Positions 1 to 64,000 of a stretch of 64,000 bases of DNA are shown piece after piece. How positions within the stretch are numbered: position 1 is the first letter of the stretch; every line of letters starts with the position of its first letter. Source of the stretch: Pseudomonadota bacterium (GTDB lineage: Bacteria > Desulfobacterota > Binatia > Binatales > Binataceae); NCBI GenBank assembly GCA_021324885.1, contig JAJPIF010000030.1, positions 1 to 64,000 on the forward strand, written 5' to 3'. The position numbers and the translations under genes are program-made. The notes beneath the pieces are model-generated. The model saw only the letters and a program-made list of their open reading frames with translations. It did not search any database and was not told the origin of the DNA.

Positions 1-106
1 CGAAAAACTAAGCCATTGAAAACCACGGAGGCTTCGCAACTCTCAACTCAATCACGCGGACATCTTTAACTGCTTATGGGGCGGACATCTTTAATTGTCA
101 CTGACA
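1..106. mobile_element. Probable insertion-sequence terminus, truncated by the window edge
   Basis: Two near-identical 17-base direct repeats sit at 56-72 and 81-97 (GCGGACATCTTTAACTG and GCGGACATCTTTAATTG, 25 bases apart), followed at once by TGTCACTGACA at 96-106. Read on the minus strand this is a TGTCAGTGACA tip followed by tandem internal repeats. That architecture is known from IS21-type elements, whose ends carry several short repeats behind a TGT tip. No transposase is visible because the element would lie to the left of the window. Assignment to IS21 rather than IS481 or another family is inference. Confidence 0.4.
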
Positions 107-228
107 GTAGCGCCCCCCAGGACCGTGCGCTCGACGATTGCCGGGAAAGATCGGGTGCGATTCGCGAAAAATTTGCGGCGATGCGTTGCAACGGCCGTCG
201 TGATATATAAAGTGGTCTGGTTTCTACC

Positions 229-359
229 TGCTGCCCGCCGCTGATAGCTGGGTCCTGCGCAAGGGAAAGTCGCGAACCCCGCCAGGTCCGGAAGGAAGCA
301 ACGGTACCGACCCCTTCCCTGTGCCGCAGGGGCGCCTAGCTATCATTCGACGGGCAGCA
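229..359 (+). ncRNA. ffs: Bacterial signal recognition particle RNA (4.5S/small SRP type)
   Basis: The RNA scaffold of the signal recognition particle, which binds Ffh and directs co-translational membrane targeting. The conserved domain IV core is present: GAACCCCGCCAGGTCC at 274-289 followed by GGAAGGAAGCAACGG, the Ffh-binding internal loops capped by a GGAA tetraloop. The ends close in a 9-bp helix (229-237 with 351-359) and a second 8-bp helix (242-249, TGATAGCT, with 338-345, AGCTATCA). A TATATAA-like box lies at 204-210. The RNA sits just upstream of dnaX, an arrangement shared by many bacteria. The exact 5' end is inferred from the pairing only. Confidence 0.95.
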
Positions 360-378
360 TCTAATCAAAGGGCTAGGG

Positions 379-2265
379 ATGGCCGACACGTCCTCGCATC
401 TGGTGTTGGCGCGTAAATGGCGCCCCGAAAAATTCTCCGACCTGGTCGGGCAGGAATACGTCACCCGCACGCTGGCGCAGGCGATTACCAGCGGCCGCAT
501 CGCGCACGCGTTCCTGTTCACGGGAATCCGCGGCGTCGGCAAAACCACTGCCGCGCGGATCTTGGCGCGATGCCTCAACTGCGAGCGCGGCCCGACGGCC
601 GAGCCTTGCGGTGAATGCGCGGCGTGTACCGAGATTCGCCAGGGCCGGGCGCTGGACGTGGTCGAGATCGACGGCGCCACCTATCGCAAAATCGACGACG
701 CGCGCACCATCATCGAAAACCTCAGCTACCGTCCGGCACGCGACCGCTTCAAGATCTACATCATCGACGAGGCCCATCAACTGACCGATCAGGCCTTCAA
801 CGCCCTGCTCAAGACCCTCGAAGAGCCGCCCACACACGTTAAGTTCATCCTCGCCACGACCGAGCCGCAAAAGGTGCCCGAGACCATCCTGTCCCGGCTG
901 CAGCGCTACGACTTCCGCCGCATCCCCTTCGCAATCATCCTGGAACGTCTGCGCGATCTCGCCCGCCGCGAGGGAATCGAGGCCGAGGACGGCGCCCTGG
1001 CGATGCTGGCGCGCGAGGCCGAAGGCAGCATGCGCGACGCCGAGCGGATGCTGGAGACGGCCTTCGCGCTTTCCCCCGGCCGCTTGACGGAAAGCCTGGT
1101 CGCGGATTCGCTGGGCGTCGCCAGCCGCTCGCGCGTCTATGCTTTGGCCGAAGCGATTCTCAACAAGGACCCCGCCGCCGCACTGACCATCGTCCGCGAA
1201 CTGCACAGCCGCGGCGCTAATCTGCAGGGGCTGGGACGCGACCTGCTCGAAGTGCTGCGCAACTTGACCGTCGCCAAGCTGCCCCAACTCGGCGCGATCA
1301 CTCCGCTGACCGACCTGCCCGATCATGAGGCCGCGACGCTGCGCAAGCTGGCGCAGGCACCCTCGATGCGCGATCTGCTCCGGCTGTTCCGCCTGATGGC
1401 GCAGGCGCAGGAGGAAATCCTGCGCTCGCCTTACGCCGATCTGATGCTGGAAATGACGGTGGTGCGGATGGCCACGCTGGCGCCCGTGCTCGACGCCGAC
1501 GAACTGGCGCGCGCGGTAAAGGCGCTGGGCGGCAATACTTCGGCGGCTTCCGGCGGAGGTCCATCGCAGGCCGCGGCGCCCGTCGCCTCGGAGCCGCCCA
1601 ATGCTCCTGCGCGCCGGCTTAAGGTGGAAGGCGAGGTCAAAGCCGATGCACCGCGCCGCAAGGCCGCCTTCGCGGAGCCGCCGCGTGCGGTCCGGTCGCA
1701 GGCCGCGCCCGCGCCGTCGGACTCGGCGTCTGATTCCGGCCAGGCCGCACTGGACTTACCGGACCTGCGGGAGCACATCCGTCAGAAAAAAGCGGCATTG
1801 GCCGGATTCATGGAGCTGGGCGCGACGCTCGCACTTAACGGCGACATCCTGCGCGTGGCGCCTCGCAGCGACATATATATCCGTTATCTCAACGACAACA
1901 AGGCAGCGATCGCGGCGCTCGCCAGCGAACATTACGGGCGGCCAGTCAAGGTCGAGCTGGCCCAGCCAGCTTCCGAGGATTGTCCTGCGGCGTCAACCGC
2001 GGCGGGCACAAACGCCCGCTCGATCGCAGACACGCCGGCGGAGGCTTTACCCGCCGCGCCGAAAAGGTTCGATTTCCAAAGCTCGATGGAGGCGGCGATC
2101 GAATCGGTGCCGGGGGAAACCAACGGCGAACCAATCGACCGCGAAGCAGCCCGCAAGGAGTTGTTCTCGGATCCGCTGGTGCGGAAAATCCTTGATGAAC
2201 TCGAAGGCCGTCTGGTGGACGTGCGCCGCCGGACCGTTAAGCGCAATGAGGGAAGCCGCGAGTAG
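379..2265 (+). CDS. dnaX: DNA polymerase III subunit gamma/tau
   Basis: Clamp-loader ATPase of the replicative polymerase holoenzyme. The 628-residue product has the AAA+ P-loop GIRGVGKT at residues 49-56, the zinc-binding set C68-x8-C77-x2-C80-x2-C83, a Walker B region ending in DEAH, and a SRLQRYDFR sensor segment. Residues 395-465 form an Ala/Pro-rich linker, followed by a tau-type C-terminal region. The ATG is preceded by AAAGGG at 368-372. It is followed by ybaB and recR, the classical dnaX-ybaB-recR order. An A6 run (1786-1791) at codons 470-471, just after the linker, could make a shorter gamma-like product by frameshifting. Confidence 0.97.
   Translation: MADTSSHLVLARKWRPEKFSDLVGQEYVTRTLAQAITSGRIAHAFLFTGIRGVGKTTAARILARCLNCERGPTAEPCGECAACTEIRQGRALDVVEIDGATYRKIDDARTIIENLSYRPARDRFKIYIIDEAHQLTDQAFNALLKTLEEPPTHVKFILATTEPQKVPETILSRLQRYDFRRIPFAIILERLRDLARREGIEAEDGALAMLAREAEGSMRDAERMLETAFALSPGRLTESLVADSLGVASRSRVYALAEAILNKDPAAALTIVRELHSRGANLQGLGRDLLEVLRNLTVAKLPQLGAITPLTDLPDHEAATLRKLAQAPSMRDLLRLFRLMAQAQEEILRSPYADLMLEMTVVRMATLAPVLDADELARAVKALGGNTSAASGGGPSQAAAPVASEPPNAPARRLKVEGEVKADAPRRKAAFAEPPRAVRSQAAPAPSDSASDSGQAALDLPDLREHIRQKKAALAGFMELGATLALNGDILRVAPRSDIYIRYLNDNKAAIAALASEHYGRPVKVELAQPASEDCPAASTAAGTNARSIADTPAEALPAAPKRFDFQSSMEAAIESVPGETNGEPIDREAARKELFSDPLVRKILDELEGRLVDVRRRTVKRNEGSRE
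1769..1838 (+). other. Candidate programmed frameshift site in dnaX
   Basis: A GGGAG Shine-Dalgarno-like element (1769-1773) lies 12 bases before an A6G run (A at 1786-1791), close to the layout of the E. coli dnaX frameshift signal. A -1 shift after the run would reach TAA at 1836-1838 after 15 codons and remove the C-terminal tau region. Unlike E. coli, the zero frame reads CAG-AAA-AAA-GCG, so the heptamer is one base out of register and the P-site tRNA would re-pair imperfectly. Transcript slippage is an alternative. No downstream stem-loop was established. Confidence 0.35.
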
Positions 2266-2305
2266 CCGAGCACTCAAATAGCAGCTCGAAGCAAGGAGCA
2301 GTTTT

Positions 2306-2629
2306 GTGTCTCAACCCAATTTATCTAATCTTCTCCAGCAGGCCCAGGCCTTGCAGGAAAAGCTCAAGCAATTGCAGGAAGAAGCTGCCAGCAAGACCGT
2401 GGAAGCGCAGTCCGGCGGCGGGATGGTGCGGGTGACCGTGGACGGCGCGATGCAGGTGCGGCGGATTCAGATTGACCCGATGCTGCTGGCGGACAACGAC
2501 AAGGCGATGCTCGAAGACCTGATCACCGTGGCCGTCAACGAAGGATTGCGGCAGGCGCAAAATCTGGTCGCCACCGAGATGGGCAAGCTCGCGCCGATGG
2601 GCGGGTTCAAGTTTCCCGGCATGGAATAG
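2306..2629 (+). CDS. ybaB: YbaB/EbfC-family nucleoid-associated protein
   Basis: A small DNA-binding protein of the YbaB/EbfC family that acts as a dimer on the nucleoid. The 107-residue length is typical. The N-terminal half is a Gln/Leu/Lys-rich amphipathic helix, followed by the family core SGGGMVRVTVDG and a conserved D-P-x-L segment (IDPMLLADNDKAMLEDLI). Translation starts at GTG 2306, supported by AAGGAG at about 2296-2301. It lies between dnaX and recR and is almost certainly co-transcribed with them. Confidence 0.93.
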   Translation: MSQPNLSNLLQQAQALQEKLKQLQEEAASKTVEAQSGGGMVRVTVDGAMQVRRIQIDPMLLADNDKAMLEDLITVAVNEGLRQAQNLVATEMGKLAPMGGFKFPGME

Positions 2630-2634
2630 TCGTG

Positions 2635-3258
2635 ATGGCGGAGGGGAGCAAACAGGGCCAGGGTTTGCCGCCGGCCATGACGCGGCTGGTGCGCGAGCTT
2701 TCGCGCCTGCCGGGAATCGGCGAGAAGACGGCGTCGCGGCTCGCTTTCAACCTGCTGGGCCGTCCCCGCGAGGACGTAATCGCGCTGGCCGAAGCGCTGC
2801 TCGAAATGAAAGAGCGAATCGTTCTGTGCGCCTCCTGCCTGGGACTTTCCGACAGCACGCATTGCCATATCTGCTCCGATCCCACCCGCGATTCGTCGGT
2901 CATTTGCGTCGTCGAGGGGCCGGCCGACCTGATGGCGATGGAACGCTCGCGCAGTTTCAACGGCCTTTACCACGTCCTGCACGGCGCCTTGGCCCCGCTG
3001 GACGGAATCGGCCCCGACGACATCCGCATCAAGGATCTGATGGCGCGGCTCAGCGGCGAACCGCCCGTGGCCGAAGTCGTAATCGCCACCAACGCGACCG
3101 TCGAAGGCGAAGCCACGGCCCTGTATCTCGCCCGCCTGATCAAACCGCTTTCAATCAAGGTCACCCGCCTGGCGCGCGGCCTCCCGGTCGGTGGCGATCT
3201 TGAGTACAGCGACGCCGCCACCCTGACCAGCGCCCTGAGCGGCCGCCGCGAGATATGA
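2635..3258 (+). CDS. recR: Recombination mediator protein RecR
   Basis: RecR works with RecF and RecO to load RecA onto SSB-coated gapped DNA. The product has the N-terminal helix-hairpin-helix (LSRLPGIGEKTASRLAF), a Cys4 zinc finger (CASC and CHIC pairs), and a C-terminal Toprim domain beginning VICVVEGPADLMAMER and ending in the RecR-type LARGLPVGGDLEY segment. ATG 2635 is taken as the start; GTG 2632 directly before it is an alternative. The gene begins six bases after ybaB stops, and its own stop overlaps the next start (ATGA at 3255-3258). Confidence 0.96.
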   Translation: MAEGSKQGQGLPPAMTRLVRELSRLPGIGEKTASRLAFNLLGRPREDVIALAEALLEMKERIVLCASCLGLSDSTHCHICSDPTRDSSVICVVEGPADLMAMERSRSFNGLYHVLHGALAPLDGIGPDDIRIKDLMARLSGEPPVAEVVIATNATVEGEATALYLARLIKPLSIKVTRLARGLPVGGDLEYSDAATLTSALSGRREI

Positions 3259-3827
3259 GTGGCACAGTTTGCTCATCGCCGAGATTATTGGCGGCATTCG
3301 TCGGGTTCGGCGCAACACTTTTGCTGGTCACGCCCGCAGCCGCGCAGCAGATGATCAAGCTGACCGGCAATCATCGCGAAATTTCCGGGTCACCGGTTGG
3401 GATGATCGCGCCGGATCGGATGCTCACGATGATGGTGGTGCTCAAGGCGCGCAATCCTCAGGAACTCAATTCACTGATTGCCCAGCAGCAAAACCCGTCC
3501 GCGCCAAATTACCATCGATGGCTGACGCCGCAGGAATTCTCTCAGCGCTTCGGACCCGATCAGAAACAGATCGATGCCGTCCGGGATTGGCTGTCCGCGC
3601 AGGGATTCGAGATCGTATCGTCCTCGCCGCAGAACCTTTCCATCACCTTCAAAGGCTGCGCCGGTCTGGCCGAGAAGGTATTCAGAACCGGCATTGCCGC
3701 CTATCCAGGCGGCGTTTACGCCAACCTCACTGACCCGAGCATCCCGGCGCGCTTTGCCGGCACAATCGCGGCGATAAGCGGCCTCGACAACACCATCCGC
3801 GCCGTCCCCGCAGGAACTGACAATTAG
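3255..3827 (+). CDS. Secreted orphan pro-kumamolisin activation domain protein
   Basis: The 190-residue product starts with a signal peptide (hydrophobic residues about 8-30, AAAQ cleavage-like site). The rest matches the activation prodomain of S53 sedolisin/kumamolisin peptidases: the NYHRWLTPQEFSQRFGPD motif, then a V-x-x-W-L-x-x-x-G-F-E segment and an SFKG/FRT-like core. In this family the prodomain precedes a catalytic Ser-Glu-Asp domain and inhibits it. Here the gene stops after the prodomain and no peptidase follows. The start overlaps the recR stop by four bases, implying coupling to recR. It may be a standalone inhibitor or adhesin-like protein, or the remains of a peptidase; function unknown. 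Confidence 0.8.
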   Translation: MSGTVCSSPRLLAAFVGFGATLLLVTPAAAQQMIKLTGNHREISGSPVGMIAPDRMLTMMVVLKARNPQELNSLIAQQQNPSAPNYHRWLTPQEFSQRFGPDQKQIDAVRDWLSAQGFEIVSSSPQNLSITFKGCAGLAEKVFRTGIAAYPGGVYANLTDPSIPARFAGTIAAISGLDNTIRAVPAGTDN

Positions 3828-4522
3828 GGAAGATCGAACAACAGGACTTCGGCGCCGGTCGCGCCGCTGATACCGATGCCGGGCGCGCCGCTGATGCGAG
3901 CGCCGTCGCCTTCAGCCAGGTTGATGCCGTCCACGCTGATAGTTCCCCGCGCGACGTGGAGATAGGCGCGGCGGCCAAGTTCAAGTTGGGCATTGACCGA
4001 TTGGCCCGGATCCAAACTGCAGATATACAGTCGAGCGTCCTGATGGATCCGCAGCGCGCCATCGTTGGGTTGGTTCGAGACCACCAGGCGCAAGCATCCG
4101 CGCTGGGGATTCTTTTCAAGCGTCCGCTGCTCGTAACCGGGAGCAAGACCGGCCTGCTGAGGCATTATCCAGATTTGCAGGAAATGCGCCTGTTGCGATT
4201 GTGAATGGTTGAATTCGCTGTGAACAATTCCGGTCCCGGCCGTCATCCGCTGCACGTCCCCGGCCGGAATTACCGAGTGATTGCCAATACTGTCGCGATG
4301 CTCCAGCGCTCCTTCCAGCACATACGTGATGATTTCCATGTCGCGATGGCCGTGGGAGGGAAATCCGCCGCCGGGAGCAACGCGATCCTCATTGATCACG
4401 CGCAGCACGGAAAACCCGACCTCAGCGGGATCGTAGTAATCGCCGAAGGAGAAAGTATGCCGGCTATCGAGCCACGGCAGGCGAGTTGAGCCTCTTTCGC
4501 TGGCTTTCCTGACTTTAATCAT
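3824..4522 (-). CDS. Pirin family protein
   Basis: A bicupin of the pirin/YhaK family; some members are quercetin 2,3-dioxygenases and many are uncharacterised. The 232 residues have the family start (MIKVRKASERGSTRLPWLDS, with the HTFSFGDYYDP motif). The metal ligands are visible as H57-G-H59 in PSHGHRDME and H101-x-E103 in IVHSEFNHS. The second cupin half ends in LLFDLP. It overlaps the convergent pro-kumamolisin gene by four bases and begins nine bases after the upstream CoA-transferase stops, so the two minus-strand genes are probably one operon. Confidence 0.9.
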   Translation of the reverse strand: MIKVRKASERGSTRLPWLDSRHTFSFGDYYDPAEVGFSVLRVINEDRVAPGGGFPSHGHRDMEIITYVLEGALEHRDSIGNHSVIPAGDVQRMTAGTGIVHSEFNHSQSQQAHFLQIWIMPQQAGLAPGYEQRTLEKNPQRGCLRLVVSNQPNDGALRIHQDARLYICSLDPGQSVNAQLELGRRAYLHVARGTISVDGINLAEGDGARISGAPGIGISGATGAEVLLFDLP

Positions 4523-4531
4523 GATGAAGCC

Positions 4532-5758
4532 TCAGATGATTTTGGCCTCGCGCAACTGCTCGCGGGTATCGGCGCCGATACCCATTTTATCCAGAATTTC
4601 GTCCGTGTGCTGGCCCAAAGACGGAGCTGCGGTCCGGACCTTAAGCGGCGTGCGCGACATCTTGGCGGGCGGCCCAACGTGTACCAGCGCGATGCCCTCC
4701 TCTTGCGTGGTCTGCAGCATGTCGCGCTCGATCACGTGCGGATCGTTTGCCGATTGGGCATAGGTGCGGACCGGGGCGAAAGCCAGTCCCTGCTCCTCGA
4801 GCAAGTCGGCCGCCTCCTCAACCGTGCGTGCGGCGAACCATTGCGCCAGCATCTGGTTGAGTTCGGCGCGGCGCTGTATTCGCGCCGCATTGGTCGCATA
4901 GTCGGGATGGTCCGCCAGTTCGGGACGCTCAATCACCGGCGCCAACAGCTTCCAGTGGTGATCGACCAGGATCACCAGCATCACGTAGCCGTCACGGCAG
5001 CGAAAAAGATTGGAAGGCGCGTTGAACACGAACTCATTGCCGGTGCGCGGTAATTCAACATCCATCGCAGCCAGCGCCAGGTTGCCGTTGGACTGAAACA
5101 GCATCGCATCGAGCAGGCCGATATCGACATGTTGGCCCTCCCCGGTGCGGTCGCGATGGCGGATTGCGGCAACCGCGGCCAGCGCCCCATGAAGCCCGCC
5201 GAGGTCGTCGGAAAGAAACGTGGGCGCCTTGACCGGCTCTCCTTGCGGCTCGCCGCTGAGCGAAAGGAAACCGCTGTACGCCTGCGCCAGCACATCGTAA
5301 CCCGCGCGATGCGCATAGGTACCGAATTGTCCAAAGCCGCTGATCGAGACATAAATAATGTCCGGGTTGACCTCCTTGATGCTCTCGTAGCCCAGACCAC
5401 GGCGGTCCAGCTTGCCGGGCCGGAAATTCTCCACGATAACGTCAACCTCGGCGGCGATTCTTTTGAAGATGCCGCGGCCCTCGGACCGGCGCAGGTCCAG
5501 CACCATGCTGCGTTTGTTGCGATTCACTGAAGCGTGCATGAACGACAACGGCGGATTAGTGCCGGGCAGAAACGGCGGCAGGAAGCGCGACACATCACCG
5601 TGCGGCGGTTCGACTTTGATCACGTCGGCGCCGAGGTCGGCGAGCAGACATCCGCACATCGGTCCCGCCCACGTGGTGGTGGCTTCCAGCACCGTCACGC
5701 CCTGCAGCGGTCCGCTCAAATCGGCGCGGGCTTGCGCAAAGAAATCGGCTTTATTCAT
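4532..5758 (-). CDS. CaiB/BaiF class III CoA-transferase, single domain
   Basis: Transfers CoA from an acyl-CoA donor to a carboxylic acid acceptor. From ATG 5758 the product is 408 residues with the family landmarks LADLGADVIKVEPPHGD near residues 39-55, the NRNKRSMVLDL segment, VENFRPG and the T-G-E-G-Q-x-V-D-I motif near 205-213. D184 (FLSDDLGG) matches the catalytic Asp169 of formyl-CoA transferase by register. A longer in-frame reading upstream gives an unlikely Phe/Pro-rich N-terminus, so ATG 5758 is preferred. It is followed closely by the pirin gene. Substrate cannot be told from sequence. Confidence 0.92.
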   Translation of the reverse strand: MNKADFFAQARADLSGPLQGVTVLEATTTWAGPMCGCLLADLGADVIKVEPPHGDVSRFLPPFLPGTNPPLSFMHASVNRNKRSMVLDLRRSEGRGIFKRIAAEVDVIVENFRPGKLDRRGLGYESIKEVNPDIIYVSISGFGQFGTYAHRAGYDVLAQAYSGFLSLSGEPQGEPVKAPTFLSDDLGGLHGALAAVAAIRHRDRTGEGQHVDIGLLDAMLFQSNGNLALAAMDVELPRTGNEFVFNAPSNLFRCRDGYVMLVILVDHHWKLLAPVIERPELADHPDYATNAARIQRRAELNQMLAQWFAARTVEEAADLLEEQGLAFAPVRTYAQSANDPHVIERDMLQTTQEEGIALVHVGPPAKMSRTPLKVRTAAPSLGQHTDEILDKMGIGADTREQLREAKII

Positions 5759-6042
5759 GGCGTGGAAATCGTACCAGCAGCCGCCGAGGGGAAGAAACGA
5801 GGGAGGGAAGAGGAGTGAGGGGCAAGGATCGAGAGACACAAGAAAAGAGAAATGAGAGGGCAAGCACATTCAACCCCGACCCTTCCGGCTCTTTTTTTCT
5901 CCTTGGCTATGTTCCGGCTCTCACTCCCGGCTTCTCTCCCTTCATTCCTATTGCCTTGTTCTCCGGAGGTACTGAAAGAGTTAACGTATTTATGGGACCC
6001 CCATCCATGGGATCCCAATCCATCGCAGTCGAACATCCCTCG

Positions 6043-6765
6043 ATGATGAAATTGTCAGTTTTGAACACATACGGCTTGCGAATCAGCGTTATCGCCTGCG
6101 TGACAGCTTTGGCCATGCTTATGATCGCCTTTCCGCTGGTCGCTCAGGATAGCTCCGGCACCGCGACGGTCTCTAAAAACGCGGTCCTGGATAAGATCCA
6201 GGACCATTACGAGCATACCGATTCCTTTAGTGCAAAATTCACCGAAAAATTGACCGCCTTGGGCGGAACTACGCAGACTCGCAGCGGTGAGGTCTGGTAC
6301 CAGCGGCCGGGCATGATGCGATGGGACTTCGAATCGCCGCAAAAGGAGACGGTCGTATCCGACGGCCATAAGCTTTACGACTATCAGCCGGACCTCAACC
6401 AGGTGCTGGAGATGCCGCTTAATCGCGCTTTTAAATTTTCCGCCCCGCTGACTTTTCTGCTCGGGATCGGGAAGCTGCGACGCGATTTCCATGCCACGAT
6501 GCCGCCGGGGGAGGCTTCCGACCATCTGCTTACGGTAGTGCTGGTGCCGAAGTCCGGCGGCGATCGGATCACGATGGAACTCAACCCTTCCAATTATGAC
6601 CTCGAAGGAGCGCAGGTCACCGACGCGCTCGGGAATACCACATCGATTTCCTTCGGTTCCGTACAAAGAAACGTGCCGATAGCTGATTCAAAGTTCCATT
6701 TCGAAGTGCCTCCCGGCGCGGACGTGGTGCAGGCCCCGGGAGCTCCGGCGCAGCGCCAGCTGTAA
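6043..6765 (+). CDS. lolA: Outer-membrane lipoprotein carrier protein LolA
   Basis: Periplasmic chaperone that carries lipoproteins from the LolCDE complex to LolB. The chosen start (ATG 6043, with ATG 6046 next to it) gives a signal peptide with a long hydrophobic core (ISVIACVTALAMLMIAF) before VAQDSSG. The mature part shows the LolA pattern: a DSFSAKFTEK segment, then SGEVWYQRPGMMRWDFESP, the DGHKLYDYQPDLNQVLE strand, and a C-terminal FHFEVPPGADV strand. No strong ribosome-binding site is seen at this start; ATG 5992, with GGAGG some 22 bases upstream, is an alternative. It is divergent from the CoA-transferase at 4532-5758. Confidence 0.88.
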   Translation: MMKLSVLNTYGLRISVIACVTALAMLMIAFPLVAQDSSGTATVSKNAVLDKIQDHYEHTDSFSAKFTEKLTALGGTTQTRSGEVWYQRPGMMRWDFESPQKETVVSDGHKLYDYQPDLNQVLEMPLNRAFKFSAPLTFLLGIGKLRRDFHATMPPGEASDHLLTVVLVPKSGGDRITMELNPSNYDLEGAQVTDALGNTTSISFGSVQRNVPIADSKFHFEVPPGADVVQAPGAPAQRQL

Positions 6766-6825
6766 GGGTAATTGCCTCGCTTGAGGGCGCGGGCTACACA
6801 TAGAAATTCGCTAAATCAGCGTTGA

Positions 6826-8196
6826 ATGATGCCGAAGGTACATCTGCTGAGTCTGGGTTGCCCCAAAAACCTCGTTGATAGCGAGGTCATGCTTGGCGCA
6901 CTGACTCACGCCGGCTACCAGATCACGATGGCGCCGGAGGATGCCGAGGTACTGGTGGTCAACACCTGCGCGTTCATCGAGGCGGCCAAAAAGGAGTCGA
7001 TCGAGGCGATCCTGCAGGCGGCCGAGATCAAGCGCCACCGCGCGGGACGCCGACTGGTAGTTGCCGGATGCCTATCGCAACGTTATGGGGCGCAGTTGCG
7101 GGAACTGCTCCCCGAAGTGGACATTTTCGTCGGCACTGGCAATTTCCTGGATCTGCCTGATTTGCTGCGCGCGACCGAATTGCCCGAATCGCGGCGCTCC
7201 CCTTACAGCGGTGCAGCCCATCTGCTGCCCTCACCCAGCGCGCCCCGCATCGTCACGACCTCGTTTTTCAGCTCGTATCTGAAAGTGTCGGAAGGATGCA
7301 ACCACAAGTGCGCATTTTGCATCATTCCAAAAATTCGCGGACCGCACGAAAGCCGCCCGCTGGCCTCAATCCTCGCGGAAGCCGCGAAACTGGCGGACCG
7401 CGGCGTGCGCGAGTTCAACCTGATCGCCCAGGATCTGACTGCTTACGGCCGCGATCTGAGTCCGCCGTCTTCACTCGCAAAACTGATCCGCTCCCTCGCC
7501 AGGATCGATGGCGTGAAATGGATCCGGCTGCTTTACTGCTATCCCAACTTCGTTAGCGACGAACTGCTCGAAGCGATCGCGGATGTGCCGCAGGTGGTCA
7601 AGTACATCGACATGCCGTTGCAGCACGCCGATGACGGCATTCTGCGCGCGATGCGGCGGGAGCGATCGGGCGCCGCGCTGGAGCGCCTGCTGGACAGGAT
7701 TCGCGCGCGCGTTCCCGGTGTGATTCTGCGAACGTCATTTATCGTCGGTTTCCCGGGCGAGAGCGAAGCCGCATTTGAGCGCCTGAGGCAATTCGTGCGG
7801 CGCCAGCGTTTCGATCGGGTCGGAGTGTTCACCTACTCGCGCGAGGAAAACACCGCCGCCTACGACCTCCCCGACCAGGTACCGCCCCGTATAATGCGGT
7901 CCCGGCGCATGCGGCTGATGGAGACGCAGGCGGAAATATCGCTGGCCGCCAATCAACGGATGGTCGGCCGCGAAGTCGAAGTACTGATCGAAAACGAGAC
8001 GCCGGGCGGTCAGCCGCGCCGGCGCGGGCGATGGGCCGGGCAAGCGCCGGATATCGACGGGATGGTCCTGCTGCGCGGCATCGCCGAACCCGGTGAATTT
8101 GTTCGCGCCCGAATCGAGAAAGCCTTTACCTACGATCTTCACGCGCGGGTAGTGGATCCAAACGAGTACCCAGAAAGGTCGGCATTAGATGCCTAA
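6826..8196 (+). CDS. rimO: Ribosomal protein S12 methylthiotransferase RimO
   Basis: Radical-SAM enzyme that adds a methylthio group to the conserved aspartate of ribosomal protein S12. The N-terminal MTTase domain has LLSLGCPKNLVDSEVMLG and NTCAFIEAAKKES with its three cysteines. The radical-SAM cluster is C158-N-H-K-C162-A-F-C165. The FIVGFPGESE motif and a C-terminal TRAM domain (REVEVLIENE onward) follow. The opening CPKNLVDSE is diagnostic of RimO rather than MiaB. Its end overlaps the next gene by eight bases. Confidence 0.95.
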   Translation: MMPKVHLLSLGCPKNLVDSEVMLGALTHAGYQITMAPEDAEVLVVNTCAFIEAAKKESIEAILQAAEIKRHRAGRRLVVAGCLSQRYGAQLRELLPEVDIFVGTGNFLDLPDLLRATELPESRRSPYSGAAHLLPSPSAPRIVTTSFFSSYLKVSEGCNHKCAFCIIPKIRGPHESRPLASILAEAAKLADRGVREFNLIAQDLTAYGRDLSPPSSLAKLIRSLARIDGVKWIRLLYCYPNFVSDELLEAIADVPQVVKYIDMPLQHADDGILRAMRRERSGAALERLLDRIRARVPGVILRTSFIVGFPGESEAAFERLRQFVRRQRFDRVGVFTYSREENTAAYDLPDQVPPRIMRSRRMRLMETQAEISLAANQRMVGREVEVLIENETPGGQPRRRGRWAGQAPDIDGMVLLRGIAEPGEFVRARIEKAFTYDLHARVVDPNEYPERSALDA

Positions 8197-8638
8197 GAAA
8201 CCTTCCACCAGCCGCAAGAAATTCCTGGCCAGGGTCCGAACGCGCCTGGAAGAGATGAAACAAAAGATCCTGGACGAAATGAACCAGGCGATGCGTTCCG
8301 AACGCGAAGGGCTCAAGGACGAGGGGATGGATACCTACGATCTCGCCTCCGAGGAGCGCGATCGCGAGATCAGCTTCATCCTGTCCGATCGCGAGCGGGC
8401 CAAGATGAGCGCGATCGACGACGCCCTGGAGCGGATCGCCGACGGATCTTACGGAGTGTGCGAATCGTGCGGTCTTGAGATTGGCGAGGAGCGGCTGGAA
8501 GCGCTGCCCTTTACGCGTTTGTGCCGCGATTGCCAGCAGGACCTCGAGCGCGAAGCCCGCACCCAGCGGCGCGCCGAAGACGACCGCGCGGTCTACCGCA
8601 AATTCGGCTCCACCGAGGCCGACGAAGAGAACACCTGA
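8189..8638 (+). CDS. DksA/TraR-type zinc-finger transcription factor
   Basis: The 149-residue product has a coiled-coil N-terminal region (residues 12-85, rich in Glu, Arg and Met) and the DksA/TraR C4 zinc finger C91-x2-C94-x17-C112-x2-C115 within GVCESCGLEIGEERLEALP. Proteins of this class bind the RNA-polymerase secondary channel; the tip motif of true DksA (DxxDxA) is not clear here, so a DksA-like role is only inferred. It is coupled to rimO by an eight-base overlap. Confidence 0.88.
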   Translation: MPKKPSTSRKKFLARVRTRLEEMKQKILDEMNQAMRSEREGLKDEGMDTYDLASEERDREISFILSDRERAKMSAIDDALERIADGSYGVCESCGLEIGEERLEALPFTRLCRDCQQDLEREARTQRRAEDDRAVYRKFGSTEADEENT

Positions 8639-8795
8639 CAGCGCGGGATGCCGGGGCTGCCCCGCACGAACCAGGGCGATGCGTGCGCGGCGCAAACTTG
8701 TTAACCTAAGAGCAACGCACGCTTTGGAGCGTTCCTCAAGGAGTCTGCTTGTCGTACAATTTTACCCTCGGTTCCCCGCAATCACCGTCTGCACC

Positions 8796-9680
8796 ATGGC
8801 CGAAACCGTGAAAGAACGCGATATGACACACAGCCAGGTTGAGGCATCCTATCCTGGTCTGGCGCAAGTCAAAGCCATCGTCGCGTTCGCCAGCGCCAAA
8901 GGTGGAACCGGCAAAAGCACCATTGTTGCGAATATCGCGGCTGCCCTCGCGCTCAAGGGCCGCAAAGTCGGCATCGTTGACGGGGACCTCGACGCGCCCA
9001 GTATCGCTCCGATGTTGGGATTGCCGCGCGTGCGTCTGACCCAGACCCAAGGGGGGTTTGAACCCGCCAGCGGTCCACTTGGAATTCGCCTGGTCGCCAA
9101 TGATCCTCTGCAGGCTGAGACTCCGGTGGTCTTTGCGCTCGACAGCTCGCACCCAGAACCCTTCGACGTCCCATCGGAGAGTCAGTTTGGGCACTTCGCG
9201 TCGGTAGAGGATTTGATCGGGCGGACGCGCTTTGGCACGCTCGATCTGCTGGTGGTGGATTTGCCGCCGGGTTTCAAGCATGCGGTTCAGTTATCCGAAT
9301 CGATCCGGCAGGCAGGCGTGGTAATAGTGTTGCCGTCCTCGGCGGCGGGCGCCATGGCGGTGCGTCAGGCCTTGCTGCAGGCGCGCCGTAAACAGATGAG
9401 AATCCTGGGCCTGATCGAAAATATGGCCGGCTTTTATTGCGGCAACTGCCATTCAGTGCGACCGCTGCTGCCGTCGGCGGATATCAGCGCGCTGGCCCGC
9501 GATTTCGACCTGCCCATCCTCGGGCGCTTTCCCTTCGATCCGCGCCTGGCCGAAGCGTGCGACACCGGTCGCGCATTCCTGCGTGAATATCCGGACCTGC
9601 CGCTGAGCAAGCTGCTGAACGAAGCCGCACAGACGCTGCTGACGGCAACCTCGGCATCCACCGCCGCGTCTCGCGTATGA
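8796..9680 (+). CDS. Mrp/NBP35-like P-loop ATPase (ParA superfamily)
   Basis: From ATG 8796 the product is 294 residues. A deviant Walker A, KGGTGKST, lies at residues 35-42, followed by GIVDGDLDAPSIAPMLG, the typical D-x-D-x-x-x-P-S signature of Mrp/NBP35 iron-sulfur carriers. LLVVDLPPG is the Walker A' region. A C-x-x-C (YCGNCHS) near residue 214 is where Mrp proteins bind a bridging Fe-S cluster. The likely role is Fe-S cluster transfer. A MinD/ParA-type partitioning role is less likely because of the CxxC. An upstream in-frame extension would run through the preceding gene and is rejected; ATG 8823 is another possible start. Confidence 0.85.
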   Translation: MAETVKERDMTHSQVEASYPGLAQVKAIVAFASAKGGTGKSTIVANIAAALALKGRKVGIVDGDLDAPSIAPMLGLPRVRLTQTQGGFEPASGPLGIRLVANDPLQAETPVVFALDSSHPEPFDVPSESQFGHFASVEDLIGRTRFGTLDLLVVDLPPGFKHAVQLSESIRQAGVVIVLPSSAAGAMAVRQALLQARRKQMRILGLIENMAGFYCGNCHSVRPLLPSADISALARDFDLPILGRFPFDPRLAEACDTGRAFLREYPDLPLSKLLNEAAQTLLTATSASTAASRV

Positions 9681-9946
9681 CGCGCTGTTTTCCACGCGGA
9701 GCCGATATGCGCCAGCGGGCGGATTGAGCGCGGATCCTGACGTCTAGAAGCTCGCGCTGCCCCTTGGGAAAGCAAGCGGAACCGTACGCAGGGATAAGGA
9801 TGTACCGGCTTGACTTAAAGGACTCGGCAGTCGCTATCAATCACGCATCAACGCGGTGTTACGCTCTGATATGGAGACACATCGGAGGCGGGAATGAACC
9901 ATTGGTGGTTCGTGCCGGCCAGCGCCACCACTATCGGCTTGGTCGG

Positions 9947-11695
9947 TCAGCTCAAGCGATCTGGTAGGCCGACGAAGGGGACGGTGGACGAGGCGGAGCA
10001 TTCGAACATCCCCGCCCCTGAGGCGTTGCCCATCTCGAAGCGCGCAAAACCCATCGACGTGTAGACTCGCGATCCGGCCGCGCCCGGACGCGATAAGGCC
10101 ATAAAGCATCGCGGGATGGCGCTGAGGCGCGCTGGCCCAAAGGGCGTCGTGAGTACCGCGTCGATTCGTCGTGGCGCGTTGCCGGGCGTCCAGGGAGCGG
10201 CGTGCAGCCGCTCCAGACGGCATTCCTCGGCCATGTCGCCGGCCAGCGTCATGGCGGTTGCGAGGCTGGCGCGGTCGCCCGATTCCAGGCGGGCTTCGAA
10301 CGCGCGGGAATGGTTCGGTCCGTCAAAGTAACTCCAGATCGATGCGCGCGACAAAAAAGGCCGCTCAGCATGGTCCAGCAGCGATATTCCCGCCCTGCCC
10401 AGCAGATCCAGCGGATAGCTGGTTCCTTCGAAGAACATCGCGCCCCAGCCTGTTCCGAAGGCCGTGATACGGCTGGCGGCCGCAAAGAATTGCGAGTTGA
10501 AACCGATGGCGCCGGTGCGAACCTTGAGTTCGAGCGTGCATTGAATCGACGCCTTGTCGATGCTGGCGGTGGCCAGCGCGTTTTCCATCCGCAGGTAAGC
10601 GGCCGCGTTGGGCACGACCAGAACCGGACCGCTGAACTCGATCGAGATTCGGCGCCCGTCGGCGCCAAACTCGATTGGACCACGGGTCATCCGATGGCGG
10701 CGCAGTTCCAGTTTGCCCTCCACTGTCGCCAGGGCCACGCGCCCGTCAGGCAGCAGCGCGATGACGCGGGCGCCTCCGCCATAAAGATCCACGCTGGCCA
10801 TCAGCCCGATGCCGCTGGCTGGATCGAAAAGCTCGGTCCCGAACCTGACCGGCGTGGCGGCGGAGGTTTTGCTGCGGGCCGACGCGCGTACCGCGTTATG
10901 GTGGGCGCGCGCAATAATCGCCGGTCTGGTCAGAGGACGGCGCACAGGCGCAGCCGTTGAAAAGGCGCGGGTCAGAAGATCGATCGTGGTCTCGCGCAGC
11001 GCCCCCGGCCATCGCAGGGCCACCGAAAGCTCCAGTTGCACGGCGTCGATCGCGCCGCCGCTGCATAGACGGGCCAGCGCGCTCAGCGGCTCCAGCCGGC
11101 TTTGAGCAAATCGGGGAGTGAAAATCTGGAGCAGGTTCTGCCGTCCGGCGGCGGGATATCGCAGGCCAAAGGTGGGCAGAATGCCGTTGGCTTGCAGGCG
11201 GATGCACAGCTCCGCCAGCGGACCATTGATGAAGCGTTCGCTGGCGGTGATATGGGCGGAAGAGACCGGCTGCAACCGCCCGCCCACGAAACGTGCGCCG
11301 AGGCCGAAGTCGATTCGCGGCTGCACCACGTTCCAGCCGTGAATCACCAGGATTAGCACGCGCTCGTGACGCCGCGCCATCCGCTCAACCATTTGTGCCA
11401 GTTGAGCGAGCATCCACGGCGCCTTGCGCGCGATATCTTCGACCCGGTTGCAATCCAGCGCGTTGCGGTCCATTGCGGCATTGATCACCGCGTACGAACC
11501 GAGGCGGCGCGCAAGCTCGCGCGTGATCTCGGCCGTGTACAGATCGTTGATGCGCGGATGGAGCCGGGCACGCGCGGCCTGTCCGGCGCGTCCGCCATGA
11601 GGCGCGATCAGCAGGATTGGCGCATTACCTTCGAGGACCTGAAGCCATCCCGACGAGGGGTCAAACAGATCGCTGGATTCAGGCTTGCCGTTCAT
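9947..11695 (-). CDS. N-formylglutamate amidohydrolase-like protein with unknown C-terminal domain
   Basis: The 582-residue protein has two parts. Residues about 15-260 resemble N-formylglutamate amidohydrolases: ILLIAPHGG (H33), the MDRNALDCNRVED segment (D76, N78, D81, N83, R84) and LVIHGWN (H119), all positions expected in the metal-dependent family. Residues about 290-582 form a beta-rich region of unknown family, with an internal GRRISIEFSGPVLVVPNAAAY segment, and no motif I recognise. The start overlaps the end of the phosphatidylcholine synthase gene by 17 bases, so the two are probably translated together. The substrate is unknown; histidine degradation is not implied, as no hut genes are nearby. 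Confidence 0.65.
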   Translation of the reverse strand: MNGKPESSDLFDPSSGWLQVLEGNAPILLIAPHGGRAGQAARARLHPRINDLYTAEITRELARRLGSYAVINAAMDRNALDCNRVEDIARKAPWMLAQLAQMVERMARRHERVLILVIHGWNVVQPRIDFGLGARFVGGRLQPVSSAHITASERFINGPLAELCIRLQANGILPTFGLRYPAAGRQNLLQIFTPRFAQSRLEPLSALARLCSGGAIDAVQLELSVALRWPGALRETTIDLLTRAFSTAAPVRRPLTRPAIIARAHHNAVRASARSKTSAATPVRFGTELFDPASGIGLMASVDLYGGGARVIALLPDGRVALATVEGKLELRRHRMTRGPIEFGADGRRISIEFSGPVLVVPNAAAYLRMENALATASIDKASIQCTLELKVRTGAIGFNSQFFAAASRITAFGTGWGAMFFEGTSYPLDLLGRAGISLLDHAERPFLSRASIWSYFDGPNHSRAFEARLESGDRASLATAMTLAGDMAEECRLERLHAAPWTPGNAPRRIDAVLTTPFGPARLSAIPRCFMALSRPGAAGSRVYTSMGFARFEMGNASGAGMFECSASSTVPFVGLPDRLS

Positions 11696-12437
11696 GCGCG
11701 TGGCTTCGATACATTACCCATTTGGTCCAGGCGTGCAGCACTATTGACATGATCAGATAGTACCCTATGAAGCTGAACGATATCCAAACGATGAAGTGAT
11801 TCGGTTTGCGCAAGGTAACCAGCAGATAGGCCACAAGGACCGCCCAGATCAAGCTCAAAGTTATGGTCAGGCGGCGCAGCAGTTCGGTGCGGCTTGGATA
11901 GATGTACTTGATTGGCACGAATACCATCACGGCGAAGCCGGCCAGGATTACAGCATTCACAAAAGGTTGCAGGTCGAACAGATAAAGATAAAACGCTGCC
12001 AGGTTCCAGTACGATGGGAAGCCCAGAAAGTAATGATCGGGAGTTTTGGCATTGGTCCGGCAAAAGCCGTAGGCGCTGGAGAGCAGAATCGCCGCGATAA
12101 CCACGTAGCCCCACGTTCCGCCCGGAACTATTCCGGCGACCAGCATCAGGTAAGCCGGCGCGACGACGTAGGTGAGATAATCGACGATGTTGTCGAGCAA
12201 AGCGCCGTCAAAATTCGGGATTCGTGTTTTGACCTCGGCATAACGCGCCAGCACGCCGTCGCTCGAATCGATGGCGGTCGCAATCGCCATCATAACGAAA
12301 GATGCGCGGAAGCGATGTTCAGCGGCCGCCGCGATCGCAAGCAGGCCGATGAATGCGCCCGACGCGGTGTAGGCATGGACCAGCCAGCCAAGAATTGTAA
12401 GTGCGGTTTCCCTTGAGAATAGCCGGCTGCGGCTCAC
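11679..12437 (-). CDS. pcs: Phosphatidylcholine synthase
   Basis: Membrane CDP-alcohol phosphatidyltransferase that condenses CDP-diacylglycerol with choline. The signature D60-G-x2-A-R65-x12-G78-x3-D82-x3-D86 is intact, with the longer spacing and the FDGALLDNIVDYLTYV wording typical of Pcs rather than PgsA or PssA. The FLGFPSYWNLAAFYLY segment also matches Pcs. There are about seven to eight hydrophobic segments in 252 residues, the usual size. Phosphatidylcholine as a bulk lipid fits bacteria that take up choline. It lies upstream of, and overlaps, the amidohydrolase-like gene. Confidence 0.88.
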   Translation of the reverse strand: MSRSRLFSRETALTILGWLVHAYTASGAFIGLLAIAAAAEHRFRASFVMMAIATAIDSSDGVLARYAEVKTRIPNFDGALLDNIVDYLTYVVAPAYLMLVAGIVPGGTWGYVVIAAILLSSAYGFCRTNAKTPDHYFLGFPSYWNLAAFYLYLFDLQPFVNAVILAGFAVMVFVPIKYIYPSRTELLRRLTITLSLIWAVLVAYLLVTLRKPNHFIVWISFSFIGYYLIMSIVLHAWTKWVMYRSHAHERQA

Positions 12438-12660
12438 GTCTGCTCAGCAACGGTTTGAGTTTGAGTCCGAGGATTCACCACCGCGCATACGCGGTGATTC
12501 CGTTGCGGCCAGGCGGCGCCTTGCAGGCGGGGATATTCGCCAATCGATAATCCGGACGGAATCCCGCTGACTGACGGCCGCATTTGCCGCGCCGAGCGCG
12601 CCTCGTCCCGCCTTCTGACAATCAGCCAATCCATCAGCCTTCACCACAGCAGGTTAAAGT

Positions 12661-13425
12661 CTAACCAAATCCGTTGTTCTTTCCGCCGGTGATTGCCAGC
12701 GTCGTTCCATTGATAAACGAAGCGGCGTCGGAGGCCAGGAACATGCAGGGAAAGGCGATTTCGCTCACCTGGCCGAAGCGCCGCAAAGCGATATGGCGGG
12801 TCGCCCTCGGATCAAGCCAGACCGGGTTTTCGGTTTCGGTCACGATCTTGCCGGGTATGACGCAATTGACGCGGATACCCTTAGGACCCCATTCAGACGC
12901 ATGGGAGAGCGTCAGGTTGATGATGCCCGCCTTCGCCGCCGAATAATGGGGCATCTCCGACCATCCCTCGACCGCCGATTCCGAAGAGACATTGATGATG
13001 CATCCGCCCTCGCCCTGTTTCAAAAATTGCGCGGCCGCGGCTTTGGAGCAGAAAAAGGTGCCGTCAAGGTTGATCGCAATGATGGTGCGCCATCCGTTGG
13101 CCGAAAGCCTGGCCGTCGAGGTCGGAAAGCCCGCGCCCGCATTATTGATCAGCACGTCGACCCGGCCCAGCAGCCGCACCGTTTCAGCGACCATCGCCTC
13201 ACACGCGGCGGGTTCGCGCACGTCGCATACCGTCATCTCGCACTGGCCGCCCTCAGCGCGGATCTTATCCCGCATCTTGCGCAGATTCGCCTCGTTGCGG
13301 CTGGCGATCATCACAGGCGCGCCCCGGATCGCGAATTCGCGCGCGATGCTGGCGCCGATTCCGGTGGCGCCTCCGGTCACAATCGTAACTTTGCCTTCGA
13401 CACTGAAAGGATTTTTCGCATCCAT
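12661..13425 (-). CDS. SDR-family oxidoreductase
   Basis: Classical short-chain dehydrogenase/reductase of 254 residues. TGGATGIG near residue 18 is the dinucleotide-binding glycine motif, LINNAGAG the NNAG motif, and NVSSESAVEG with HYSAAKAG give the catalytic Ser and Y-x-x-x-K. The absence of an acidic residue straight after strand 2 (MIASRNE) suggests NADPH, but this is weak. The family covers ketoreductases and acyl-CoA pathway dehydrogenases, so no substrate is assigned. It is followed downstream by 223 bases without a gene, then pcs. Confidence 0.92.
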   Translation of the reverse strand: MDAKNPFSVEGKVTIVTGGATGIGASIAREFAIRGAPVMIASRNEANLRKMRDKIRAEGGQCEMTVCDVREPAACEAMVAETVRLLGRVDVLINNAGAGFPTSTARLSANGWRTIIAINLDGTFFCSKAAAAQFLKQGEGGCIINVSSESAVEGWSEMPHYSAAKAGIINLTLSHASEWGPKGIRVNCVIPGKIVTETENPVWLDPRATRHIALRRFGQVSEIAFPCMFLASDAASFINGTTLAITGGKNNGFG

Positions 13426-13803
13426 CTGGTCTATGCCTTTAAGACAACATCGTCGCGGCGCACATGGCGGTCCGCGTGATTATCAAAGCGGCGCAGCGCG
13501 CCTTGCGTCCCCGACGCAGTTTAGCCCAACCTCCTCGCGCGCGATACATCACGGTGCAGCCACAATTTTGCCTGGATGACCGGCTTGAGGTTCGGCGATG
13601 CGGGTGAGAATTATGGCCGCGCGGGGCGAGGAAAGGGAGGAGAGAAGCGGGGGAGGAAAAGTGAAATGGTAAGAGCAGAAAGCAAAAAAGACGGCAGGCA
13701 AATCCACCTGAATTTTTCCTGCCTCTGCGCTCAATTTTATTCGCTTATTTCTTTCTGTCTGCGCCGTTCACTTTCAACTGCAATCTCCCTCATTTCTCCC
13801 GTA
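13426..13803. other. Intergenic region, strand-asymmetric composition
   Basis: No convincing gene. Bases 13618-13700 are strongly purine-rich on the plus strand (GAGGAAAGGGAGGAGAGAAG and similar), followed by a pyrimidine-rich stretch at about 13735-13800. It lies upstream of the SDR and downstream of the universal stress gene, so it probably holds the SDR promoter, but no clear box was identified. Confidence 0.5.
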
Positions 13804-14232
13804 TCATCTGATTCTCACGGTCAGAACCGGACACGGCGATTCACGCACCACCCGCGCGGCCACGCTCCCCAAAATGAGGCGGCCTATTCCTTTGCGTCCA
13901 TGCGTCGCCATTACAACCGAATCGGCGCCGATTTCCTTAACCGCCTCCACGATCACGTTGCCGGGTTCGCCCCCGACCTTGGTGTAGATTTCGTAGGGGA
14001 CCTTGCCTTCGAGGTGCTCGCGCGCGATTTTGCGCAGCATCGCTTCCGCCTCCTCCTGCGAGATCGGGATCGGATTGACGCCCGGCGCAGAGGAGATGAC
14101 GACGGGGATGACGTACAACAGGCAGACAACTGCGCCGCTCCTCTCCTGAGCCAGGGCGCAGGCCACGTCCACACTGGTTAAATCGTCGCCCGGATCGACT
14201 GGACAAAGAATTTTGTAAAAAAGCTTTTTCAT
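13804..14232 (-). CDS. Universal stress protein, single domain
   Basis: A 142-residue UspA-fold protein. It begins MKKLFYKILCPVDPGDD, the expected first strand, and has the ATP-binding signature ATHGRKGIGRLILGSVAARVVRESPCPVL (G-x2-G-x9-G-S form) near the C-terminus, so nucleotide binding is likely. ATG 14232 is preferred because the in-frame extension upstream lacks family similarity. It is divergent from the aldo-keto reductase gene, with 299 bases between them. Confidence 0.9.
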   Translation of the reverse strand: MKKLFYKILCPVDPGDDLTSVDVACALAQERSGAVVCLLYVIPVVISSAPGVNPIPISQEEAEAMLRKIAREHLEGKVPYEIYTKVGGEPGNVIVEAVKEIGADSVVMATHGRKGIGRLILGSVAARVVRESPCPVLTVRIR

Positions 14233-14531
14233 TTTACGGTCCCTGTCCGCCTGACTAAGCACAGACTGTGCCGTATCCCGTATGCCAAACTCTATGACTT
14301 TGCCCCGCAATCTGGATTCACTCGCGTCAACGACGCCGGGCCGTGCCTCCGAAGGGGCCAATCAGGCGGGATCATCGCCGACATTCACCTCTGCTGGCAA
14401 ACCATCAGGAATGCGGCCCCGGTTCTTTTCCTCACTCCTGTGCTCTTCGCCCTCACTTCTCCTTCGTCCGGTGGTGTATAACGCTGATGATCGCAAGGTA
14501 CTGGCGCATCCAGCGCAGAGAGGATTACGCG

Positions 14532-15539
14532 ATGAAATACGTACGGCTGGGAAAAACCGGGATGAGCGTTTCACGGATTTGCCTGGGATGTGGGAGCTAT
14601 GGCGACAAGAAGTGGTATCCGTGGATCCTGGACGAAAGTGAGGCGCGGCCGCATTTCGCGCGGGCGCTGGAAGCGGGAATTAATTTTTTCGACACGGCCA
14701 ATCGCTATTCGGCGGGAGTCAGCGAGTCGATTACCGGCCGCTGGCTGTCCGAGATGGGCAAGCGCGACGAACTGGTGATTGCAACCAAAGTCTACGGGCG
14801 CATCGCCGAGGGCCCGAACATGGCGGGGCTTTCCCGCAAGCACATCATCCAGAACTGCGAGGCGTCGCTTAAGCGTCTGCGCACCGATTATATCGACCTG
14901 TACTACATGCATCGATGGGATTTCACGACGCCGATCGAGGAAACCATCGGCGCTTTCGACTACCTGATCAATTCCGGCAAAGTCCGCTATCTGGGTGCCA
15001 GCAGCATGGCGGCATGGCAGTTTTCCAAGGCCATATACACTGCGCGCGAGTACGGCCATCGGTTCTCGGCGATGCAGAATCTCTACAATCTGGCGTATCG
15101 CGAGGAGGAGCGCGAAATGATCCCGCTGTGCGTCGATCAGGGCGTCGCGGTGGTTCCGTACAATACTCTGGCGCAGGGCTTTTTGTCCGGCAATCGCGAC
15201 CGCAGCGGTAAGACGACCACACCCAGGGCCGCGCGCGACGCGTCCGCCGCAGCATGGTACGCCCATGACGAGGATTTCGATATTCAGGACGCGGTGAGAA
15301 AGATCGCCGCGGACCACGGCGTGACCATGTCGCAGGTTGCGTTGGCCTGGGTGCTGCAGGCACCCGGCGTGACCTCAGTGATTTTCGGCACGTCGAAAGT
15401 GGAGCACATTGACGAAGCGGTTAAATCGCTGGAGGTGAAGCTTACGGTGGAAGAGATCGCCGCCCTGGAAGCCCCGTACAAGCCGCGCGCAATCATCGGC
15501 CACGACCAACCGCAAGCCGCCAGAATGCTGCACCGTTAA
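14532..15539 (+). CDS. Aldo/keto reductase
   Basis: NAD(P)H-dependent reductase with a TIM-barrel fold; 335 residues. The catalytic tetrad can be placed: Asp and Tyr in FFDTANRYSAG, Lys in IATKVYG and His in LYYMHRWD. The KYVRLGKTGMSVSRICLG start and the SLKRLRTDYIDLY segment are typical of the YajO/AKR-11-like group. ATG 14532 has an AGAGAGGA ribosome-binding site about nine bases upstream; a longer reading frame upstream is rejected. The natural substrate is unknown. Confidence 0.93.
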   Translation: MKYVRLGKTGMSVSRICLGCGSYGDKKWYPWILDESEARPHFARALEAGINFFDTANRYSAGVSESITGRWLSEMGKRDELVIATKVYGRIAEGPNMAGLSRKHIIQNCEASLKRLRTDYIDLYYMHRWDFTTPIEETIGAFDYLINSGKVRYLGASSMAAWQFSKAIYTAREYGHRFSAMQNLYNLAYREEEREMIPLCVDQGVAVVPYNTLAQGFLSGNRDRSGKTTTPRAARDASAAAWYAHDEDFDIQDAVRKIAADHGVTMSQVALAWVLQAPGVTSVIFGTSKVEHIDEAVKSLEVKLTVEEIAALEAPYKPRAIIGHDQPQAARMLHR

Positions 15540-15844
15540 GCCCATCTCATTTTGTCTTTTCTCAATCCTCGCTACTGGACTCCCGCGGCGCGCGTCAAGC
15601 ACCGGAGCAGACTGACGCCTATGAAAACAGGCTCGGGCCCCGCAACGGCGCTCGCGCCGTTGCACGCGCATGGACCGATCCTCAACTGAAAAACGCCTTT
15701 CGGCCAAAGGCGCCGCCTGTCGCGAGCTGGGAATTTCCGGACCCGAAGGTGCCCACCTGATGGCCGTTGAAAGTGCCGTTCCCAACCCGGTTGTGTGCAC
15801 GCCGTGCTCACGCAGATTTGAGTCGCGTATGTGGCTTAAAGGCG
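15540..15844. other. Intergenic region between convergent genes, with two hairpins
   Basis: No gene seen. The region between the aldo-keto reductase and the minus-strand CoA-transferase holds a perfect 10-bp hairpin (15642-15651 with 15654-15663, GCAACGGCGC and its complement, two-base loop) and a 6-bp hairpin (15695-15700 with 15706-15711, GCCTTT/AAAGGC). Neither has a T-tract, so intrinsic termination is possible but unproven. Confidence 0.5.
15642..15663. repeat. Perfect inverted repeat, 10-bp arms
   Basis: GCAACGGCGC at 15642-15651 and its exact complement at 15654-15663, separated by TC. It lies between convergent genes. It could be a terminator-like hairpin, or a cruciform or recognition site. 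Confidence 0.6.
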
Positions 15845-18304
15845 TTACACTAGCACCTTGTCGTCATGCAGGCGCTGGATCTCTGCTTCTGAATAGTCCA
15901 GCAAATCGCGCAGGATCGAATCGGTATCGGCGCCGAGGACCGGGGCGGCCTTGCGGACGCGGCAGGGAGTTGCGGACATTTTCCAGGCAATGCCGGCGTG
16001 GATGTGCGTGCCTGCCACCGGATGCGGCAACTGGACATGGTAGCCGCGTGCCCTCATGTGCGGATCCTCGACCAAATCCCTGGGACCCAAGGTGGGAAAG
16101 GCGGCGATGCCGGCGGCTTGCAGCGTGTCGGCGATCTCCCAGCGATCGCGCGAGATGGTCCACGCTTCGATGATGCGGTCCAGTTCCGCTTCGTTGCGCT
16201 TGCGCAGGGCGGCGGTCGCAAAGCGCGGGTCGGAGGCCAAATCGGGTTGCCCGATTGCGTTGCACAGCGCGCGCCATTCCTGCTCATTGCCGGCCGCGAT
16301 GGTCACCCACATATGCTCGTTGCCGCGCGCTTTGTAGCAGTTGTGCGGCGCGATCCATCGATCGTGATTTCCCATCGGCTGCGGCAGGCGCCGGTTGACC
16401 GCGTATTCGAGCAGGGCTTCCGGGATGATGCTCAAGACCGACTCCAGCATCGCGAGATCGATATGCTGGCCCTCCCCGGTGCGCGCGCGGTGGATCAGCG
16501 CGGCGACGACCGCCAATGCTCCGAACATCCCTGATGTCGGATCGGGATAAGCCATCCCGCTGCTGCGCGTGCGCATCCCGGGATAGCCGTTAACCAGCGT
16601 GAATCCCGATACCGCCTCGATCAACGCGCCGAAGCTCAGATGGGTACTGTAGGGACCGCTCTGGCCGTAGCCCGACATCGAGAGCATCACGAGGTCGGGC
16701 CTGATTTGTTTCAACGTTTCGTATCCCAGGCCCATGCGCGCGATCGACCCGGCGGCGAAATTTTCCACGACCACATCGCAATGACGCACCAGTTGGCGCG
16801 TGATTTCGACCGCGCGCGGATTGGCCAGGTCCAGGGCGATGCTGCGCTTGCCCTGGTTCCATTGATTGAAGCCGCCGGCGCGATTCAAATCCCGGATATC
16901 GTCGGCCATCGGCAGCGTGTTGCGGTACATGCAGGGACGGCGCGCGCTCTCCACCCGGATCACGTCGGCGCCGAGATGGGCCAGTTGCAGGGCCGCATAC
17001 GGACCAGCCCAGACCCAGGTGAAATCGAGCACGCGGATCGCGGCCAGCGGTCCGCAATCGGCACCGGTGGACGCAGACTGCTGTTGCGCGGGTTCGCCCC
17101 CGGTCCAGGCCGTCGCGCGATCATGATCAAAGAAAAGATCATTGTGCTCGCCCAGACGCGGCGCCCCGCGATTTCCTGGTTTGACGGCGAGCAGGCGCAG
17201 AGCCGAAGCAGGAACTTCGATTTCGCGTTGCGCGCCAAGGGGGACTGCAACGAAGGCGCGGCGCTCGCGCAGATGCGCATTGGTGTAAACGTCGGCCACG
17301 GTGTTGACGCGCTCGATCGGGGCCGGCAGTTGCTGCATGGCGCGGCACAAATCCTCGACCTTCCAATGCGCCGTCCATTCCGAGACCTTTTGCTTGATCA
17401 TCTCGCCGTGAGTGACCCGCCCGAAGGCATCCTTGAGGCTGTCATCGAGTGCCCATGGTGGATTGCCCATGAACTCCACGAAACGCCGCCAGATGTGATC
17501 GCCGTAGATGGTCATCAGGACCTTGCCGTCGGCGCATTGGAAAACGTCGGCTGGCTGCGGATTGAATCTCCCGCCCAGGCGCGTGATCTCCTTGCCCGCG
17601 TAGCTGTAAAAAGGCCAGTTCAGTTCGATCATCGGCGCCAGGCATTCCTGCTGCGAAACGTCGATCACTTGTCCGCGCCCGGTGCCGAGCCGATACAGAT
17701 AAGCCGCGAGCGTGACCATCGCGCAATGGACGCCGCCCTGGAAGTCAGCCTGATGACCAAACAGTTTCACCGGTGCTTGCGAAGGATCCGAACCGGCCGC
17801 ATTGGCCGACGCCAATCCGCCCGCGTGTTGCACGTTGAGATCGCAGGCGCGCAGGTTGGCGCGCGGCCCGCTGTCGCCAAAGGGCGAAATCGTGCTGACG
17901 ATCAGATGCGGAAACGAAGCGGCCAGCACACCGCTGTCAAGCCCCAATGCGCGGCGGTCCACGGGCAGCACGTTGTGAATCAGGATGTCGGCATCGGCAA
18001 GCAAACCGGCGAACCGATCGCGATCCGACGCCGATTGCAGGTCGAGCGTAACTCCCAGCTTGTTGGCGTTGAGGTAAGCGAACAGGCCGCTTGCTTCGGG
18101 GTCTGGCTTGTCGCCGGGAAACGGGCCGCGAAATCTGGTGAGGTCGCCCTGCGGCGGTTCGACCTTTATGACTTCGGCTCCCAGGTCACAGAGCAGTTTG
18201 GCCGCGAATGCCGCGCTGACGCCTTCGCCGCATTCGACCACGCGCGCTGCGGCAAGCGGTCCCGACGCGGCCGTACTGTTCGCTGCGCTCGATAAATTTG
18301 CCAT
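15845..18304 (-). CDS. Double-domain CaiB/BaiF CoA-transferase, both catalytic Asp present
   Basis: An 819-residue protein made of two full class III CoA-transferase units joined by a Gln/Ser-rich linker near residues 400-418. Unit 1 (about 15-395) has LLCDLGAEVIKVEPPQGD and D187 (HQADFQGG). Unit 2 (about 418-819) has AHLGADVIRVESARR, VVENFAAGSIARMGLGYE and D588 (AYPDPTSG). Both Asp residues align with the catalytic Asp169 of formyl-CoA transferase. Single-domain members form interlocked dimers, so this looks like a covalent dimer. The gene is divergent from an SDR and zinc dehydrogenase operon. Acceptor acid unknown. Confidence 0.93.
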   Translation of the reverse strand: MANLSSAANSTAASGPLAAARVVECGEGVSAAFAAKLLCDLGAEVIKVEPPQGDLTRFRGPFPGDKPDPEASGLFAYLNANKLGVTLDLQSASDRDRFAGLLADADILIHNVLPVDRRALGLDSGVLAASFPHLIVSTISPFGDSGPRANLRACDLNVQHAGGLASANAAGSDPSQAPVKLFGHQADFQGGVHCAMVTLAAYLYRLGTGRGQVIDVSQQECLAPMIELNWPFYSYAGKEITRLGGRFNPQPADVFQCADGKVLMTIYGDHIWRRFVEFMGNPPWALDDSLKDAFGRVTHGEMIKQKVSEWTAHWKVEDLCRAMQQLPAPIERVNTVADVYTNAHLRERRAFVAVPLGAQREIEVPASALRLLAVKPGNRGAPRLGEHNDLFFDHDRATAWTGGEPAQQQSASTGADCGPLAAIRVLDFTWVWAGPYAALQLAHLGADVIRVESARRPCMYRNTLPMADDIRDLNRAGGFNQWNQGKRSIALDLANPRAVEITRQLVRHCDVVVENFAAGSIARMGLGYETLKQIRPDLVMLSMSGYGQSGPYSTHLSFGALIEAVSGFTLVNGYPGMRTRSSGMAYPDPTSGMFGALAVVAALIHRARTGEGQHIDLAMLESVLSIIPEALLEYAVNRRLPQPMGNHDRWIAPHNCYKARGNEHMWVTIAAGNEQEWRALCNAIGQPDLASDPRFATAALRKRNEAELDRIIEAWTISRDRWEIADTLQAAGIAAFPTLGPRDLVEDPHMRARGYHVQLPHPVAGTHIHAGIAWKMSATPCRVRKAAPVLGADTDSILRDLLDYSEAEIQRLHDDKVLV

Positions 18305-18472
18305 CGAAGTTTCATATCACAATACTGGCCGAGGCAGGCTGCGCGACGGATCGGAGCGATCGAGATCGCGTTTGCCCAGTGGCCGGCCGGCGTGATTAAC
18401 TCGGCACAAATTGGCTGGGTCCAATCAGCAAACACCGGCGCGAAGGCCGGCGCCACCAGAGGAGTGCAAGAA

Positions 18473-19324
18473 ATGATTAGCCTTGAGGGAAAGACAGCGC
18501 TGGTAACTGGCGGCGGCGGCGGGATCGGCCGCGGCATCGCCGAAACGCTGACCAGCTATGGCGCGCAGGTGGTCGTCGCCGAATTGAAACAGGAGCGCGC
18601 CGCCGCTGTTGAAGCAGCTCTGAAAGCCGCCAAAGCCGACCACCTGGTGCTCCGGATTGACGTGCGGCAGGAAGCGCAAGTCAATGATCTGATGAATCAG
18701 ATCGAAAACCGCTACGGCAAGCTCGACGTTCTGGTCAACAACGTCGGCACCGCGTCGGCGCCCAAACTGTTCGAATTCACCACCAACGAGGACTGGGATT
18801 TCGACTATCAGATCAACCTTCGTCACATGTTCCTGGTGACGCGCGCCGCCATTCCACTGATTCGCAAGTCCGGTAAAGGCGGCAGCATCATCAATTTTTC
18901 TTCGATCGAGGCTTTCCGGGGCATTCCGCTGATGACCGCATACGGCGCGTTCAAGGCGGCGGTGATCGGTTTCACGCAAAGCCTGGCGCTGGAACTGGGG
19001 CATGAGGGGATCCGCGTCAACGCCGTCGCCCCGGAAACCACCGAGAGCGAGGCAATTCAGCCGTCGAAATGGATCAAGCCGGAGGATCGCGGCGCGATTG
19101 CCAGCGCGATTCCGCTGGGCCGTTTCGGCACGCCAACCGATGCCGCCGGATGTGTCGTGTTCCTGGCATCGGAGCTTTCCGCGTGGGTGACGGGAACGAC
19201 CATCCACCTGGACGGCGGAGCCCTGGCGGCCGCCGGATGGCACCGGCTGGCCAACGGCGTATGGACGAACGCGCCCGTCATCAGCAAGGGCGCGCTGCAT
19301 CTGGGCCGCGGGACCAGGAAATAA
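18473..19324 (+). CDS. SDR-family oxidoreductase
   Basis: A 283-residue short-chain dehydrogenase. TGGGGGIGRG is the nucleotide motif, LVNNVGTA a variant NNxG motif, NFSSIEAFRG holds the catalytic Ser, and AYGAFKAA the Y-x-x-x-K pair. The acidic residue after strand 2 (VVAELKQE) suggests NAD(H). It is longer than most family members through a C-terminal tail (AGWHRLANGVWTNAP). ATG 18473 has GAGGAG at about 18459 as a ribosome-binding site. The next gene, a zinc alcohol dehydrogenase, starts 22 bases downstream, so both are likely one operon. Confidence 0.92.
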   Translation: MISLEGKTALVTGGGGGIGRGIAETLTSYGAQVVVAELKQERAAAVEAALKAAKADHLVLRIDVRQEAQVNDLMNQIENRYGKLDVLVNNVGTASAPKLFEFTTNEDWDFDYQINLRHMFLVTRAAIPLIRKSGKGGSIINFSSIEAFRGIPLMTAYGAFKAAVIGFTQSLALELGHEGIRVNAVAPETTESEAIQPSKWIKPEDRGAIASAIPLGRFGTPTDAAGCVVFLASELSAWVTGTTIHLDGGALAAAGWHRLANGVWTNAPVISKGALHLGRGTRK

Positions 19325-19346
19325 CTACGCAAGGAGCGACGCCGCA

Positions 19347-20396
19347 ATGAAAGCTGTCGTCTGCAAAGCCAAAAACCGGCTGACGGTTGAAGATGTTGCG
19401 AAGCCGCAGCCGGGCGCCGGTCAGGTGCTGCTGAAAGTCCGCGCTTGCGGCATCTGCGGCTCCGACCTGCATGCGCTGGAATACGGGTTTGCGGATTCCG
19501 ATGGGATCGGGACGCGGTTCGCGCTAAGTTCGGTCGGCAACATCATGGGCCATGAGTTCTGCGGCGAGGTCGCGGAAATCGGGGCCGGCGTGGAAGGATT
19601 CAAGGCGGGCGACCGCGTGACTTCGCTCCCGTTCCTCAACTGCGGGGAATGCGCAGCGTGCCGCGCAGGAAAGCCGACCAAATGCCGGACCTTGCGGGTA
19701 ATCGGATCGGCGCAAACGCCGGGCGCCTATGCCGAATATGTCCGCTGCGCCGCGGCCAACCTGATACGGCTCCCGGCGCAAATCAATTTCCGCCACGGCG
19801 CTCTGGTCGAGCCGCTCTCGGTCGCATTGGGCGGCGTCAATCGCGGCCGGCTCAAAGCCGACTCGCCCTGCCTCGTAATGGGCGCCGGACCGATCGGCCT
19901 GGGCGTGCTGATGTGGCTGCGGAACCGGCAGATTGAGCATGTAGTGGTATCGGAGCCGTCCTCAAGTCGCGCCGAACTTGCACGGCGCGTCGGCGCGGCC
20001 GCAGTGGTGAATCCGCGCCAGCGCAACCCGGCGCAAGCGGTGGAAGATATCGCGGGTTCGGCACCGGCGGTGATTTTTGAATGTGTCGGCGCCAAGGGCA
20101 CGTTGGCACAGGCCGCCAGCTACGCCGCCCTGGGCGGACAAATTGTAGTGATAGGCTACTGTATGGTGCCCGACGAGATCAATCCCCACGAGTGCATCAA
20201 CAAGAGCCTGACCTTCGATTTTTCCGCCGGCTACACGCGCGCAGATTTCGAGACCACTATCGCGGCGCTCGCCACCGGCGCAATCAAGCCCGACCCGATG
20301 ATCACTGACGTGGTCTCGCTCGACGAGGTCCCGGCGGCCTTCGAGCGGCTCCATCAGCCCAACGGCCCCGCCAAAGTGATTATCGAAATGGGTTGA
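19347..20396 (+). CDS. Zinc-binding alcohol dehydrogenase (MDR family)
   Basis: Medium-chain dehydrogenase of 349 residues. The catalytic zinc site is C37-type (GICGSDLHA) with GHEF; the structural zinc is held by the four Cys of NCGECAACRAGKPTKC. The Rossmann motif is VMGAGPIGLGV. The VVSEPSSSR segment after strand 2, with an acidic residue, suggests NAD. The family includes threonine, sorbitol and aryl alcohol dehydrogenases, so substrate is open. It sits in an apparent operon behind an SDR, next to CoA-transferases, consistent with a role in degrading a hydroxylated acid or alcohol. Confidence 0.93.
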   Translation: MKAVVCKAKNRLTVEDVAKPQPGAGQVLLKVRACGICGSDLHALEYGFADSDGIGTRFALSSVGNIMGHEFCGEVAEIGAGVEGFKAGDRVTSLPFLNCGECAACRAGKPTKCRTLRVIGSAQTPGAYAEYVRCAAANLIRLPAQINFRHGALVEPLSVALGGVNRGRLKADSPCLVMGAGPIGLGVLMWLRNRQIEHVVVSEPSSSRAELARRVGAAAVVNPRQRNPAQAVEDIAGSAPAVIFECVGAKGTLAQAASYAALGGQIVVIGYCMVPDEINPHECINKSLTFDFSAGYTRADFETTIAALATGAIKPDPMITDVVSLDEVPAAFERLHQPNGPAKVIIEMG

Positions 20397-20427
20397 AAAG
20401 ACCCCGGGGGACCGCGCAGGGCGCCTG

Positions 20428-20454
20428 GAGCAGGAACGCCCTTCGGCCCTGCTC
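20428..20454. terminator. Weak hairpin between convergent genes
   Basis: GAGCAGG at 20428-20434 pairs with CCTGCTC at 20448-20454 across a 13-base loop. It lies between the zinc dehydrogenase and the convergent GST-like gene. There is no T-tract, so termination is a guess from position. Confidence 0.25.
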
Positions 20455-20492
20455 GCAATTGCGGTGATGCGCAAGGGATGTCTGGGCCGCTG

Positions 20493-21296
20493 TTAGCCGC
20501 GCTCGAGGATCAACGGCAATTCCAGGTACTCGTTGTAAATAAAGTCGCGATGCGCCATCAGGCGCGGGCTGACGGCGGCCTCGATCGCCGGATCGTCATT
20601 GGTAAAGCCGGCGCGGATACCCTGCGGCAGCGGGCACAGCTCCTGGGGCAGCGGCTTGATCAGCGCGGCAAAGGCCGCCCACATGATATCGAGGGCGCTG
20701 AGCCGTTGGCCGACCAGGAAATTTCTTCCGCGATTTTTCTGCTCCTCGAACACTTCGCTCAACCCGCGTAATATATCGACGATGCGCCGCGACGCAGTCT
20801 GCGCGGTTTGGGCGCTGTAATTGTACTTGCGCGCCATCGCGCGCATCGGCGCCATCCGCTTTTCATCGGCCGCAGCCGCGTTCAGGCTGCGCGCAAAGAT
20901 CATTTCGCGCCGCGCCCATCCCAGTCCGGTCTCTCCCGCCAGTTCGTTGCACCATCCGAACATCCGAACTCGATCCTGGAGGTTATCGGGAATCAGCGGG
21001 GGGTCCGGACCAAGCCGCTCGGCCAGGTACAACTGCTCGGGCCACGTGCTGCGCGGACGCTCGTCGTTGTAAAGCGCGACTGGCGCGCTTTCCTGCGCGG
21101 TCAATTGCCGCAACAGCGCCTGGTCCTGACCCATCGGATGGCGCACCGGGACATAGGGAATCTTCTTGACATGGAAAAATCCCTTGACCGCCTCGCCCCA
21201 GGGGCTGGGGGTCGTGCTGATCAGGATCAGGCGCAAACCCGGCAGGTCTATGGCCTGCCTGAGATCGACGAACTCCAACATGCGCGCGTGCCCCAT
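20493..21296 (-). CDS. Glutathione S-transferase-like protein
   Basis: A 267-residue protein with a thioredoxin-fold N-terminal half (LRLILISTTPSPWGEAVKGFFHVKKIPY, with APVALYNDERPRSTWPEQLYLAERLG like the GST beta3-beta4-alpha3 region). The C-terminal half is helical and contains FLVGQRLSALDIMWAAFAAL, the GST N-capping box region. The N-terminal Ser-Pro in TTPSPWGEAV sits where GSTs place the glutathione-activating residue, but this is inference. ATG directly follows the TGA of the upstream CoA-transferase gene (TGAATG), so translation is coupled. Confidence 0.75.
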   Translation of the reverse strand: MGHARMLEFVDLRQAIDLPGLRLILISTTPSPWGEAVKGFFHVKKIPYVPVRHPMGQDQALLRQLTAQESAPVALYNDERPRSTWPEQLYLAERLGPDPPLIPDNLQDRVRMFGWCNELAGETGLGWARREMIFARSLNAAAADEKRMAPMRAMARKYNYSAQTAQTASRRIVDILRGLSEVFEEQKNRGRNFLVGQRLSALDIMWAAFAALIKPLPQELCPLPQGIRAGFTNDDPAIEAAVSPRLMAHRDFIYNEYLELPLILERG

Positions 21297-22526
21297 TCAG
21301 CGCGATGATGCGCCGTCTGCCCTGACCAGCACTTTTTGCGCATACAGGCCTTTGATTTCGTCCTCGCTCATGCCGAGCACTTCGCGCATGATGTCGTCGT
21401 TATCCTGGCCCAGCAACGACGCCTTGACGTCGGTGCGATCGGGCCAGTTGCGGAACTTGACCGGCATGCCTGGGATGTCGAAATCGCCCATGATCGGATC
21501 GTGGACGCGCCGCACGGTGCGCCGCTCGCGATGGTGGGGATGGGCCATCGCTTCCTGCACGGTGAGAATCGGCGCGCACGGTACGCGATGCTGGTCGAGC
21601 GCATCCAGCGCGGCTTCGACGCTGGGGAAAGTCTTGAGCCATTGTTCGGTGATTTGCGTCAGTTCGTCGCGATTGCGCACGCGCAGGCGCTCTTCCTTGA
21701 AGCGCGGATCGTTGATCAGCTCCGGCCGTCCGATCGCGCGGCAGAACGCGGGCCATTGATGGGGCGTCACACAAATCATCACGTAACCGCCGTTGGCATA
21801 AAAGATCCCGTACGGCGCTGACGGCTGATACATGCGGCCGTTGCGTTTGGGTTGGAATTTGTCGGGCCGCAGCGAGAGCACCGGCACTGCCAGCTCATGC
21901 ATGTGGAAGTAATTGTCGAGCAGCGACGCGTCGATAAACTGCCCCTCTCCGGTGGCGTTGCGGTAGAGCAGCGCGAACCCGATCGCCATCGCGGTCGTGA
22001 CTCCGGTCGAGATGTCGCCCAACGCCAAAGACAGCATCGCGGGCGGACGATCCGGCTCGCCGACCAGATCGGTAACTCCGGCATAAGCCTGGCCGATAAA
22101 ATCGTATCCCCCCTTAACCGAAAGCGGACCGGTCTGTCCAGCCATTGAAATCGACGCCATCACGATTTTCGGATTGATGGCGCTGACCGTCTCATAATCC
22201 AGGCCCAGACGGCCGATTACGCCGGGCGCGTAATTTTCGACCAGCACGTCGGAATGACGCACCAGTTCGTGGAAGATCCGTTTGGCCTGCGGATGATGGG
22301 TATCGATGCACAGGCTGCGCTTGCTGTGGTTGTGCTGGAAATAGTAGGTGCTGGTACCGCCCCGCCGCAGTCCAAAGCTGCGCGCGCGGTCGCCCTCAGG
22401 CGCCGGTTCCACTTTGATCACGTCAGCGCCCATTTCCGCCAGGATTCGGGTGCAAGTCGGACCGGCGACAAACTGGGTGAAATCGAGGACTCGGTAGCCC
22501 TCCAGCACTCTTGGTTTTTCAACCAT
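21297..22526 (-). CDS. CaiB/BaiF class III CoA-transferase, single domain
   Basis: A 409-residue class III CoA-transferase. Landmarks are GYRVLDFTQFVAGPTCTRIL at the start, EMGADVIKVEPAPEGDRAR, VENYAPGVIGRLGLDYE, and T-G-E-G-Q-F-I-D-A. D171 (LALGDISTG) matches the catalytic Asp of formyl-CoA transferase. The start has AGGAGGAGCC in the leader close to ATG 22526. It closely resembles the gene at 35317-36576 (same AGPTC-CRxLAExGAxVIKVE opening and matching C-terminus), suggesting paralogues. It is coupled to the downstream GST-like gene. Confidence 0.93.
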   Translation of the reverse strand: MVEKPRVLEGYRVLDFTQFVAGPTCTRILAEMGADVIKVEPAPEGDRARSFGLRRGGTSTYYFQHNHSKRSLCIDTHHPQAKRIFHELVRHSDVLVENYAPGVIGRLGLDYETVSAINPKIVMASISMAGQTGPLSVKGGYDFIGQAYAGVTDLVGEPDRPPAMLSLALGDISTGVTTAMAIGFALLYRNATGEGQFIDASLLDNYFHMHELAVPVLSLRPDKFQPKRNGRMYQPSAPYGIFYANGGYVMICVTPHQWPAFCRAIGRPELINDPRFKEERLRVRNRDELTQITEQWLKTFPSVEAALDALDQHRVPCAPILTVQEAMAHPHHRERRTVRRVHDPIMGDFDIPGMPVKFRNWPDRTDVKASLLGQDNDDIMREVLGMSEDEIKGLYAQKVLVRADGASSR

Positions 22527-22609
22527 CGGTTGGCTCCTCCTGGATTGTTCCTGCTCAGGGATTCATAGAACGCGCGCGCGGCCTTTTCAAAACCAAATCG
22601 CAGCCAGCT

Positions 22610-23110
22610 CTAATCCGCGCTGCGCTGGCGGCATTCGGGGCAGCGTCCATAGAGCTCCAGGCGATGGCGCGTCAGCGAGACACCCAACTCGCGGGCGACC
22701 GCTTCCTGGATCCGCTCAAGGCGCTCGTTCTGGAACTCGATGATGCGGCCGCATCGTTCGCAGATAAAGTGGTCATGATGGCGCTTTTCATCGACGATCT
22801 CGTAGCGGCCCTGACCGTCGTCGAAATGGCGCTCAGAGACCAGATCGCAGTCCTTCAGCAGCTTGAGCGTGCGGTAAATAGTCGCATAGCCAACGTGCGG
22901 ATTGACCTTCTTGACCTCGGCGTAGAGTTCTTCCGCGCTGACATGGCGTCCGAGCTCGAAAAACACACGCGCGATATCGTCGCGCTGGCCGGTCGATTTC
23001 AGACCGCGCTCCTTGAGCCGGGTGTGAAACATCTCCAGCCGCTCGTCGGCGCTGACACGCGGCGGGCGCGGGATCGTGGTATGTTCCGTGCTTTCCCCGG
23101 GATGCGGCAT
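22610..23110 (-). CDS. Fur-family metal-responsive transcriptional regulator
   Basis: A 166-residue Fur/PerR/Zur-type repressor. The winged-helix half has the LKSTGQRDDIARVFFELGRHVSAEELY and YATIYRTLKLL segments. The metal-binding half has the HHDHFICERCGRIIEF motif and a second CPEC pair near the C-terminus, so the structural Cys4 zinc site is complete. The ATG at 23110 is chosen; an earlier TTG (23134) would add eight residues. A separate small gene ends three bases before that TTG. Which metal or oxidant it senses cannot be told from sequence. Confidence 0.92.
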   Translation of the reverse strand: MPHPGESTEHTTIPRPPRVSADERLEMFHTRLKERGLKSTGQRDDIARVFFELGRHVSAEELYAEVKKVNPHVGYATIYRTLKLLKDCDLVSERHFDDGQGRYEIVDEKRHHDHFICERCGRIIEFQNERLERIQEAVARELGVSLTRHRLELYGRCPECRQRSAD

Positions 23111-23137
23111 CGTATGAACAATTCCTGCGGCCAACGA

Positions 23138-23425
23138 CTAGCCCCGATCTCCCTGCAGCAGGCGGCGCGCCGCCGGCGACAGGTAGAGGTTTTCGAGGTC
23201 CTGACCGCGCAAAGCCTCGGCCAAAATCTCGACCTGCTCGGCGGGCGCGAGGGTGCGGTCAAGGATGACGAGGTTTTTCTCTTTGACGATACATGAACCG
23301 CTGCGCGCGCGGTAGCCGACTTCACGCAGCAGCTTTTCGTGTCTAACCTCGATTCCGCAGCGCTGGGCCAGCTCCTCCAGCTCATTGACCAGTTGCGCCG
23401 TCCGCGTGGTTTTCGCCTGACTCAA
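23138..23425 (-). CDS. Small conserved-looking protein of unknown function upstream of fur
   Basis: A 95-residue product starting at TTG 23425, chosen because AGAGGG lies five bases upstream on the coding strand. The frame is open further upstream but that part overlaps the divergent gene and is unlikely to be coding. The protein has an N-terminal helix (QLVNELEELAQRCGIEVRHE), then KLLREVGYRARSGSCIVKEKNLVILDR and a helical C-terminus. No known motif was recognised. It precedes fur by 27 bases on the same strand and so is probably co-transcribed. Similar small proteins in this position would be worth searching for. Confidence 0.6.
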   Translation of the reverse strand: MSQAKTTRTAQLVNELEELAQRCGIEVRHEKLLREVGYRARSGSCIVKEKNLVILDRTLAPAEQVEILAEALRGQDLENLYLSPAARRLLQGDRG

Positions 23426-23439
23426 TTTGCCCTCTTGAG

Positions 23440-23460
23440 TATCACCCTTTGGGCGTGATA
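23440..23460. promoter_or_regulatory. Dyad-symmetric candidate operator between divergent genes
   Basis: TATCAC (23440-23445) and GTGATA (23455-23460) form an inverted repeat with a 9-base spacer, in the 63-base gap between the divergent small gene/fur operon and the UspA gene. The placement and symmetry fit a protein-binding site controlling one or both promoters. The binding protein is unknown; a Fur box is not evident. Confidence 0.4.
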
Positions 23461-23488
23461 ATCGCCATTTTTGCGGAGACCATGGCCC

Positions 23489-24316
23489 GTGTTTAAGAGC
23501 ATCGTGGTCGGTGTCGACAGCTCTGAGCATTCCCGTCACGCCCAGACCCTCGCCTTTTACCTTGCGCGCAGGCTCCACGCCAGTGTCCTGGGTCTGCACG
23601 TCGTGGACATGCTATCGCTGGAGGAACCGCTGGTTAATGATATAGCAGCACCCGCCGACGTGGAAAGCTATATCGAAACTCCGCGCCTGCGCGAGACCCT
23701 GACCGCGCGCGGCCGCAAACTGCTGGAAGACTTCGCCGCGGCCGCCGCCGTCGAGCAGGTTTCAGCGCAAACCGCGCTGGATTTCGGACTGGTCGCCAAC
23801 CAGATCTGCGAGCGCTCCCGCAGCGCCGATCTGGTCGTCCTGGGTCATCGCGGCAGCCATCACGCCGACATGCTTTCCAGCGGGATCGTCGCCAACGTGG
23901 CGCGCAAAGCCCTGGGGACGGTTCTGATATGTCCGGTTGCCGCCCGCGAATTGCGCAACCTCGTGCTCGCCTACGACGGCAGCGAGCGGGCCTGTAAGGC
24001 GATGCACGTGGCGGCTGAATTGGCCAGCAACCTGGGCGCCGCCCTGACCGTGCTCAGCGTCGGACGCGACGCCAGGGCGGTCGAACTGCGGCTGGAACAG
24101 GCCCGCGCCTACTTCGCCCCATACGGCCTGAATGTGGAATTCAAGCATTTGAGCGGCAACGCGGCCCAGGAGATCGTCGCATTTATCGGCCGGACCGCAG
24201 CGGACGCGCTGTTCATAGGGGCATACGGCCATAACCGCATCGTGGAAATGATGCTTGGATCGACCACCGAGCAAGTCCTGCGCAACGCCCCCTGTCCGCT
24301 GTTTTTGTCGAGGTAG
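23489..24316 (+). CDS. Universal stress protein with two Usp domains
   Basis: A 275-residue protein with two UspA units, residues about 1-140 and 145-275. The first unit starts MFKSIVVGVDSSEHSRHAQ and ends with LGHRGSHHADMLSSGIVANVARKALGTVLICPV; the second starts LRNLVLAYDGSERACKAM and ends GAYGHNRIVEMMLGSTTEQVLRNAPCPLFL, which keeps the G-x2-x-x9-G-S/T nucleotide-binding pattern best. GTG 23489 is chosen as start, with GCGGAG ten bases upstream. It is divergent from the fur operon and followed by a Nudix gene. Confidence 0.88.
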   Translation: MFKSIVVGVDSSEHSRHAQTLAFYLARRLHASVLGLHVVDMLSLEEPLVNDIAAPADVESYIETPRLRETLTARGRKLLEDFAAAAAVEQVSAQTALDFGLVANQICERSRSADLVVLGHRGSHHADMLSSGIVANVARKALGTVLICPVAARELRNLVLAYDGSERACKAMHVAAELASNLGAALTVLSVGRDARAVELRLEQARAYFAPYGLNVEFKHLSGNAAQEIVAFIGRTAADALFIGAYGHNRIVEMMLGSTTEQVLRNAPCPLFLSR

Positions 24317-24390
24317 AACCAGTGGGGATGCTGCAAACCAAAGTTCGGACCTTGCCACGCCACCGGGTAAATCACATTTTTTCCTGAATC

Positions 24391-24918
24391 ATGGCAACCA
24401 GGCGCCGACCGATCTTTCGTGCCGGAGTTGTCGACCTGGGCGTCGAAACTGCCACCCTGCCCAACGGCCTGACGGTCGATCTGCCGATCATCCGTCATCC
24501 GGGAGCGGCGGCTATCGTGGCACTGGACAATCAACAGCGGGTCGCGATGCTTTATCAGTATCGTCATGCCGTGGGCGGCACGATCTGGGAAATTCCCGCC
24601 GGATGCCGCGGCGCCGGCGAGTCGGGGCGTCAGTGCGCCGAGCGCGAATTGCGGGAAGAAGCGGGCGTCAGCGCCAGCCGCTGGGACCGTCTGGGCACCA
24701 TCGTGACCATCCCAAGCATCTGCGACGAGCGTATCGAGCTATACCTGGCACGCGATCTGAGCCATTGCGCAACCAGTCACGAAGTTGACGAAGTGATCAG
24801 GGTCGAGTGGATCGAACTGGCGCGAGTGATGCGGATGATTCGCGGTGGCGAGATTATTGACGCCAAAACGATCGCCGGTATTTTCCAGGCCCACGATTTC
24901 GTCTCTCGAAGGCTCTGA
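24391..24918 (+). CDS. Nudix hydrolase, ADP-ribose pyrophosphatase-like
   Basis: A 175-residue Nudix protein. The Nudix box is G-A-G-E-S-G-R-Q-C-A-E-R-E-L-R-E-E-A-G-V (close to G-x5-E-x7-R-E-x2-E-E-x-G) starting near residue 76. Upstream the segment MLYQYRHAVGGTIWEIPAG is characteristic of the ADP-ribose pyrophosphatase subgroup. It probably hydrolyses ADP-ribose or a similar nucleotide sugar. It ends just before a strong bidirectional terminator. Confidence 0.88.
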   Translation: MATRRRPIFRAGVVDLGVETATLPNGLTVDLPIIRHPGAAAIVALDNQQRVAMLYQYRHAVGGTIWEIPAGCRGAGESGRQCAERELREEAGVSASRWDRLGTIVTIPSICDERIELYLARDLSHCATSHEVDEVIRVEWIELARVMRMIRGGEIIDAKTIAGIFQAHDFVSRRL

Positions 24919-24922
24919 AACC

Positions 24923-24963
24923 GACTGGTTGGGACAGGCCTTTCAAGCCTGTCCCAACCAGTC
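24923..24963. terminator. Perfect 17-bp hairpin, bidirectional terminator
   Basis: GACTGGTTGGGACAGGC (24923-24939) and its exact complement (24947-24963) flank a 7-base loop, CTTTCAA. The element sits between the convergent Nudix and luciferase-like genes and would stop transcription in both directions. No T-tract follows, so stability alone would drive termination. Elements of this kind with a GGGACAGGC arm are also known as interspersed palindromic repeats, but only one copy was seen here. Confidence 0.75.
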
Positions 24964-24964
24964 G

Positions 24965-26239
24965 TCACTCTTCGTTGTATGGCGTCATTTCGTCGAGCGC
25001 GGGCTTTACGTGCTTCATGAACAGTTCCATATCGTCGATGGTGGATTGCGCCGGCTGCTGCGCGTAGTGCCAGATCAGCACCACGTATTCGGCCGGCAGC
25101 ACTTTCCATTGCTCGATGAACTGCGCTCTGACGTCGTCCACCGTGCCGATGAAATAGGTGCGCGCGCCCAGCACGTTATCGACCGGATCGGCCGAACGGG
25201 GCAGCGAAGGCGGCCAGAACGGGGCATAGAAGTTCTTCGTGATTTCGGCATCATACTGGAGCACGGCGCAGCGCGCGTCGGCCATCGTCTTGCCGAACCT
25301 GGTGTAGCGAAGCACGCCCTGATGCTGTCCCCAGGCGTAGGAGCGTCCCGCCGCTTTGGCGGCGTCCTCGAAAGCCCGACCGCCACGGACCGCCGTCCGC
25401 AGTCCGGCAACATACACCGGGACGAAGCCCTTGGTGCCGCAGTAGGCGATCGACTCCGGACTGCCCAGGCTCATCACGAAAACCGGCGGATGTGGTTTGG
25501 TGTAAGGAGCGGGCACCACGCTGATGCGGCGCACCACGCGGTTGGCATCGACCTCGCCGTGCGCGCCCAACCGCTCGGTAACTCCTTCAAGCGCCAGCGG
25601 CCAGTCGTCTATCCCTTTGTCATACGGATAGGGAATCAGCCATGGCCCTTGCGCTGCCTCGATGCTTTCCTGGGTCCAGGCGCGGATGACCATATCGACC
25701 TGCTGCGTGAAAACGTCGCGGTTGGCCTGGTCTTCTTCGATTTGAGTAGCCCGCCGCGCAGCATCGGTCATGGCCAGGTCCGCTTTCGTGGCGGTGGAGG
25801 GCGAACGCGTCGCGCGGCTGCCCAGATGCTGCGACAGAATATTGACCCATCGCGACTGGTATCCGCGGGCGAAGCCCACGAAGAAGCGGCCGCGCGTCAG
25901 GTGGTCCAGGATAGCGGTTTCCTCGGCCACGCGGATCGGATTATTGGCGCTCATCACGTAGCCCATCTGCCCGACGCGGATGTTTTTGGTGATCGCCGCC
26001 CAGTAACCGTTCAACACTCCCGGATTGGGGCCGACCTCGTAGCCTTCGGAATGGAAATGGTGTTCGATGGTGGCCACACCCCACATGCCCATCTCATCCG
26101 CGGCCTTGATGATATGGTTCCATCCGGTCAGGACTTCCTGGTAAAGCTGGCTGTCGCGCGCGATCGGCCGTTTGGCGGCGCGCTCCGCCTCGTCGCGGGC
26201 CGGCATTACTGGATAAAGCTGCAAAATGACCTTGAGCAT
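24965..26239 (-). CDS. LLM-class flavin-dependent oxidoreductase (luciferase-like)
   Basis: A 424-residue luciferase-like (bacterial luciferase alpha/LadA superfamily) protein, usually F420- or FMN-dependent. It begins KVILQLYPVMPA and has the family elements WGVATIEHHFHSEGYEVGPNPGVL, IRVGQMGYVMSANNPIRVAEETAILDHLTRGRFFVGFARGYQ, and a C-terminal FIGTVDDVRAQFIEQ helix. GGAGGACCC precedes the ATG. It is alone on the minus strand opposite the Nudix gene, near the CoA-transferase cluster; monooxygenation of an organic substrate is likely, but cofactor and substrate are unknown. Confidence 0.9.
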   Translation of the reverse strand: MLKVILQLYPVMPARDEAERAAKRPIARDSQLYQEVLTGWNHIIKAADEMGMWGVATIEHHFHSEGYEVGPNPGVLNGYWAAITKNIRVGQMGYVMSANNPIRVAEETAILDHLTRGRFFVGFARGYQSRWVNILSQHLGSRATRSPSTATKADLAMTDAARRATQIEEDQANRDVFTQQVDMVIRAWTQESIEAAQGPWLIPYPYDKGIDDWPLALEGVTERLGAHGEVDANRVVRRISVVPAPYTKPHPPVFVMSLGSPESIAYCGTKGFVPVYVAGLRTAVRGGRAFEDAAKAAGRSYAWGQHQGVLRYTRFGKTMADARCAVLQYDAEITKNFYAPFWPPSLPRSADPVDNVLGARTYFIGTVDDVRAQFIEQWKVLPAEYVVLIWHYAQQPAQSTIDDMELFMKHVKPALDEMTPYNEE

Positions 26240-26420
26240 ATGGGTCCTCCAAAACCATTGCCTAATTGAACGCCCGTTTTACGTCAAATCACGCGGGTAA
26301 ATGTCGCGATCTCTCTTTTTTCTCTTTTCCAACACCTCGAAGCGCTCCTCTTGCTTCTTTTCCCCACACTCCAACCCGCCCCGATGCGTCGAAGCGCCGG
26401 GGCCTGCTACAATTGCCGCC

Positions 26421-27299
26421 ATGTCCGGTCCCGGTGACACACTCCTGAGTTTCCTCGTGTTTTGCTTCGGAGCTTCAATCGGCAGTTTTGTTAACGTCGC
26501 GGCCTATCGGCTGCCGCGCGACATCTCGATTGTGCGGCCCCGATCGTTTTGCCCGCTCTGCCAGCGTCCTATCCCCCGATGGCTGAACATTCCCGTGCTC
26601 GGATACCTGATGGCGCGGGGGAGATGTAGCCAATGCCGCGGCCCGATTCCTCTGCGTTATCCCATCACCGAACTGATGCTGGGCCTGACCGCGTTAATGC
26701 TTTACGCCAACTTCGAGCCGCTTGACGCGGCTGCGCGCCTGGTGTTGTGCGCCGCACTGTTCGCCGCAAGCTGGGTGGATATCGATTGCCGCCTCATTCC
26801 CGATGTTATCAGCTTGCCGGGAATCCTAATCGGGTTGCTGGCGGCGGCTGTATTAATGCCGGAGGTCGGATGGAAGGATTCTCTGCTCGGCATGGCGATT
26901 GGCGGCGGTCTGCTTTTCGCCGTCAGCGAATTTTACCTCCGGGTGCGCGGGCGAGAAGGGATGGGCATGGGCGATGTCAAACTGCTGGCTATGATCGGTT
27001 CGTTTTTGGGCTGGCAGGGCATCCTGTTTACGCTTTTCTTCGGCTCTTCGCTGGGCGCGGTGGGAGGACTGGTGCTGGGAATGCTGAAATGGCAGCCGGG
27101 CAGCGCCGAACTCAGGGCTGAAATGGCGCCACCTGTCGCGGTGGGTTCCACCGCGATCCAACCGGAGACGGAGCCCGCCGATTCACAAGCCGATGCGGGT
27201 TTACTGCAGACGCCGGTCCCGTTCGGTCCGTTCCTGTCGTTGGCGGCCGCCATCTTCGCGGTCTTTCAACCGCAGCTTGTACACTGGTATTTGTCCTGA
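26421..27299 (+). CDS. Prepilin peptidase (type IV pilus/type II secretion leader peptidase)
   Basis: Membrane aspartyl protease that cleaves and often N-methylates type IV prepilin and pseudopilin leader peptides. The 292 residues keep both CxxC pairs (C44-x2-C47 and C69-x2-C72) typical of bifunctional PilD, the VDIDCRLIPD aspartate motif (D120 to D128) and GMGDVKLLA (D185). Several membrane spans alternate through the protein. ATG 26421 is the first plausible start; an upstream extension lacks family similarity. A Glu-rich cytoplasmic-like insertion lies near residues 215-255. Confidence 0.92.
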   Translation: MSGPGDTLLSFLVFCFGASIGSFVNVAAYRLPRDISIVRPRSFCPLCQRPIPRWLNIPVLGYLMARGRCSQCRGPIPLRYPITELMLGLTALMLYANFEPLDAAARLVLCAALFAASWVDIDCRLIPDVISLPGILIGLLAAAVLMPEVGWKDSLLGMAIGGGLLFAVSEFYLRVRGREGMGMGDVKLLAMIGSFLGWQGILFTLFFGSSLGAVGGLVLGMLKWQPGSAELRAEMAPPVAVGSTAIQPETEPADSQADAGLLQTPVPFGPFLSLAAAIFAVFQPQLVHWYLS

Positions 27300-27301
27300 T
27301 C

Positions 27302-27946
27302 ATGTTGAACGGTTTGTTCATCACGCTGGAAGGGATTGAAGGCTCAGGCAAAACCAGCCATGCGGTCACCCTGGCCGAGCGCCTGCGTGGCCAGGGCAGG
27401 ACTGTCCTGCTCACGCACGAACCGGGCGATACCCGCGCCGGGCAGGCGATCCGGGCGATTTTTTTGGATCCGGCGGTGTCGCTCCAGGTCGCGGCGGAGT
27501 TGTTGCTGGTGCTCGCCGACCGCGCCCAGCACGTGGCGGAGAAACTCAAGCCGGCCCTCCAACGTGGCGAGATTGTCATTTCCGACCGGTACGCCGACTC
27601 AACCACCGCCTATCAGGGATACGGGCGCGGTTTCGACCTGGCACTGATCGGACAGCTCAACCGTCTTGCCACCGACTGTCTCGCACCCGACCTCACGATC
27701 GTGCTCGATTGTCCGGTTGAAACCGGTCTGGCGCGCACCAGATTGCGCAACACCGCCGCTCAGGGGCCCGACCGTTTCGAGGGCGCAGATTTGGAATTCC
27801 ATCGACGGGTCCGCACCGGCTTCCTCAACGTTCTCAAGGCCGAACCTCGGCGCGTTCGACTGGTAAACTCAGATCGCCCCAAAGAACAGGTTTTCGCCGA
27901 CATCACCCGGTTCGTCGACGAGCTGATCGATACGCGATGCCGCTGA
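27302..27946 (+). CDS. tmk: Thymidylate kinase
   Basis: Phosphorylates dTMP to dTDP. The 214-residue product has the P-loop GIEGSGKTSHA near residues 11-21, the SDRYADSTTAYQGYGRG substrate motif and a lid region around RNTAAQGPDRFEGADLEFH. It starts two bases after the prepilin peptidase stop. Its end overlaps holB by 10 bases, a common arrangement (tmk-holB) in bacteria. Confidence 0.95.
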   Translation: MLNGLFITLEGIEGSGKTSHAVTLAERLRGQGRTVLLTHEPGDTRAGQAIRAIFLDPAVSLQVAAELLLVLADRAQHVAEKLKPALQRGEIVISDRYADSTTAYQGYGRGFDLALIGQLNRLATDCLAPDLTIVLDCPVETGLARTRLRNTAAQGPDRFEGADLEFHRRVRTGFLNVLKAEPRRVRLVNSDRPKEQVFADITRFVDELIDTRCR

Positions 27947-29004
27947 AGAACCTGCTCGGCCATCGAGAGCTGTTCGAGCGGCTGTGGCGTGAAGTGAGTC
28001 GCGGCCGTTCCCAGGGTTTTCTGTTCTGGGGCCTTAAAGGAATCGGCAAGGAACTGGTCGCTGAGGGGCTCGTGCTGAGTCTGTTATGCGAGCGCAAGGG
28101 CGGCTTGGATTTTTGCTGCACGCCGGACCAATGCCCCAATCGCGCCGGTGCCAGCGGCGCCAAACGCGGCGACAAACCCGTGCAATGCGATTGCTGTGCC
28201 GGATGTGTCCAGGTTGCGACCCGGATCCATCCCGATTTCGATTACCTCGGCCTGCTGCCCAGACGCAGTTTCGTTCTGATCGAACAGGTGCGCGAATTGA
28301 TTGCCCATCTCGGCATCAAACCCTCGCGCGCGCCGGTCCGCACCGCGATCATCGATGATGCTGAAACGCTGAACCTTCCGGCGCAAAACGCCCTGCTCAA
28401 AACCCTCGAAGAACCGCCCGGTTATTCCGTAATTTTCCTGATTGCGGACAACCCCAACTCGCTGCTTGACACCGTGCGCTCGCGCCTGCGCCCGGTCCAT
28501 TTTCCGGCACTGCCGGTCAGCGACATCGCTTTGCTGCTGGAGCGCAAGGCCGCCCTTGAGCCGGGGCGTGCGGGGGCGCTGGCGCGGCTGGCGCGAGGCA
28601 GCGCCGCACGTGCGCTGGCGATGGCATCGCAGGAGGAGCCGCCGGTGCGCGAACTGCTGGATGCCATGATGCAGGCCGGCGAAATGGATTTTCCGCGGAT
28701 TCGGCGGCTGGCCGAACGTCTGTTCTCCACCCGCGAACAGGCAGTCGAGAATTTCGAATTGATGGCGCGTCTGCTCGATGACGCCCTTCATCTCAAGCTT
28801 GGCACCGGCGCGGAAGGCATCCCTGACGAGATTTCGCACGGTCTTTCCCGCCTGGTGGACGCTTTGAGCCTGGAGAGTATAGTTGTAATTTTGGAGTTAT
28901 GTTTGCGCGCCGCCAGCGCGGTTGATGCGATGGCGAACCCGCGGCTTCAGGCGGAAGGCCTGTTGATGGCGGCTGGCGAAGCGGTAAAGTCAGGTAATCC
29001 GTGA
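27937..29004 (+). CDS. holB: DNA polymerase III subunit delta prime
   Basis: Clamp-loader stator subunit, 355 residues. It has an AAA+ core with GLKGIGKE in the P-loop position (a Glu replaces the usual Thr/Ser, typical of a subunit that does not hydrolyse ATP), a cysteine cluster near residues 60-90 (CC, CP, CDCCAGC) in the zinc-binding module, and LLKTLEEPPGYSVIFLI with a VRSRLRPVHF SRC-like motif. It lies between tmk and ricT. The overlap with tmk implies coupled translation. Confidence 0.9.
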   Translation: MPLKNLLGHRELFERLWREVSRGRSQGFLFWGLKGIGKELVAEGLVLSLLCERKGGLDFCCTPDQCPNRAGASGAKRGDKPVQCDCCAGCVQVATRIHPDFDYLGLLPRRSFVLIEQVRELIAHLGIKPSRAPVRTAIIDDAETLNLPAQNALLKTLEEPPGYSVIFLIADNPNSLLDTVRSRLRPVHFPALPVSDIALLLERKAALEPGRAGALARLARGSAARALAMASQEEPPVRELLDAMMQAGEMDFPRIRRLAERLFSTREQAVENFELMARLLDDALHLKLGTGAEGIPDEISHGLSRLVDALSLESIVVILELCLRAASAVDAMANPRLQAEGLLMAAGEAVKSGNP

Positions 29005-29045
29005 ACGAATTCAATGGCCTATCAGGTCGCCACGAGGAAACACCG

Positions 29046-29852
29046 ATGGTCGTGGGCGTCGCGCTGCAACCGGTGGGGCACATTTTCAACTATCTCAGCG
29101 GCGGCATCGACCTTAAACGCGGCGACCGGGTGATCGTCGAAACCGACAGCGGCACGACCTTCGCTGTGGTCCAGACCGAACCCTGTCCGGCCTCGGCGAG
29201 CATCGATCCCGCGGCGCTCAAACCGGTGCTCCGGGTCGCCAACGAGAGCGATCTTCAAGTCGAAGAGGAAAACCGCTATCGCGAGCAGCAGGCGATGCGT
29301 CTGTGCGTGGAGGGCATTCGTCAGCGCGGCCTGGAGATGAAGCTGGTCAATGTCAGTCTCACTTATGACGGGCGCAAGGCGGTGTTCTACTTCGTCGCCG
29401 AAAAGCGCATAGATTTCCGCAATCTGGTCCGCGACCTGGCCAATGCCCTGCGCGTGCGCGTGGAGATGCAGCAGATCGGCGCCCGCGACGAAACCAAGGC
29501 GACCGGCGGAATCGGTCCGTGTGGGCGCGAACTCTGCTGTTCCTCATGGCTGCGCGATTTCGAGGCGGTCACCGTCAAGATGGCGCGCGAGCAGGGGTTG
29601 GCGCTCAATCCGACGCGTCTGGCCGGAATGTGCGGGCGCCTCAAATGCTGCCTGCGCTACGAGTACGCCACTTACGTCGAACTCAAGCGCGGATTGCCCG
29701 CCGCCGGCAAACGCGTCGAATCGGTCAAGGGCAATGGCAAGGTGCTGCGCCAGAATATCCTCAAACAGACCGTCCTGATCCAGATCGATGAGGAAGGCGG
29801 GGGCGTAGTCGAGGCCACGCTCGAGGACATCGTCGATAAGCGCGCCAGATAG
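29046..29852 (+). CDS. ricT: PSP1-domain protein, RicT (YaaT) family
   Basis: A 268-residue protein with the PSP1 domain. The conserved Cys clusters appear as GPCGRELCCSSWL and GMCGRLKCCLRYE, which in RicT-type proteins bind Fe-S clusters. It starts MVVGVALQPVGHIFNY. ATG 29046 has a GAGGAAA ribosome-binding site at about 29033; GTG 29001, overlapping the holB stop, is the alternative and would add 15 residues. In B. subtilis the Ric complex affects RNase Y activity. The holB-ricT-metG order is conserved in many bacteria. Confidence 0.93.
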   Translation: MVVGVALQPVGHIFNYLSGGIDLKRGDRVIVETDSGTTFAVVQTEPCPASASIDPAALKPVLRVANESDLQVEEENRYREQQAMRLCVEGIRQRGLEMKLVNVSLTYDGRKAVFYFVAEKRIDFRNLVRDLANALRVRVEMQQIGARDETKATGGIGPCGRELCCSSWLRDFEAVTVKMAREQGLALNPTRLAGMCGRLKCCLRYEYATYVELKRGLPAAGKRVESVKGNGKVLRQNILKQTVLIQIDEEGGGVVEATLEDIVDKRAR

Positions 29853-29893
29853 GCGTTTGCAGCCCGTTAATGCGGTTACGGTTAGTATAAAAA

Positions 29894-31441
29894 ATGGCAG
29901 AGCGGCTCCATATCACCACGGCGATCTTTTACAGCAATGCACCGCCGCACGTCGGCAGCGCCTATGAAGCTTTGGCGGCCGATGCTTTCGCGCGTTCGCG
30001 GCGCCGCCGTCTGGGCAGGTCCAACGTAACGTTTCTGTCCGGCACGGACGAGCACGGTGACAAAATCAGGCGTGCCGCTCAAGCCGAAGGTGTGCCGCCC
30101 AGGCAATTTACCGATCGCTTGAGCGCGGTTTTCCGCCGCGCCTGGGACGGGCTCAATGTTTCCTACGATTATTTCGTGCGGACCACCGATCCCGAACACG
30201 AGAAGTTCGTTCAGCAGATGCTGACGCGCAGTCAGCAGCGCGGCGACATCTATTTCAAGGACTACGAAGGGCTGTACTGCGTCGGTTGCGAGCGTTTCTA
30301 CACCGAAAAAGAACTGCTGGCCGGTGGTCTTTGTCCCATCCACAACGCTGCGGTGGAACGAATCAGCGAGGGCAACTATTTTCTCGGCCTCGAAAAGTAT
30401 CGGGCGCAAGTGATCGATCACATCAAGCGCAACCCCGACTTTATTCAGCCCGAGCGCTATCGCAACGAGGCGCTGAACATGCTGGCCGAGCCGCTCGCCG
30501 ACCTATGCATCTCGCGGCCCAAGGCGCGCCTGGATTGGGGGATCGAGTTGCCTTTCGATTCCAATTACGTGACCTACGTCTGGTACGACGCTTTTTGGGC
30601 CTACCTGAGCGAGCCCGCTTCGCGCGATCCAGCGTTTGCCACCGAGGTGTTTCCAACCACCCATCACTTTATCGGCAAGGACATCCTGAAGACGCACGCG
30701 GTTTACTGGCCGCCGATGCTGCTGTCGGCGGGCTTGCCTCTGTTCCGCCATCTCAACGTCCATGGCTGGGTGAATTTCGGCGGGCAGCGGATGTCCAAAA
30801 GCTCGGGCAACGTCGCCGATCCGGTCAGCTACGAGGCAGCGTTCGGACCCGATGTGTTGCGCTACTTCCTGCTGCGCGAAGTGGTTTACGGTCTGGACGG
30901 CGACTTTTCCGAGCCGCGCCTGATCGAACGCTACAATGCCGACCTGGCCAATGACCTTGGCAATTTCACCAGCCGGGTGCTGTCGATGGCGGCACGCTAT
31001 TTCGGCGGCGAACTGAGCTGCGCGCCGGCGCTGACCGGCGACGCCGAAGACGCAGCTTTGGCGTCGGCCTTCAGTGAATTAGTCGAGCGCGTCGATGCCC
31101 AGATCCAGACGCTGGCGTTTAATCGCGCCCTGGAAACCATCTGGCAGGCGTTGGATGCCGCCAACAAATATATAGTTCAGACGGCGCCGTTCACGCTGGC
31201 AAAAGATCAGGCCAAAATGCCGCGCGTCGCCCAGATCATGAGCAATCTGACCGAAGCTCTGCGCGTGGTCGGATTCGCGCTGGAGCCGTTTATGCCCGTC
31301 ACTTCGGGACGGATGCTGGACCTGCTGCAAGTCGATGAGGCCGTCGCTGCGGCACCGTATGGACAGGGCCTCAAAGCGGGTCACAAGGTGAAACCCGCCA
31401 CCCCCCTGTTCCCGCGCATCGACAAGTCCAAAATGGGCTGA
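29894..31441 (+). CDS. metG: Methionine--tRNA ligase
   Basis: Charges tRNA-Met. The 515-residue protein has the class I HIGH-type motif HVGSAY near residue 18 and the KMSKS motif as RMSKSSGN near 302. One zinc knot is present (C-V-G-C ... C-P-I-H, near residues 130-150). FIGKDILKTHAVYWPPML is the typical connector. The protein ends in the anticodon-binding helix bundle and lacks the C-terminal Trbp111/tRNA-binding domain, as in many shorter MetG enzymes. It follows ricT after 41 bases, in the conserved tmk-holB-ricT-metG order. Confidence 0.96.
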   Translation: MAERLHITTAIFYSNAPPHVGSAYEALAADAFARSRRRRLGRSNVTFLSGTDEHGDKIRRAAQAEGVPPRQFTDRLSAVFRRAWDGLNVSYDYFVRTTDPEHEKFVQQMLTRSQQRGDIYFKDYEGLYCVGCERFYTEKELLAGGLCPIHNAAVERISEGNYFLGLEKYRAQVIDHIKRNPDFIQPERYRNEALNMLAEPLADLCISRPKARLDWGIELPFDSNYVTYVWYDAFWAYLSEPASRDPAFATEVFPTTHHFIGKDILKTHAVYWPPMLLSAGLPLFRHLNVHGWVNFGGQRMSKSSGNVADPVSYEAAFGPDVLRYFLLREVVYGLDGDFSEPRLIERYNADLANDLGNFTSRVLSMAARYFGGELSCAPALTGDAEDAALASAFSELVERVDAQIQTLAFNRALETIWQALDAANKYIVQTAPFTLAKDQAKMPRVAQIMSNLTEALRVVGFALEPFMPVTSGRMLDLLQVDEAVAAAPYGQGLKAGHKVKPATPLFPRIDKSKMG

Positions 31442-31456
31442 TCTGCGATTTGCTAA

Positions 31457-31474
31457 GGCCAGCGGCCCGTTTTT
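31457..31474 (+). terminator. Short intrinsic terminator after metG
   Basis: GGCC-AGC-GGCC (31457-31467) is a 4-bp hairpin followed by CGTTTTT. The stem is short, but the position 15 bases after the metG stop and the T run fit a Rho-independent terminator. Confidence 0.4.
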
Positions 31475-31671
31475 CCGCAACTTCTGTGGGCAAGCAGTTC
31501 TGCGACGCGTCGGTTGTGCGGCTTTGCAGAAGCTGGCCCGCGATTGGGAAACGGCGATAGCGCGACCGTCCGGGTGTTGAAATCAGGGGCGTTTTGTTCA
31601 ATCTTGCCCGTGACCGCACAACGTTTTTGCGTTCGGTAGTTGCGGCCCCGCGCCGCTTGTGGGAGAGATCG

Positions 31672-32922
31672 ATGGCCAACGGATTCCTGTTTGACGTTCG
31701 CGTGATCGAGCTGGGTGATGAGAAAGGGGATTTCTGCGGCAAGCTGTTTGCCGGCGCCGGTGCGGACGTGATCAAAGTCGAGCCGCCGGGCGGCAGCCCG
31801 TCGCGCCAGATCGGACCGTTTTACAAGGACACCCCGGACCCCGAGCGCAGTCTCTACTTCTGGCACTACAACCTGGCCAAACGCGGCATTACGCTGGACT
31901 ACGCCTCGCCGCAGGGGCTGGAGCTTTTGCGCAAGCTGATCGGTAACGCCACCGTGCTGCTGGACACGACCCCGCTCGATACGCTGGAAAACCTGGGTCT
32001 GGACTGGACAGCCCTGCAAAAAATTAATCCCGGCCTGGTGTACGTGCGAATCACACCGTTCGGCCGCAGCGGGCCGTGGCGCGATTTCAAAGCCACCGAC
32101 CTGGTCCATCTGGCGCTGGGCGGCGAGATGATGCTGTGCGGCTATGATCCCAGGCCCGACGGCGTTTACGACACTCCGCCGATTGCGCCGCAGATGTGGC
32201 ATGCATGGCATATCACCGGAAATCAGGCCTTTATCGCCGCGATTGCCGCATTATTCGCCCGTGCGGACACGGGAGTAGGCGACATGATCGATATACCAGT
32301 CCATCAGGCCGTCAGCGTCTGCACCGAAGTGGACATCCCATATTGGATCTATGCGAAAACGGCGTGCCTGCGGCAGACCGGCAGACATGGATTTCCCGTG
32401 ATCGGTCCGCCCTCGCAGCACAAAGCGAAAAACGGCCGTTACTGCAACGTCGTGGCCAATCCGTTTCCCGGCGGTCGCGAGACCATGATCCAATTTCTGC
32501 GGGAGCTTGGGCTGCAGGGCGACCTCGACGACGACAAATACAAGGACCCGGCTAACCTCGTCGGATTCGAGTTTGTGCAACATTTCGCTCAGGTTCAGGC
32601 ACAGGCGGTGGCTGCGTTCGATGCTGAAGACCTGTGGCGAAAGGCCCAGGACCGCGGCATCCCGTGGGTCCCGGTGCGCCATCCCGAGGAAAATCTGGAC
32701 GACGAGCAATGGAAGACCCGCGGCACCTTCGGCGATGTACACCATCCGGAATTGGGCGAGACGCTGCGCTACGCAATCGCGCCGACAAGGGCCGAGGAAT
32801 GCCCCTGGCGGATGGGTCCGCGCGCTCCGCTGATTGGCGAGCATAATGAAGCCGTATTCTGCGGCGAGTTGGGGCTGTCGCGCGATGAGCTTCGCCGCCT
32901 CAAGGAAGCGCGCGTTATCTAG
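31672..32922 (+). CDS. CaiB/BaiF CoA-transferase, subunit lacking the catalytic Asp
   Basis: A 416-residue class III CoA-transferase homologue (AGAGADVIKVEPPGGSPSR, LYFWHYNLAKRGITLDY, INPGLVYVRITPFG, T-G-V-G-D-M-I-D-I). Counting 25 residues back from that last motif, where family members have the catalytic Asp, gives W179 (QMWHAWHITG). The equivalent of formyl-CoA transferase Asp169 is therefore missing. The next gene, 21 bases downstream, is a homologue that keeps the Asp. The pair resembles BbsE/BbsF of benzylsuccinate CoA-transferase. ATG 31672 has GGGAGAG about six bases upstream. Upstream ORF extension rejected. Confidence 0.88.
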   Translation: MANGFLFDVRVIELGDEKGDFCGKLFAGAGADVIKVEPPGGSPSRQIGPFYKDTPDPERSLYFWHYNLAKRGITLDYASPQGLELLRKLIGNATVLLDTTPLDTLENLGLDWTALQKINPGLVYVRITPFGRSGPWRDFKATDLVHLALGGEMMLCGYDPRPDGVYDTPPIAPQMWHAWHITGNQAFIAAIAALFARADTGVGDMIDIPVHQAVSVCTEVDIPYWIYAKTACLRQTGRHGFPVIGPPSQHKAKNGRYCNVVANPFPGGRETMIQFLRELGLQGDLDDDKYKDPANLVGFEFVQHFAQVQAQAVAAFDAEDLWRKAQDRGIPWVPVRHPEENLDDEQWKTRGTFGDVHHPELGETLRYAIAPTRAEECPWRMGPRAPLIGEHNEAVFCGELGLSRDELRRLKEARVI

Positions 32923-32943
32923 GCCGGAGAGGAGGAAAAAGCC

Positions 32944-34200
32944 GTGAGACCACTTCAGGGTGTGCGAATTCTGGACCTGACCTGGCTGCTGGCTGGAGCC
33001 GGCGGTCCGCGACTGCTGGCGGCACTCGGCGCCGAGGTGATCCGTCTGGAATGGCGCGACCGCCTCGATTTTCTACGCTACAGTCCGCCCGTAATTCCAG
33101 TTGAAGGAGCCACGGAATCGCGGCGCGAGATGAAAAGCGTCAACCGCGGCGGGCTCTTCAACGATAACAATCCCGGCAAGAGAAGCTTCAGCCTCAATAT
33201 GGCTCATCCCAAGGGCAAGGAGATTTTCAAGCGCCTGGTCACGCTCAGCGACGTGGTCGTCGAATCCTTCCGCGCCGACGCCATGACCAAGTGGGGGCTG
33301 GGCTACGAAGTGCTGCGCTCGCTCAAGCCCGACATCATCTATGTGCAGCAATCAGGATGGGGCCACAAAGGACCGTATTGGAAGTATGCCTCTTATGGTC
33401 CGATTGCGCAGGGAATCAGCGGGCTTACCGATCAGTCGGGCTTGCCCGAGCCGTATCCGCCCGCGGGATGGGGCTATTCCTACATGGATTGGAGCGGCGC
33501 CTACTACACGGCGATCTCGATGCTGCTGGCGCTATATTACAAAAAGCGCACCGGCAAGGGACAATACATCGACGGTTCCCAAATCGAGCCTGCCATCTTC
33601 ATGACTGGCACTGCAATTCTGGATTACCTGGTCAACGGACGACATTGGCAGCGGACCGGCAATCGGGCGCCGTATAAGCCGGCGGCGCCGCACGGCGCGT
33701 ACCGATGCGAAGGCGCCGATCGATGGATCGCGATCGCGGTGAGCAGCGACGCCGAATGGCGCGCATTGGTCGCTGAGATGGGAACTCCCGCATGGGCGCG
33801 CGATCCTAAATTCGCCACGCTGGCCACGCGTATCATTAATCAGGACGAACTCGACGCCCGTATCAGCGAATGGACGCGCAGCCAGGAGCCGTTCGCGCTT
33901 CAGGATCGCTTGCAGAAAGCGGGAATCGCCGCGGGTGTTTGCCAGACCAGTCAGGATCGGGTCGAGCGTGACCCGCAGCTTAAGCACCTGAAGTGGCTGA
34001 TTCCGCTGCCCAACGCAGAGGTGGGAACCTGGCCGATCAAGGACGTGCCCTTCCATTTCACCAGGGCCACGGTCGATCAGGGCGGGCCGATCGGACGCGC
34101 ATCACCCTGCTACGGCGAAGACAATGACTACGTCTATGGCGAGTTGTTGAAAATGTCCAAGGAGCAACGCGCGCAATTGGAGCAGGAAGGCGTGATTTGA
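32944..34200 (+). CDS. CaiB/BaiF CoA-transferase, catalytic subunit of a pair
   Basis: A 418-residue class III CoA-transferase. It keeps D182 (SYMDWSGAYY) at the catalytic position and has LGAEVIRLEWRDR, FNDNNPGKRSFSLNM, VVESFRADAMTKWGLGYEVL and T-G-K-G-Q-Y-I-D-G. Start is GTG 32944 behind a strong GGAGAGGAGG. It follows the Asp-lacking homologue by 21 bases, so a heteromer is likely. It is longer at the N-terminal half than its neighbour. The substrate pair is unknown; BbsEF handles succinyl-CoA and benzylsuccinate. Confidence 0.93.
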   Translation: MRPLQGVRILDLTWLLAGAGGPRLLAALGAEVIRLEWRDRLDFLRYSPPVIPVEGATESRREMKSVNRGGLFNDNNPGKRSFSLNMAHPKGKEIFKRLVTLSDVVVESFRADAMTKWGLGYEVLRSLKPDIIYVQQSGWGHKGPYWKYASYGPIAQGISGLTDQSGLPEPYPPAGWGYSYMDWSGAYYTAISMLLALYYKKRTGKGQYIDGSQIEPAIFMTGTAILDYLVNGRHWQRTGNRAPYKPAAPHGAYRCEGADRWIAIAVSSDAEWRALVAEMGTPAWARDPKFATLATRIINQDELDARISEWTRSQEPFALQDRLQKAGIAAGVCQTSQDRVERDPQLKHLKWLIPLPNAEVGTWPIKDVPFHFTRATVDQGGPIGRASPCYGEDNDYVYGELLKMSKEQRAQLEQEGVI

Positions 34201-34240
34201 TCGGCGTGCGTTTGTTCCGGCTCTCCCCGTCGTTTTCTTT

Positions 34241-34266
34241 GCCCTCTGCCTGATCAGGGAAAGGGC
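34241..34266. repeat. Imperfect palindromic element after the CoA-transferase pair
   Basis: GCCCTCTGCCTGATCAGGG plus AAAGGGC reads as a palindrome centred on CTGATCAG (34250-34257), with arms matching at seven of nine positions, followed by AGGGTGAGG. It belongs to the common intergenic GGGTGAGG/CCCTCACC type of palindromic repeat. It lies 41 bases after the stop and could act as a terminator. Confidence 0.5.
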
Positions 34267-34355
34267 AGGGTGAGGATCGACTTCTGGCGCAGTTAATCAA
34301 GCCCAGCGCGAGAGCACCTTTTCGCGCCGTTTTCTTCATCGCGGGAGCAAGGCAC

Positions 34356-35198
34356 ATGGAATTTGAAAAGTTGGCAACCGGCTTTGGAATGACCGAAGCA
34401 CCGCGCGTTGACGAACAGGGCCGCATCTACTTCAGCGACGCCAAATTCGGCGGCGTTTACCGGCGCAACCCCGACGGCCAAATCGAAACATTGATCCCAG
34501 ACCGCAATCACGTCGGCGGGATGGCGTTCAACGAAGGCGGCGGGCTGGTGATGACCGGACCCGGCGTCGCACTGTGGGACGAACGCACGGGTAAAATCCG
34601 CGACCTGCTGACCGAGTTCGAAGGCAAGCCGATCAGCCGCTTCAATGACATGACGGTCGATGCGCAAGGCAGCGTGCTGGCGGGTTCGCTGCTGTGGGAT
34701 CCGGGTCCGGGCCAGAAGTGCGTGCCGGGAGCGCTCTACCGAATTGATCCGCCCAACAAGGTGACTCTGCTGTGGGAGCCGATCGACATCAACAACGGTC
34801 TCGGCTTCAGCCCCGACAACAAGCTGCTTTACCATGCCGATTCGATGACCGGGGTTTGGGTCTATGACGTGATGCCGGACCGGAGCCTCAAGGATCGGCG
34901 CCTGTTTGCCAGGATGCCCGTGGGGGTACCCGACGGCCTGGCGGTCGACGCGGCAGGCAACGTCCTGGTGGCGGCGCCGATGGGCGATGAGGTCGTGCGT
35001 TTCCGGCCCGACGGCACCATCGATCAACGCATTCCCGTCCCGGGCAAACTGGTGCTGAGCGTGGTCTTCGCCGGCCCCGACCTCCGGGACCTGTACGTCG
35101 TGACCGGCGACACCCGAACCGGCAAAGGCGGTACTGGCTCGATTTTCAAAGCCCGCTGTGACATCCCGGGCTTACCCGTTCCGAAAGCCCGGTTTTAA
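34356..35198 (+). CDS. SMP-30/gluconolactonase/LRE-family hydrolase
   Basis: A 280-residue six-bladed beta-propeller lactonase. Metal ligands can be placed at E14 (GMTEAPRVDEQGRIYFSD), N97 (RFNDMTVD), N147 (DINNGLGFSPDN) and D193 (VPDGLAVD). These match the Ca/Zn-binding Glu-Asn-Asn-Asp set of SMP-30. The family opens lactones of sugars or aromatic/aliphatic acids. It is between the CoA-transferase pair and another CoA-transferase, so lactone hydrolysis in acid degradation is plausible. A GGGAGCAAGG ribosome-binding site precedes ATG 34356. Confidence 0.9.
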   Translation: MEFEKLATGFGMTEAPRVDEQGRIYFSDAKFGGVYRRNPDGQIETLIPDRNHVGGMAFNEGGGLVMTGPGVALWDERTGKIRDLLTEFEGKPISRFNDMTVDAQGSVLAGSLLWDPGPGQKCVPGALYRIDPPNKVTLLWEPIDINNGLGFSPDNKLLYHADSMTGVWVYDVMPDRSLKDRRLFARMPVGVPDGLAVDAAGNVLVAAPMGDEVVRFRPDGTIDQRIPVPGKLVLSVVFAGPDLRDLYVVTGDTRTGKGGTGSIFKARCDIPGLPVPKARF

Positions 35199-35316
35199 GC
35201 TGGCCGCCCAAAAGGGGTGATAGCGCTGGGTACGTGCCCGCGATTCATGCCCGCCCCGGCGCGCCGTCCTTCGCCTCGACGCGGTCCTCTCCCGCACGCC
35301 AGTGCGGAAGAGGTTT

Positions 35317-36576
35317 TTATTTCCGCTTGAGCAATTCGATTTTCGGATCCCTGACCAGCACGCCCTGCGCATATAGCAGGTCGATCTGCTCATTGCTCAT
35401 TCCCAGCAGATCCTTCAGTACGGTGCTGTTATCTTGACCCAGTAATGAAGCCGCCAGTTTCTCTTTGGGCGGCCATCGGGAAAGTTTTACCGGCATTCCC
35501 GGAATATCGAATTCGCCGATAAAGGGATCTTTCACCCTGCGCACGGTGCCGCGCTGGCGCAGATGCGGATGCGCAATGGCTTCGTTCAATTTCAGGATTG
35601 GCGCGCATGGGACTCGCGCCTGTTCCAACGCCGCGATTGCCGCCTCGCGGGTCGGGAAACGGCTCAAACGTTCTTCGATTTCAGCGGCCAGGGCCTCGCC
35701 GTTGATTCGCCGGTCGCGGCGCGTTTTGAAGCGGGGGTCCTCCAGCCATTGGGGAGCGCCCAGCGCGCGTGCCAGATCGGGCCATCGATGCTCGGTGGCG
35801 ATCAGGTAAATCCAGTGATCGCCCCGATAGCGGTACGCGCCGCCGCTGCCCTCGGGATGGAACCGGCCGCTGCGTTCGGGAACGAATCTTCCACCCTGTA
35901 ATGTAATGCGCGGAATACTGTTTTGATGTGTATGGAAGTAAGTATCGATCAACGCCGCATCAATGTATTGTCCCTCGCCGGTGTGCTCGCGATGGATCAA
36001 TGCCGCCAAAACCGCGGTTGCCGCCGTCATTCCGCATAAGCTGTCGCCGATCGAGGTTCCCTGATGAACCGGGGGACGGCCGGGCTCGCCCAACAGGTCG
36101 GAAATACCGGCATACGCTGAACCGATGTAGTCAAAGCCGGGTTTGCCGCTGAGCGGTCCGCTCTGCCCAGCCAGCGAAATCGAGCACATAATCAGGCCCG
36201 GATGTATCTTTCTTAAATCCTCATAACCCATACCGGCCCGGGTCATCACCCCCGGCGTGAAGGCTTCGACCAGGATGTCGATTTTGGGCACGATCGAGCG
36301 CAACAACTCGCGTGAGCGCGGCAGATTCCAATTGAGCGCGAGGCTCTTCTTGGAATGGTTCTGCTGGAAGAAGTAGGTGCTCTGCGTGACATCGGCCATC
36401 CGCGGATCAAGCGGCTTGAAGCCGCTGGTGCGCGTGCGATCTCCCTCGGGCGCGAACTCCACTTTGATGACTTCCGCGCCCAGTTCCGCCAGCATCCGGC
36501 AGCAGGTCGGCCCTGCAACATACTGGGTCATATCCAAAACGCGATAGCCGGTCAGCATCGGGGAACCAGTGGGCAT
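35317..36576 (-). CDS. CaiB/BaiF class III CoA-transferase, single domain
   Basis: A 419-residue class III CoA-transferase with GYRVLDMTQYVAGPTCCRMLAELGAEVIKVE at the N-terminus, VEAFTPGVMTRAGMGYEDL and T-G-E-G-Q-Y-I-D-A. D178 (SIGDSLCG) is the catalytic Asp by register. It strongly resembles the gene at 21297-22526 over most of its length, including the C-terminal LGQDN segment, so the two are likely duplicates. GGAGGATTC precedes ATG 36576. The next gene upstream on this strand is a DUF1214-type protein. Confidence 0.93.
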   Translation of the reverse strand: MPTGSPMLTGYRVLDMTQYVAGPTCCRMLAELGAEVIKVEFAPEGDRTRTSGFKPLDPRMADVTQSTYFFQQNHSKKSLALNWNLPRSRELLRSIVPKIDILVEAFTPGVMTRAGMGYEDLRKIHPGLIMCSISLAGQSGPLSGKPGFDYIGSAYAGISDLLGEPGRPPVHQGTSIGDSLCGMTAATAVLAALIHREHTGEGQYIDAALIDTYFHTHQNSIPRITLQGGRFVPERSGRFHPEGSGGAYRYRGDHWIYLIATEHRWPDLARALGAPQWLEDPRFKTRRDRRINGEALAAEIEERLSRFPTREAAIAALEQARVPCAPILKLNEAIAHPHLRQRGTVRRVKDPFIGEFDIPGMPVKLSRWPPKEKLAASLLGQDNSTVLKDLLGMSNEQIDLLYAQGVLVRDPKIELLKRK

Positions 36577-36717
36577 GAATCCTCCATCATTGGCGACGGG
36601 TGATAGTATATTTATGTCGGCAATTCCAATCCGGACAATCCGCGGGATTGCCGACGCTTCGACCGTCCGACACGTACCGATTTTGCGGCCTTGCCGGGAA
36701 CCGCGGGAGATTCATTT

Positions 36718-37989
36718 TTAGCGGCGCAGTTGGCCGATGCGCCGGGCAAACCCGCGCTCGCGCCGCTCGATTTGCCGGCGCCGCTCCTGCGCGTCGGCCA
36801 TCCGCGTCCGCGGCGCAAGTACCGATTCGAGTTCGGACAGCTTGATCAGCCGGGTTTGCGCAATGGAGCGGTTTTGTTGTTGCGGCGGATGCGGCAGCGC
36901 CTGCCATCGAATCAGCATTCCCCCGCTGTTGAGGCGCTGCGTGTCAACCCAGTTGTACACGCCAGGATCGACCGGCGAGATCACCAGCGTGTATGCGCCG
37001 TCGTCATCCGGCGCGGCCTGCGCGTGGTTCATGGATCCGGTCGCGGCGATGTATTCCATGCCGACCATCCAATGATCGAACAGCTGAAATCCGACATAGC
37101 GCGCGCCGATCGGGTCGATCCTCATCACCAGTGCCTCATCGTTGGCGATCTCGAAATTGCCGAAGCTCGTGATTTGGGTCAGCAGACCGCCGGGAGTGGG
37201 CGAAGGGAGCGTAAGCTGATTCGGCGCCAGGCGATAACAGGCTTTGCGATTGAACTCCAGGATCGCAGGAATGAATGCGCGCAACTTTTCCACCGCCTTG
37301 CTCACCAGCTCGCTTTTGCTTGCCGCACGAATCGGCGGTCCTGCAACGCGCTCGATCGTGATCAGCGGCGGTGTTTCGATGGTCCAATCTCCCAGGCTCG
37401 GCCGCAGCAGCAGCGCCATCGATTCCGGACGCGACTGCAGGTGATTGCGCCGCCCGCCGGCCGGGCTCGAGTCGATCGTCACTTCGAATTCATCGTTGCC
37501 GCTGATATCGATGTCGTCCAGGTCCAGATAGGCGTTGCTGTGCGGGAAGGCGGCAGGATACGGCCCGCCCCGCCCCATGACCGTCAAGGTGCACTCGGCG
37601 GGAGCGGGACGCCGGATCCTGCCCGTAACGACGTAACGCGAGGCGCCGTCCAAAGCAGCGGTGGCATAAAGATTGTCGGGATTGTCGATTCCCCATCGAT
37701 TGCCCGGGAAATCCACGCCAAACCATTTATGCGGCGGGGTCTGAACCCATACGAAAGCCGGGCGCGACGCATCGCCGTTTACGATCCAGTCCAGAGCTCC
37801 GAGCACCGCTTCACTTGCCGATCGTTCCAGCGTCGAACGTCCCGAGGGCGTTTGCGCAAAGGGATCGGCGGCGAACAATTTGCGCGCCGTTTCCAGCTCC
37901 CGCTGCACTTCGGGAGTTCGGAAAATTTCCAGCGACCGGGTTTCAAACGCATTCTGTACAGGGTCGTCAACAGAGATATCGATGGCCAT
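36718..37989 (-). CDS. DUF1214-like protein
   Basis: A 423-residue protein of unknown function. The DPGVYNWVDTQRLNSGGMLIRWQ segment near residues 340-365 matches the DUF1214 C-terminal signature (NW-D-T...G...RWQ). NPDNLYATAALDGASRYVVTGR and a Gly/Asp-rich beta region precede it. There is no signal peptide. The C-terminus is Arg-rich. AAGGAG lies six bases before ATG 37989. It is the gene upstream of the CoA-transferase 35317-36576, separated by 141 bases. DUF1214 proteins occur beside catabolic operons, but no function is established. Confidence 0.7.
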   Translation of the reverse strand: MAIDISVDDPVQNAFETRSLEIFRTPEVQRELETARKLFAADPFAQTPSGRSTLERSASEAVLGALDWIVNGDASRPAFVWVQTPPHKWFGVDFPGNRWGIDNPDNLYATAALDGASRYVVTGRIRRPAPAECTLTVMGRGGPYPAAFPHSNAYLDLDDIDISGNDEFEVTIDSSPAGGRRNHLQSRPESMALLLRPSLGDWTIETPPLITIERVAGPPIRAASKSELVSKAVEKLRAFIPAILEFNRKACYRLAPNQLTLPSPTPGGLLTQITSFGNFEIANDEALVMRIDPIGARYVGFQLFDHWMVGMEYIAATGSMNHAQAAPDDDGAYTLVISPVDPGVYNWVDTQRLNSGGMLIRWQALPHPPQQQNRSIAQTRLIKLSELESVLAPRTRMADAQERRRQIERRERGFARRIGQLRR

Positions 37990-38246
37990 CGTTAACTCCT
38001 TGCCCGCGCGCTGAGAACTTTGCGATCTCGCAGCTCTATTTATCGAAAACCACGCAACTGTAAAGACGCGCAGTTCGCTTCAACCTCACTCGGGAACATT
38101 TTTCATACGTGCGCAATGGATCGATCGAGTCGCGCCCGCTTCGGCCTGAAATTGGCGCAGTCTGGTGAACCCTGCTTTGAGGCATGCATTTTGCGCCTGT
38201 TTCTGGAGCAAGGAACCCGGTGGCTAACTACCAAGGAGCACGTTTT

Positions 38247-38840
38247 ATGCTCGGACGCTTGGCGTTTTTGCTTTCCGCAATTTTTCTGGGCGGTTGTGCT
38301 GCGTTGCCCCTGATGGGCGGCGGTGCGGTCTCAAACTCGAATCCCGACGTGGTGATAGGCGCCGCCGCGCCGCCACCTTCGACCTTCGACTTTGTCGGCC
38401 GTTCCACTAAATTCCTGTTCGTCAGCCCGGCCGCCCTTTTGACCGACAGCGACCGCATCCGCGCTTCCATAATTCAGGAGCAGTGCATGTTCCAGACTCC
38501 CGATCCGCCCTTCCTTGTGCCAAGTCTGAATCAGAAGTGGCTGTTTATCGGACGTCTGAACCAAAACCAGATTATTCAGGCGCTCGAATACAAAAGTATA
38601 TTTACCCTTGGTCTGACCGGAACGCAGCAACTGAGCCCGTGGCCCGTCAGCATGGTGGCGCTGAGCGACTTCCCCGATTCTTATCTCGCCGACCGCCTGG
38701 CAGCCCTTTCCAAGGCGCAGCCCGATATACGCAGCGATGTGTTGGCCGAATACTTGAACAATTCGAACCGGATCAGGAGCGCGACCAATGCGCTAATTGA
38801 GGAATACAATCCGCAGGTGGAGTGCCTGCCCAGGAAGTAA
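38247..38840 (+). CDS. Predicted lipoprotein of unknown function
   Basis: A 197-residue protein with a lipoprotein signal: LAFLLSAIFLGGC, with a lipobox LGGC at about residues 13-16. ATG 38247 has AAGGAG at 38233-38238; an upstream in-frame extension lacks features. The mature part shows LFVSPAALLTDSDRIRASI, LNQKWLFIGRLNQNQIIQALE and a helical C-terminal region. I recognise no family. It would be anchored to the inner or outer membrane via Lol. Confidence 0.65.
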   Translation: MLGRLAFLLSAIFLGGCAALPLMGGGAVSNSNPDVVIGAAAPPPSTFDFVGRSTKFLFVSPAALLTDSDRIRASIIQEQCMFQTPDPPFLVPSLNQKWLFIGRLNQNQIIQALEYKSIFTLGLTGTQQLSPWPVSMVALSDFPDSYLADRLAALSKAQPDIRSDVLAEYLNNSNRIRSATNALIEEYNPQVECLPRK

Positions 38841-39041
38841 TTCAATTCAATACTCAGACGCACCAGGTATTGTTAGCTATCCAACCGGACAGCGTTGCCA
38901 CCGGTATGCAATCCTCCCCCAATTGGAGAGGAAATCCGTTTTTCCTATTGATCTGCCTGAACATTGATTATCGTTAGCAAACGATCGTGAGTTTACTACC
39001 TCGGTGGTTTTTTGAGCGAACGATGCCGCCAGAATCAGCGC

Positions 39042-39287
39042 GGCCTGATAAGCGCGTATGGGAGCTTTGGCGCATATGCGGGCGTGATGATGGGGTCGGG
39101 CCCAGGCGTGTTTGCTCGTCATGTGCGATGCAGCGGCGTGGGCGTGAGTCACAATCTCTGCATGGCGCCGCTGAGCGGCACGACCCTGATGGTCGCGACG
39201 TACCTGATCCAGCGCACACAGAACGATATGTCGCCGCCGTTACACCTGATCGGCGCCGTAATGGTCTCGGCGCTGTTCGTTCAAAAG
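39042..39287 (+). pseudogene. Remnant of an MFS transporter C-terminus
   Basis: This frame contains a run that reads like the last part of an MFS metabolite/H+ symporter: VRCSGVGVSHNLCMAPLSGTT followed by MVATYLIQRTQNDMSPPLHLIGAVMVSALF. In intact proteins the first part follows an LFPxRVR loop and the second is the last two membrane spans. There is no start codon or N-terminal half here: the frame opens with unrelated sequence and the fragment sits alone in a 534-base gap between other genes. It is therefore a decayed fragment. Confidence 0.55.
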
Positions 39288-39374
39288 CCTGGCGGAAACC
39301 GCCCGCCTTCCCCTGCAGGAGTAAGCGGTTGCTGCCGCGGCCGCGATGCGACCGCGGCATTCGTTACGCGGAGT

Positions 39375-40634
39375 TCAGGCGCTCGCCGCCCGTTCCTGCT
39401 GGGGAATCTCCCATTTTTCGTTGGCGTATTGACGGCTGACCGGAATTTCAAATGGATCGCCAATATCCAGGGACTTCGCGATCTCGCGCAGCGCAGGCAG
39501 CACTTCCTGCCCCATCAGGCGGATACCGCTGAGCGAATCTTTATGGTCGATCGCGCCATCGTTGCACCATAACGCGAGGATCGAGCAGCGGGTTTCCTCC
39601 AGGCGGATGCGCAGCTTTTCAATCACCTGCTTCGGCGTTCCGGCGATCAGCGTGCCGTTGGCGATGCGGGCCTCGAAGTCGGATCGATTGTCGCCGCTCT
39701 TGCGCTGTTTGCTGCGATAGCCGGCCCGCAGTTCAGCCATCGGCCGGCGCGCCCATTCGCCCAGGTATCCGGACGGCGCCGCCCACACCGGATGGGTCAG
39801 GCCGGTGAACTCGCCCTGCATCCACATGAACTGGCGGGCGTTCCTGAGCGCCTTCTCCTCCGTTTCATCGACGCGCACCTGCAACAAAGCGCCGCGGTAT
39901 GCCGAGCCGCCCTCATAGCCATGCTCGCGCGCGGTGTCGTCAAACAATTTGATCACCTGCTTGGCCATGTCAGTGGGCAGGTTAAGTCCGATATACGGAT
40001 AACCGTGCTCGGCGCACCAGACGACGGTCTCGCGGCTGGAAACGCCGGGCACCCAGATGCGCGGATGCGGTTTTTGCATCGGGATCACCCACGGATTGAC
40101 GACGCGGAACTGATAGTGATTGCCCTCCCATCGCCACGGTCCGGGTTTGGTCCAGGTTTTTATGATCAGGTCGTGGGCTTCTTCAAAGCGCTCGCGGTTG
40201 AAGGCGGGATTGGTGTTGCTGGCGAATGCCTCGACACCGCCACCCCGCACGATTCCCGGAACCAGCCGGCCCTTGGAGAGCAGGTCGATCATCGCCAGTT
40301 CCTCGGCCAGCCGCACCGGATTGTCGGCCACGGGCAAAGGATTGCCGAGCAGCACGATTTTGACGCGTTTGGTGGTTGCCGCGATTGCGGTCGCGAAGAT
40401 GTTGCACTTGGCCTGCATGCAGAAGGGCGCGTTGTGATGCTCGTTGAGCATGATCCCGTCCCAGCCGCATTCCTCGACGTAATGGTATTCTTCCAGCCGC
40501 TCATTATAGAGCCGACTGCCAGCAATCGGGTCGAAAAATTTGTTGGGCAGAAGCAAAGCGGTATAGCCGTATCGATCGCCTTCGGCGGACGGATAGGTCG
40601 ACATCGGCTGTTCGGTGAAATACATCAAATGCAT
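39375..40634 (-). CDS. LLM-class flavin-dependent oxidoreductase (luciferase-like)
   Basis: A 419-residue luciferase-like monooxygenase. It shows GWDGIMLNEHHNAPFCMQAKCNIFATAIAATTKRVKIVLLGNPLPVADNPVRLAEELAMIDLLSKGRLVPGIVRG, i.e. the EHHN/LG-P-N pattern for flavin binding, and a C-terminal LIAGTPKQVIEKLRIRLEE. The start has GAGGAGGTG nine bases upstream. It differs from the luciferase-like gene at 24965-26239 in its opening but shares the same layout. It lies beside the DUF748 and CoA-transferase genes; oxygenation of an unknown substrate is inferred. Confidence 0.9.
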   Translation of the reverse strand: MHLMYFTEQPMSTYPSAEGDRYGYTALLLPNKFFDPIAGSRLYNERLEEYHYVEECGWDGIMLNEHHNAPFCMQAKCNIFATAIAATTKRVKIVLLGNPLPVADNPVRLAEELAMIDLLSKGRLVPGIVRGGGVEAFASNTNPAFNRERFEEAHDLIIKTWTKPGPWRWEGNHYQFRVVNPWVIPMQKPHPRIWVPGVSSRETVVWCAEHGYPYIGLNLPTDMAKQVIKLFDDTAREHGYEGGSAYRGALLQVRVDETEEKALRNARQFMWMQGEFTGLTHPVWAAPSGYLGEWARRPMAELRAGYRSKQRKSGDNRSDFEARIANGTLIAGTPKQVIEKLRIRLEETRCSILALWCNDGAIDHKDSLSGIRLMGQEVLPALREIAKSLDIGDPFEIPVSRQYANEKWEIPQQERAASA

Positions 40635-40796
40635 CGTCGCACCTCCTCAATGGGACCCATCATGCGGCCTGGTGTCCTTAGCGGATTTAGCTTGACTGCG
40701 ATCTGCAAATAGCAAAATCGCGCCCGCCTGTCTCCCATACATACGTCGGTCTGCGCCGGCCTCCATTCGCGAGTCCACGTGGGCGTTCGGTATCAA

Positions 40797-43700
40797 TCAC
40801 CGAATCGACAGCTCCACGCGCGCGCCCTTGTTTTGTCCCTGCTCGCTGATATCGGGCGTGGTCACCGCCAGGCGCCCCGGATCGATCCTTTCTCCCAGGT
40901 ATTTTCTAACCGCCACCGCCCTGTCCGTGGCCAATCTTTTGAGGTCATTATCGGTAACCTTGGTGTGGGCCAGCAGCAGCTTTTTCATCTGGTCCGGCGG
41001 CAGCGACTTGTCCAGGCCCAGAAAATCACGCGGCTTGTCGAATTTGGCCTTTTTGTAAGCGATCTTCAGGTACTTGTCGTACTCGCCGGGCGCCAGCGTT
41101 ACGCTGGAGAGACTGGCGATCTCGCCTCGCTCTCCAAGCGCGTCGAGCTTTTGCTTTTTGATCAGCCGCTCGACCATCACCTCGCGCAGGCCAGGGCGGT
41201 CCACCGCGGGATCGACCCATCCGGTAATATTCAGGCGCAGCGCGGGCCGATTCTCCATCGCTTTGGCCAAAGTGGACAGCCGGCTGATGCTGTCGGGCGT
41301 GAGCGTGGCCAGTCCCGGCGGGAAATCCACCTGATTCAACTGTTGGTGGGCGCTGCTCCCCGCGATGGAAGCGAGCACCGAGAACGGCGAGGTGACCACC
41401 TTCATGACCAGGTTGGTCACCACCTTGAGGATCAGGGCGCCAATATTGAACTGCGGGTCGTTGAGCGAGCCGGACACCGGTATCGTCAAGTTGATTTCAC
41501 CGTGCGGGTTCTTCAGCAGGTCAACGGCCAGCGCGATCGGCAGATTAATCGCGCTGGGGCTGTTCACCTTCGGGCCGAAAGTAAGCTGGCTCAGAAACAG
41601 GTGATTGGTGGCGGTCAACTGCCGGTTTTGCAGCAGGTAGTGGACATTGACGTTAAGCGTGCCTTTGGTAATCGGATAGCCGGTGTACTTGGCGGAGTAA
41701 GGACTGAGATTGGTCAGTTCCACGCCGTTAGCCTCGCCCTTGATATCAACGAAAGCCTCGGGCGCCAGCGGGCTGATCGATCCAGTAATGTCGAGCGGCG
41801 CGCTGGAATTGATCTCGCCGCGCAGTTTTACGTCAGCGGGACGGGTCGAGCCGGTGCTGAAGGCCCCGATTCTGCCCGCGATGTGAGTGAGGTTGGCGGA
41901 GTAGTGCGGCTTGATAAAGTTGTCCGTGTAGTTGACCGAACCGCCCTGCAACAAGATCCGGCCAAGGCTGATATCGGCGGGAAACGGCGCCGGGGTTTTG
42001 CTCGATGCCGCTTGCGCGGGAGCGGCCGATTTTTTGGGCGCTGCGGCCGCCGGGGTCCCTTTGGCATTCCCGGTTATGTCGCGCAGGTTCAGCTTGCCCG
42101 CGCTGCTCAGAATCAGACGCGTGTAGAAATCCGCCAGCGTCAGCTCGCCGATTTTAACGCGCGGACGCCTGTCTCCGATTTGCGCTTCGATGCGCGAGGC
42201 GCGCAGCACTTTCCAGCGCAGGAACCTCTGCTTCGTTGTCGCATCATGCACGCGCACATCCCCGACCATCACATCGCCGCGGTAACCGACGCGCAAATTA
42301 TCTTGCGCGCGAGCCAGATTCAGGTCGCCGTTCATGGTCAAAGCCGCGCGGGTGATCTTGGCATTGACCAGGCTGGCGACATATACACCTGCCGGAGTTA
42401 AATCCAGTCGATTCGTCACAATATGGATCTTCGCCGCGAGCGGCTTGACGGCGGCGGTCCCCTCGGCCTTGAATTTTCCCTGCGGCTTCAAAATGCCGTC
42501 GGCCTCGACGCCAAATGCCTTGCTGAAATCGCTCGACACATTCTTCACATGAATATTCAGCGGCGCGACCTGGATATGAATCGGGCCGGGTCCGCTGTCG
42601 TCTTCAACCTCAGTTTCGACGTTCTCGATCGCTACCGATCCGATTTGATATTGCCATCCGGGTGCTGCCGCGCCGGCACTGCCCCCGGACCCTGGAATTG
42701 ACATCACCGGCTGATGCTGAACTCCGGCCCCACCGCCCGGCGGTTGTGTCTGTTTGGCATCGCTGGGCACGGCGGCCGGAACCTGCAAAGCCGGCGGCGG
42801 GCGCAGAAAGGAAGTCAGGCTGAGCGCGCCGTCGCGGCTGCGCTGTGCGAACAGGCGCAGCTTGTCCAATCGAACCTCTTTGACGTCCGCGCGGCGAGCG
42901 TTCAAATCGACCTGATTCAATGTGACTACGAGATGGTCGAATTGCACGGGCTTCTGCACCTCGCCGGGCGCCCGCAATTCCACACCGTCGAGCGCAACAC
43001 TACTCGGCTTGATTAACGCCTCAAACCGGCCGCCGGCCAGCTCCGCCTGCACAATCGTCTGTGCGCTCAGCTTGCCTGAGGCAAGCGTGCCGGCCCAAAA
43101 CGGCTGCGCGTAAGCCTGCAAGGGGACAAGGTCGATCTTGTCCAATGCGGCCGTGCTCGCGACGCTTGAATGCGGCAAATCAAACGTGCCATTGAGCTTG
43201 ATCGAACCCTGCCCGATGCCCGCCTGGATCTCGAATGAAGCCGGGGCCGCCTGCTTGTTGGTATCGAAATTTTTGAATCCGATATTCACACCCTTGAGCA
43301 CCAGCGTGACGGGTGAGGCGGTAGTATTGTCGCGCACCGTAAACTCGCTGTTTGTTAGATCGAAGGAGCGCACGACCAGATGAAGCGGCGCGCTTTGCGG
43401 TTGCGCGCCCACTGACGTACCGGAACCGCCGGAGGGGGCGGTCAGGCTGCTGAAGTTGGTCCTGCCGCCGCGATTTCGTACCAGTCCGGAGCGCAAACCG
43501 TCGATCGCGACATCGCCCAGAATGGCGACGCGGTTGAGCGGATCGACCTGCCTCAGCGGTATCGTCGCGGAGTTGAAGCTGACCAGCGGCGCGTTGCCGG
43601 CGTCGCGCACATCAAGCTTGTCCACCCGGATCGATCCGGACAGATGCACGACCGGTCCGCTGCGAGGCTGCAGAAAATGCACCTGTAATTTGGTTGACAG

Positions 43701-44492
43701 AGTTCCCTGCGGAATTTTGACGGGAACCAGGTGGGTGAGATAGGCGCCGATTCGCGTCAGGTTCAGATTTTTAAGTTTCAGATCGAGCATCGAATCGGGC
43801 ACCGCGGCAAACGGCTTGGCCATCCCCTCCAGGCGAAATGGGCTGCCGTCGACTACCATCCGCACCAGCGGCTGGACATAAATCTCGACGTCGGCGGGCA
43901 GATTGGCAATAAATGGTATCCCCACCTCGATCTGCTCGATGGTGTGATGTTCGTGAAACGCCTGGTCGTCGAATCGGACCTGCCCGTCGCTGACCAGTAT
44001 GTTCGAGATCGAGAAGCGCGACCGCCGCGGCGCCGACGTCGGTTGTGGCGCGGGCGTCTTGGTCTGACCTTCGATCAGATCGGAGAAATTGAAGCGCTGA
44101 TCCGGCGTGCGCACCACATGCAGTTCGGGGCGCTCGATCGTCATTTCCTGGATGACCGGCGCGAGCCGGTACAGCGAACTCCACGACGCCTTGACCCGCA
44201 GCTTCCCGATTTCGGCGAAACGCTCCTGGCTGCCGCGCTCGTTAATCCGCAGAGCATCGGCGCTCAGGCACAGCGTATAGGGGTTGAAACGGACTTTGCC
44301 GACGCTCGCCCGCCGGTGCAGCGATGCAGACAGGCTGCCGCTGACAATATGGTGGATCAGCAGGGGGACGCCGACGAATCCGCCCAGCGTGAAGATGGCT
44401 AACGCTGCCGCCACAACCCATGCCGTTATCCGCACCCATCGCAAGCGTCCCCAATTGGCAAGACGCGTCATCACGGCTTTTATACGGTTCAT
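40797..44492 (-). CDS. Large AsmA-like/DUF748 envelope protein
   Basis: A 1231-residue protein anchored by an N-terminal membrane helix (about residues 18-50, WVRITAWVVAAALAIFTLGG). The rest is repeated beta-strand, DUF748/AsmA-like domains (ALRINERGSQERFAEIGKLRVKASWSSLYRLAPVIQEMTIERPELHVVRT is typical), with a C-terminal region of repeated Ala/Leu-rich segments ending in an OmpA-like-looking ITGWVDPAVDRPGLREVMVERL. Such proteins bridge the periplasm and are linked to lipid transport or outer-membrane organisation. ATG 44492 with AAGGGTGA upstream is preferred to the longer ORF. It is divergent from the CoA-transferase pair. Confidence 0.85.
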   Translation of the reverse strand: MNRIKAVMTRLANWGRLRWVRITAWVVAAALAIFTLGGFVGVPLLIHHIVSGSLSASLHRRASVGKVRFNPYTLCLSADALRINERGSQERFAEIGKLRVKASWSSLYRLAPVIQEMTIERPELHVVRTPDQRFNFSDLIEGQTKTPAPQPTSAPRRSRFSISNILVSDGQVRFDDQAFHEHHTIEQIEVGIPFIANLPADVEIYVQPLVRMVVDGSPFRLEGMAKPFAAVPDSMLDLKLKNLNLTRIGAYLTHLVPVKIPQGTLSTKLQVHFLQPRSGPVVHLSGSIRVDKLDVRDAGNAPLVSFNSATIPLRQVDPLNRVAILGDVAIDGLRSGLVRNRGGRTNFSSLTAPSGGSGTSVGAQPQSAPLHLVVRSFDLTNSEFTVRDNTTASPVTLVLKGVNIGFKNFDTNKQAAPASFEIQAGIGQGSIKLNGTFDLPHSSVASTAALDKIDLVPLQAYAQPFWAGTLASGKLSAQTIVQAELAGGRFEALIKPSSVALDGVELRAPGEVQKPVQFDHLVVTLNQVDLNARRADVKEVRLDKLRLFAQRSRDGALSLTSFLRPPPALQVPAAVPSDAKQTQPPGGGAGVQHQPVMSIPGSGGSAGAAAPGWQYQIGSVAIENVETEVEDDSGPGPIHIQVAPLNIHVKNVSSDFSKAFGVEADGILKPQGKFKAEGTAAVKPLAAKIHIVTNRLDLTPAGVYVASLVNAKITRAALTMNGDLNLARAQDNLRVGYRGDVMVGDVRVHDATTKQRFLRWKVLRASRIEAQIGDRRPRVKIGELTLADFYTRLILSSAGKLNLRDITGNAKGTPAAAAPKKSAAPAQAASSKTPAPFPADISLGRILLQGGSVNYTDNFIKPHYSANLTHIAGRIGAFSTGSTRPADVKLRGEINSSAPLDITGSISPLAPEAFVDIKGEANGVELTNLSPYSAKYTGYPITKGTLNVNVHYLLQNRQLTATNHLFLSQLTFGPKVNSPSAINLPIALAVDLLKNPHGEINLTIPVSGSLNDPQFNIGALILKVVTNLVMKVVTSPFSVLASIAGSSAHQQLNQVDFPPGLATLTPDSISRLSTLAKAMENRPALRLNITGWVDPAVDRPGLREVMVERLIKKQKLDALGERGEIASLSSVTLAPGEYDKYLKIAYKKAKFDKPRDFLGLDKSLPPDQMKKLLLAHTKVTDNDLKRLATDRAVAVRKYLGERIDPGRLAVTTPDISEQGQNKGARVELSIR

Positions 44493-44743
44493 TGGGTCAC
44501 CCTTCGCGCCCGCGACCTCTGATTTGCGCAAGCCATCCTACACGCAGCATGGCCGCTCGCGCCAAGCCCGAAGCGGGACAACCGTGGCGGGCCCGTATGG
44601 GCACGCGCGACGCCTTTCTCGACCCGCTACAATTTTCGGCAAACGCGGGCGCGAACACCCTTGCGCAACCGCATCGAATCTGCGCTACAAAGGAGACGGC
44701 CGCGCGTGCTCGGGATAGGCGCGGCTTGACGAGGTGCGTCATC

Positions 44744-45955
44744 GTGGATCTTTCCAATCAGCCGCTCGCAGGAGTGCGGGTCCTGGACCTGACCCGCCAC
44801 GTGGCCGGGCCGATGTGCACCAAACTGCTCGCCGATTACGGCGCCGATGTAATTAAGATCGAACAGCCGGGGCGCGGCGACCCCGCCCGCTGGATTGGTC
44901 CGTTTGCCGGCGACATTCCCCATCCGGAGCGCAGCGGCTTGTTCCTGCATCTCAATACCAACAAGCGCGGCCTCACCCTCGATCTCAAATCGGGCACCGG
45001 GCGCGAGATATTTCTAAAGCTGGCAAGCCGGGTGGATATCCTGGTCGAGAGTTTTCGCGCCGGGATGATGACTTCGCTCGGCCTGGATTACGCAACTCTT
45101 CGCCAACTCAATCCGCGCCTGGTAATGACCTCGATCAGCAACTTCGGCCAGAGCGGGCCGTATCGCGACTGGAGCGCCTCGGAACTGGTGCTCTACGCGA
45201 TGGGTCACGAGATGTGGGGGACGGGATCGCCCGATGCGGAACCGGCTGGGGTGGCGAACAAGCTCAACCTGCATCTGGCCGGCCAGGCTGCCTGTCTGGC
45301 GACGCTGTCCGTTTATTTCGGCGCGCAACTTTCCGGCCGCGGCCAGCACATCGACTTGTCGATCATGGAAGTGCTGGCTGCGGCGCCCGATCGGCGCGGC
45401 GTCGCGCTGGTTGCTTACCAATACTGCGGTGATCGGCTGCGCCGCCAGCCAGCCGCCCGCGTGCTCGATCCGCCGCCGTTTATGAATCAATGCGCGGACG
45501 GACTCTTCGAGATCCTCGTCGGCATCGATCGCTGGGACGCCTTCGTCCGGGCGGTAGGAGAAGACTGGATCAAGGATCCGAGCTTTAAGCCGCCCGTGCG
45601 CGACCCCATGATAACTGAGCGATTTAATCGGCATTGGCGTCCGTGGGTCATCACCCGAACCAAGCGCGAGCTGACCCAGCGATTTCAGGAGGGCGGTGTG
45701 CCCTGCGCACCGCTCAACACCGTTGCCGATTTGGCCGGCGATGAGCAACTGATGCAGCGAGACTTCTTCGTCGGCATCGATCATCCGTTGGCGGGGCGCC
45801 TGATCTATCCGGGAGCACCGTTCAAGATGAATCAGACCGCATATGTGATTCGCCGGCCGGCGCCGATGCTCGGACAGCACAATGCGGAAATTTTCGGCGG
45901 ACTCGGCTACACCGCCGCCGACCTTGCCGCGCTCAGCGCCAACGCGGTGATCTGA
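44744..45955 (+). CDS. CaiB/BaiF CoA-transferase, subunit lacking the catalytic Asp
   Basis: A 403-residue class III CoA-transferase homologue (LADYGADVIKIEQPGRGDPARW, LNTNKRGLTLDL, VESFRAGMMTSLGLDYATL, S-G-R-G-Q-H-I-D-L). At the catalytic position it has L176 (KLNLHLAGQ), not Asp. Start is GTG 44744 with GAGGTGCGTC upstream; an ATG-free longer frame is rejected. The downstream gene, 24 bases away, keeps the Asp. The pair thus matches the layout at 31672-34200 and BbsE/BbsF-type heteromers. A candidate -10 TACAAT lies at 44628-44633, in the gap to the divergent DUF748 gene. Confidence 0.88.
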   Translation: MDLSNQPLAGVRVLDLTRHVAGPMCTKLLADYGADVIKIEQPGRGDPARWIGPFAGDIPHPERSGLFLHLNTNKRGLTLDLKSGTGREIFLKLASRVDILVESFRAGMMTSLGLDYATLRQLNPRLVMTSISNFGQSGPYRDWSASELVLYAMGHEMWGTGSPDAEPAGVANKLNLHLAGQAACLATLSVYFGAQLSGRGQHIDLSIMEVLAAAPDRRGVALVAYQYCGDRLRRQPAARVLDPPPFMNQCADGLFEILVGIDRWDAFVRAVGEDWIKDPSFKPPVRDPMITERFNRHWRPWVITRTKRELTQRFQEGGVPCAPLNTVADLAGDEQLMQRDFFVGIDHPLAGRLIYPGAPFKMNQTAYVIRRPAPMLGQHNAEIFGGLGYTAADLAALSANAVI

Positions 45956-45979
45956 GCCGCCACAGGGAGTTTTCTGCGA

Positions 45980-47281
45980 ATGAAACGGTTGCCATTGCAG
46001 GGTATTCGGATTCTTGACCTCGGTGTCGTTGCCGCCATTCCATACAGCACGATGGTGCTGGGGGACATGGGCGCCGAAGTCATACGGGTCGAGACCACCC
46101 AGGTTTTTCCCCACCTGACGCGTGGCGTGCTCGCGCGTCCTACTCGTGAACTGGCCAAACAGTGGATCACCACGTCGGGTGGATATCCCAACGATCGTGA
46201 CCCCGGCGAGCGCCCCTGGAACCGCTACCCGTTTTTCAACTACATGGCCCGCAACAAGCTGGGGATGACGGTCGATTTGCGCAAGCCCTCAGGCCGTGAA
46301 GTGTTCGCTCGCCTCGTCCGCATCAGCGACGCCATCATCGAAAACAACACTCCCAGCTCGCTGGAGCGCATGGGAATCACCTACGAATGGCTGTGCGGCA
46401 TCCGGCCTGACATCATTTTCGTGCGCCTGTCCTCCTTCGGCCAAACCGGACCGTATCGCGACTATCGCGCCTTCGGCCTTCAGACCGAATCGTTCTGCGG
46501 CCATGACCTGTTGGGCCGCTACCGCGATCGCGATCCGAGCCACAATTCCTGGGCCGTGCCCTCCGACCATGCGGGCGGGATGAACGCCGCCATCGGATGC
46601 CTGATGGCGCTGATCCGGCGCCGCCGCACGGGCAGGGGCGAACTGGTTGACGTGTCGATGGTCGAGAGTTTCCTCAACGACATCGGCCATATCGTGATGG
46701 ACTACACGATGAACGGGCGCGTGCAGGAAAGTCTCGGTAATCGCGACCGCGACGCCGTGCAGGGAGTATATCGCTGCAAAGGCGATGACCGCTGGGTCGC
46801 CATCACGATCGCCACCGACGAGCACTGGCGCGGCTTTATCCAGGCAGCCGGAAATCCACTCTGGTGCAACGACCGGCGCTTCGGCACCGTATGCGATCGC
46901 ATCCGCAACCAGGACGAGCTCGATCCGCTGATCGAGCGCTGGACCCTGCAATATGAGCATCGCGCAGCCGCGGCGATCCTGCAGCACCACGGCGTCCCCG
47001 CCGGACCCGTCATGGACGACGCCGACGCCTATGAGGATCCGCATCTTAAGGCGCGCGGCTTTTTTGTGCCAATAGAGCAGGCCGACTGCGGAGAGCATCT
47101 GTATCCCGGCCCCGCCTGGAAGCTGTCGGAAACGCCAATCCAGATGCGCCATCCACCCGTCCGTCTGGGCGAGCACAACGAATACATATACAAACAATTG
47201 CTCGGCTACTCAGATCAGGAGTACGAGGAACTGGAACGCGAAGGCCACATCGGCACGGACTACGCCGCGCACATACCGTAG
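45980..47281 (+). CDS. CaiB/BaiF CoA-transferase, catalytic subunit of a pair
   Basis: A 433-residue class III CoA-transferase with GDMGAEVIRVETTQVFPHL, NYMARNKLGMTVDL, ENNTPSSLERMGITYEWL and T-G-R-G-E-L-V-D-V. D196 (VPSDHAGG) is the catalytic Asp by register. AGGGAG lies about ten bases before ATG 45980. The internal insert around residues 45-85 (THLTRGVLARPTRELAKQWITT) is longer than in single-domain paralogues. It is likely the catalytic partner of the upstream Asp-lacking gene. Confidence 0.93.
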   Translation: MKRLPLQGIRILDLGVVAAIPYSTMVLGDMGAEVIRVETTQVFPHLTRGVLARPTRELAKQWITTSGGYPNDRDPGERPWNRYPFFNYMARNKLGMTVDLRKPSGREVFARLVRISDAIIENNTPSSLERMGITYEWLCGIRPDIIFVRLSSFGQTGPYRDYRAFGLQTESFCGHDLLGRYRDRDPSHNSWAVPSDHAGGMNAAIGCLMALIRRRRTGRGELVDVSMVESFLNDIGHIVMDYTMNGRVQESLGNRDRDAVQGVYRCKGDDRWVAITIATDEHWRGFIQAAGNPLWCNDRRFGTVCDRIRNQDELDPLIERWTLQYEHRAAAAILQHHGVPAGPVMDDADAYEDPHLKARGFFVPIEQADCGEHLYPGPAWKLSETPIQMRHPPVRLGEHNEYIYKQLLGYSDQEYEELEREGHIGTDYAAHIP

Positions 47282-47510
47282 CGGGTTCCGGTCAGCCGGG
47301 AGAAACGCATCGGGAAAGCTCGATGGCCTGTTTTCAGACCAGCTCGAATCATTTCCAAAGCCGTCGCCTCCGGCATTGACCACAGCCTTAAAACGCCCGT
47401 CCTTAAATCTCAATCGGCACCGCGAACAGGCTGAGACAAAACCGGCGCTCATATTTGCAAATGGAGCTTCGGTCTTGTGAATCACCGTTCACTCTGGTAA
47501 ATAGCTCTTC

Positions 47511-48188
47511 GTGAGAAGCGTGGCCAAAGGTTCCCGCCGCGGCAGCCTGCGGGTGATCCGGCGCGAACGGCAGAATGAAATCTCGCGGGCGCATATTCTC
47601 GACGCCGCCGAGGATGCCTTTTCCGAAAAAGGCCTGAACGCGACGATTAAGGAAATCGCCGAAATGGCCGAATTCTCGGTCGGCGCCGTCTATATGTTTT
47701 TCGACGGCAAGGACGAGTTGCTCGCCGCGGTCTTCGAGCGCCATACGGACGCGTTTTTACAAACCATGCGCGACGCCGCCGCCGGCGCGGGCAGCGCACC
47801 CGCAAAACTCCATCGCATCTTTGACGCCCAATTCGGCTATTTCCGCAGCCATCCGAAATTCTACAAGCTCTTCGACCAGCTCTGGCGCGTGCGCTCGTGG
47901 GCGCTGCATTTTACTTCGGCCGAGCAAGGCTCCCAATGGTACCGCGAGGCGCTGGAAATTGTGGCGCGGGTGTTTCGCAACGGGATGGCGGCCGGCGAAC
48001 TGATCCAGGGCGACGCGATGGTTCACAGCTCGATCTTCGCCAACATCATCAGCGCGTACATCTCCCACTGGATTTATGAGCTGGCAAGCAAACGCAATGT
48101 CGATATCGATCGGATAGCGCCGGCCTCACAGGTCCATGCGTTAATCGATCGCGCATTCGTCAATCCGCACTCGGCGGATCAGACTTGA
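47511..48188 (+). CDS. TetR-family transcriptional regulator
   Basis: A 225-residue repressor. The N-terminal HTH is ISRAHILDAAEDAFSEKGLNATIKEIAEMAEFSVGAVYMFFDGKDELLAAVFERH, the classic TetR pattern, after an Arg-rich leader (RRGSLRVIRRERQNE). The C-terminal half is a helical ligand-binding domain. GTG 47511 is the ORF start; GTG 47520 is an alternative. It is upstream of the amidohydrolase and in the same direction as the whole catabolic module (48231-53396), which it may control. Confidence 0.9.
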   Translation: MRSVAKGSRRGSLRVIRRERQNEISRAHILDAAEDAFSEKGLNATIKEIAEMAEFSVGAVYMFFDGKDELLAAVFERHTDAFLQTMRDAAAGAGSAPAKLHRIFDAQFGYFRSHPKFYKLFDQLWRVRSWALHFTSAEQGSQWYREALEIVARVFRNGMAAGELIQGDAMVHSSIFANIISAYISHWIYELASKRNVDIDRIAPASQVHALIDRAFVNPHSADQT

Positions 48189-48230
48189 AAATTCACGCAC
48201 TATCCGTGCGGCTAGGAGGCTTTAAGTCCG

Positions 48231-49292
48231 ATGACAGACCAACGGCTGATCTCCTCGGATTCGCACGTGCAGACCACGCACGATGCCGTCAAGCAGCATC
48301 TGGCCAGCAGGTATCACGGCGAATACGACGACGTCATCAGCGCCGAGCAGCGCGCGATTGCGCAGAAGTTCGGCAAGGAGCGGACGGAGCTGGCGCGCAA
48401 GTTCACGCACGAGGCGTGGGGCCGCCCCGGCCATTACGATCCCCACGAACGTCTCAAGGACATGGACCGCGACGGCGTTGACGCCGAAGTGCTCTACTGC
48501 GAGGTTGGCGGCTTCCGCATTTACCACAAGATGAAGGGATGCTGGCGCGAGGCGTTCCAGGCCTTCAACGACACGCTGGTCGATTTCGCCTCCGCAAATC
48601 CGCGCCGTTTGCTGGTCTCCTACCAGATTCCGCTGATCGATATCGATTACGCGGTGAAGGAAGTGGAGCGGCTGGCCCGTCAGGGTGCGCGCTCGGTCCA
48701 GCTTCCCAGCTTCCCCGCCGATTTGGGCCTGCCCGACTATCACGACCATCGCTACGATCCGCTGTGGTCGGTTTTGCAGGAAGCCGGGATTCCGATCAGC
48801 CATCATCTGGAAGTCAAATCATCGTTGGGCGACGTGTACCTGCGCGATCCCACTCCGCAAAAAGGCATCCACAATTCGCTGCCATGCACCGCGCTGGCCG
48901 AAACGCTCGGCTTCTGGATCCTGACCGGCACGCTGGAGCGCTTCCCCAATCTCAGGATCGTGCTGGTCGAGCCGGGACTGGCCTGGATTCCCTTCCAGCT
49001 CGACGTGCTCGACAGCTTTGCTCAGGGCCCATACGATTTTCCGGGACTCAAGGAGCTCCCCAGCTTCTACTTCCATCGCAATTTCTTTCTGACTTTCGTC
49101 GATGACGCCCGCGGCGTGCGGATGCGCCATGAGATCGGCCTGGACAACATCATGTGGTCAACCGACTATCCGCATCCGGCGACTTCGTGGCCGCGCTCGC
49201 GTGAGATCGTGGACCGTCAATTCCAGGGGGTGCCGGCGCAGGAGCGCTACCAGATGGTGTGCGGCAACGCGGCGCGGATCTACGGCTTGTAG
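48231..49292 (+). CDS. Amidohydrolase-2 family protein (metal-dependent hydrolase or decarboxylase)
   Basis: A 353-residue TIM-barrel amidohydrolase. Metal ligands can be placed at D10-x-H12 (SSDSHV), H191/H192 (PISHHLE) and D312 (MWSTDYPHP); E248 in VEPGLAWIP also fits the family. This group includes decarboxylases and C-C or ring-opening hydrolases in aromatic degradation. AGGAGG is 12 bases before ATG 48231. It stands between the TetR gene and the double CoA-transferase, so a role in the same pathway is likely. Confidence 0.9.
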   Translation: MTDQRLISSDSHVQTTHDAVKQHLASRYHGEYDDVISAEQRAIAQKFGKERTELARKFTHEAWGRPGHYDPHERLKDMDRDGVDAEVLYCEVGGFRIYHKMKGCWREAFQAFNDTLVDFASANPRRLLVSYQIPLIDIDYAVKEVERLARQGARSVQLPSFPADLGLPDYHDHRYDPLWSVLQEAGIPISHHLEVKSSLGDVYLRDPTPQKGIHNSLPCTALAETLGFWILTGTLERFPNLRIVLVEPGLAWIPFQLDVLDSFAQGPYDFPGLKELPSFYFHRNFFLTFVDDARGVRMRHEIGLDNIMWSTDYPHPATSWPRSREIVDRQFQGVPAQERYQMVCGNAARIYGL

Positions 49293-49309
49293 GCCTTGGG
49301 AGAAAGCAG

Positions 49310-51835
49310 ATGACTGGCGTACTTGACGGACTCAAGGTGCTCGATCTGTCCTGGGGAATCGCCGGGCCGATGGCCACCATGATGCTTGCCGATCATGGCG
49401 CGAGGGTCACCCGGATCGAGCGGCCCGGCGGCGACCCGTTCGGCTCGCCGTCCGGATATCGGGTATGGAACCGGGGCAAGCGCAGCGCAATCCTCGATCT
49501 CAAGCGCGACACCGATCGCCAATGCCTGCTCGATCTCGCGCGCAGCGCGGATGTGTTGGTGGAAAGCTTCCGGCCGGGGGTGACGCGGCGGCTGGGAATC
49601 GATTACGCCGCGCTCCATCCGCTCAATCCTCGGCTTATCTACTGCTCGATTACCGGCTATGGCCGCGACAACCGCCACAGCACTCGCCCGGGCTACGACG
49701 CTTTGGTGGCTGCGCGCGCGGGTCTGCAATGGGAGCAGCGCGGGTGGCCCGGCACGCCGATGGACCACTTGCTGGGCCGGCTCGGGCCCAATCCCGAGCT
49801 CGAGCCGCCGCCCGGATGCGCGCAAGGCGCCCAGCGCGAGGGACCGCTGTTCATCTATTCGCCGTTCCCCAGCATCGCCGCATGCTACCTCGCCACGCTT
49901 GGAATCAGTTCGGCGCTGCGCGCGCGCGAAATTACCGGACGCGGTCAGTTGGTCGAAACGTCGCTGCTTCAGGGCGCGATGGCCTGCTGCGTCGCCGGCT
50001 GGGCGCGGGTCGAAAATCCCGACGCCGCCAGCTACCGCACCTGGGTGATGGATCGGCGCTCGCCCAAGGGGCTGATGCAATGCCGCGGCGGCCGCTGGGT
50101 CCATCAATGGCCGATCAATCCGTTCGCCGTGGTGGAAGCGGCCAAATCGGATCGTTTGGACGATCTTGCGGAAATTCCGCGCAACCGGGACCATCCGGCG
50201 CGCATCGGGATGGAACCCGAGGAGCTGTCGATCCTCTTCTACTACTATCCGTTGATGACCGAAGCGTTCAGCAAGTTCACCGCCGAGGACTGGGTGCGTT
50301 TCGGCGCGCGGCTCGATGTCGGACTGCAGCCGGTTCGCACGCCGGAAGAAGCCTTGCAGGATCCCGCGCTACTCGCCGACGGCTGCGTGGCTGAAGTCGA
50401 AGATCCGCAACTCGGGCGCATCCGCCACGTCGGCATCGTCTACCAGATGGATCGCAGCCCCGGCCAGATTAAAGGCCCGGCGCCGCGGCCCGGTCAGCAT
50501 ACGCAGGAAGTGCGGGCCGAAGCCGCTTCAGCGGCGCGCGGCAATAGCGCGGCAATTCATCATGGCGGGCGCGCGCTGAGCAGCGCGCTGGAGGGCGTGA
50601 CCGTGATCGATCTGGGGCTCGCGGTGGCGGGACCGTTCGGGCCCAGGATGCTCGCCGACATGGGCGCGTCCGTGATCAAAGTCAACGCGATGTACGACAG
50701 CTACTGGTGGTCCAACCACATGGCGATCGCCGTCAACCGCGGCAAGCGCAGCATCGCGATCGATTTGAAAGACCCGCGTGGACGCGCGATCGTGTACCGG
50801 ATGGTGGAGCGAGCCGACGTGGTCGCGCACAACATGCGTTACGGCGCGCCGGAACGAATCGGGATGGACTACGAGACCCTGCGCAAGATCAACCCGCGCA
50901 TCATCTATTGTCATACGCGCGGCTTCGATCGCGGCCCACGCCTGCGGCTGCCGGGCACCGATCAGAGCGGCGCGGCGCTGGCGGGGATCGAGTACGAAGA
51001 CGGCGGCTGCGCGGACGGGGGGACGCCGTTTTGGAGTCCGACTTCGCTGGGCGATACCGGCAACGGCTTTCTGGCCGCGATCGCGATTGTGCAGGCGCTG
51101 TACGATCGCGAGCGCACTGGCGAGGGTCAGAAGGTGGACGCGGCGATAATCAACGCGTCGCTGCTGACCACGTCGTATGCGTACGTCACCGCCGATGGCA
51201 AAGGGGCGCCGCGTCCTCGTCTGGATAGGATGCAGACGGGCTTGTCCGCCCTGTACCGCCTTTATGAAACCGCCGATGGATGGCTATGCGTTGCGGCGTA
51301 CGAGCAAAAACATTGGCCGCAACTGTGCGCGGCAATCGGCAAGAGCGAATTGTGCACGGATGTACGCTTTGGGACCGCCGCGGCGCGTGCGCAGCACGAT
51401 CGTGAACTGGCGGCGATCCTGGAGCCGATCTTCAAAACGCGGCCGGCGGCCCAATGGTTTGAGCTGCTCGATGGGCGCGGCGTGCCGTGCGAGATCTCCT
51501 CACCCACATTTTCCCAGCAACTGTTTGACGATCCCGACTTTGCGCGCAAGGGATGGACCGTTTCGTATCACCATCGGCACGTTGGCAAACTCGAGGAGAC
51601 CGGTTTGCTCTGCGATCTGTCGGAAACACCGGGAAAGATTCGCGGCCCCGCCGTGCTGTGCGGCGAAAACACGCGCGAGATCCTCGCCGAGCTCGGTTAT
51701 GCGGCGGCGGAAATCGACGATTTGTGCGCCAGCAAAGTCGTACTGGACGGACGCGACCCCAGCGCGGGAGTCGGGATCAAACGCCCGCCGCGCCAGCCCG
51801 CACCAACGGCCGGCAAGGAGGCACGAACTCGATGA
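49310..51835 (+). CDS. Double-domain CaiB/BaiF CoA-transferase with one Asp-lacking half
   Basis: An 841-residue fusion of two class III CoA-transferase units. Unit 1 (about 5-400) has LADHGARVTRIERPGGDPF, VLVESFRPGVTRRLGIDYAAL and T-G-R-G-Q-L-V-E-T, but S188 (PFPSIAACY) replaces the catalytic Asp; a change of the usual V-D-x to V-E-T is also seen. Unit 2 (about 425-841) has ADMGASVIKVNAMYDSYWW and T-G-E-G-Q-K-V-D-A with D582 (SLGDTGNG), the catalytic Asp. Only one half should be catalytic. A C-terminal tail is Pro/Arg-rich. The stop overlaps the next start (ATGA). Confidence 0.93.
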   Translation: MTGVLDGLKVLDLSWGIAGPMATMMLADHGARVTRIERPGGDPFGSPSGYRVWNRGKRSAILDLKRDTDRQCLLDLARSADVLVESFRPGVTRRLGIDYAALHPLNPRLIYCSITGYGRDNRHSTRPGYDALVAARAGLQWEQRGWPGTPMDHLLGRLGPNPELEPPPGCAQGAQREGPLFIYSPFPSIAACYLATLGISSALRAREITGRGQLVETSLLQGAMACCVAGWARVENPDAASYRTWVMDRRSPKGLMQCRGGRWVHQWPINPFAVVEAAKSDRLDDLAEIPRNRDHPARIGMEPEELSILFYYYPLMTEAFSKFTAEDWVRFGARLDVGLQPVRTPEEALQDPALLADGCVAEVEDPQLGRIRHVGIVYQMDRSPGQIKGPAPRPGQHTQEVRAEAASAARGNSAAIHHGGRALSSALEGVTVIDLGLAVAGPFGPRMLADMGASVIKVNAMYDSYWWSNHMAIAVNRGKRSIAIDLKDPRGRAIVYRMVERADVVAHNMRYGAPERIGMDYETLRKINPRIIYCHTRGFDRGPRLRLPGTDQSGAALAGIEYEDGGCADGGTPFWSPTSLGDTGNGFLAAIAIVQALYDRERTGEGQKVDAAIINASLLTTSYAYVTADGKGAPRPRLDRMQTGLSALYRLYETADGWLCVAAYEQKHWPQLCAAIGKSELCTDVRFGTAAARAQHDRELAAILEPIFKTRPAAQWFELLDGRGVPCEISSPTFSQQLFDDPDFARKGWTVSYHHRHVGKLEETGLLCDLSETPGKIRGPAVLCGENTREILAELGYAAAEIDDLCASKVVLDGRDPSAGVGIKRPPRQPAPTAGKEARTR

Positions 51836-52236
51836 AGCGCAGAGTTCCGCTGCCGGTGCGCGACGACCAGTTCTTCTGGGACGGCGTTGCACAGGGCGAA
51901 ATCCGGCTACAGCGATGCGCAGGCTGCGGCAAGCTGCGCCATCCGCCGGGCCCGATCTGCCCCTGGTGCCATAGCCTGGAAGTTCGGATCGAACGCGCAA
52001 GCGGACGGGGAACCGTGTACAGCTACGTCATCCCGCGCCATACCGCGATCGAGTCAGACGGCGATCCGGTCATCGTCGCACTGATCGAACTTGAAGAGGG
52101 GGCGCGGCTGGTTTCCAACTTATGCGGCGTCGCGCCCGATCGGGTTCGCAACGGGATGGCGGTGGAGGTGTTCTTCACCGAATTCGAGGACGGCGTCCGG
52201 CTGCACCAATTCCGTCCGATGGAGGGGTCGGCATGA
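51832..52236 (+). CDS. DUF35 OB-fold protein with N-terminal zinc ribbon
   Basis: A 134-residue protein. It has the DUF35 rubredoxin-like zinc ribbon C29-x2-C32-x10-C43-x2-C46 (RCAGCGKLRHPPGPICPWC) and then the OB-fold (GRGTVYSYVIPRHTAIESDG, VIVALIELEEGARLVSNL, VEVFFTEFEDGVRLHQFRP). In steroid and other acyl-CoA pathways such proteins bind acyl-CoA and partner with thiolase-fold aldolases (ChsH2/Ltp2 type). The next gene is exactly such a protein. Both ends overlap neighbours by four bases (ATGA), implying tight translational coupling. Confidence 0.92.
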   Translation: MKRRVPLPVRDDQFFWDGVAQGEIRLQRCAGCGKLRHPPGPICPWCHSLEVRIERASGRGTVYSYVIPRHTAIESDGDPVIVALIELEEGARLVSNLCGVAPDRVRNGMAVEVFFTEFEDGVRLHQFRPMEGSA

Positions 52237-53396
52237 GCACCGGCCTGGGGGATCGCACCGTCATCGCCGGAATCGGCCAGACCGAGTTTTCCAGAAATTC
52301 CGGACGCAGTGAATTGCAGCTCGCCGCCGAAGCCTCACTCGCCGCGCTCGACGATGCCGGTCTGAGCGTGTGCGACGTGGACGGGATGGTGACGTACACA
52401 CTGGACAGCACGGGCGAGTTTGAGCTGGTGCGCAGCCTGGGTATCAAAGAGCTGCGGTACTACTCGCGTGCGCCGTATGGGGGCGCGGCGACCTGCGCGG
52501 TGGTGCTGCACGCGGCGGCGGCAATCGCCTCCGGCGCGGCCAACGTGGTGCTGATCTACCGCGCCTTCAACGAGCGCTCGGGCCGCCGCTTCGGCCTGCC
52601 CCAGGCCCCCGCGGCGGTATCGTCCAACGGCAGCTACTGGTGGCGATGGTACATTCCGTTCGGCTTGGACACACCGGCCAAATGGGCTGCGCTGCACTTC
52701 CAGCGCTACATGCATGTGTACGGCGTGACCAACGAGGATTTCGGGCTTTACTCAGTGGCGTGCCGCAAGTATGCGGCCAACAATCCCAATGCGTACTTCT
52801 ACCAGCGTCCGATCACGCTGGAGGAGCATCAGAATTCACGATGGATCGTCGAGCCGGTGCTGCGCCTGCTCGACTGCTGCCAGGAAAGCGACGGCGGCGT
52901 GGCGATCGTGATCACCAGCCGCGAGCGCGGACGCGACTTGCGCCATAAGCCGGTAAGAATCGTGGCGGCGGCGCAAAGCGCATTGTGGGGCGGCGACATC
53001 GTTTCGGATTATTACCATGACGATATCTGCGGGATGGCGGAAATCGGCGACATCGCCGCCAAGCTCTGGACCCAATCAGGACTGCGACCCGGGGATATCC
53101 AGGCGGCAATGCTGTACGATCACTTCAGCCCCATCGTGTTCATGCATCTGGAGGAATTCGGCTTCTGCGGCCGCGGCGAGGCGCGCGACTTCATCAAAGA
53201 CGGCAACATCGAAATCGGCGGCGCTCTGCCGGTAAACACGCACGGCGGCCTGCTCGGCGAGGCCTACATCCACGGGCTCAACCACATCAACGAAGGGGTG
53301 CGTCAACTCCGCGGCGCCGCCATCAACCAGTTGCCCAACGTGGAACACGTCTTGGTGAGCGCCGGCATGAGCGGCCTCATCCTGGGCCAAGCCTGA
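52233..53396 (+). CDS. Thiolase-fold protein, probable DUF35-dependent retro-aldolase
   Basis: A 387-residue thiolase-superfamily protein. The thiolase nucleophile position (N-x-x-C-A-S/T-G) reads PYGGAATCAVV, with Gly where the Cys should be. The C-terminal half has YDHFSP (Y295), NTHGG (H337) and GEAYIHGLNHI (Y345), the wording of Ltp2-type proteins, where a tyrosine in this segment is, as I recall, catalytic. It follows a DUF35 gene with a four-base overlap. Together they look like a retro-aldolase cleaving a beta-hydroxyacyl-CoA, not a thiolase. The last visible gene in this operon. Confidence 0.85.
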   Translation: MSTGLGDRTVIAGIGQTEFSRNSGRSELQLAAEASLAALDDAGLSVCDVDGMVTYTLDSTGEFELVRSLGIKELRYYSRAPYGGAATCAVVLHAAAAIASGAANVVLIYRAFNERSGRRFGLPQAPAAVSSNGSYWWRWYIPFGLDTPAKWAALHFQRYMHVYGVTNEDFGLYSVACRKYAANNPNAYFYQRPITLEEHQNSRWIVEPVLRLLDCCQESDGGVAIVITSRERGRDLRHKPVRIVAAAQSALWGGDIVSDYYHDDICGMAEIGDIAAKLWTQSGLRPGDIQAAMLYDHFSPIVFMHLEEFGFCGRGEARDFIKDGNIEIGGALPVNTHGGLLGEAYIHGLNHINEGVRQLRGAAINQLPNVEHVLVSAGMSGLILGQA

Positions 53397-53408
53397 GCAG
53401 TCTGGCGT

Positions 53409-54668
53409 TCACTTGATACGCGTGCTGGGGGCGGCTTTTTCGGCGCGGGCCAGGCCGCGGGTGATTGCCCGGTGGCCGAAGCGTTCGGTTACCTGGTCCA
53501 GTGCTATGTTGAGGCGGGCGTGTTTGGCGGCGGCGATGCGCTCGGGCCCGAACAGGCCGAATTGGGCCGGTTCGCTTCGTTCCAGATTGTGGACCTGGAC
53601 TCCCGCCAGCCGGATCTTTTCGTCGCGTCCCACCCGGGCGAGCAGGCCTAGCGCGACGCGCGTGATTTCCGCGCCGTCATCGGTGGCGCCCCGCAGCGAC
53701 TGACTGCGCGTGATCAGCGGATAACGGCCGCCGCCCAGCGGCCGGGCCAGTTTCAGCTTGAGCGTGATCGTGCGCGCGCGAACCTGATCGGCGCGCAGCC
53801 GGCGCGCCAGCGCCTCGCCATGCGCAATCAGCGTGGTTCTCAGTTGGTCGGCGTCGAGCTTCAGATCGTGCTCGAAGGTGTTTTCCTCGCCATAGGACTT
53901 GCGCTGCCAATCGGCGACGACAGCTCGCGGATCGCGGCCGTTAGCCAGTTCGAACAAATGCGCGCCGAGCGAGCCGAAGCGGCCGGCCAACATCGCAGGA
54001 TCGCTGCGCGCCAGATCGCCGATACTCCTGATTCCCGCCTGGTTCAGGCGCGCGAGCGTGACCCGGCCCACGCCCCATAGCCGCTCCACCGGCAGCGGCT
54101 CAAGGAATTCGCGCACCAGGCCCGGACCGAGCACCAGCAGGCCGTCGGGCTTGGAGAGGTCGCTGAGGATTTTGGCCGCCATCTTGACCGGAGCGATTCC
54201 CACCGAAACCACCAGACCGGTACGGCGATGGACCTCGCGTTTGATTGCCCGTCCGGCCTCGAGCGGCGATCCAAACAGCCGTTGCGTTCCGGTCAAATCG
54301 AGAAACGCCTCATCGAGCGACAGCGGTTCGACGACGGGTGTAAAGCTTTCGAATGCGGACCGGATCTCCCGCGCGATCTCGGCGTAGCGCTCCATCCGGC
54401 CGGGAACGAAAATTCCGTGCGGGCAGAGCTTGTGGGCCTGCGCCGTGGGCATCGCGGCGCGCACGCCATACGCGCGCGCTTCATACGAAGCCGACGTGAC
54501 AACACCGCGGCGACTGCTGCCGCCGACAATCAGGGCCTTGCCCCGCAGGGCGGGGTTATCGAGTTGCTCGACCGCGGCGTAAAAGGCGTCCATGTCGGCA
54601 TGCGCGATCACGGCCGGCCACGGCGCATCGCCCCAATTCTGCTTCATGCTGGTGGATTCGCCGCGCAT
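53409..54668 (-). CDS. dinB: DNA polymerase IV (Y-family)
   Basis: Error-prone translesion polymerase. From ATG 54668 the product is 419 residues. Catalytic residues are in IAHADMDAFYAAVE and SLDEAFLDLTGTQ; the little finger and C-terminal region follow (LKLKLARPLGGGRYPLITRS, KIRLAGVQVHNL). ATG 54647 is an alternative start. It lies directly behind hemY on the same strand with 11 bases between, an unusual partner for heme genes; it may simply be read through. Confidence 0.93.
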   Translation of the reverse strand: MRGESTSMKQNWGDAPWPAVIAHADMDAFYAAVEQLDNPALRGKALIVGGSSRRGVVTSASYEARAYGVRAAMPTAQAHKLCPHGIFVPGRMERYAEIAREIRSAFESFTPVVEPLSLDEAFLDLTGTQRLFGSPLEAGRAIKREVHRRTGLVVSVGIAPVKMAAKILSDLSKPDGLLVLGPGLVREFLEPLPVERLWGVGRVTLARLNQAGIRSIGDLARSDPAMLAGRFGSLGAHLFELANGRDPRAVVADWQRKSYGEENTFEHDLKLDADQLRTTLIAHGEALARRLRADQVRARTITLKLKLARPLGGGRYPLITRSQSLRGATDDGAEITRVALGLLARVGRDEKIRLAGVQVHNLERSEPAQFGLFGPERIAAAKHARLNIALDQVTERFGHRAITRGLARAEKAAPSTRIK

Positions 54669-54679
54669 GGCGCACAGCG

Positions 54680-56110
54680 TCAGGCCGCGCTCTGACGCAG
54701 CGACCGATGGAGAAACGCCCACACTGTTTCGGCGGCCTTTTCGCCGCTGTGGACGCAGTCCGGCACGCCGACGCCCCGATATGCCGCGCCAGCCAGCGTC
54801 AGTCCGGGCAGGGCCGCGCTGCGTTGCTCGATATCACTAACGCGGTCCAGATGGCCGAGCCCGTATTGCGGCATCGAATCGGGCCAGCGCGCCACGCGCG
54901 TCAGGATCGGATCGGCACTGACGTCGAGCAGCGCGGCGATTTCCTCGCGCGCGGTCGCGGCCATCTGATCATCGCCCAGCGCCATCATCTCCTTTTGCAG
55001 CACGCCGCCCATGAATACGCGCATCAGGACGCAACCCTCGGGCGCGCGGCCGGCGAATTTCAGGCTGGAGAATGAGCCGGCGATTATTTTTCGTCCTTCC
55101 ATCGCCGGCACAACAAAGCCGAAGCATCGCGGAGGATGCGCAAAATCCGAGTGTTTGTAGGCGAGGTTAACCACGGCGGCGGAGGAATAGACGATCCGCT
55201 GCAGACGTTCGGCCAATTCCCGATCCACCGACTCCATTAACGCCGCGGCATCGCTCGCGCGCGCCGCGCAGATAATCGCGTCAGCTTCAAGCGCACTGCC
55301 GTCGCGCAGTCCCACCCGCCATCTCGCCTGAGGCGCGGGCAGCGTCAGAGACTCCGCGCCGCAGTTGAGCCGCACGGCCTTGCCCACTGCGCGGGCCAAC
55401 GCGTCGACCAGCGTCTGCATCCCGTCCCTGAAGCTCAAAAACAGACTCCAGCGCGCGCCGCTCGCACTGCGCGCCGCGATTTTCTTCTGGACTGCCTTGA
55501 GACCGCGGATGACACTGCCGTAATGGCATTCCAGTTCGGCGAAGCGCGGCAGGGTTGCCTCGATGCTGAGAGCGGCCGGATCTCCCGTATAAATTCCCGC
55601 CGCCAGCGGCTGCGCGAGCCGATCGAGCACCTCGCGCCCCATCCTGCGGGTGACGAACGCGGCGATGCTTTCATCGGAGTTGGCGACGCGACGCGGAAGC
55701 ATCGGTTCAAGCACGAGCCGCAGCTTCCCGCGCAGGCTCAGGATTGGGCTTTTGAGAATTGGCATCAGATCGACCGGCGCAAGCAGATTGAAACCGGCGG
55801 GAACGTCGATCAGCTTTCCGCGACACACCACCATCGTGCGGCGCGCCTCGCCGGTGGGAACCAGTTGATCTTCCAGTCCCAGGCGGCGCGCGAGGTCGAG
55901 CGCCCACGGTTTTTCGGAAATAAAGGAATCGGCGCCGCATTCGATTACAAACCCGTTTTCGTGCATGGTTTGTATCGGTCCACCCAACCGGCCCGAGCGT
56001 TCCAGCAATGTTACCTGGAGCGGCTCGCCCTGAGCGCGCGCCAACTCCGTCAGCCGATGCGCTCCGGCCAGTCCCGCGATTCCCCCGCCTATGACGACGA
56101 CGTGTTTCAC
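54680..56110 (-). CDS. hemY: Protoporphyrinogen/coproporphyrinogen oxidase (HemY-type)
   Basis: FAD-dependent oxidase of late heme synthesis. The N-terminus is VKHVVVIGGGIAGLAGAHRL (FAD motif), followed by LLERSGRLGGPIQT and the C-terminal LAGAAYRGVGVPDCVHSGEKAA. GTG 56110 is chosen as start because an earlier ATG (56176) would overlap hemH by 47 bases. It sits 19 bases behind hemH. HemY-type enzymes may act on protoporphyrinogen or coproporphyrinogen; the sequence alone does not decide the pathway. Its stop is followed by dinB. Confidence 0.92.
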   Translation of the reverse strand: MKHVVVIGGGIAGLAGAHRLTELARAQGEPLQVTLLERSGRLGGPIQTMHENGFVIECGADSFISEKPWALDLARRLGLEDQLVPTGEARRTMVVCRGKLIDVPAGFNLLAPVDLMPILKSPILSLRGKLRLVLEPMLPRRVANSDESIAAFVTRRMGREVLDRLAQPLAAGIYTGDPAALSIEATLPRFAELECHYGSVIRGLKAVQKKIAARSASGARWSLFLSFRDGMQTLVDALARAVGKAVRLNCGAESLTLPAPQARWRVGLRDGSALEADAIICAARASDAAALMESVDRELAERLQRIVYSSAAVVNLAYKHSDFAHPPRCFGFVVPAMEGRKIIAGSFSSLKFAGRAPEGCVLMRVFMGGVLQKEMMALGDDQMAATAREEIAALLDVSADPILTRVARWPDSMPQYGLGHLDRVSDIEQRSAALPGLTLAGAAYRGVGVPDCVHSGEKAAETVWAFLHRSLRQSAA

Positions 56111-56129
56111 CTGCGGTCTGACCGGCGAT

Positions 56130-57062
56130 TCAATCTTCCCTATATTTGATACTATCGCAACTGGCCAGTTCGGCAATCATTGCAATGAACAGCGGATGGT
56201 CACCGACGGTGGGAGCGCGCCGCATCATAACGTTACTGATGCGCGCGATCGACGCAGCCTCGATATCCAGATCGTACAGCACTTCGACATGATCGCAGAT
56301 AAATCCGATCGGCATTACGATCGCGATCTGTCCGCGCAGATTGGGCAACACCTGCGCGATGTCGGGCTCGAGCCAGACCTCGCGCGGGTTGCCGCTGCGG
56401 CTTTGATAAGCGATCGTCCATCGATCGAATCCAACTTCCCGCGCGACCGCGCCGCAAGTTTCGGCAATTTGCGCTGAGTATCCACTGGTCTGATCCATCG
56501 CGGCCGGGATGCTGTGAGCGGTAAAAATCAGGTGCGCTGAAGCCCGCTGCGCGCCATCAAGGCTCTCGAGCACGGAGTTAATCCGCGCGGCGGCGGCGCC
56601 CACAAACAGCGGATGAGTATGCCACGGCTGCGGATAAAACACCGTCAGAGCATGGTCGCCCAGCTCCGCCAATGCTTCGCTCACGGTTTGCTGGTAGCGC
56701 TGCCAACTGGCCTCGCTGCGATGAGGCGCCAGCGGAAAGCAGAAGATGCGCCGTGCTCCGCCGCGCGCGACCTCGGGCATCACGTCCTTGACGTACGGCG
56801 CCCAGTTGCGCATCCCGGCGTAAACCGGGATCGGCGAGCCCTGGCGCGCGAGCAGTTCGCGCAGCGCCTGCGCCTGGCGGAAAGTCAGTTCGTTGTACGG
56901 AGAACGGCCGCCCATCGCTTCGTAATGATGGGCCACCTCGTCGAGCCGCGCGGGTGGAATCGGTCGGCCACGCGCGACGTTTTGCAGGAATGGCCGGATC
57001 TCATCAGGCCGCGTCGGGCCGCCAAATCCAACCATCAGGACGGCGTCGCATCGCGGCTTCAT
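56130..57062 (-). CDS. hemH: Ferrochelatase
   Basis: Inserts iron into the porphyrin or coproporphyrin. The 310-residue protein matches the length of the B. subtilis enzyme and has H183 (FTAHSIP) and E260 (FICDHVEVLYDLDIEA), at positions of the catalytic His/Glu. GFGGPTRPDEIRPFL and AYQSRSGNPREVWLEPDI are other family landmarks. Its ATG overlaps the hemDE stop by four bases (ATGA), so it is coupled to it. hemY follows 19 bases downstream. Confidence 0.95.
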   Translation of the reverse strand: MKPRCDAVLMVGFGGPTRPDEIRPFLQNVARGRPIPPARLDEVAHHYEAMGGRSPYNELTFRQAQALRELLARQGSPIPVYAGMRNWAPYVKDVMPEVARGGARRIFCFPLAPHRSEASWQRYQQTVSEALAELGDHALTVFYPQPWHTHPLFVGAAAARINSVLESLDGAQRASAHLIFTAHSIPAAMDQTSGYSAQIAETCGAVAREVGFDRWTIAYQSRSGNPREVWLEPDIAQVLPNLRGQIAIVMPIGFICDHVEVLYDLDIEAASIARISNVMMRRAPTVGDHPLFIAMIAELASCDSIKYRED

Positions 57063-59005
57063 CGCCGGCTCATCTCGTGGACCATCTCGACCAGCGCGAT
57101 CACATTATCGACCGGCGTTTCGGGCAGGATGCCGTGGCCGAGATTGAAGATATGCCCTGGACGGCCGCCCGCCTGATCGAGAATCGCCTTGGCACGGGCG
57201 CGAATTTCGTCCAGGCTGGCGAACAGCGCGATCGGATCGAGGTTACCCTGCACGGCCACTGCATGGGCAAGGCGCGACCACGCTTCGCCCAGCTTGACGC
57301 GCCAATCCAGTCCGATCACGTCGCCGCCCGCCTCGCGCATCAGTTCAAGCAGGTTGCCCGTGATCGTGCCGAAATGGATCACTGGTACGGAGGCGGGCAA
57401 ACGGTGGATTATGTCGGCAGTGTAAGGCAGCACGAAATTGCGATAATCGTCGGGACCAAGGCTGCCGACCCAGCTATCGAAGAGCTGGATAATATCAGCG
57501 CCGGCCTCGATCTGCATGGTGAGATAATCAGTTGTGACCCGCACGAGCATCCGCATCAGCGCGGCCCAGACCTCGGGATGGTTGTACATCAGGCGCTTGG
57601 TGGCCAGGTATTGGCGTGAGGCGCCGCCTTCGATCATGTAGGACGCCAGCGTGAAAGGCGCGCCGGCAAAGCCGATCAGCGGGACCCTGCCGGCCAGCGC
57701 CTTGCGCGCGATCCTGATTGCCTCGGCCACAAAGCCCAGGGCGCCGGGCACATCGATTTTTCCGATACGCTGCAACTCGGCCAGGCTGCGCACTGGACGA
57801 TCGATCACTGGACCGTCGCCGCGCTCGTAATGCAGTCCGACGTTCATGGGCAGCAACGGCAGCAGGATGTCGGCAAAAATGATCGCGGCATCGACGTTGA
57901 GGCGTTCGACCGCGGTGACGGTTACTTCGGCGGCGACTTCTGGACGCTGGCACATTTCAAGAAACGAGAGGCGATCGCGCACGCGGCGGTATTCAGGCAT
58001 GTAGCGCCCCGCCTGACGCATCAGCCAGATCGGAGTGTAGGGGACGGACATCATCCGGCACGCGCGCAGCATCGGATGGTTGTCGAAGGGCCGCGGCGCC
58101 GGCTCCGTTCTGACCGGCCGATCGGTGACGGTACTCGCCGCGCCAATCCGTTTGCGCGCCAGCAATTCAGCCGCTTGCGACGCCGCTTCCCTGACCAGAT
58201 GGCCTAGCTTGGGATGCGCCGGTTCGAGATCAACGCTCAGGCCGTGATCGCGCAGCGCGGCGGAACACACCGGACCGACCGACCCCAGCACCATCGCGCC
58301 CAGGCCGCGGCGGACCTCCTGTGCGCAGCCCTCGGCCTCGGCAACCTGGAGTGCGTGCACCACCTGGGTCGCGCTGGTGAACAGGGCGACCTCGGCGTTG
58401 CCCGACGCGATTGCGGCGAGCGCGCCGCGCAGCGGGCCGCGATCCTCGGGCAGCGCCCATCGATAAACCGGCACCAGCATCACGGTGGCGCCGCGCGCCT
58501 CCAGTCCCGCGATCAGCTCGCGGTTGGAAATACCGTATTCCTGGACCGCAACGCGCTGGCCCGCCAGATCCGTCCGCCGGGCGAGTTCCGACAGCAGCTC
58601 GCGCCAGGTGTTGGGTTGGGCGATTTCCACCGCCGGTACGATACCGGCGTTGCGCAGCACCCGCGCCGGTTTGGGTCCGCGCGCGACCGTTGTAATACGC
58701 CGCAGCGCCTGCGCCAGCACTTCCTGCGGATAAACGGACGCGAGCAGATCGAAGAGCGCCTTCACCCCCACGCCGGTCAGAAAGATAACCACGTCAAGTT
58801 CGTTCGCCATCAAGGCCCGCGCGAACTTGAACGCCGCGGGATTTTCGACCAGCGGCACTTCGCGCATGGACGGCGCCACAATTGGAATTCCGCCGTGCCG
58901 TTCGATCAGCCGGCCCGCCTCGGATGCCATCCGGCTTTCGAAACACACAACGCGCAGGCCGGCAAAGCCTTTGTCTGGTCGCGAAGTTTCAGGGACAGCT
59001 TCCAT
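57059..59005 (-). CDS. Fused uroporphyrinogen-III synthase and uroporphyrinogen decarboxylase
   Basis: A 648-residue two-domain protein. Residues about 15-285 form the HemD fold: GLRVVCFESRMASEAGRLIERHGG, FLTGVGVKALFDLL, VAVQEYGISNRELIAGLEARGATV, ALFTSATQVVHAL and a GSVGPVCSAALRDHGL end. A linker (288-312, Pro/Arg-rich) leads to HemE, residues 313-648: PIWLMRQAGRYMPEYR at 326-340, D379 in FADILLPL, IGFAGAPFTLASYMIEGG, LGHGILPETPVDNV. The two enzymes act in consecutive steps. Separate genes are the norm. The downstream start overlaps, so hemDE-hemH-hemY is an operon. Confidence 0.95.
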   Translation of the reverse strand: MEAVPETSRPDKGFAGLRVVCFESRMASEAGRLIERHGGIPIVAPSMREVPLVENPAAFKFARALMANELDVVIFLTGVGVKALFDLLASVYPQEVLAQALRRITTVARGPKPARVLRNAGIVPAVEIAQPNTWRELLSELARRTDLAGQRVAVQEYGISNRELIAGLEARGATVMLVPVYRWALPEDRGPLRGALAAIASGNAEVALFTSATQVVHALQVAEAEGCAQEVRRGLGAMVLGSVGPVCSAALRDHGLSVDLEPAHPKLGHLVREAASQAAELLARKRIGAASTVTDRPVRTEPAPRPFDNHPMLRACRMMSVPYTPIWLMRQAGRYMPEYRRVRDRLSFLEMCQRPEVAAEVTVTAVERLNVDAAIIFADILLPLLPMNVGLHYERGDGPVIDRPVRSLAELQRIGKIDVPGALGFVAEAIRIARKALAGRVPLIGFAGAPFTLASYMIEGGASRQYLATKRLMYNHPEVWAALMRMLVRVTTDYLTMQIEAGADIIQLFDSWVGSLGPDDYRNFVLPYTADIIHRLPASVPVIHFGTITGNLLELMREAGGDVIGLDWRVKLGEAWSRLAHAVAVQGNLDPIALFASLDEIRARAKAILDQAGGRPGHIFNLGHGILPETPVDNVIALVEMVHEMSRR

Positions 59006-59352
59006 AAAGGTGTAAAACTGCGATTCCAGTTTATCTTGCCGTTTGAAGGCCGTGGGAGTCCAGCCGGAGAATTAGAAAGGGCCCTATGGGAATCCATTGA
59101 ACTTCAGACAATGCCGAATTAGGCTTCCGTGGGTCCGAGCTGATTCTGAGGCGCATCTCCCTCACCACCCGATTCCCTGCCGCCTGAAGCGTCGAGGCGG
59201 CGCAGGCGAAACGGCAGTTTGCGCGGTTTTAAGATTCGATCGCGCTGATGACCAAACCTGTAATGGAGTTTGCAATGAAAGCCGGATGTTTTTGGACGGT
59301 TTTCGGGTCAACTTCGGTGCTTCATCGCCAGCATATGAGATCGGGATTCGCC
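59006..59352. other. Intergenic region between divergent hemDE and mlaA
   Basis: 347 bases without a convincing gene. It must contain the promoters for the heme operon (minus) and mlaA (plus). No strong -35/-10 pair, operator or riboswitch was recognised. In-frame upstream extensions of mlaA enter this region but lack features. Confidence 0.5.
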
Positions 59353-60315
59353 ATGCCGCAAAGCCTATTCAAGTCGATGCTCCTGCTGGTGGCGGCATTC
59401 ATCGCTTCATGCGCGCCGCAGCAGCCGATTCGGCATCGCGCTATCGCACAGGATCCTCCACCGGCGGCCGAATCGTCGAGAACCGGGCGCTCGCTCAACG
59501 AATTAACGCCGTGGCACGAGCTGTCGGCACCCGCCACTTCGTCAAACGATAAAGCGATGCGCGCCAAGCCGCAAACCAGCAAACTGGCCGAGACTCCGGC
59601 CGACCGGCAGGAGGCGCCGCAGGAATCGTTTCAAGCCGACAGGGCCGATCAAACTGAACCCCTGGACCAGGATACCACGCCTTACGATCCACTCTCGACG
59701 CTGAATCAAAAAATTCTCGCCTTCAACGTGTTCTTTGACGATCACGTGGGCAAACCGGCGGGGCGGGCCTGGGCATTCGTGGTGCCCTATCCGGCACGGC
59801 TGCATATCCGGACCTTTTTCCGCAACACGGCCGAGCCGAAAAACATGATCAACTGCATGCTCCAGAGCCGTTTCCACGATGCCGGCGTTACGGTGGAGCG
59901 CTTCACCCTCAACAGCACGCTGGGTGTGGCGGGGTTTTTCGACGTCGCGCAGGACTGGTTTGGGCTTGAGCGCAAGGCGACCGATTTCGGTCTGACCGAG
60001 GCGCATCATTCGGTAAACTTCGGTCCTTACCTGATGGCGCCGGTGGGCGGTCCGACCTCGTTGCGGGACGCGGCGGGCTCCGCTATCGACGGGCAGTTCA
60101 ACGCGCTGGTGGTACTGGCATACCTCGTACCCTCGATTGCGCTGTTGCCCATCACGGCAGGTCTGGGATTGATCGCGGCCGTCAATGAGCGCTCGCTGCA
60201 CCTGGACACGTTCGACGACGTCAATCGCTATACGATCGACCTGTACGGCGCTATTCAGGATTACTACTACCAAAGAAGGAATCATGACGAGTCGCCCCCG
60301 GGCAGCAGCGAGTAG
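59353..60315 (+). CDS. mlaA: MlaA-family outer-membrane lipoprotein
   Basis: The 320-residue lipoprotein (from ATG 59353) starts with a signal MPQSLFKSMLLLVAAFIASC, with lipobox IASC. A 90-residue acidic/Gln-rich linker precedes the MlaA domain: YDPLSTLNQKILAFNVFFDDHVGKPAGRAW, FRNTAEPKNMINCMLQ, LNSTLGVAGFFDVAQ, and GFGLYLM-like NFGPYLMAPVGGPTSLRDAAGSAID. MlaA extracts mis-placed phospholipids from the outer leaflet and hands them to the Mla pathway. Homologous to VacJ. It fits the diderm envelope and the DUF748 and LolA genes in the window. Confidence 0.93.
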   Translation: MPQSLFKSMLLLVAAFIASCAPQQPIRHRAIAQDPPPAAESSRTGRSLNELTPWHELSAPATSSNDKAMRAKPQTSKLAETPADRQEAPQESFQADRADQTEPLDQDTTPYDPLSTLNQKILAFNVFFDDHVGKPAGRAWAFVVPYPARLHIRTFFRNTAEPKNMINCMLQSRFHDAGVTVERFTLNSTLGVAGFFDVAQDWFGLERKATDFGLTEAHHSVNFGPYLMAPVGGPTSLRDAAGSAIDGQFNALVVLAYLVPSIALLPITAGLGLIAAVNERSLHLDTFDDVNRYTIDLYGAIQDYYYQRRNHDESPPGSSE

Positions 60316-60332
60316 ATGCAGCAATGGCCGGC

Positions 60333-60366
60333 GGCGCGGCCCGTTGGGGGGAGACGGGACCGCGCC
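60333..60366. terminator. GC-rich hairpin between convergent genes
   Basis: GGCGCGG (60333-60339) pairs with CCGCGCC (60360-60366); the helix continues with CCCGT (60340-60344) to ACGGG (60354-60358) after a bulged A. It lies between convergent mlaA and the kelch gene and could stop transcription both ways. No T-tract. Confidence 0.45.
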
Positions 60367-60388
60367 CCCAGCCTGCGGGAGCAAACGC

Positions 60389-62728
60389 TTAGCGCGTGAT
60401 CTCGGCCGGACCCGTTTTGGGCGGAGTAAGTCCAGCCGCGGCGCGCCTCGCCATCTGACCCCACGTCCCAGTTGTGCTCGGCTCGAGGCATCCCATCCCG
60501 TATGCGGCGCGCGCATCGGGCATGCTGGCCGTCAGGGTGAATTGGCCAGTCTTCGGGTCGAAAATTTCGGCACTATTGGTAATTGAGCCGGAGCTATCGA
60601 AACCGCCGGCGATCAGTACCTCGCCGCTGGCCAGAAGCGCGGCCTGATGCTGATAGCGGGGGAAGTTCATGTTGCCGGCCGCGGTGAATGTTCCCGTGGC
60701 AGGATTGTAGATTTCCGCGCTGGCCAGGACCGTTCCCGACGCGTCGTCGAGGCCGCCGCTGATCAGCACTGTCCCGTTGGCCAGCAAAATTGCGCTGTGC
60801 CCGCGCCGGGGCACGCTCATGCTGCCGGTAGCGGTGAAGGTTTTGGTCGCGGGATCGAACAACTCCGCGCTGGCGGTTGCGCATCCGCCGCAGCTTGCGG
60901 ACGGCGACGCCCCGCCCGCGATCAGGACGGTCCCGTTGGAAAGCACGGTTGCGGTCGCGCCTTGTCGGGCCGTCGTCATCGAACCGACTGGCTCGCTGCC
61001 CGCGCCCGCGGCATCGTACAGCTCAGCAGTGGCAAGCAGCCCGCTATTGTCGGCGCCGCCGGCGATCAGCACGGTCCCATCCTTGAGCACCGCCGCCGCC
61101 GGAGCGATCCGCGCGTTCTGCATGCTCGCGGTCAGAGTGAACAGGCCGGTGGCGGGATCGTAAATCTCAGCCAGATCGACCGCGGAAAAATCCGCATTCT
61201 GCCCGCCCGCGACCAGAACCGTGCCATTGTTGAGCAGCACGGCGGCGTGCTCCATGCGCGGGCTGTTCATGGTTCCCGTCAGAGAGAAAGTCGAGGTCCT
61301 GGTGTCGTACAGCTCGGCGCTCGCCATCGCCCGCACGGAAAGCGCATCGTGGCCGCCGGCAATCAGAACGGTTCCGTTGTTAAGCACGGTCACTGAATGT
61401 TCCACCCGCGGATACGCCATCGGCGCGGTCGTGGTGAACACGCCCGTTGCCTCATCATAAAGTTCAGCGGTAGCCAGGGCAGGGTGGACGCCGGAGGCGT
61501 CAGTCGTGTTATCGATTCCACCCGTAATCAGCACTTCATACGCTGCCGCGGCGGTTGGTGTGGCGGTCGGCACTCCGCTGGCCGTCGGCGACGCCCAGGG
61601 TGTCGGGGTGGCGAGTGGACTCGGTGTGGCAATGGGAGTCACGGTCGCAACAGCACCTGAGCTGCTCAGGATGAATGCGCCACCCGGATCGTTACCAGAA
61701 CTGGTGAAGGGGAGAAATGGCGGATTGATGGCTTGTACATACGCGGGTCCGGGGACAGCAGCGGGGGGAATGGCAAATCGAAATTCGGTGTCGCTTACCA
61801 GCGTCAGCGCAATCGCCGGAGCGCCGTCTGCGCTCACACCGCCCAGATTCACAACTTTGCCGCTTTGGACATTATAGAAATTGATCGCCGTCAGAGTGGA
61901 AAAGCCGGTTCCGTCCACCACCAGCGTGCTGCCCGTCTGAGTGACGGACATGACATGGACGCGGCTTCCGATCGGCACCGATACGGCGTTGCTTTTTTCG
62001 CTGTACAGGCCGTCGGCGCCGCGATTGCTGACCTGGAAAGCGGCTGGCCCCACTGGTACCGCGTCAGGACCCGAGGCCGGCAGGATCAGGCTGATCGAAG
62101 CGGCAGTTAGACCGGGGTCGCCTGCATTGATGAAGAAGGGGCCGACTTTGCCACCGAGGCACGCGCAGAAAATATCGACCGCGACGCCATTGACGGTGTC
62201 GAAGCCGCTGCCCTGCAAGGTGACTTCCGAACCCGGCGCCACCACGGTTTCGACGTTGTCCACCGCATAGTTTGGATTAACGCTGTCGGACGCCAGCGGC
62301 ACGCCGTTGATCGCTGTGATGGTCGGAATGCCGGCCGCCGCCGATCCGGCAAGCTGCGCCGTGACGATATTGGACGCAGCGTAATTCTGGTCGGTGTCGA
62401 CCACCTGGAAGGCGCCAACTCCGTTGCCCAGCGACACGCTGGCAGGTACGCCCACGCTGAGTGAAGTGGGGGTGACGGCCGCCGGTGTGAGCGGACCATA
62501 ATTGACGATGCCTGCCGCCGTGGATACGAAGAAGTTGATTTTGGCAGCTCCGCTGAATCCGCTTCCCTCAATCTTCGCCATCGCTCCTACCCACACCGGG
62601 GACGGGATGGATGTTATAGCCGGACTGGCCGCATTTGCGCTCCCAATCAGCACTTGATGGAAACCGGCCAAAAGCACCAGCGCGGTCAGAATTCGGGTGG
62701 CCGATGAAGTGTCTTTCCTGGCTCTCAT
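60389..62728 (-). CDS. Secreted protein with IPT/TIG-like domains and seven kelch repeats
   Basis: A 779-residue protein. Residues 1-33 are a signal peptide (cleavage near SANAAS). Residues about 35-355 hold about three IPT/TIG-like beta domains (EGSGFSGAAKINFF, LQGSGFDTVNGVAVDIF, DGTGFSTLTAINFY). A Thr/Pro-rich linker (about 365-400, ATPSPLATPTPWASPT) leads to seven kelch repeats (about 400-745), each built on T/EVLIxGG...AE(L/I)YDxxTGxFxxTxSMxxxR. Seven blades make a closed beta-propeller. Likely an extracellular or surface binding protein. Partner unknown. Confidence 0.85.
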   Translation of the reverse strand: MRARKDTSSATRILTALVLLAGFHQVLIGSANAASPAITSIPSPVWVGAMAKIEGSGFSGAAKINFFVSTAAGIVNYGPLTPAAVTPTSLSVGVPASVSLGNGVGAFQVVDTDQNYAASNIVTAQLAGSAAAGIPTITAINGVPLASDSVNPNYAVDNVETVVAPGSEVTLQGSGFDTVNGVAVDIFCACLGGKVGPFFINAGDPGLTAASISLILPASGPDAVPVGPAAFQVSNRGADGLYSEKSNAVSVPIGSRVHVMSVTQTGSTLVVDGTGFSTLTAINFYNVQSGKVVNLGGVSADGAPAIALTLVSDTEFRFAIPPAAVPGPAYVQAINPPFLPFTSSGNDPGGAFILSSSGAVATVTPIATPSPLATPTPWASPTASGVPTATPTAAAAYEVLITGGIDNTTDASGVHPALATAELYDEATGVFTTTAPMAYPRVEHSVTVLNNGTVLIAGGHDALSVRAMASAELYDTRTSTFSLTGTMNSPRMEHAAVLLNNGTVLVAGGQNADFSAVDLAEIYDPATGLFTLTASMQNARIAPAAAVLKDGTVLIAGGADNSGLLATAELYDAAGAGSEPVGSMTTARQGATATVLSNGTVLIAGGASPSASCGGCATASAELFDPATKTFTATGSMSVPRRGHSAILLANGTVLISGGLDDASGTVLASAEIYNPATGTFTAAGNMNFPRYQHQAALLASGEVLIAGGFDSSGSITNSAEIFDPKTGQFTLTASMPDARAAYGMGCLEPSTTGTWGQMARRAAAGLTPPKTGPAEITR

Positions 62729-63309
62729 GGTTTTGTTCTGGACACACCGCTTGTCGGTCCAGAGCCCCCTTTCGTTTCATCGATTCGCAGGCCTGTAGAG
62801 CAACCCTCGTGCCCCGGGTCGCAGGCTATTGAATCGCTGGTTTGGGAAACCCGAGCTGGATGCGCGGCAATGCGGACGACTGGCCACGAATCTGCGCCAT
62901 CCTAAGCTTAGATGAGCCGTGCCTCGCTTTACCGCCTTTCGGGGCAATCAGACGGTCGGTCTGCCTGATCTTTTTGTAGCGTTGGCGAAGGTCGGGGCAG
63001 GTGCTTGCTGGCGCCATCGGATGGTGGACCGCCCAGCAGGTTGGCGCACGCGCAATGGTGCGGACGTCTGCAGCAAGCGCCACAGATCCAGCAGTCCTGG
63101 TAGCGGACCCAACCGGGCTATCGATTCGGTTCGAGCGCCTTTGGCTGAATAATTGGCAATGGCATTTTCTGAGATTTTGTTACAGCCAGTAAGGAACATA
63201 TTCATGCAGCATAATGGCGTAGCTCGGAATAGGCCCTGGACCTAAAAATTCCAGCTTTTGCGGCCCTATCCGCTGACGGAGAAGCCAGGTAGTGACTGGA
63301 TCGAACACA
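62729..63309. other. Intergenic region between divergent kelch and PAS genes
   Basis: 581 bases with no convincing gene: frames of about 60-85 codons on both strands have no supporting features. A CATAAT (-10-like) lies at 63210-63215 but lacks a good -35. It should hold the promoters of both neighbours. Confidence 0.5.
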
Positions 63310-64000
63310 ATGCTAACCGCGCCTGATATGACGGTGGGCGAGCAGGCGGCTTTCCTCAAGACGATTCTGGAAAGCTCGACTGAGTATTCCATCGTCGCCA
63401 AGGACTTAAACGGCAACATTCTGGCCTGGAACGAAGGCGCCCGCCGGATCTACGGCTATGCGTCCGAAGACGTGATCGGCAAGAGCGCCTTTATTCTGCA
63501 TCATCCGGAGGACGTGGCGAGCGGTCGCGCGCAGGCCATTTTGGACGAGGTACGGGCCAACGGCAAATGGTCGGGGGAGCTGCGCCGGCTGCGGAAAAAC
63601 GGAGTAGTGTTCAGCGCGCTGGTGACGATCACACTGCGTCACGCGGCGGATGGCAACCCGGTCGGCTTCACCATGATTTCCCAGGATTTGACTGAAAGGC
63701 AGCGCATCCTGCAGGAACTCAAGGAATCGCACGAATACAACCGCGGGCTGATCGAATCCAATATCGACGCGCTGATGATCACCGATCCGCTGGGAATCAT
63801 CAGCGACGTCAACCGGCAGATGTGCGAAATGACCGGCTACACGCGCGAAGAGCTGGTCGGCAGCCCCTTCAACAATTATTTCACCGATCCCATCCGCGCT
63901 GAAGAAGGCATTCGCAGGGTGCTGGCGGAGGACCGCGTCACCAATTACGAACTGGTGCTGCGCTCGCGTACCGGCAAACGCACCGTCGTCTCGTTCAACG
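63310..64000 (+). CDS. PAS-domain sensor protein, truncated by the window end
   Basis: The frame from ATG 63310 is open to the window end (230 codons, no stop). It encodes at least two PAS domains: EYSIVAKDLNGNILAWNEGARRIYGYASEDVIGKSAF with VFSALVTITLRHAADGNPVGFTMISQDLTERQ, then NIDALMITDPLGIISDVNRQMCEMTGYTREELVGSPF. Such repeats usually precede a histidine kinase, diguanylate cyclase or other output domain, which lies outside the window. ATG 63328 (the seventh codon) is another possible start. It is divergent from the kelch gene. Confidence 0.88.
   Translation, partial: MLTAPDMTVGEQAAFLKTILESSTEYSIVAKDLNGNILAWNEGARRIYGYASEDVIGKSAFILHHPEDVASGRAQAILDEVRANGKWSGELRRLRKNGVVFSALVTITLRHAADGNPVGFTMISQDLTERQRILQELKESHEYNRGLIESNIDALMITDPLGIISDVNRQMCEMTGYTREELVGSPFNNYFTDPIRAEEGIRRVLAEDRVTNYELVLRSRTGKRTVVSFN

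Follow-up and report, generated by a model that had tools for sequence, protein, structure and literature searches.

The region from positions 47,511 to 53,396 of the window, a stretch of 64,000 nucleotides from contig JAJPIF010000030.1 of a member of the Binataceae, contains five genes on the forward strand. The first, which has a GTG start, encodes a TetR-family regulator (P0001; 47511..48188) and is followed, after 42 bp, by a gene for an amidohydrolase-fold protein (P0002, hereafter AH; 48231..49292) with an Amidohydro_2 domain (PF04909). After a further 17 bp, the third gene (P0003; 49310..51835) encodes a fused double class III CoA-transferase of 841 residues in which CoA_transf_3 occurs twice; its mechanical open reading frame opens upstream at 49259 with GTG, and the ATG at 49310 was taken as the start. 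The last two genes encode a stand-alone protein of the DUF35/ChsH2 C-terminal type (P0004, 134 residues; 51832..52236), comprising zf-ChsH2 and OB_ChsH2_C, and a predicted Ltp2-type aldolase of the thiolase fold (P0005; 52233..53396), recognised by Thiolase_C_1. All these domains, and TetR_N in P0001, lie above their Pfam cut-offs. The CoA-transferase/DUF35 and DUF35/Ltp2 junctions are 4-base ATGA overlaps, and both the coordinates and the reading of the initial annotation, five genes in one direction of which the last four are tightly packed, were confirmed. A CoA-transferase pair located upstream (44735-47281), 229 bp before the TetR gene, was considered as a further member and excluded from the unit because no such pair is present there in two relatives of the same genus (L040 and L041). 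Each of the three genus genomes has a TetR orthologue at the set; other lineages frequently have a MarR gene close by instead.

AH, the CoA-transferase, DUF35 and Ltp2 form a real unit. The full four-gene set occurs in the three genomes of the genus and, outside it, 13 of 26 stretches, from 12 genomes, hold orthologues of all four together with differing gene orders, so that the conserved neighbourhood named beforehand as a check is indeed observed. The set is spread, in shuffled order, over apparently distant bacteria, and where it is split some members still pair. Seven CoA-transferase orthologues have no adjacent AH-clade gene (L084, L090, L096, L099, L101, L102 and L104). Among 97 genomes, 20 encode both the CoA-transferase and AH, 2 the CoA-transferase alone, 3 AH alone and 72 neither, in a table that scores at most the best 10 or 21 candidates per genome, may therefore miss a weaker orthologue, and ignores shared descent. 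In a count of 23 genomes with the CoA-transferase, an AH match was present in 21 and an Ltp2 match in 22 (E<=1e-85). Correlations between distance matrices were 0.80 for AH and the CoA-transferase and 0.92 for DUF35 and Ltp2.

Proximity within the host genome was mostly not significant, because about 106 regions match P0002 and 80 match P0003. The input comprised 122 match rows minus ten weak partial ones, on contigs whose summed lengths cover 4,401,504 of 4,533,256; fragments within 300 bp were merged, so pairs are missed, and the window's own pair at 44.7-47.3 kb was not counted as a double CoA-transferase. Any CoA-transferase lay within 5 kb of an AH match in 27 of 80 cases (17.07 expected, p 0.0055), with p values of 0.12-0.18 up to 1.5 kb and 0.0375 at 3 kb, while double CoA-transferases did so in 11 of 21 cases (4.86 expected, p 0.0045; p 0.10-0.14 up to 3 kb). 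Ltp2 lay within 5 kb of AH in 7 of 24 cases against 4.98 expected (p 0.21; range 0.21-0.45), and neither this proximity nor that of Ltp2 to CoA-transferases (double, p 0.09-0.40; any, p 0.07-0.42) exceeded chance in this genome. The triple arrangement of a double CoA-transferase, AH and Ltp2 within 3 kb was found for 3 of 21, against 0.21 expected when positions are taken as uniform on a single circular genome; this test was selected once the count was already in hand.

P0005 scores 574 bits against the NCBIfam Ltp2 model PRK07855 (cut-off 469), and the best PDB match of both P0005 and P0004 is the Ltp2-ChsH2 steroid aldolase from Thermomonospora curvata (PDB code 6ok1; 6ok1_B for DUF35). The pair shares with this complex, and with CtSal-Shy of Comamonas, the fold and a DUF35 partner bearing a Cys4 zinc ribbon; the putative zinc ligands of P0004 are C29, C32, C43 and C46 (Cys-x2-Cys-x10-Cys-x2-Cys), and the four cysteines are present in 16/16 proteins. 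The roles of the catalytic residues of Ltp2 follow PMC12329534. Tyr295, part of a YDHF-type motif whose His is found in 13/16 proteins, is itself present in 16/16, as is Tyr345, the counterpart of the second catalytic tyrosine (Tyr344 of TcLtp2). Where an annotated thiolase has its nucleophile, Cys89, all 16 Ltp2 proteins display Gly, a replacement shared with these known aldolases. Both tyrosines and this Gly make the assignment of the DUF35-Ltp2 pair as a retro-aldolase, proposed in the initial annotation, well supported.

The same residues bear on a reading in which the locus is akin to the BbsEF and BbsAB systems, the CoA-transferase activating a dicarboxylic acid and a 3-oxoacyl-CoA being thiolysed by the DUF35-thiolase pair. 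BbsAB is likewise a DUF35-thiolase pair and BbsEF displays the one-Asp asymmetry described below for the fused CoA-transferase; however, scores were only 28.4 bits for BbsA (cut-off 250) and 114 bits for BbsB (cut-off 750), the aldolase tyrosines are present, and dehydrogenase and hydratase genes are absent from the set. A BbsAB-type thiolase was rejected on these scores and the missing thiolase Cys, and the reading as a whole is very improbable. Another Cys is located four columns past the nucleophile column, thus not at the nucleophile place, in 4 of the 16 Ltp2 proteins.

The high similarity to Ltp2 would also fit a steroid or bile-acid side-chain module with igr chemistry, in which AH would be incidental and other parts of the genome would encode the dehydrogenase and hydratase. 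The steroid igr operon comprises ChsE1E2-ChsH1H2-Ltp2. A Pfam scan of 27 window proteins revealed no acyl-CoA dehydrogenase pair or MaoC-DUF35 fusion of the igr kind; in contrast with Ltp2-ChsH2 and CtSal-Shy, DUF35 is here alone, without MaoC, and AH and the fused CoA-transferase stand in place of the dehydrogenase pair and hydratase. Loci resembling igr, with two dehydrogenases and a hydratase-DUF35 fusion, do occur in two related genomes (G466 and G465), but their Ltp2s lie on a branch separate from the module Ltp2 clade (support 94/90, not starred), and an AH orthologue is found in 20 of the 22 genomes that bear the CoA-transferase. We consider a steroid or bile-acid module of this type highly unlikely. 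Two relatives placed just outside the module Ltp2 clade adjoin two acyl-CoA dehydrogenases and a FAS1/MaoC-like hydratase-DUF35 fusion, which correspond to the step that AH would replace. Within the clade, the stretch of L122 contains no AH-clade gene, while L125, placed beside the igr-like Ltp2s in the tree, has DUF35, another fused CoA-transferase and a dehydrogenase, with no AH match.

The two halves of the fused CoA-transferase differ at the catalytic position, which is Asp582 in the C half and Ser188 in the N half. In an alignment of 32 sequences, the C half retains Asp in 30 of the 30 in which the position is visible, while the N half has Ser in 30, Thr in 1 and Asp in none of 31. The predicted structure (pTM 0.86) aligns, by its C half, with formyl-CoA transferase (Z 25.8) and with BbsEF (Z 24.7). 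The catalytic Asp of the C half supports the earlier proposal that the double CoA-transferase activates the acid, and the protein would accordingly supply the activating step of the module. Its asymmetry, also pointed out earlier, was borne out; its novelty was not, since the fused asymmetric enzyme is less new than thought given the asymmetry of BbsEF and the existence of distant fused relatives on plasmids. BbsEF, the succinyl-CoA:(R)-benzylsuccinate CoA-transferase (PDB codes 9fn0 and 9fol), is likewise a pair of class III domains with the catalytic Asp in one of them, Asp178 of chain B occupying the catalytic column and chain A lacking an Asp there. It consists of two chains, whereas both domains are here in one chain, outside any bbs-type operon. 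The plasmid relatives, in nine records of Rhodococcus, Mycobacterium, Sphingopyxis and Sinorhizobium, are single genes matching most of the fused protein, although at 29-32% identity only. An annotated amidohydrolase is present in 3 of the 4 stretches read, at 24-29% identity to AH, and none of these 4 contains a close four-gene set. A literature search found no paper on a fused class III CoA-transferase with an inactive half. DddD is a known fused CoA-transferase. Unfused CoA-transferase pairs occur at L044 and L106.

Comparison of AH with dinuclear oxygenases suggests six putative metal ligands, D10, H12, H192, E247, D312 and H315. In the AH-clade alignment D10 and H12 are conserved in 20 of the 20 members in which they are visible and the other four in 21 of 21; in a wider set the ligands are kept in 28/28. 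The best matches in a profile search of solved structures were PtmU3 (146.6 bits) and DitZ (140.8 bits), followed by a decarboxylase (78.9 bits). As described in other papers, PtmU3 is a dinuclear hydroxylase of a diterpenoid-CoA. In a fold comparison with a structure model of modest confidence (pLDDT 61), DitZ, PtmU3, AibH or SfbO/TruffO entries accounted for 12 of the best 13 rows, with Z-scores of 18.2-20.9 for oxygenases and of 17.7 and below for decarboxylases. The family PF04909, with >100,000 proteins, includes carboxylases, hydratases and hydrolases as well as monooxygenases (PMC10811679), and AH could on that ground be a hydrolase, hydratase or decarboxylase acting before or after the aldolase, by lactone or ring opening or by carboxyl removal, the β-hydroxyl being added by an enzyme encoded elsewhere. 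The small interval in fold score would allow this, decarboxylases starting 0.5 below the bottom oxygenase row and 3.2 below the top one. However, two decarboxylases aligned with AH have His at the position of E247 and Tyr or Phe at that of H315, and in sequence AH matches PtmU3 and DitZ far better than any decarboxylase among the matches listed. The dinuclear-site ligands and these nearest solved relatives speak against the hydrolytic or decarboxylating role first suggested for AH and make hydroxylation, by a dinuclear-oxygenase-like enzyme, the better inference.

AH thus shares with the amidohydrolase-related dinuclear oxygenases (AROs) PtmU3, AibH2 and SfbO, and with the solved relative DitZ, the PF04909 TIM-barrel and the six ligands, three His and three carboxylates, but differs from AROs in the second sphere and in its gene company, an aldolase and a fused CoA-transferase. 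At the second position past the final ligand His, where PtmU3 has Glu313, AibH2 Asp342 and LynB7 Asp325, AH has A317, and the 21 clade members display V (11), A (5), I (3) or C (2), none of them acidic, this acid being important in AROs although its status as class-defining is not established. An acid is found at this position in 10 of 12 other AH-fold proteins of the host that were aligned. In PMC10401708, the D342A variant of AibH2 is described as having diminished activity. With this acid lost, the AH clade may use another pair of metals or another chemistry with O2. Nor was an electron-transfer partner found near AH: the 7 Rieske matches of the host genome are all off the window's contig, and neighbour-gene clustering, with a codon-usage filter against antisense ORFs, yielded 19 representatives of recurring clusters in which a Pfam scan found no Rieske or ferredoxin gene, such a Rieske or reductase gene being a bioinformatic marker of AROs that is not known for all of them. 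Loss of the acid and absence of a redox partner near the set both speak for the hydrolase or decarboxylase alternative, which we hold to be unlikely but to merit serious consideration. Use of O2 is plausible, since the host genome contains 4 COX1 matches above cut-off.

From the domains, catalytic residues and conserved set, which are read from sequence, we infer every reaction, the order of reactions and the β position of a possible catabolic module, which would proceed by CoA activation, O2-dependent β-hydroxylation and retro-aldol cleavage of acids beyond the reach of normal β-oxidation; we regard this scheme as about evenly poised between right and wrong. The fused CoA-transferase, acting in the manner of BbsEF, would move CoA from a donor thioester to the acid via Asp582, the N half serving as structural partner. 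AH would then hydroxylate the β carbon of the acyl-CoA with O2, at a dinuclear site holding Fe/Fe or Mn/Fe, and the DUF35-Ltp2 complex would split the β-hydroxyacyl-CoA, with Tyr295 as base and Tyr345 as acid, into a ketone or aldehyde and acetyl- or propionyl-CoA; the acyl-CoA product could be the next CoA donor. In this way a single oxygenase would do the work for which the steroid igr route uses a pair of acyl-CoA dehydrogenases and a MaoC hydratase. That AH, despite the lost second-sphere acid, takes over from dehydrogenase and hydratase by adding the β-hydroxyl with O2, tertiary carbons included, is put forward tentatively, with somewhat less confidence than the scheme as a whole. Branched, terpenoid or steroid-like acids are a guess at the substrates.

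AH might instead act within the same pathway as an oxygenase on another position or compound, by α- or ring hydroxylation or oxidative decarboxylation, without feeding the aldolase. LynB7, itself an ARO, is termed an oxidative decarboxylase in PMC10127204. A second copy, on C13, has AH and the CoA-transferase without DUF35 or Ltp2 in its 20-kb stretch, and additional AH orthologues in G510 and G466 (L117 and L118) lie beside a P450 and an acyl-CoA dehydrogenase, with no Ltp2 in the stretch. In three genomes, however, AH, DUF35 and Ltp2 are together although the CoA-transferase has moved away, suggesting that their reactions are directly linked in metabolism, and action on another position appears decidedly unlikely.

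In the literature searched, no paper was found that joins amidohydrolase-fold dinuclear oxygenases to DUF35-Ltp2 aldolases, or that describes an amidohydrolase/CoA-transferase/DUF35 gene cluster. β-Hydroxylation by AH, if true, would link these two enzyme groups and supply a reaction for one clade of the very large, mostly unassigned PF04909. It would provide a short activate-hydroxylate-cleave route for acids in which the β carbon is tertiary and a ketone cannot be formed there, examples being terpenoids, steroids and branched hydrocarbons, so that the module is a possible short cut in the breakdown of branched or ring-bearing acids. Remote relatives of all four families are also found in one stretch of Mycobacterium branderi (L110), in which the Ltp2-like one is split into two ORFs.

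The five genes at 47511-53396 of the window lie where the initial annotation placed them, all on the forward strand; the junctions between them are two gaps, of 42 and 17 bp, and two ATGA overlaps. Every product scored above the Pfam cut-off: TetR_N for the regulator P0001, Amidohydro_2 for the amidohydrolase-fold protein (AH) P0002, CoA_transf_3, twice within a single chain, for the CoA-transferase P0003, zf-ChsH2 plus OB_ChsH2_C for the DUF35 protein P0004 and Thiolase_C_1 for the Ltp2-like P0005. At most, the sequence shows a conserved four-gene set (P0002 to P0005) in which the predicted aldolase and the dinuclear ligand set are intact and the transferase is asymmetric.

With NCBIfam PRK07855, P0005 reached 574 bits, the cut-off being 469; with BbsB it reached 114 bits. 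Its closest solved structure is the Ltp2 chain of PDB entry 6ok1 (485.6 bits), in which the companion chain is in turn the closest solved structure to P0004. In the account of Ltp2 catalysis in PMC12329534, the YDHF motif contributes its Tyr as the base and its His as the oxyanion hole, while the acid is a second Tyr, at position 344 of TcLtp2. Alignment of the 16 loci carrying the full set revealed that the first and the second catalytic Tyr, as well as all four zinc Cys of DUF35, are conserved in 16/16 loci, while the YDHF His is conserved in 13/16, being replaced by Asn in two and by Ala in one. The column of Cys89 (reference, the annotated thiolase of locus L109) is occupied by Gly in 16/16; a different Cys, four columns further on, is present in the window trio, in locus L108 and also in TcLtp2. 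The Ltp2 and 6ok1 matches, the retention of both Tyr residues and of the zinc Cys, and the Gly at the thiolase Cys column together make the assignment of the P0004/P0005 pair as a predicted retro-aldolase well supported.

In a first alignment of the transferases, the catalytic Asp was located in the C-terminal half of 12/12 fused proteins and in the N-terminal half of 0/12, and in unfused pairs (n = 4) it was carried by one partner and absent from the other. A 32-sequence alignment displayed Asp in 30 and a gap in two for the C-terminal half, against Ser in 30, Thr in one and a gap in one for the N-terminal half. BbsEF, on which an adduct is named in the title of PDB entry 9fol, is similarly asymmetric: in chain B, Asp178 falls at the position of the Asp in protein P0006, while chain A presents a Tyr at the matching column and its closest Asp lies four columns earlier. 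In the predicted P0003 structure (pLDDT 76.9, pTM 0.86), the C-terminal half resembles formyl-CoA transferase, with Z 25.8, and BbsEF, with Z 24.7; one listed fold row, an alpha-methylacyl-CoA racemase (Z 21.4), matches through the N-terminal half. Thus, based on the shared one-Asp asymmetry and the C-half fold matches, P0003 is a fused BbsEF-type enzyme. The fused double-transferase architecture is already known from nine plasmid records, whose proteins are 29-32% identical to P0003 with at least 80% of the protein covered. Just upstream, at 44735-47281, two separate class III CoA-transferases, one with and one without the catalytic Asp, resemble the two BbsEF chains, and more fused or paired matches lie amid housekeeping genes at 15845-18304 and 31594-34200.

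Amidohydrolase-related dinuclear oxygenases (AROs) are defined in PMC10811679 as dinuclear oxygenases within PF04909. The ligands reported are Asp25, His27, His211, Glu265, Asp337 and His340 for AibH2 (PMC7782822) and D11, H13, H197, E252, D320 and H323 for LynB7 (PMC10127204), which correspond to D10, H12, H192, E247, D312 and H315 of P0002. Within the AH clade D10 and H12 are conserved in 20/20 sequences (one being truncated) and the other four in 21/21, and all six are conserved in 28/28 PF04909 proteins of a wider set. Two aligned decarboxylases instead present His in place of E247 and Tyr or Phe in place of H315. A search of solved structures using a profile made from five clade members gave PtmU3 as top match (146.6 bits, nearly full length), followed by DitZ (140.8 bits) and then decarboxylases (78.9 bits and lower). 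The P0002 model is moderate (pLDDT 61, pTM 0.70) and matches DitZ (Z 20.9), 8sm8 (19.7) and PtmU3 (19.7), followed by entries for AibH and SfbO/TruffO, the lowest at 18.2; the unassigned amidohydrolase 4dzi (Z 19.3) falls among these oxygenases, and decarboxylases in this listing have Z scores of 17.7 and lower. Evidence against an ARO assignment comes from the second-sphere position two residues past the last ligand His, which is acidic in PtmU3 (Glu313), AibH2 (Asp342) and LynB7 (Asp325) and Val, Ala, Ile or Cys (11, 5, 3 and 2, respectively) in the 21 clade members (A317 in P0002). The acid is kept in 10/12 other AHs of the host genome that lie within the stretches fetched. As the AibH2 D342A variant is reported to have diminished activity (PMC10401708) and the acid is replaced throughout the clade, P0002 is termed ARO-like, short of established ARO membership.

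A tree built from 32 selected Ltp2 rows places loci L123, L124 and L125 on the branch adjoining the module clade, whose support is 94/90 (not starred). In L123 and L124 the Ltp2 gene lies with two acyl-CoA dehydrogenase genes and one for a FAS1/MaoC-like hydratase that carries DUF35 as a fusion, an arrangement like that of the steroid side-chain igr route; in the module, DUF35 is bare and AH is present. The companions of Ltp2 in L125 are a DUF35 that is likewise bare, a further fused transferase and a dehydrogenase. For L122, within the module clade, the AH and transferase relatives that its stretch contains are all remote. The presence of bare DUF35 and AH where the neighbouring branch has igr-like genes is the main argument for a role of AH as beta-hydroxyl source: AH may provide the beta-hydroxyl group ahead of the aldolase, in place of the igr dehydrogenase/hydratase step.

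The full set with TetR is present in both relatives of the window's genus, G001 and G002. At E ≤ 1e-200, P0003 was found in 3/57 near relatives (window genome included), and a search of 395 genomes sampled from the phylum gave the window genome alone. The transferase is commoner elsewhere, occurring at E ≤ 1e-100 and mostly 50-58% identity in 22/97 relatives of the genome of locus L004; the distance of these genomes from the window's was judged from how similar their proteins are (about 40-63% identity) and from the titles of the records. Records titled Bifidobacterium breve and Spirochaeta sp. (L002/L108 and L004) carry the set, and such labels look doubtful for this content. Among 26 stretches read around the transferases of these 22 genomes and the L002 copy, 13 (12 genomes) contain clade members of all four genes together, in three further (L090, L105, L106) each of the four families is present but represented by a more distant member, and L089, L094 and L103 contain AH and transferase, the L103 stretch ending there and AH being broken in L094 (in-frame stop in the orthologue at 3051-4160, adjoining an intact CoA-transferase). 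The set is absent from stretches L084, L096, L099, L101, L102, L104 and L107.

Gene order varies between loci, with AH first, last or divergent, and an alpha/beta hydrolase gene intervenes in L088. AH and transferase lie at contig ends in L003 and L004; on another contig of the L003 genome (L127), the end of a transferase gene comes first and DUF35 and Ltp2 come after it. Genomes G463, G461 and G464 have a lone transferase, with AH-DUF35-Ltp2 grouped elsewhere next to a MarR gene, while G466 and G465 have two separate groups, AH plus transferase and MarR-DUF35-Ltp2. Of 23 transferase-bearing genomes, 21 have an AH match and 22 an Ltp2 match (E ≤ 1e-85). Across the 97 genomes, 20 have transferase and AH, two transferase only, three AH only and 72 neither (Fisher 1.4e-15, shared descent ignored). 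Correlations between the distance matrices of the four proteins range from 0.55 to 0.92 (16 loci) and from 0.51 to 0.92 (14 loci), which can partly be attributed to common species history. Proximity of the families inside the host genome was by itself mostly not significant.

Among the loci read, TetR is linked to the set within the genus only, and a MarR gene lies near it in other lineages (six loci of the neighbour clustering, plus L113-L115, L128 and L129). Orthologue neighbourhoods include luciferase-like oxidoreductases, SDRs, P450s, acyl-CoA dehydrogenase, enoyl-CoA hydratase and biotin carboxylase, which is consistent with breakdown of branched or cyclic acids and names no substrate. 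In L096, L099 and L101, as well as L089 and L094, the fused CoA-transferase adjoins an acyl-CoA dehydrogenase and MFS group, most of them also with enoyl-CoA hydratase, biotin carboxylase and carboxyltransferase genes. All four families have remote relatives within one 18-kb stretch of a plasmid from Mycobacterium branderi (L110, 7920-17948), the Ltp2-like relative being split over two ORFs that are both missing from the plasmid gene table.

These families are greatly expanded in the 4.5-Mb host genome, which contains 24 Ltp2 matches, 106 merged P0002 matches and 80 merged P0003 regions (ten weak rows left out), 21 of the latter longer than 2 kb. It carries a second, divergent pair of AH and fused CoA-transferase (65% and 56-57% identity) at 8747-12422 of L042 (G000:C13:33100-53000), a stretch from which DUF35 and Ltp2 are absent. 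Unfused versions of the set, with two CoA-transferase genes, DUF35, Ltp2 and AH adjacent, were observed at 7778-13026 of L044 and 3203-8450 of L106.
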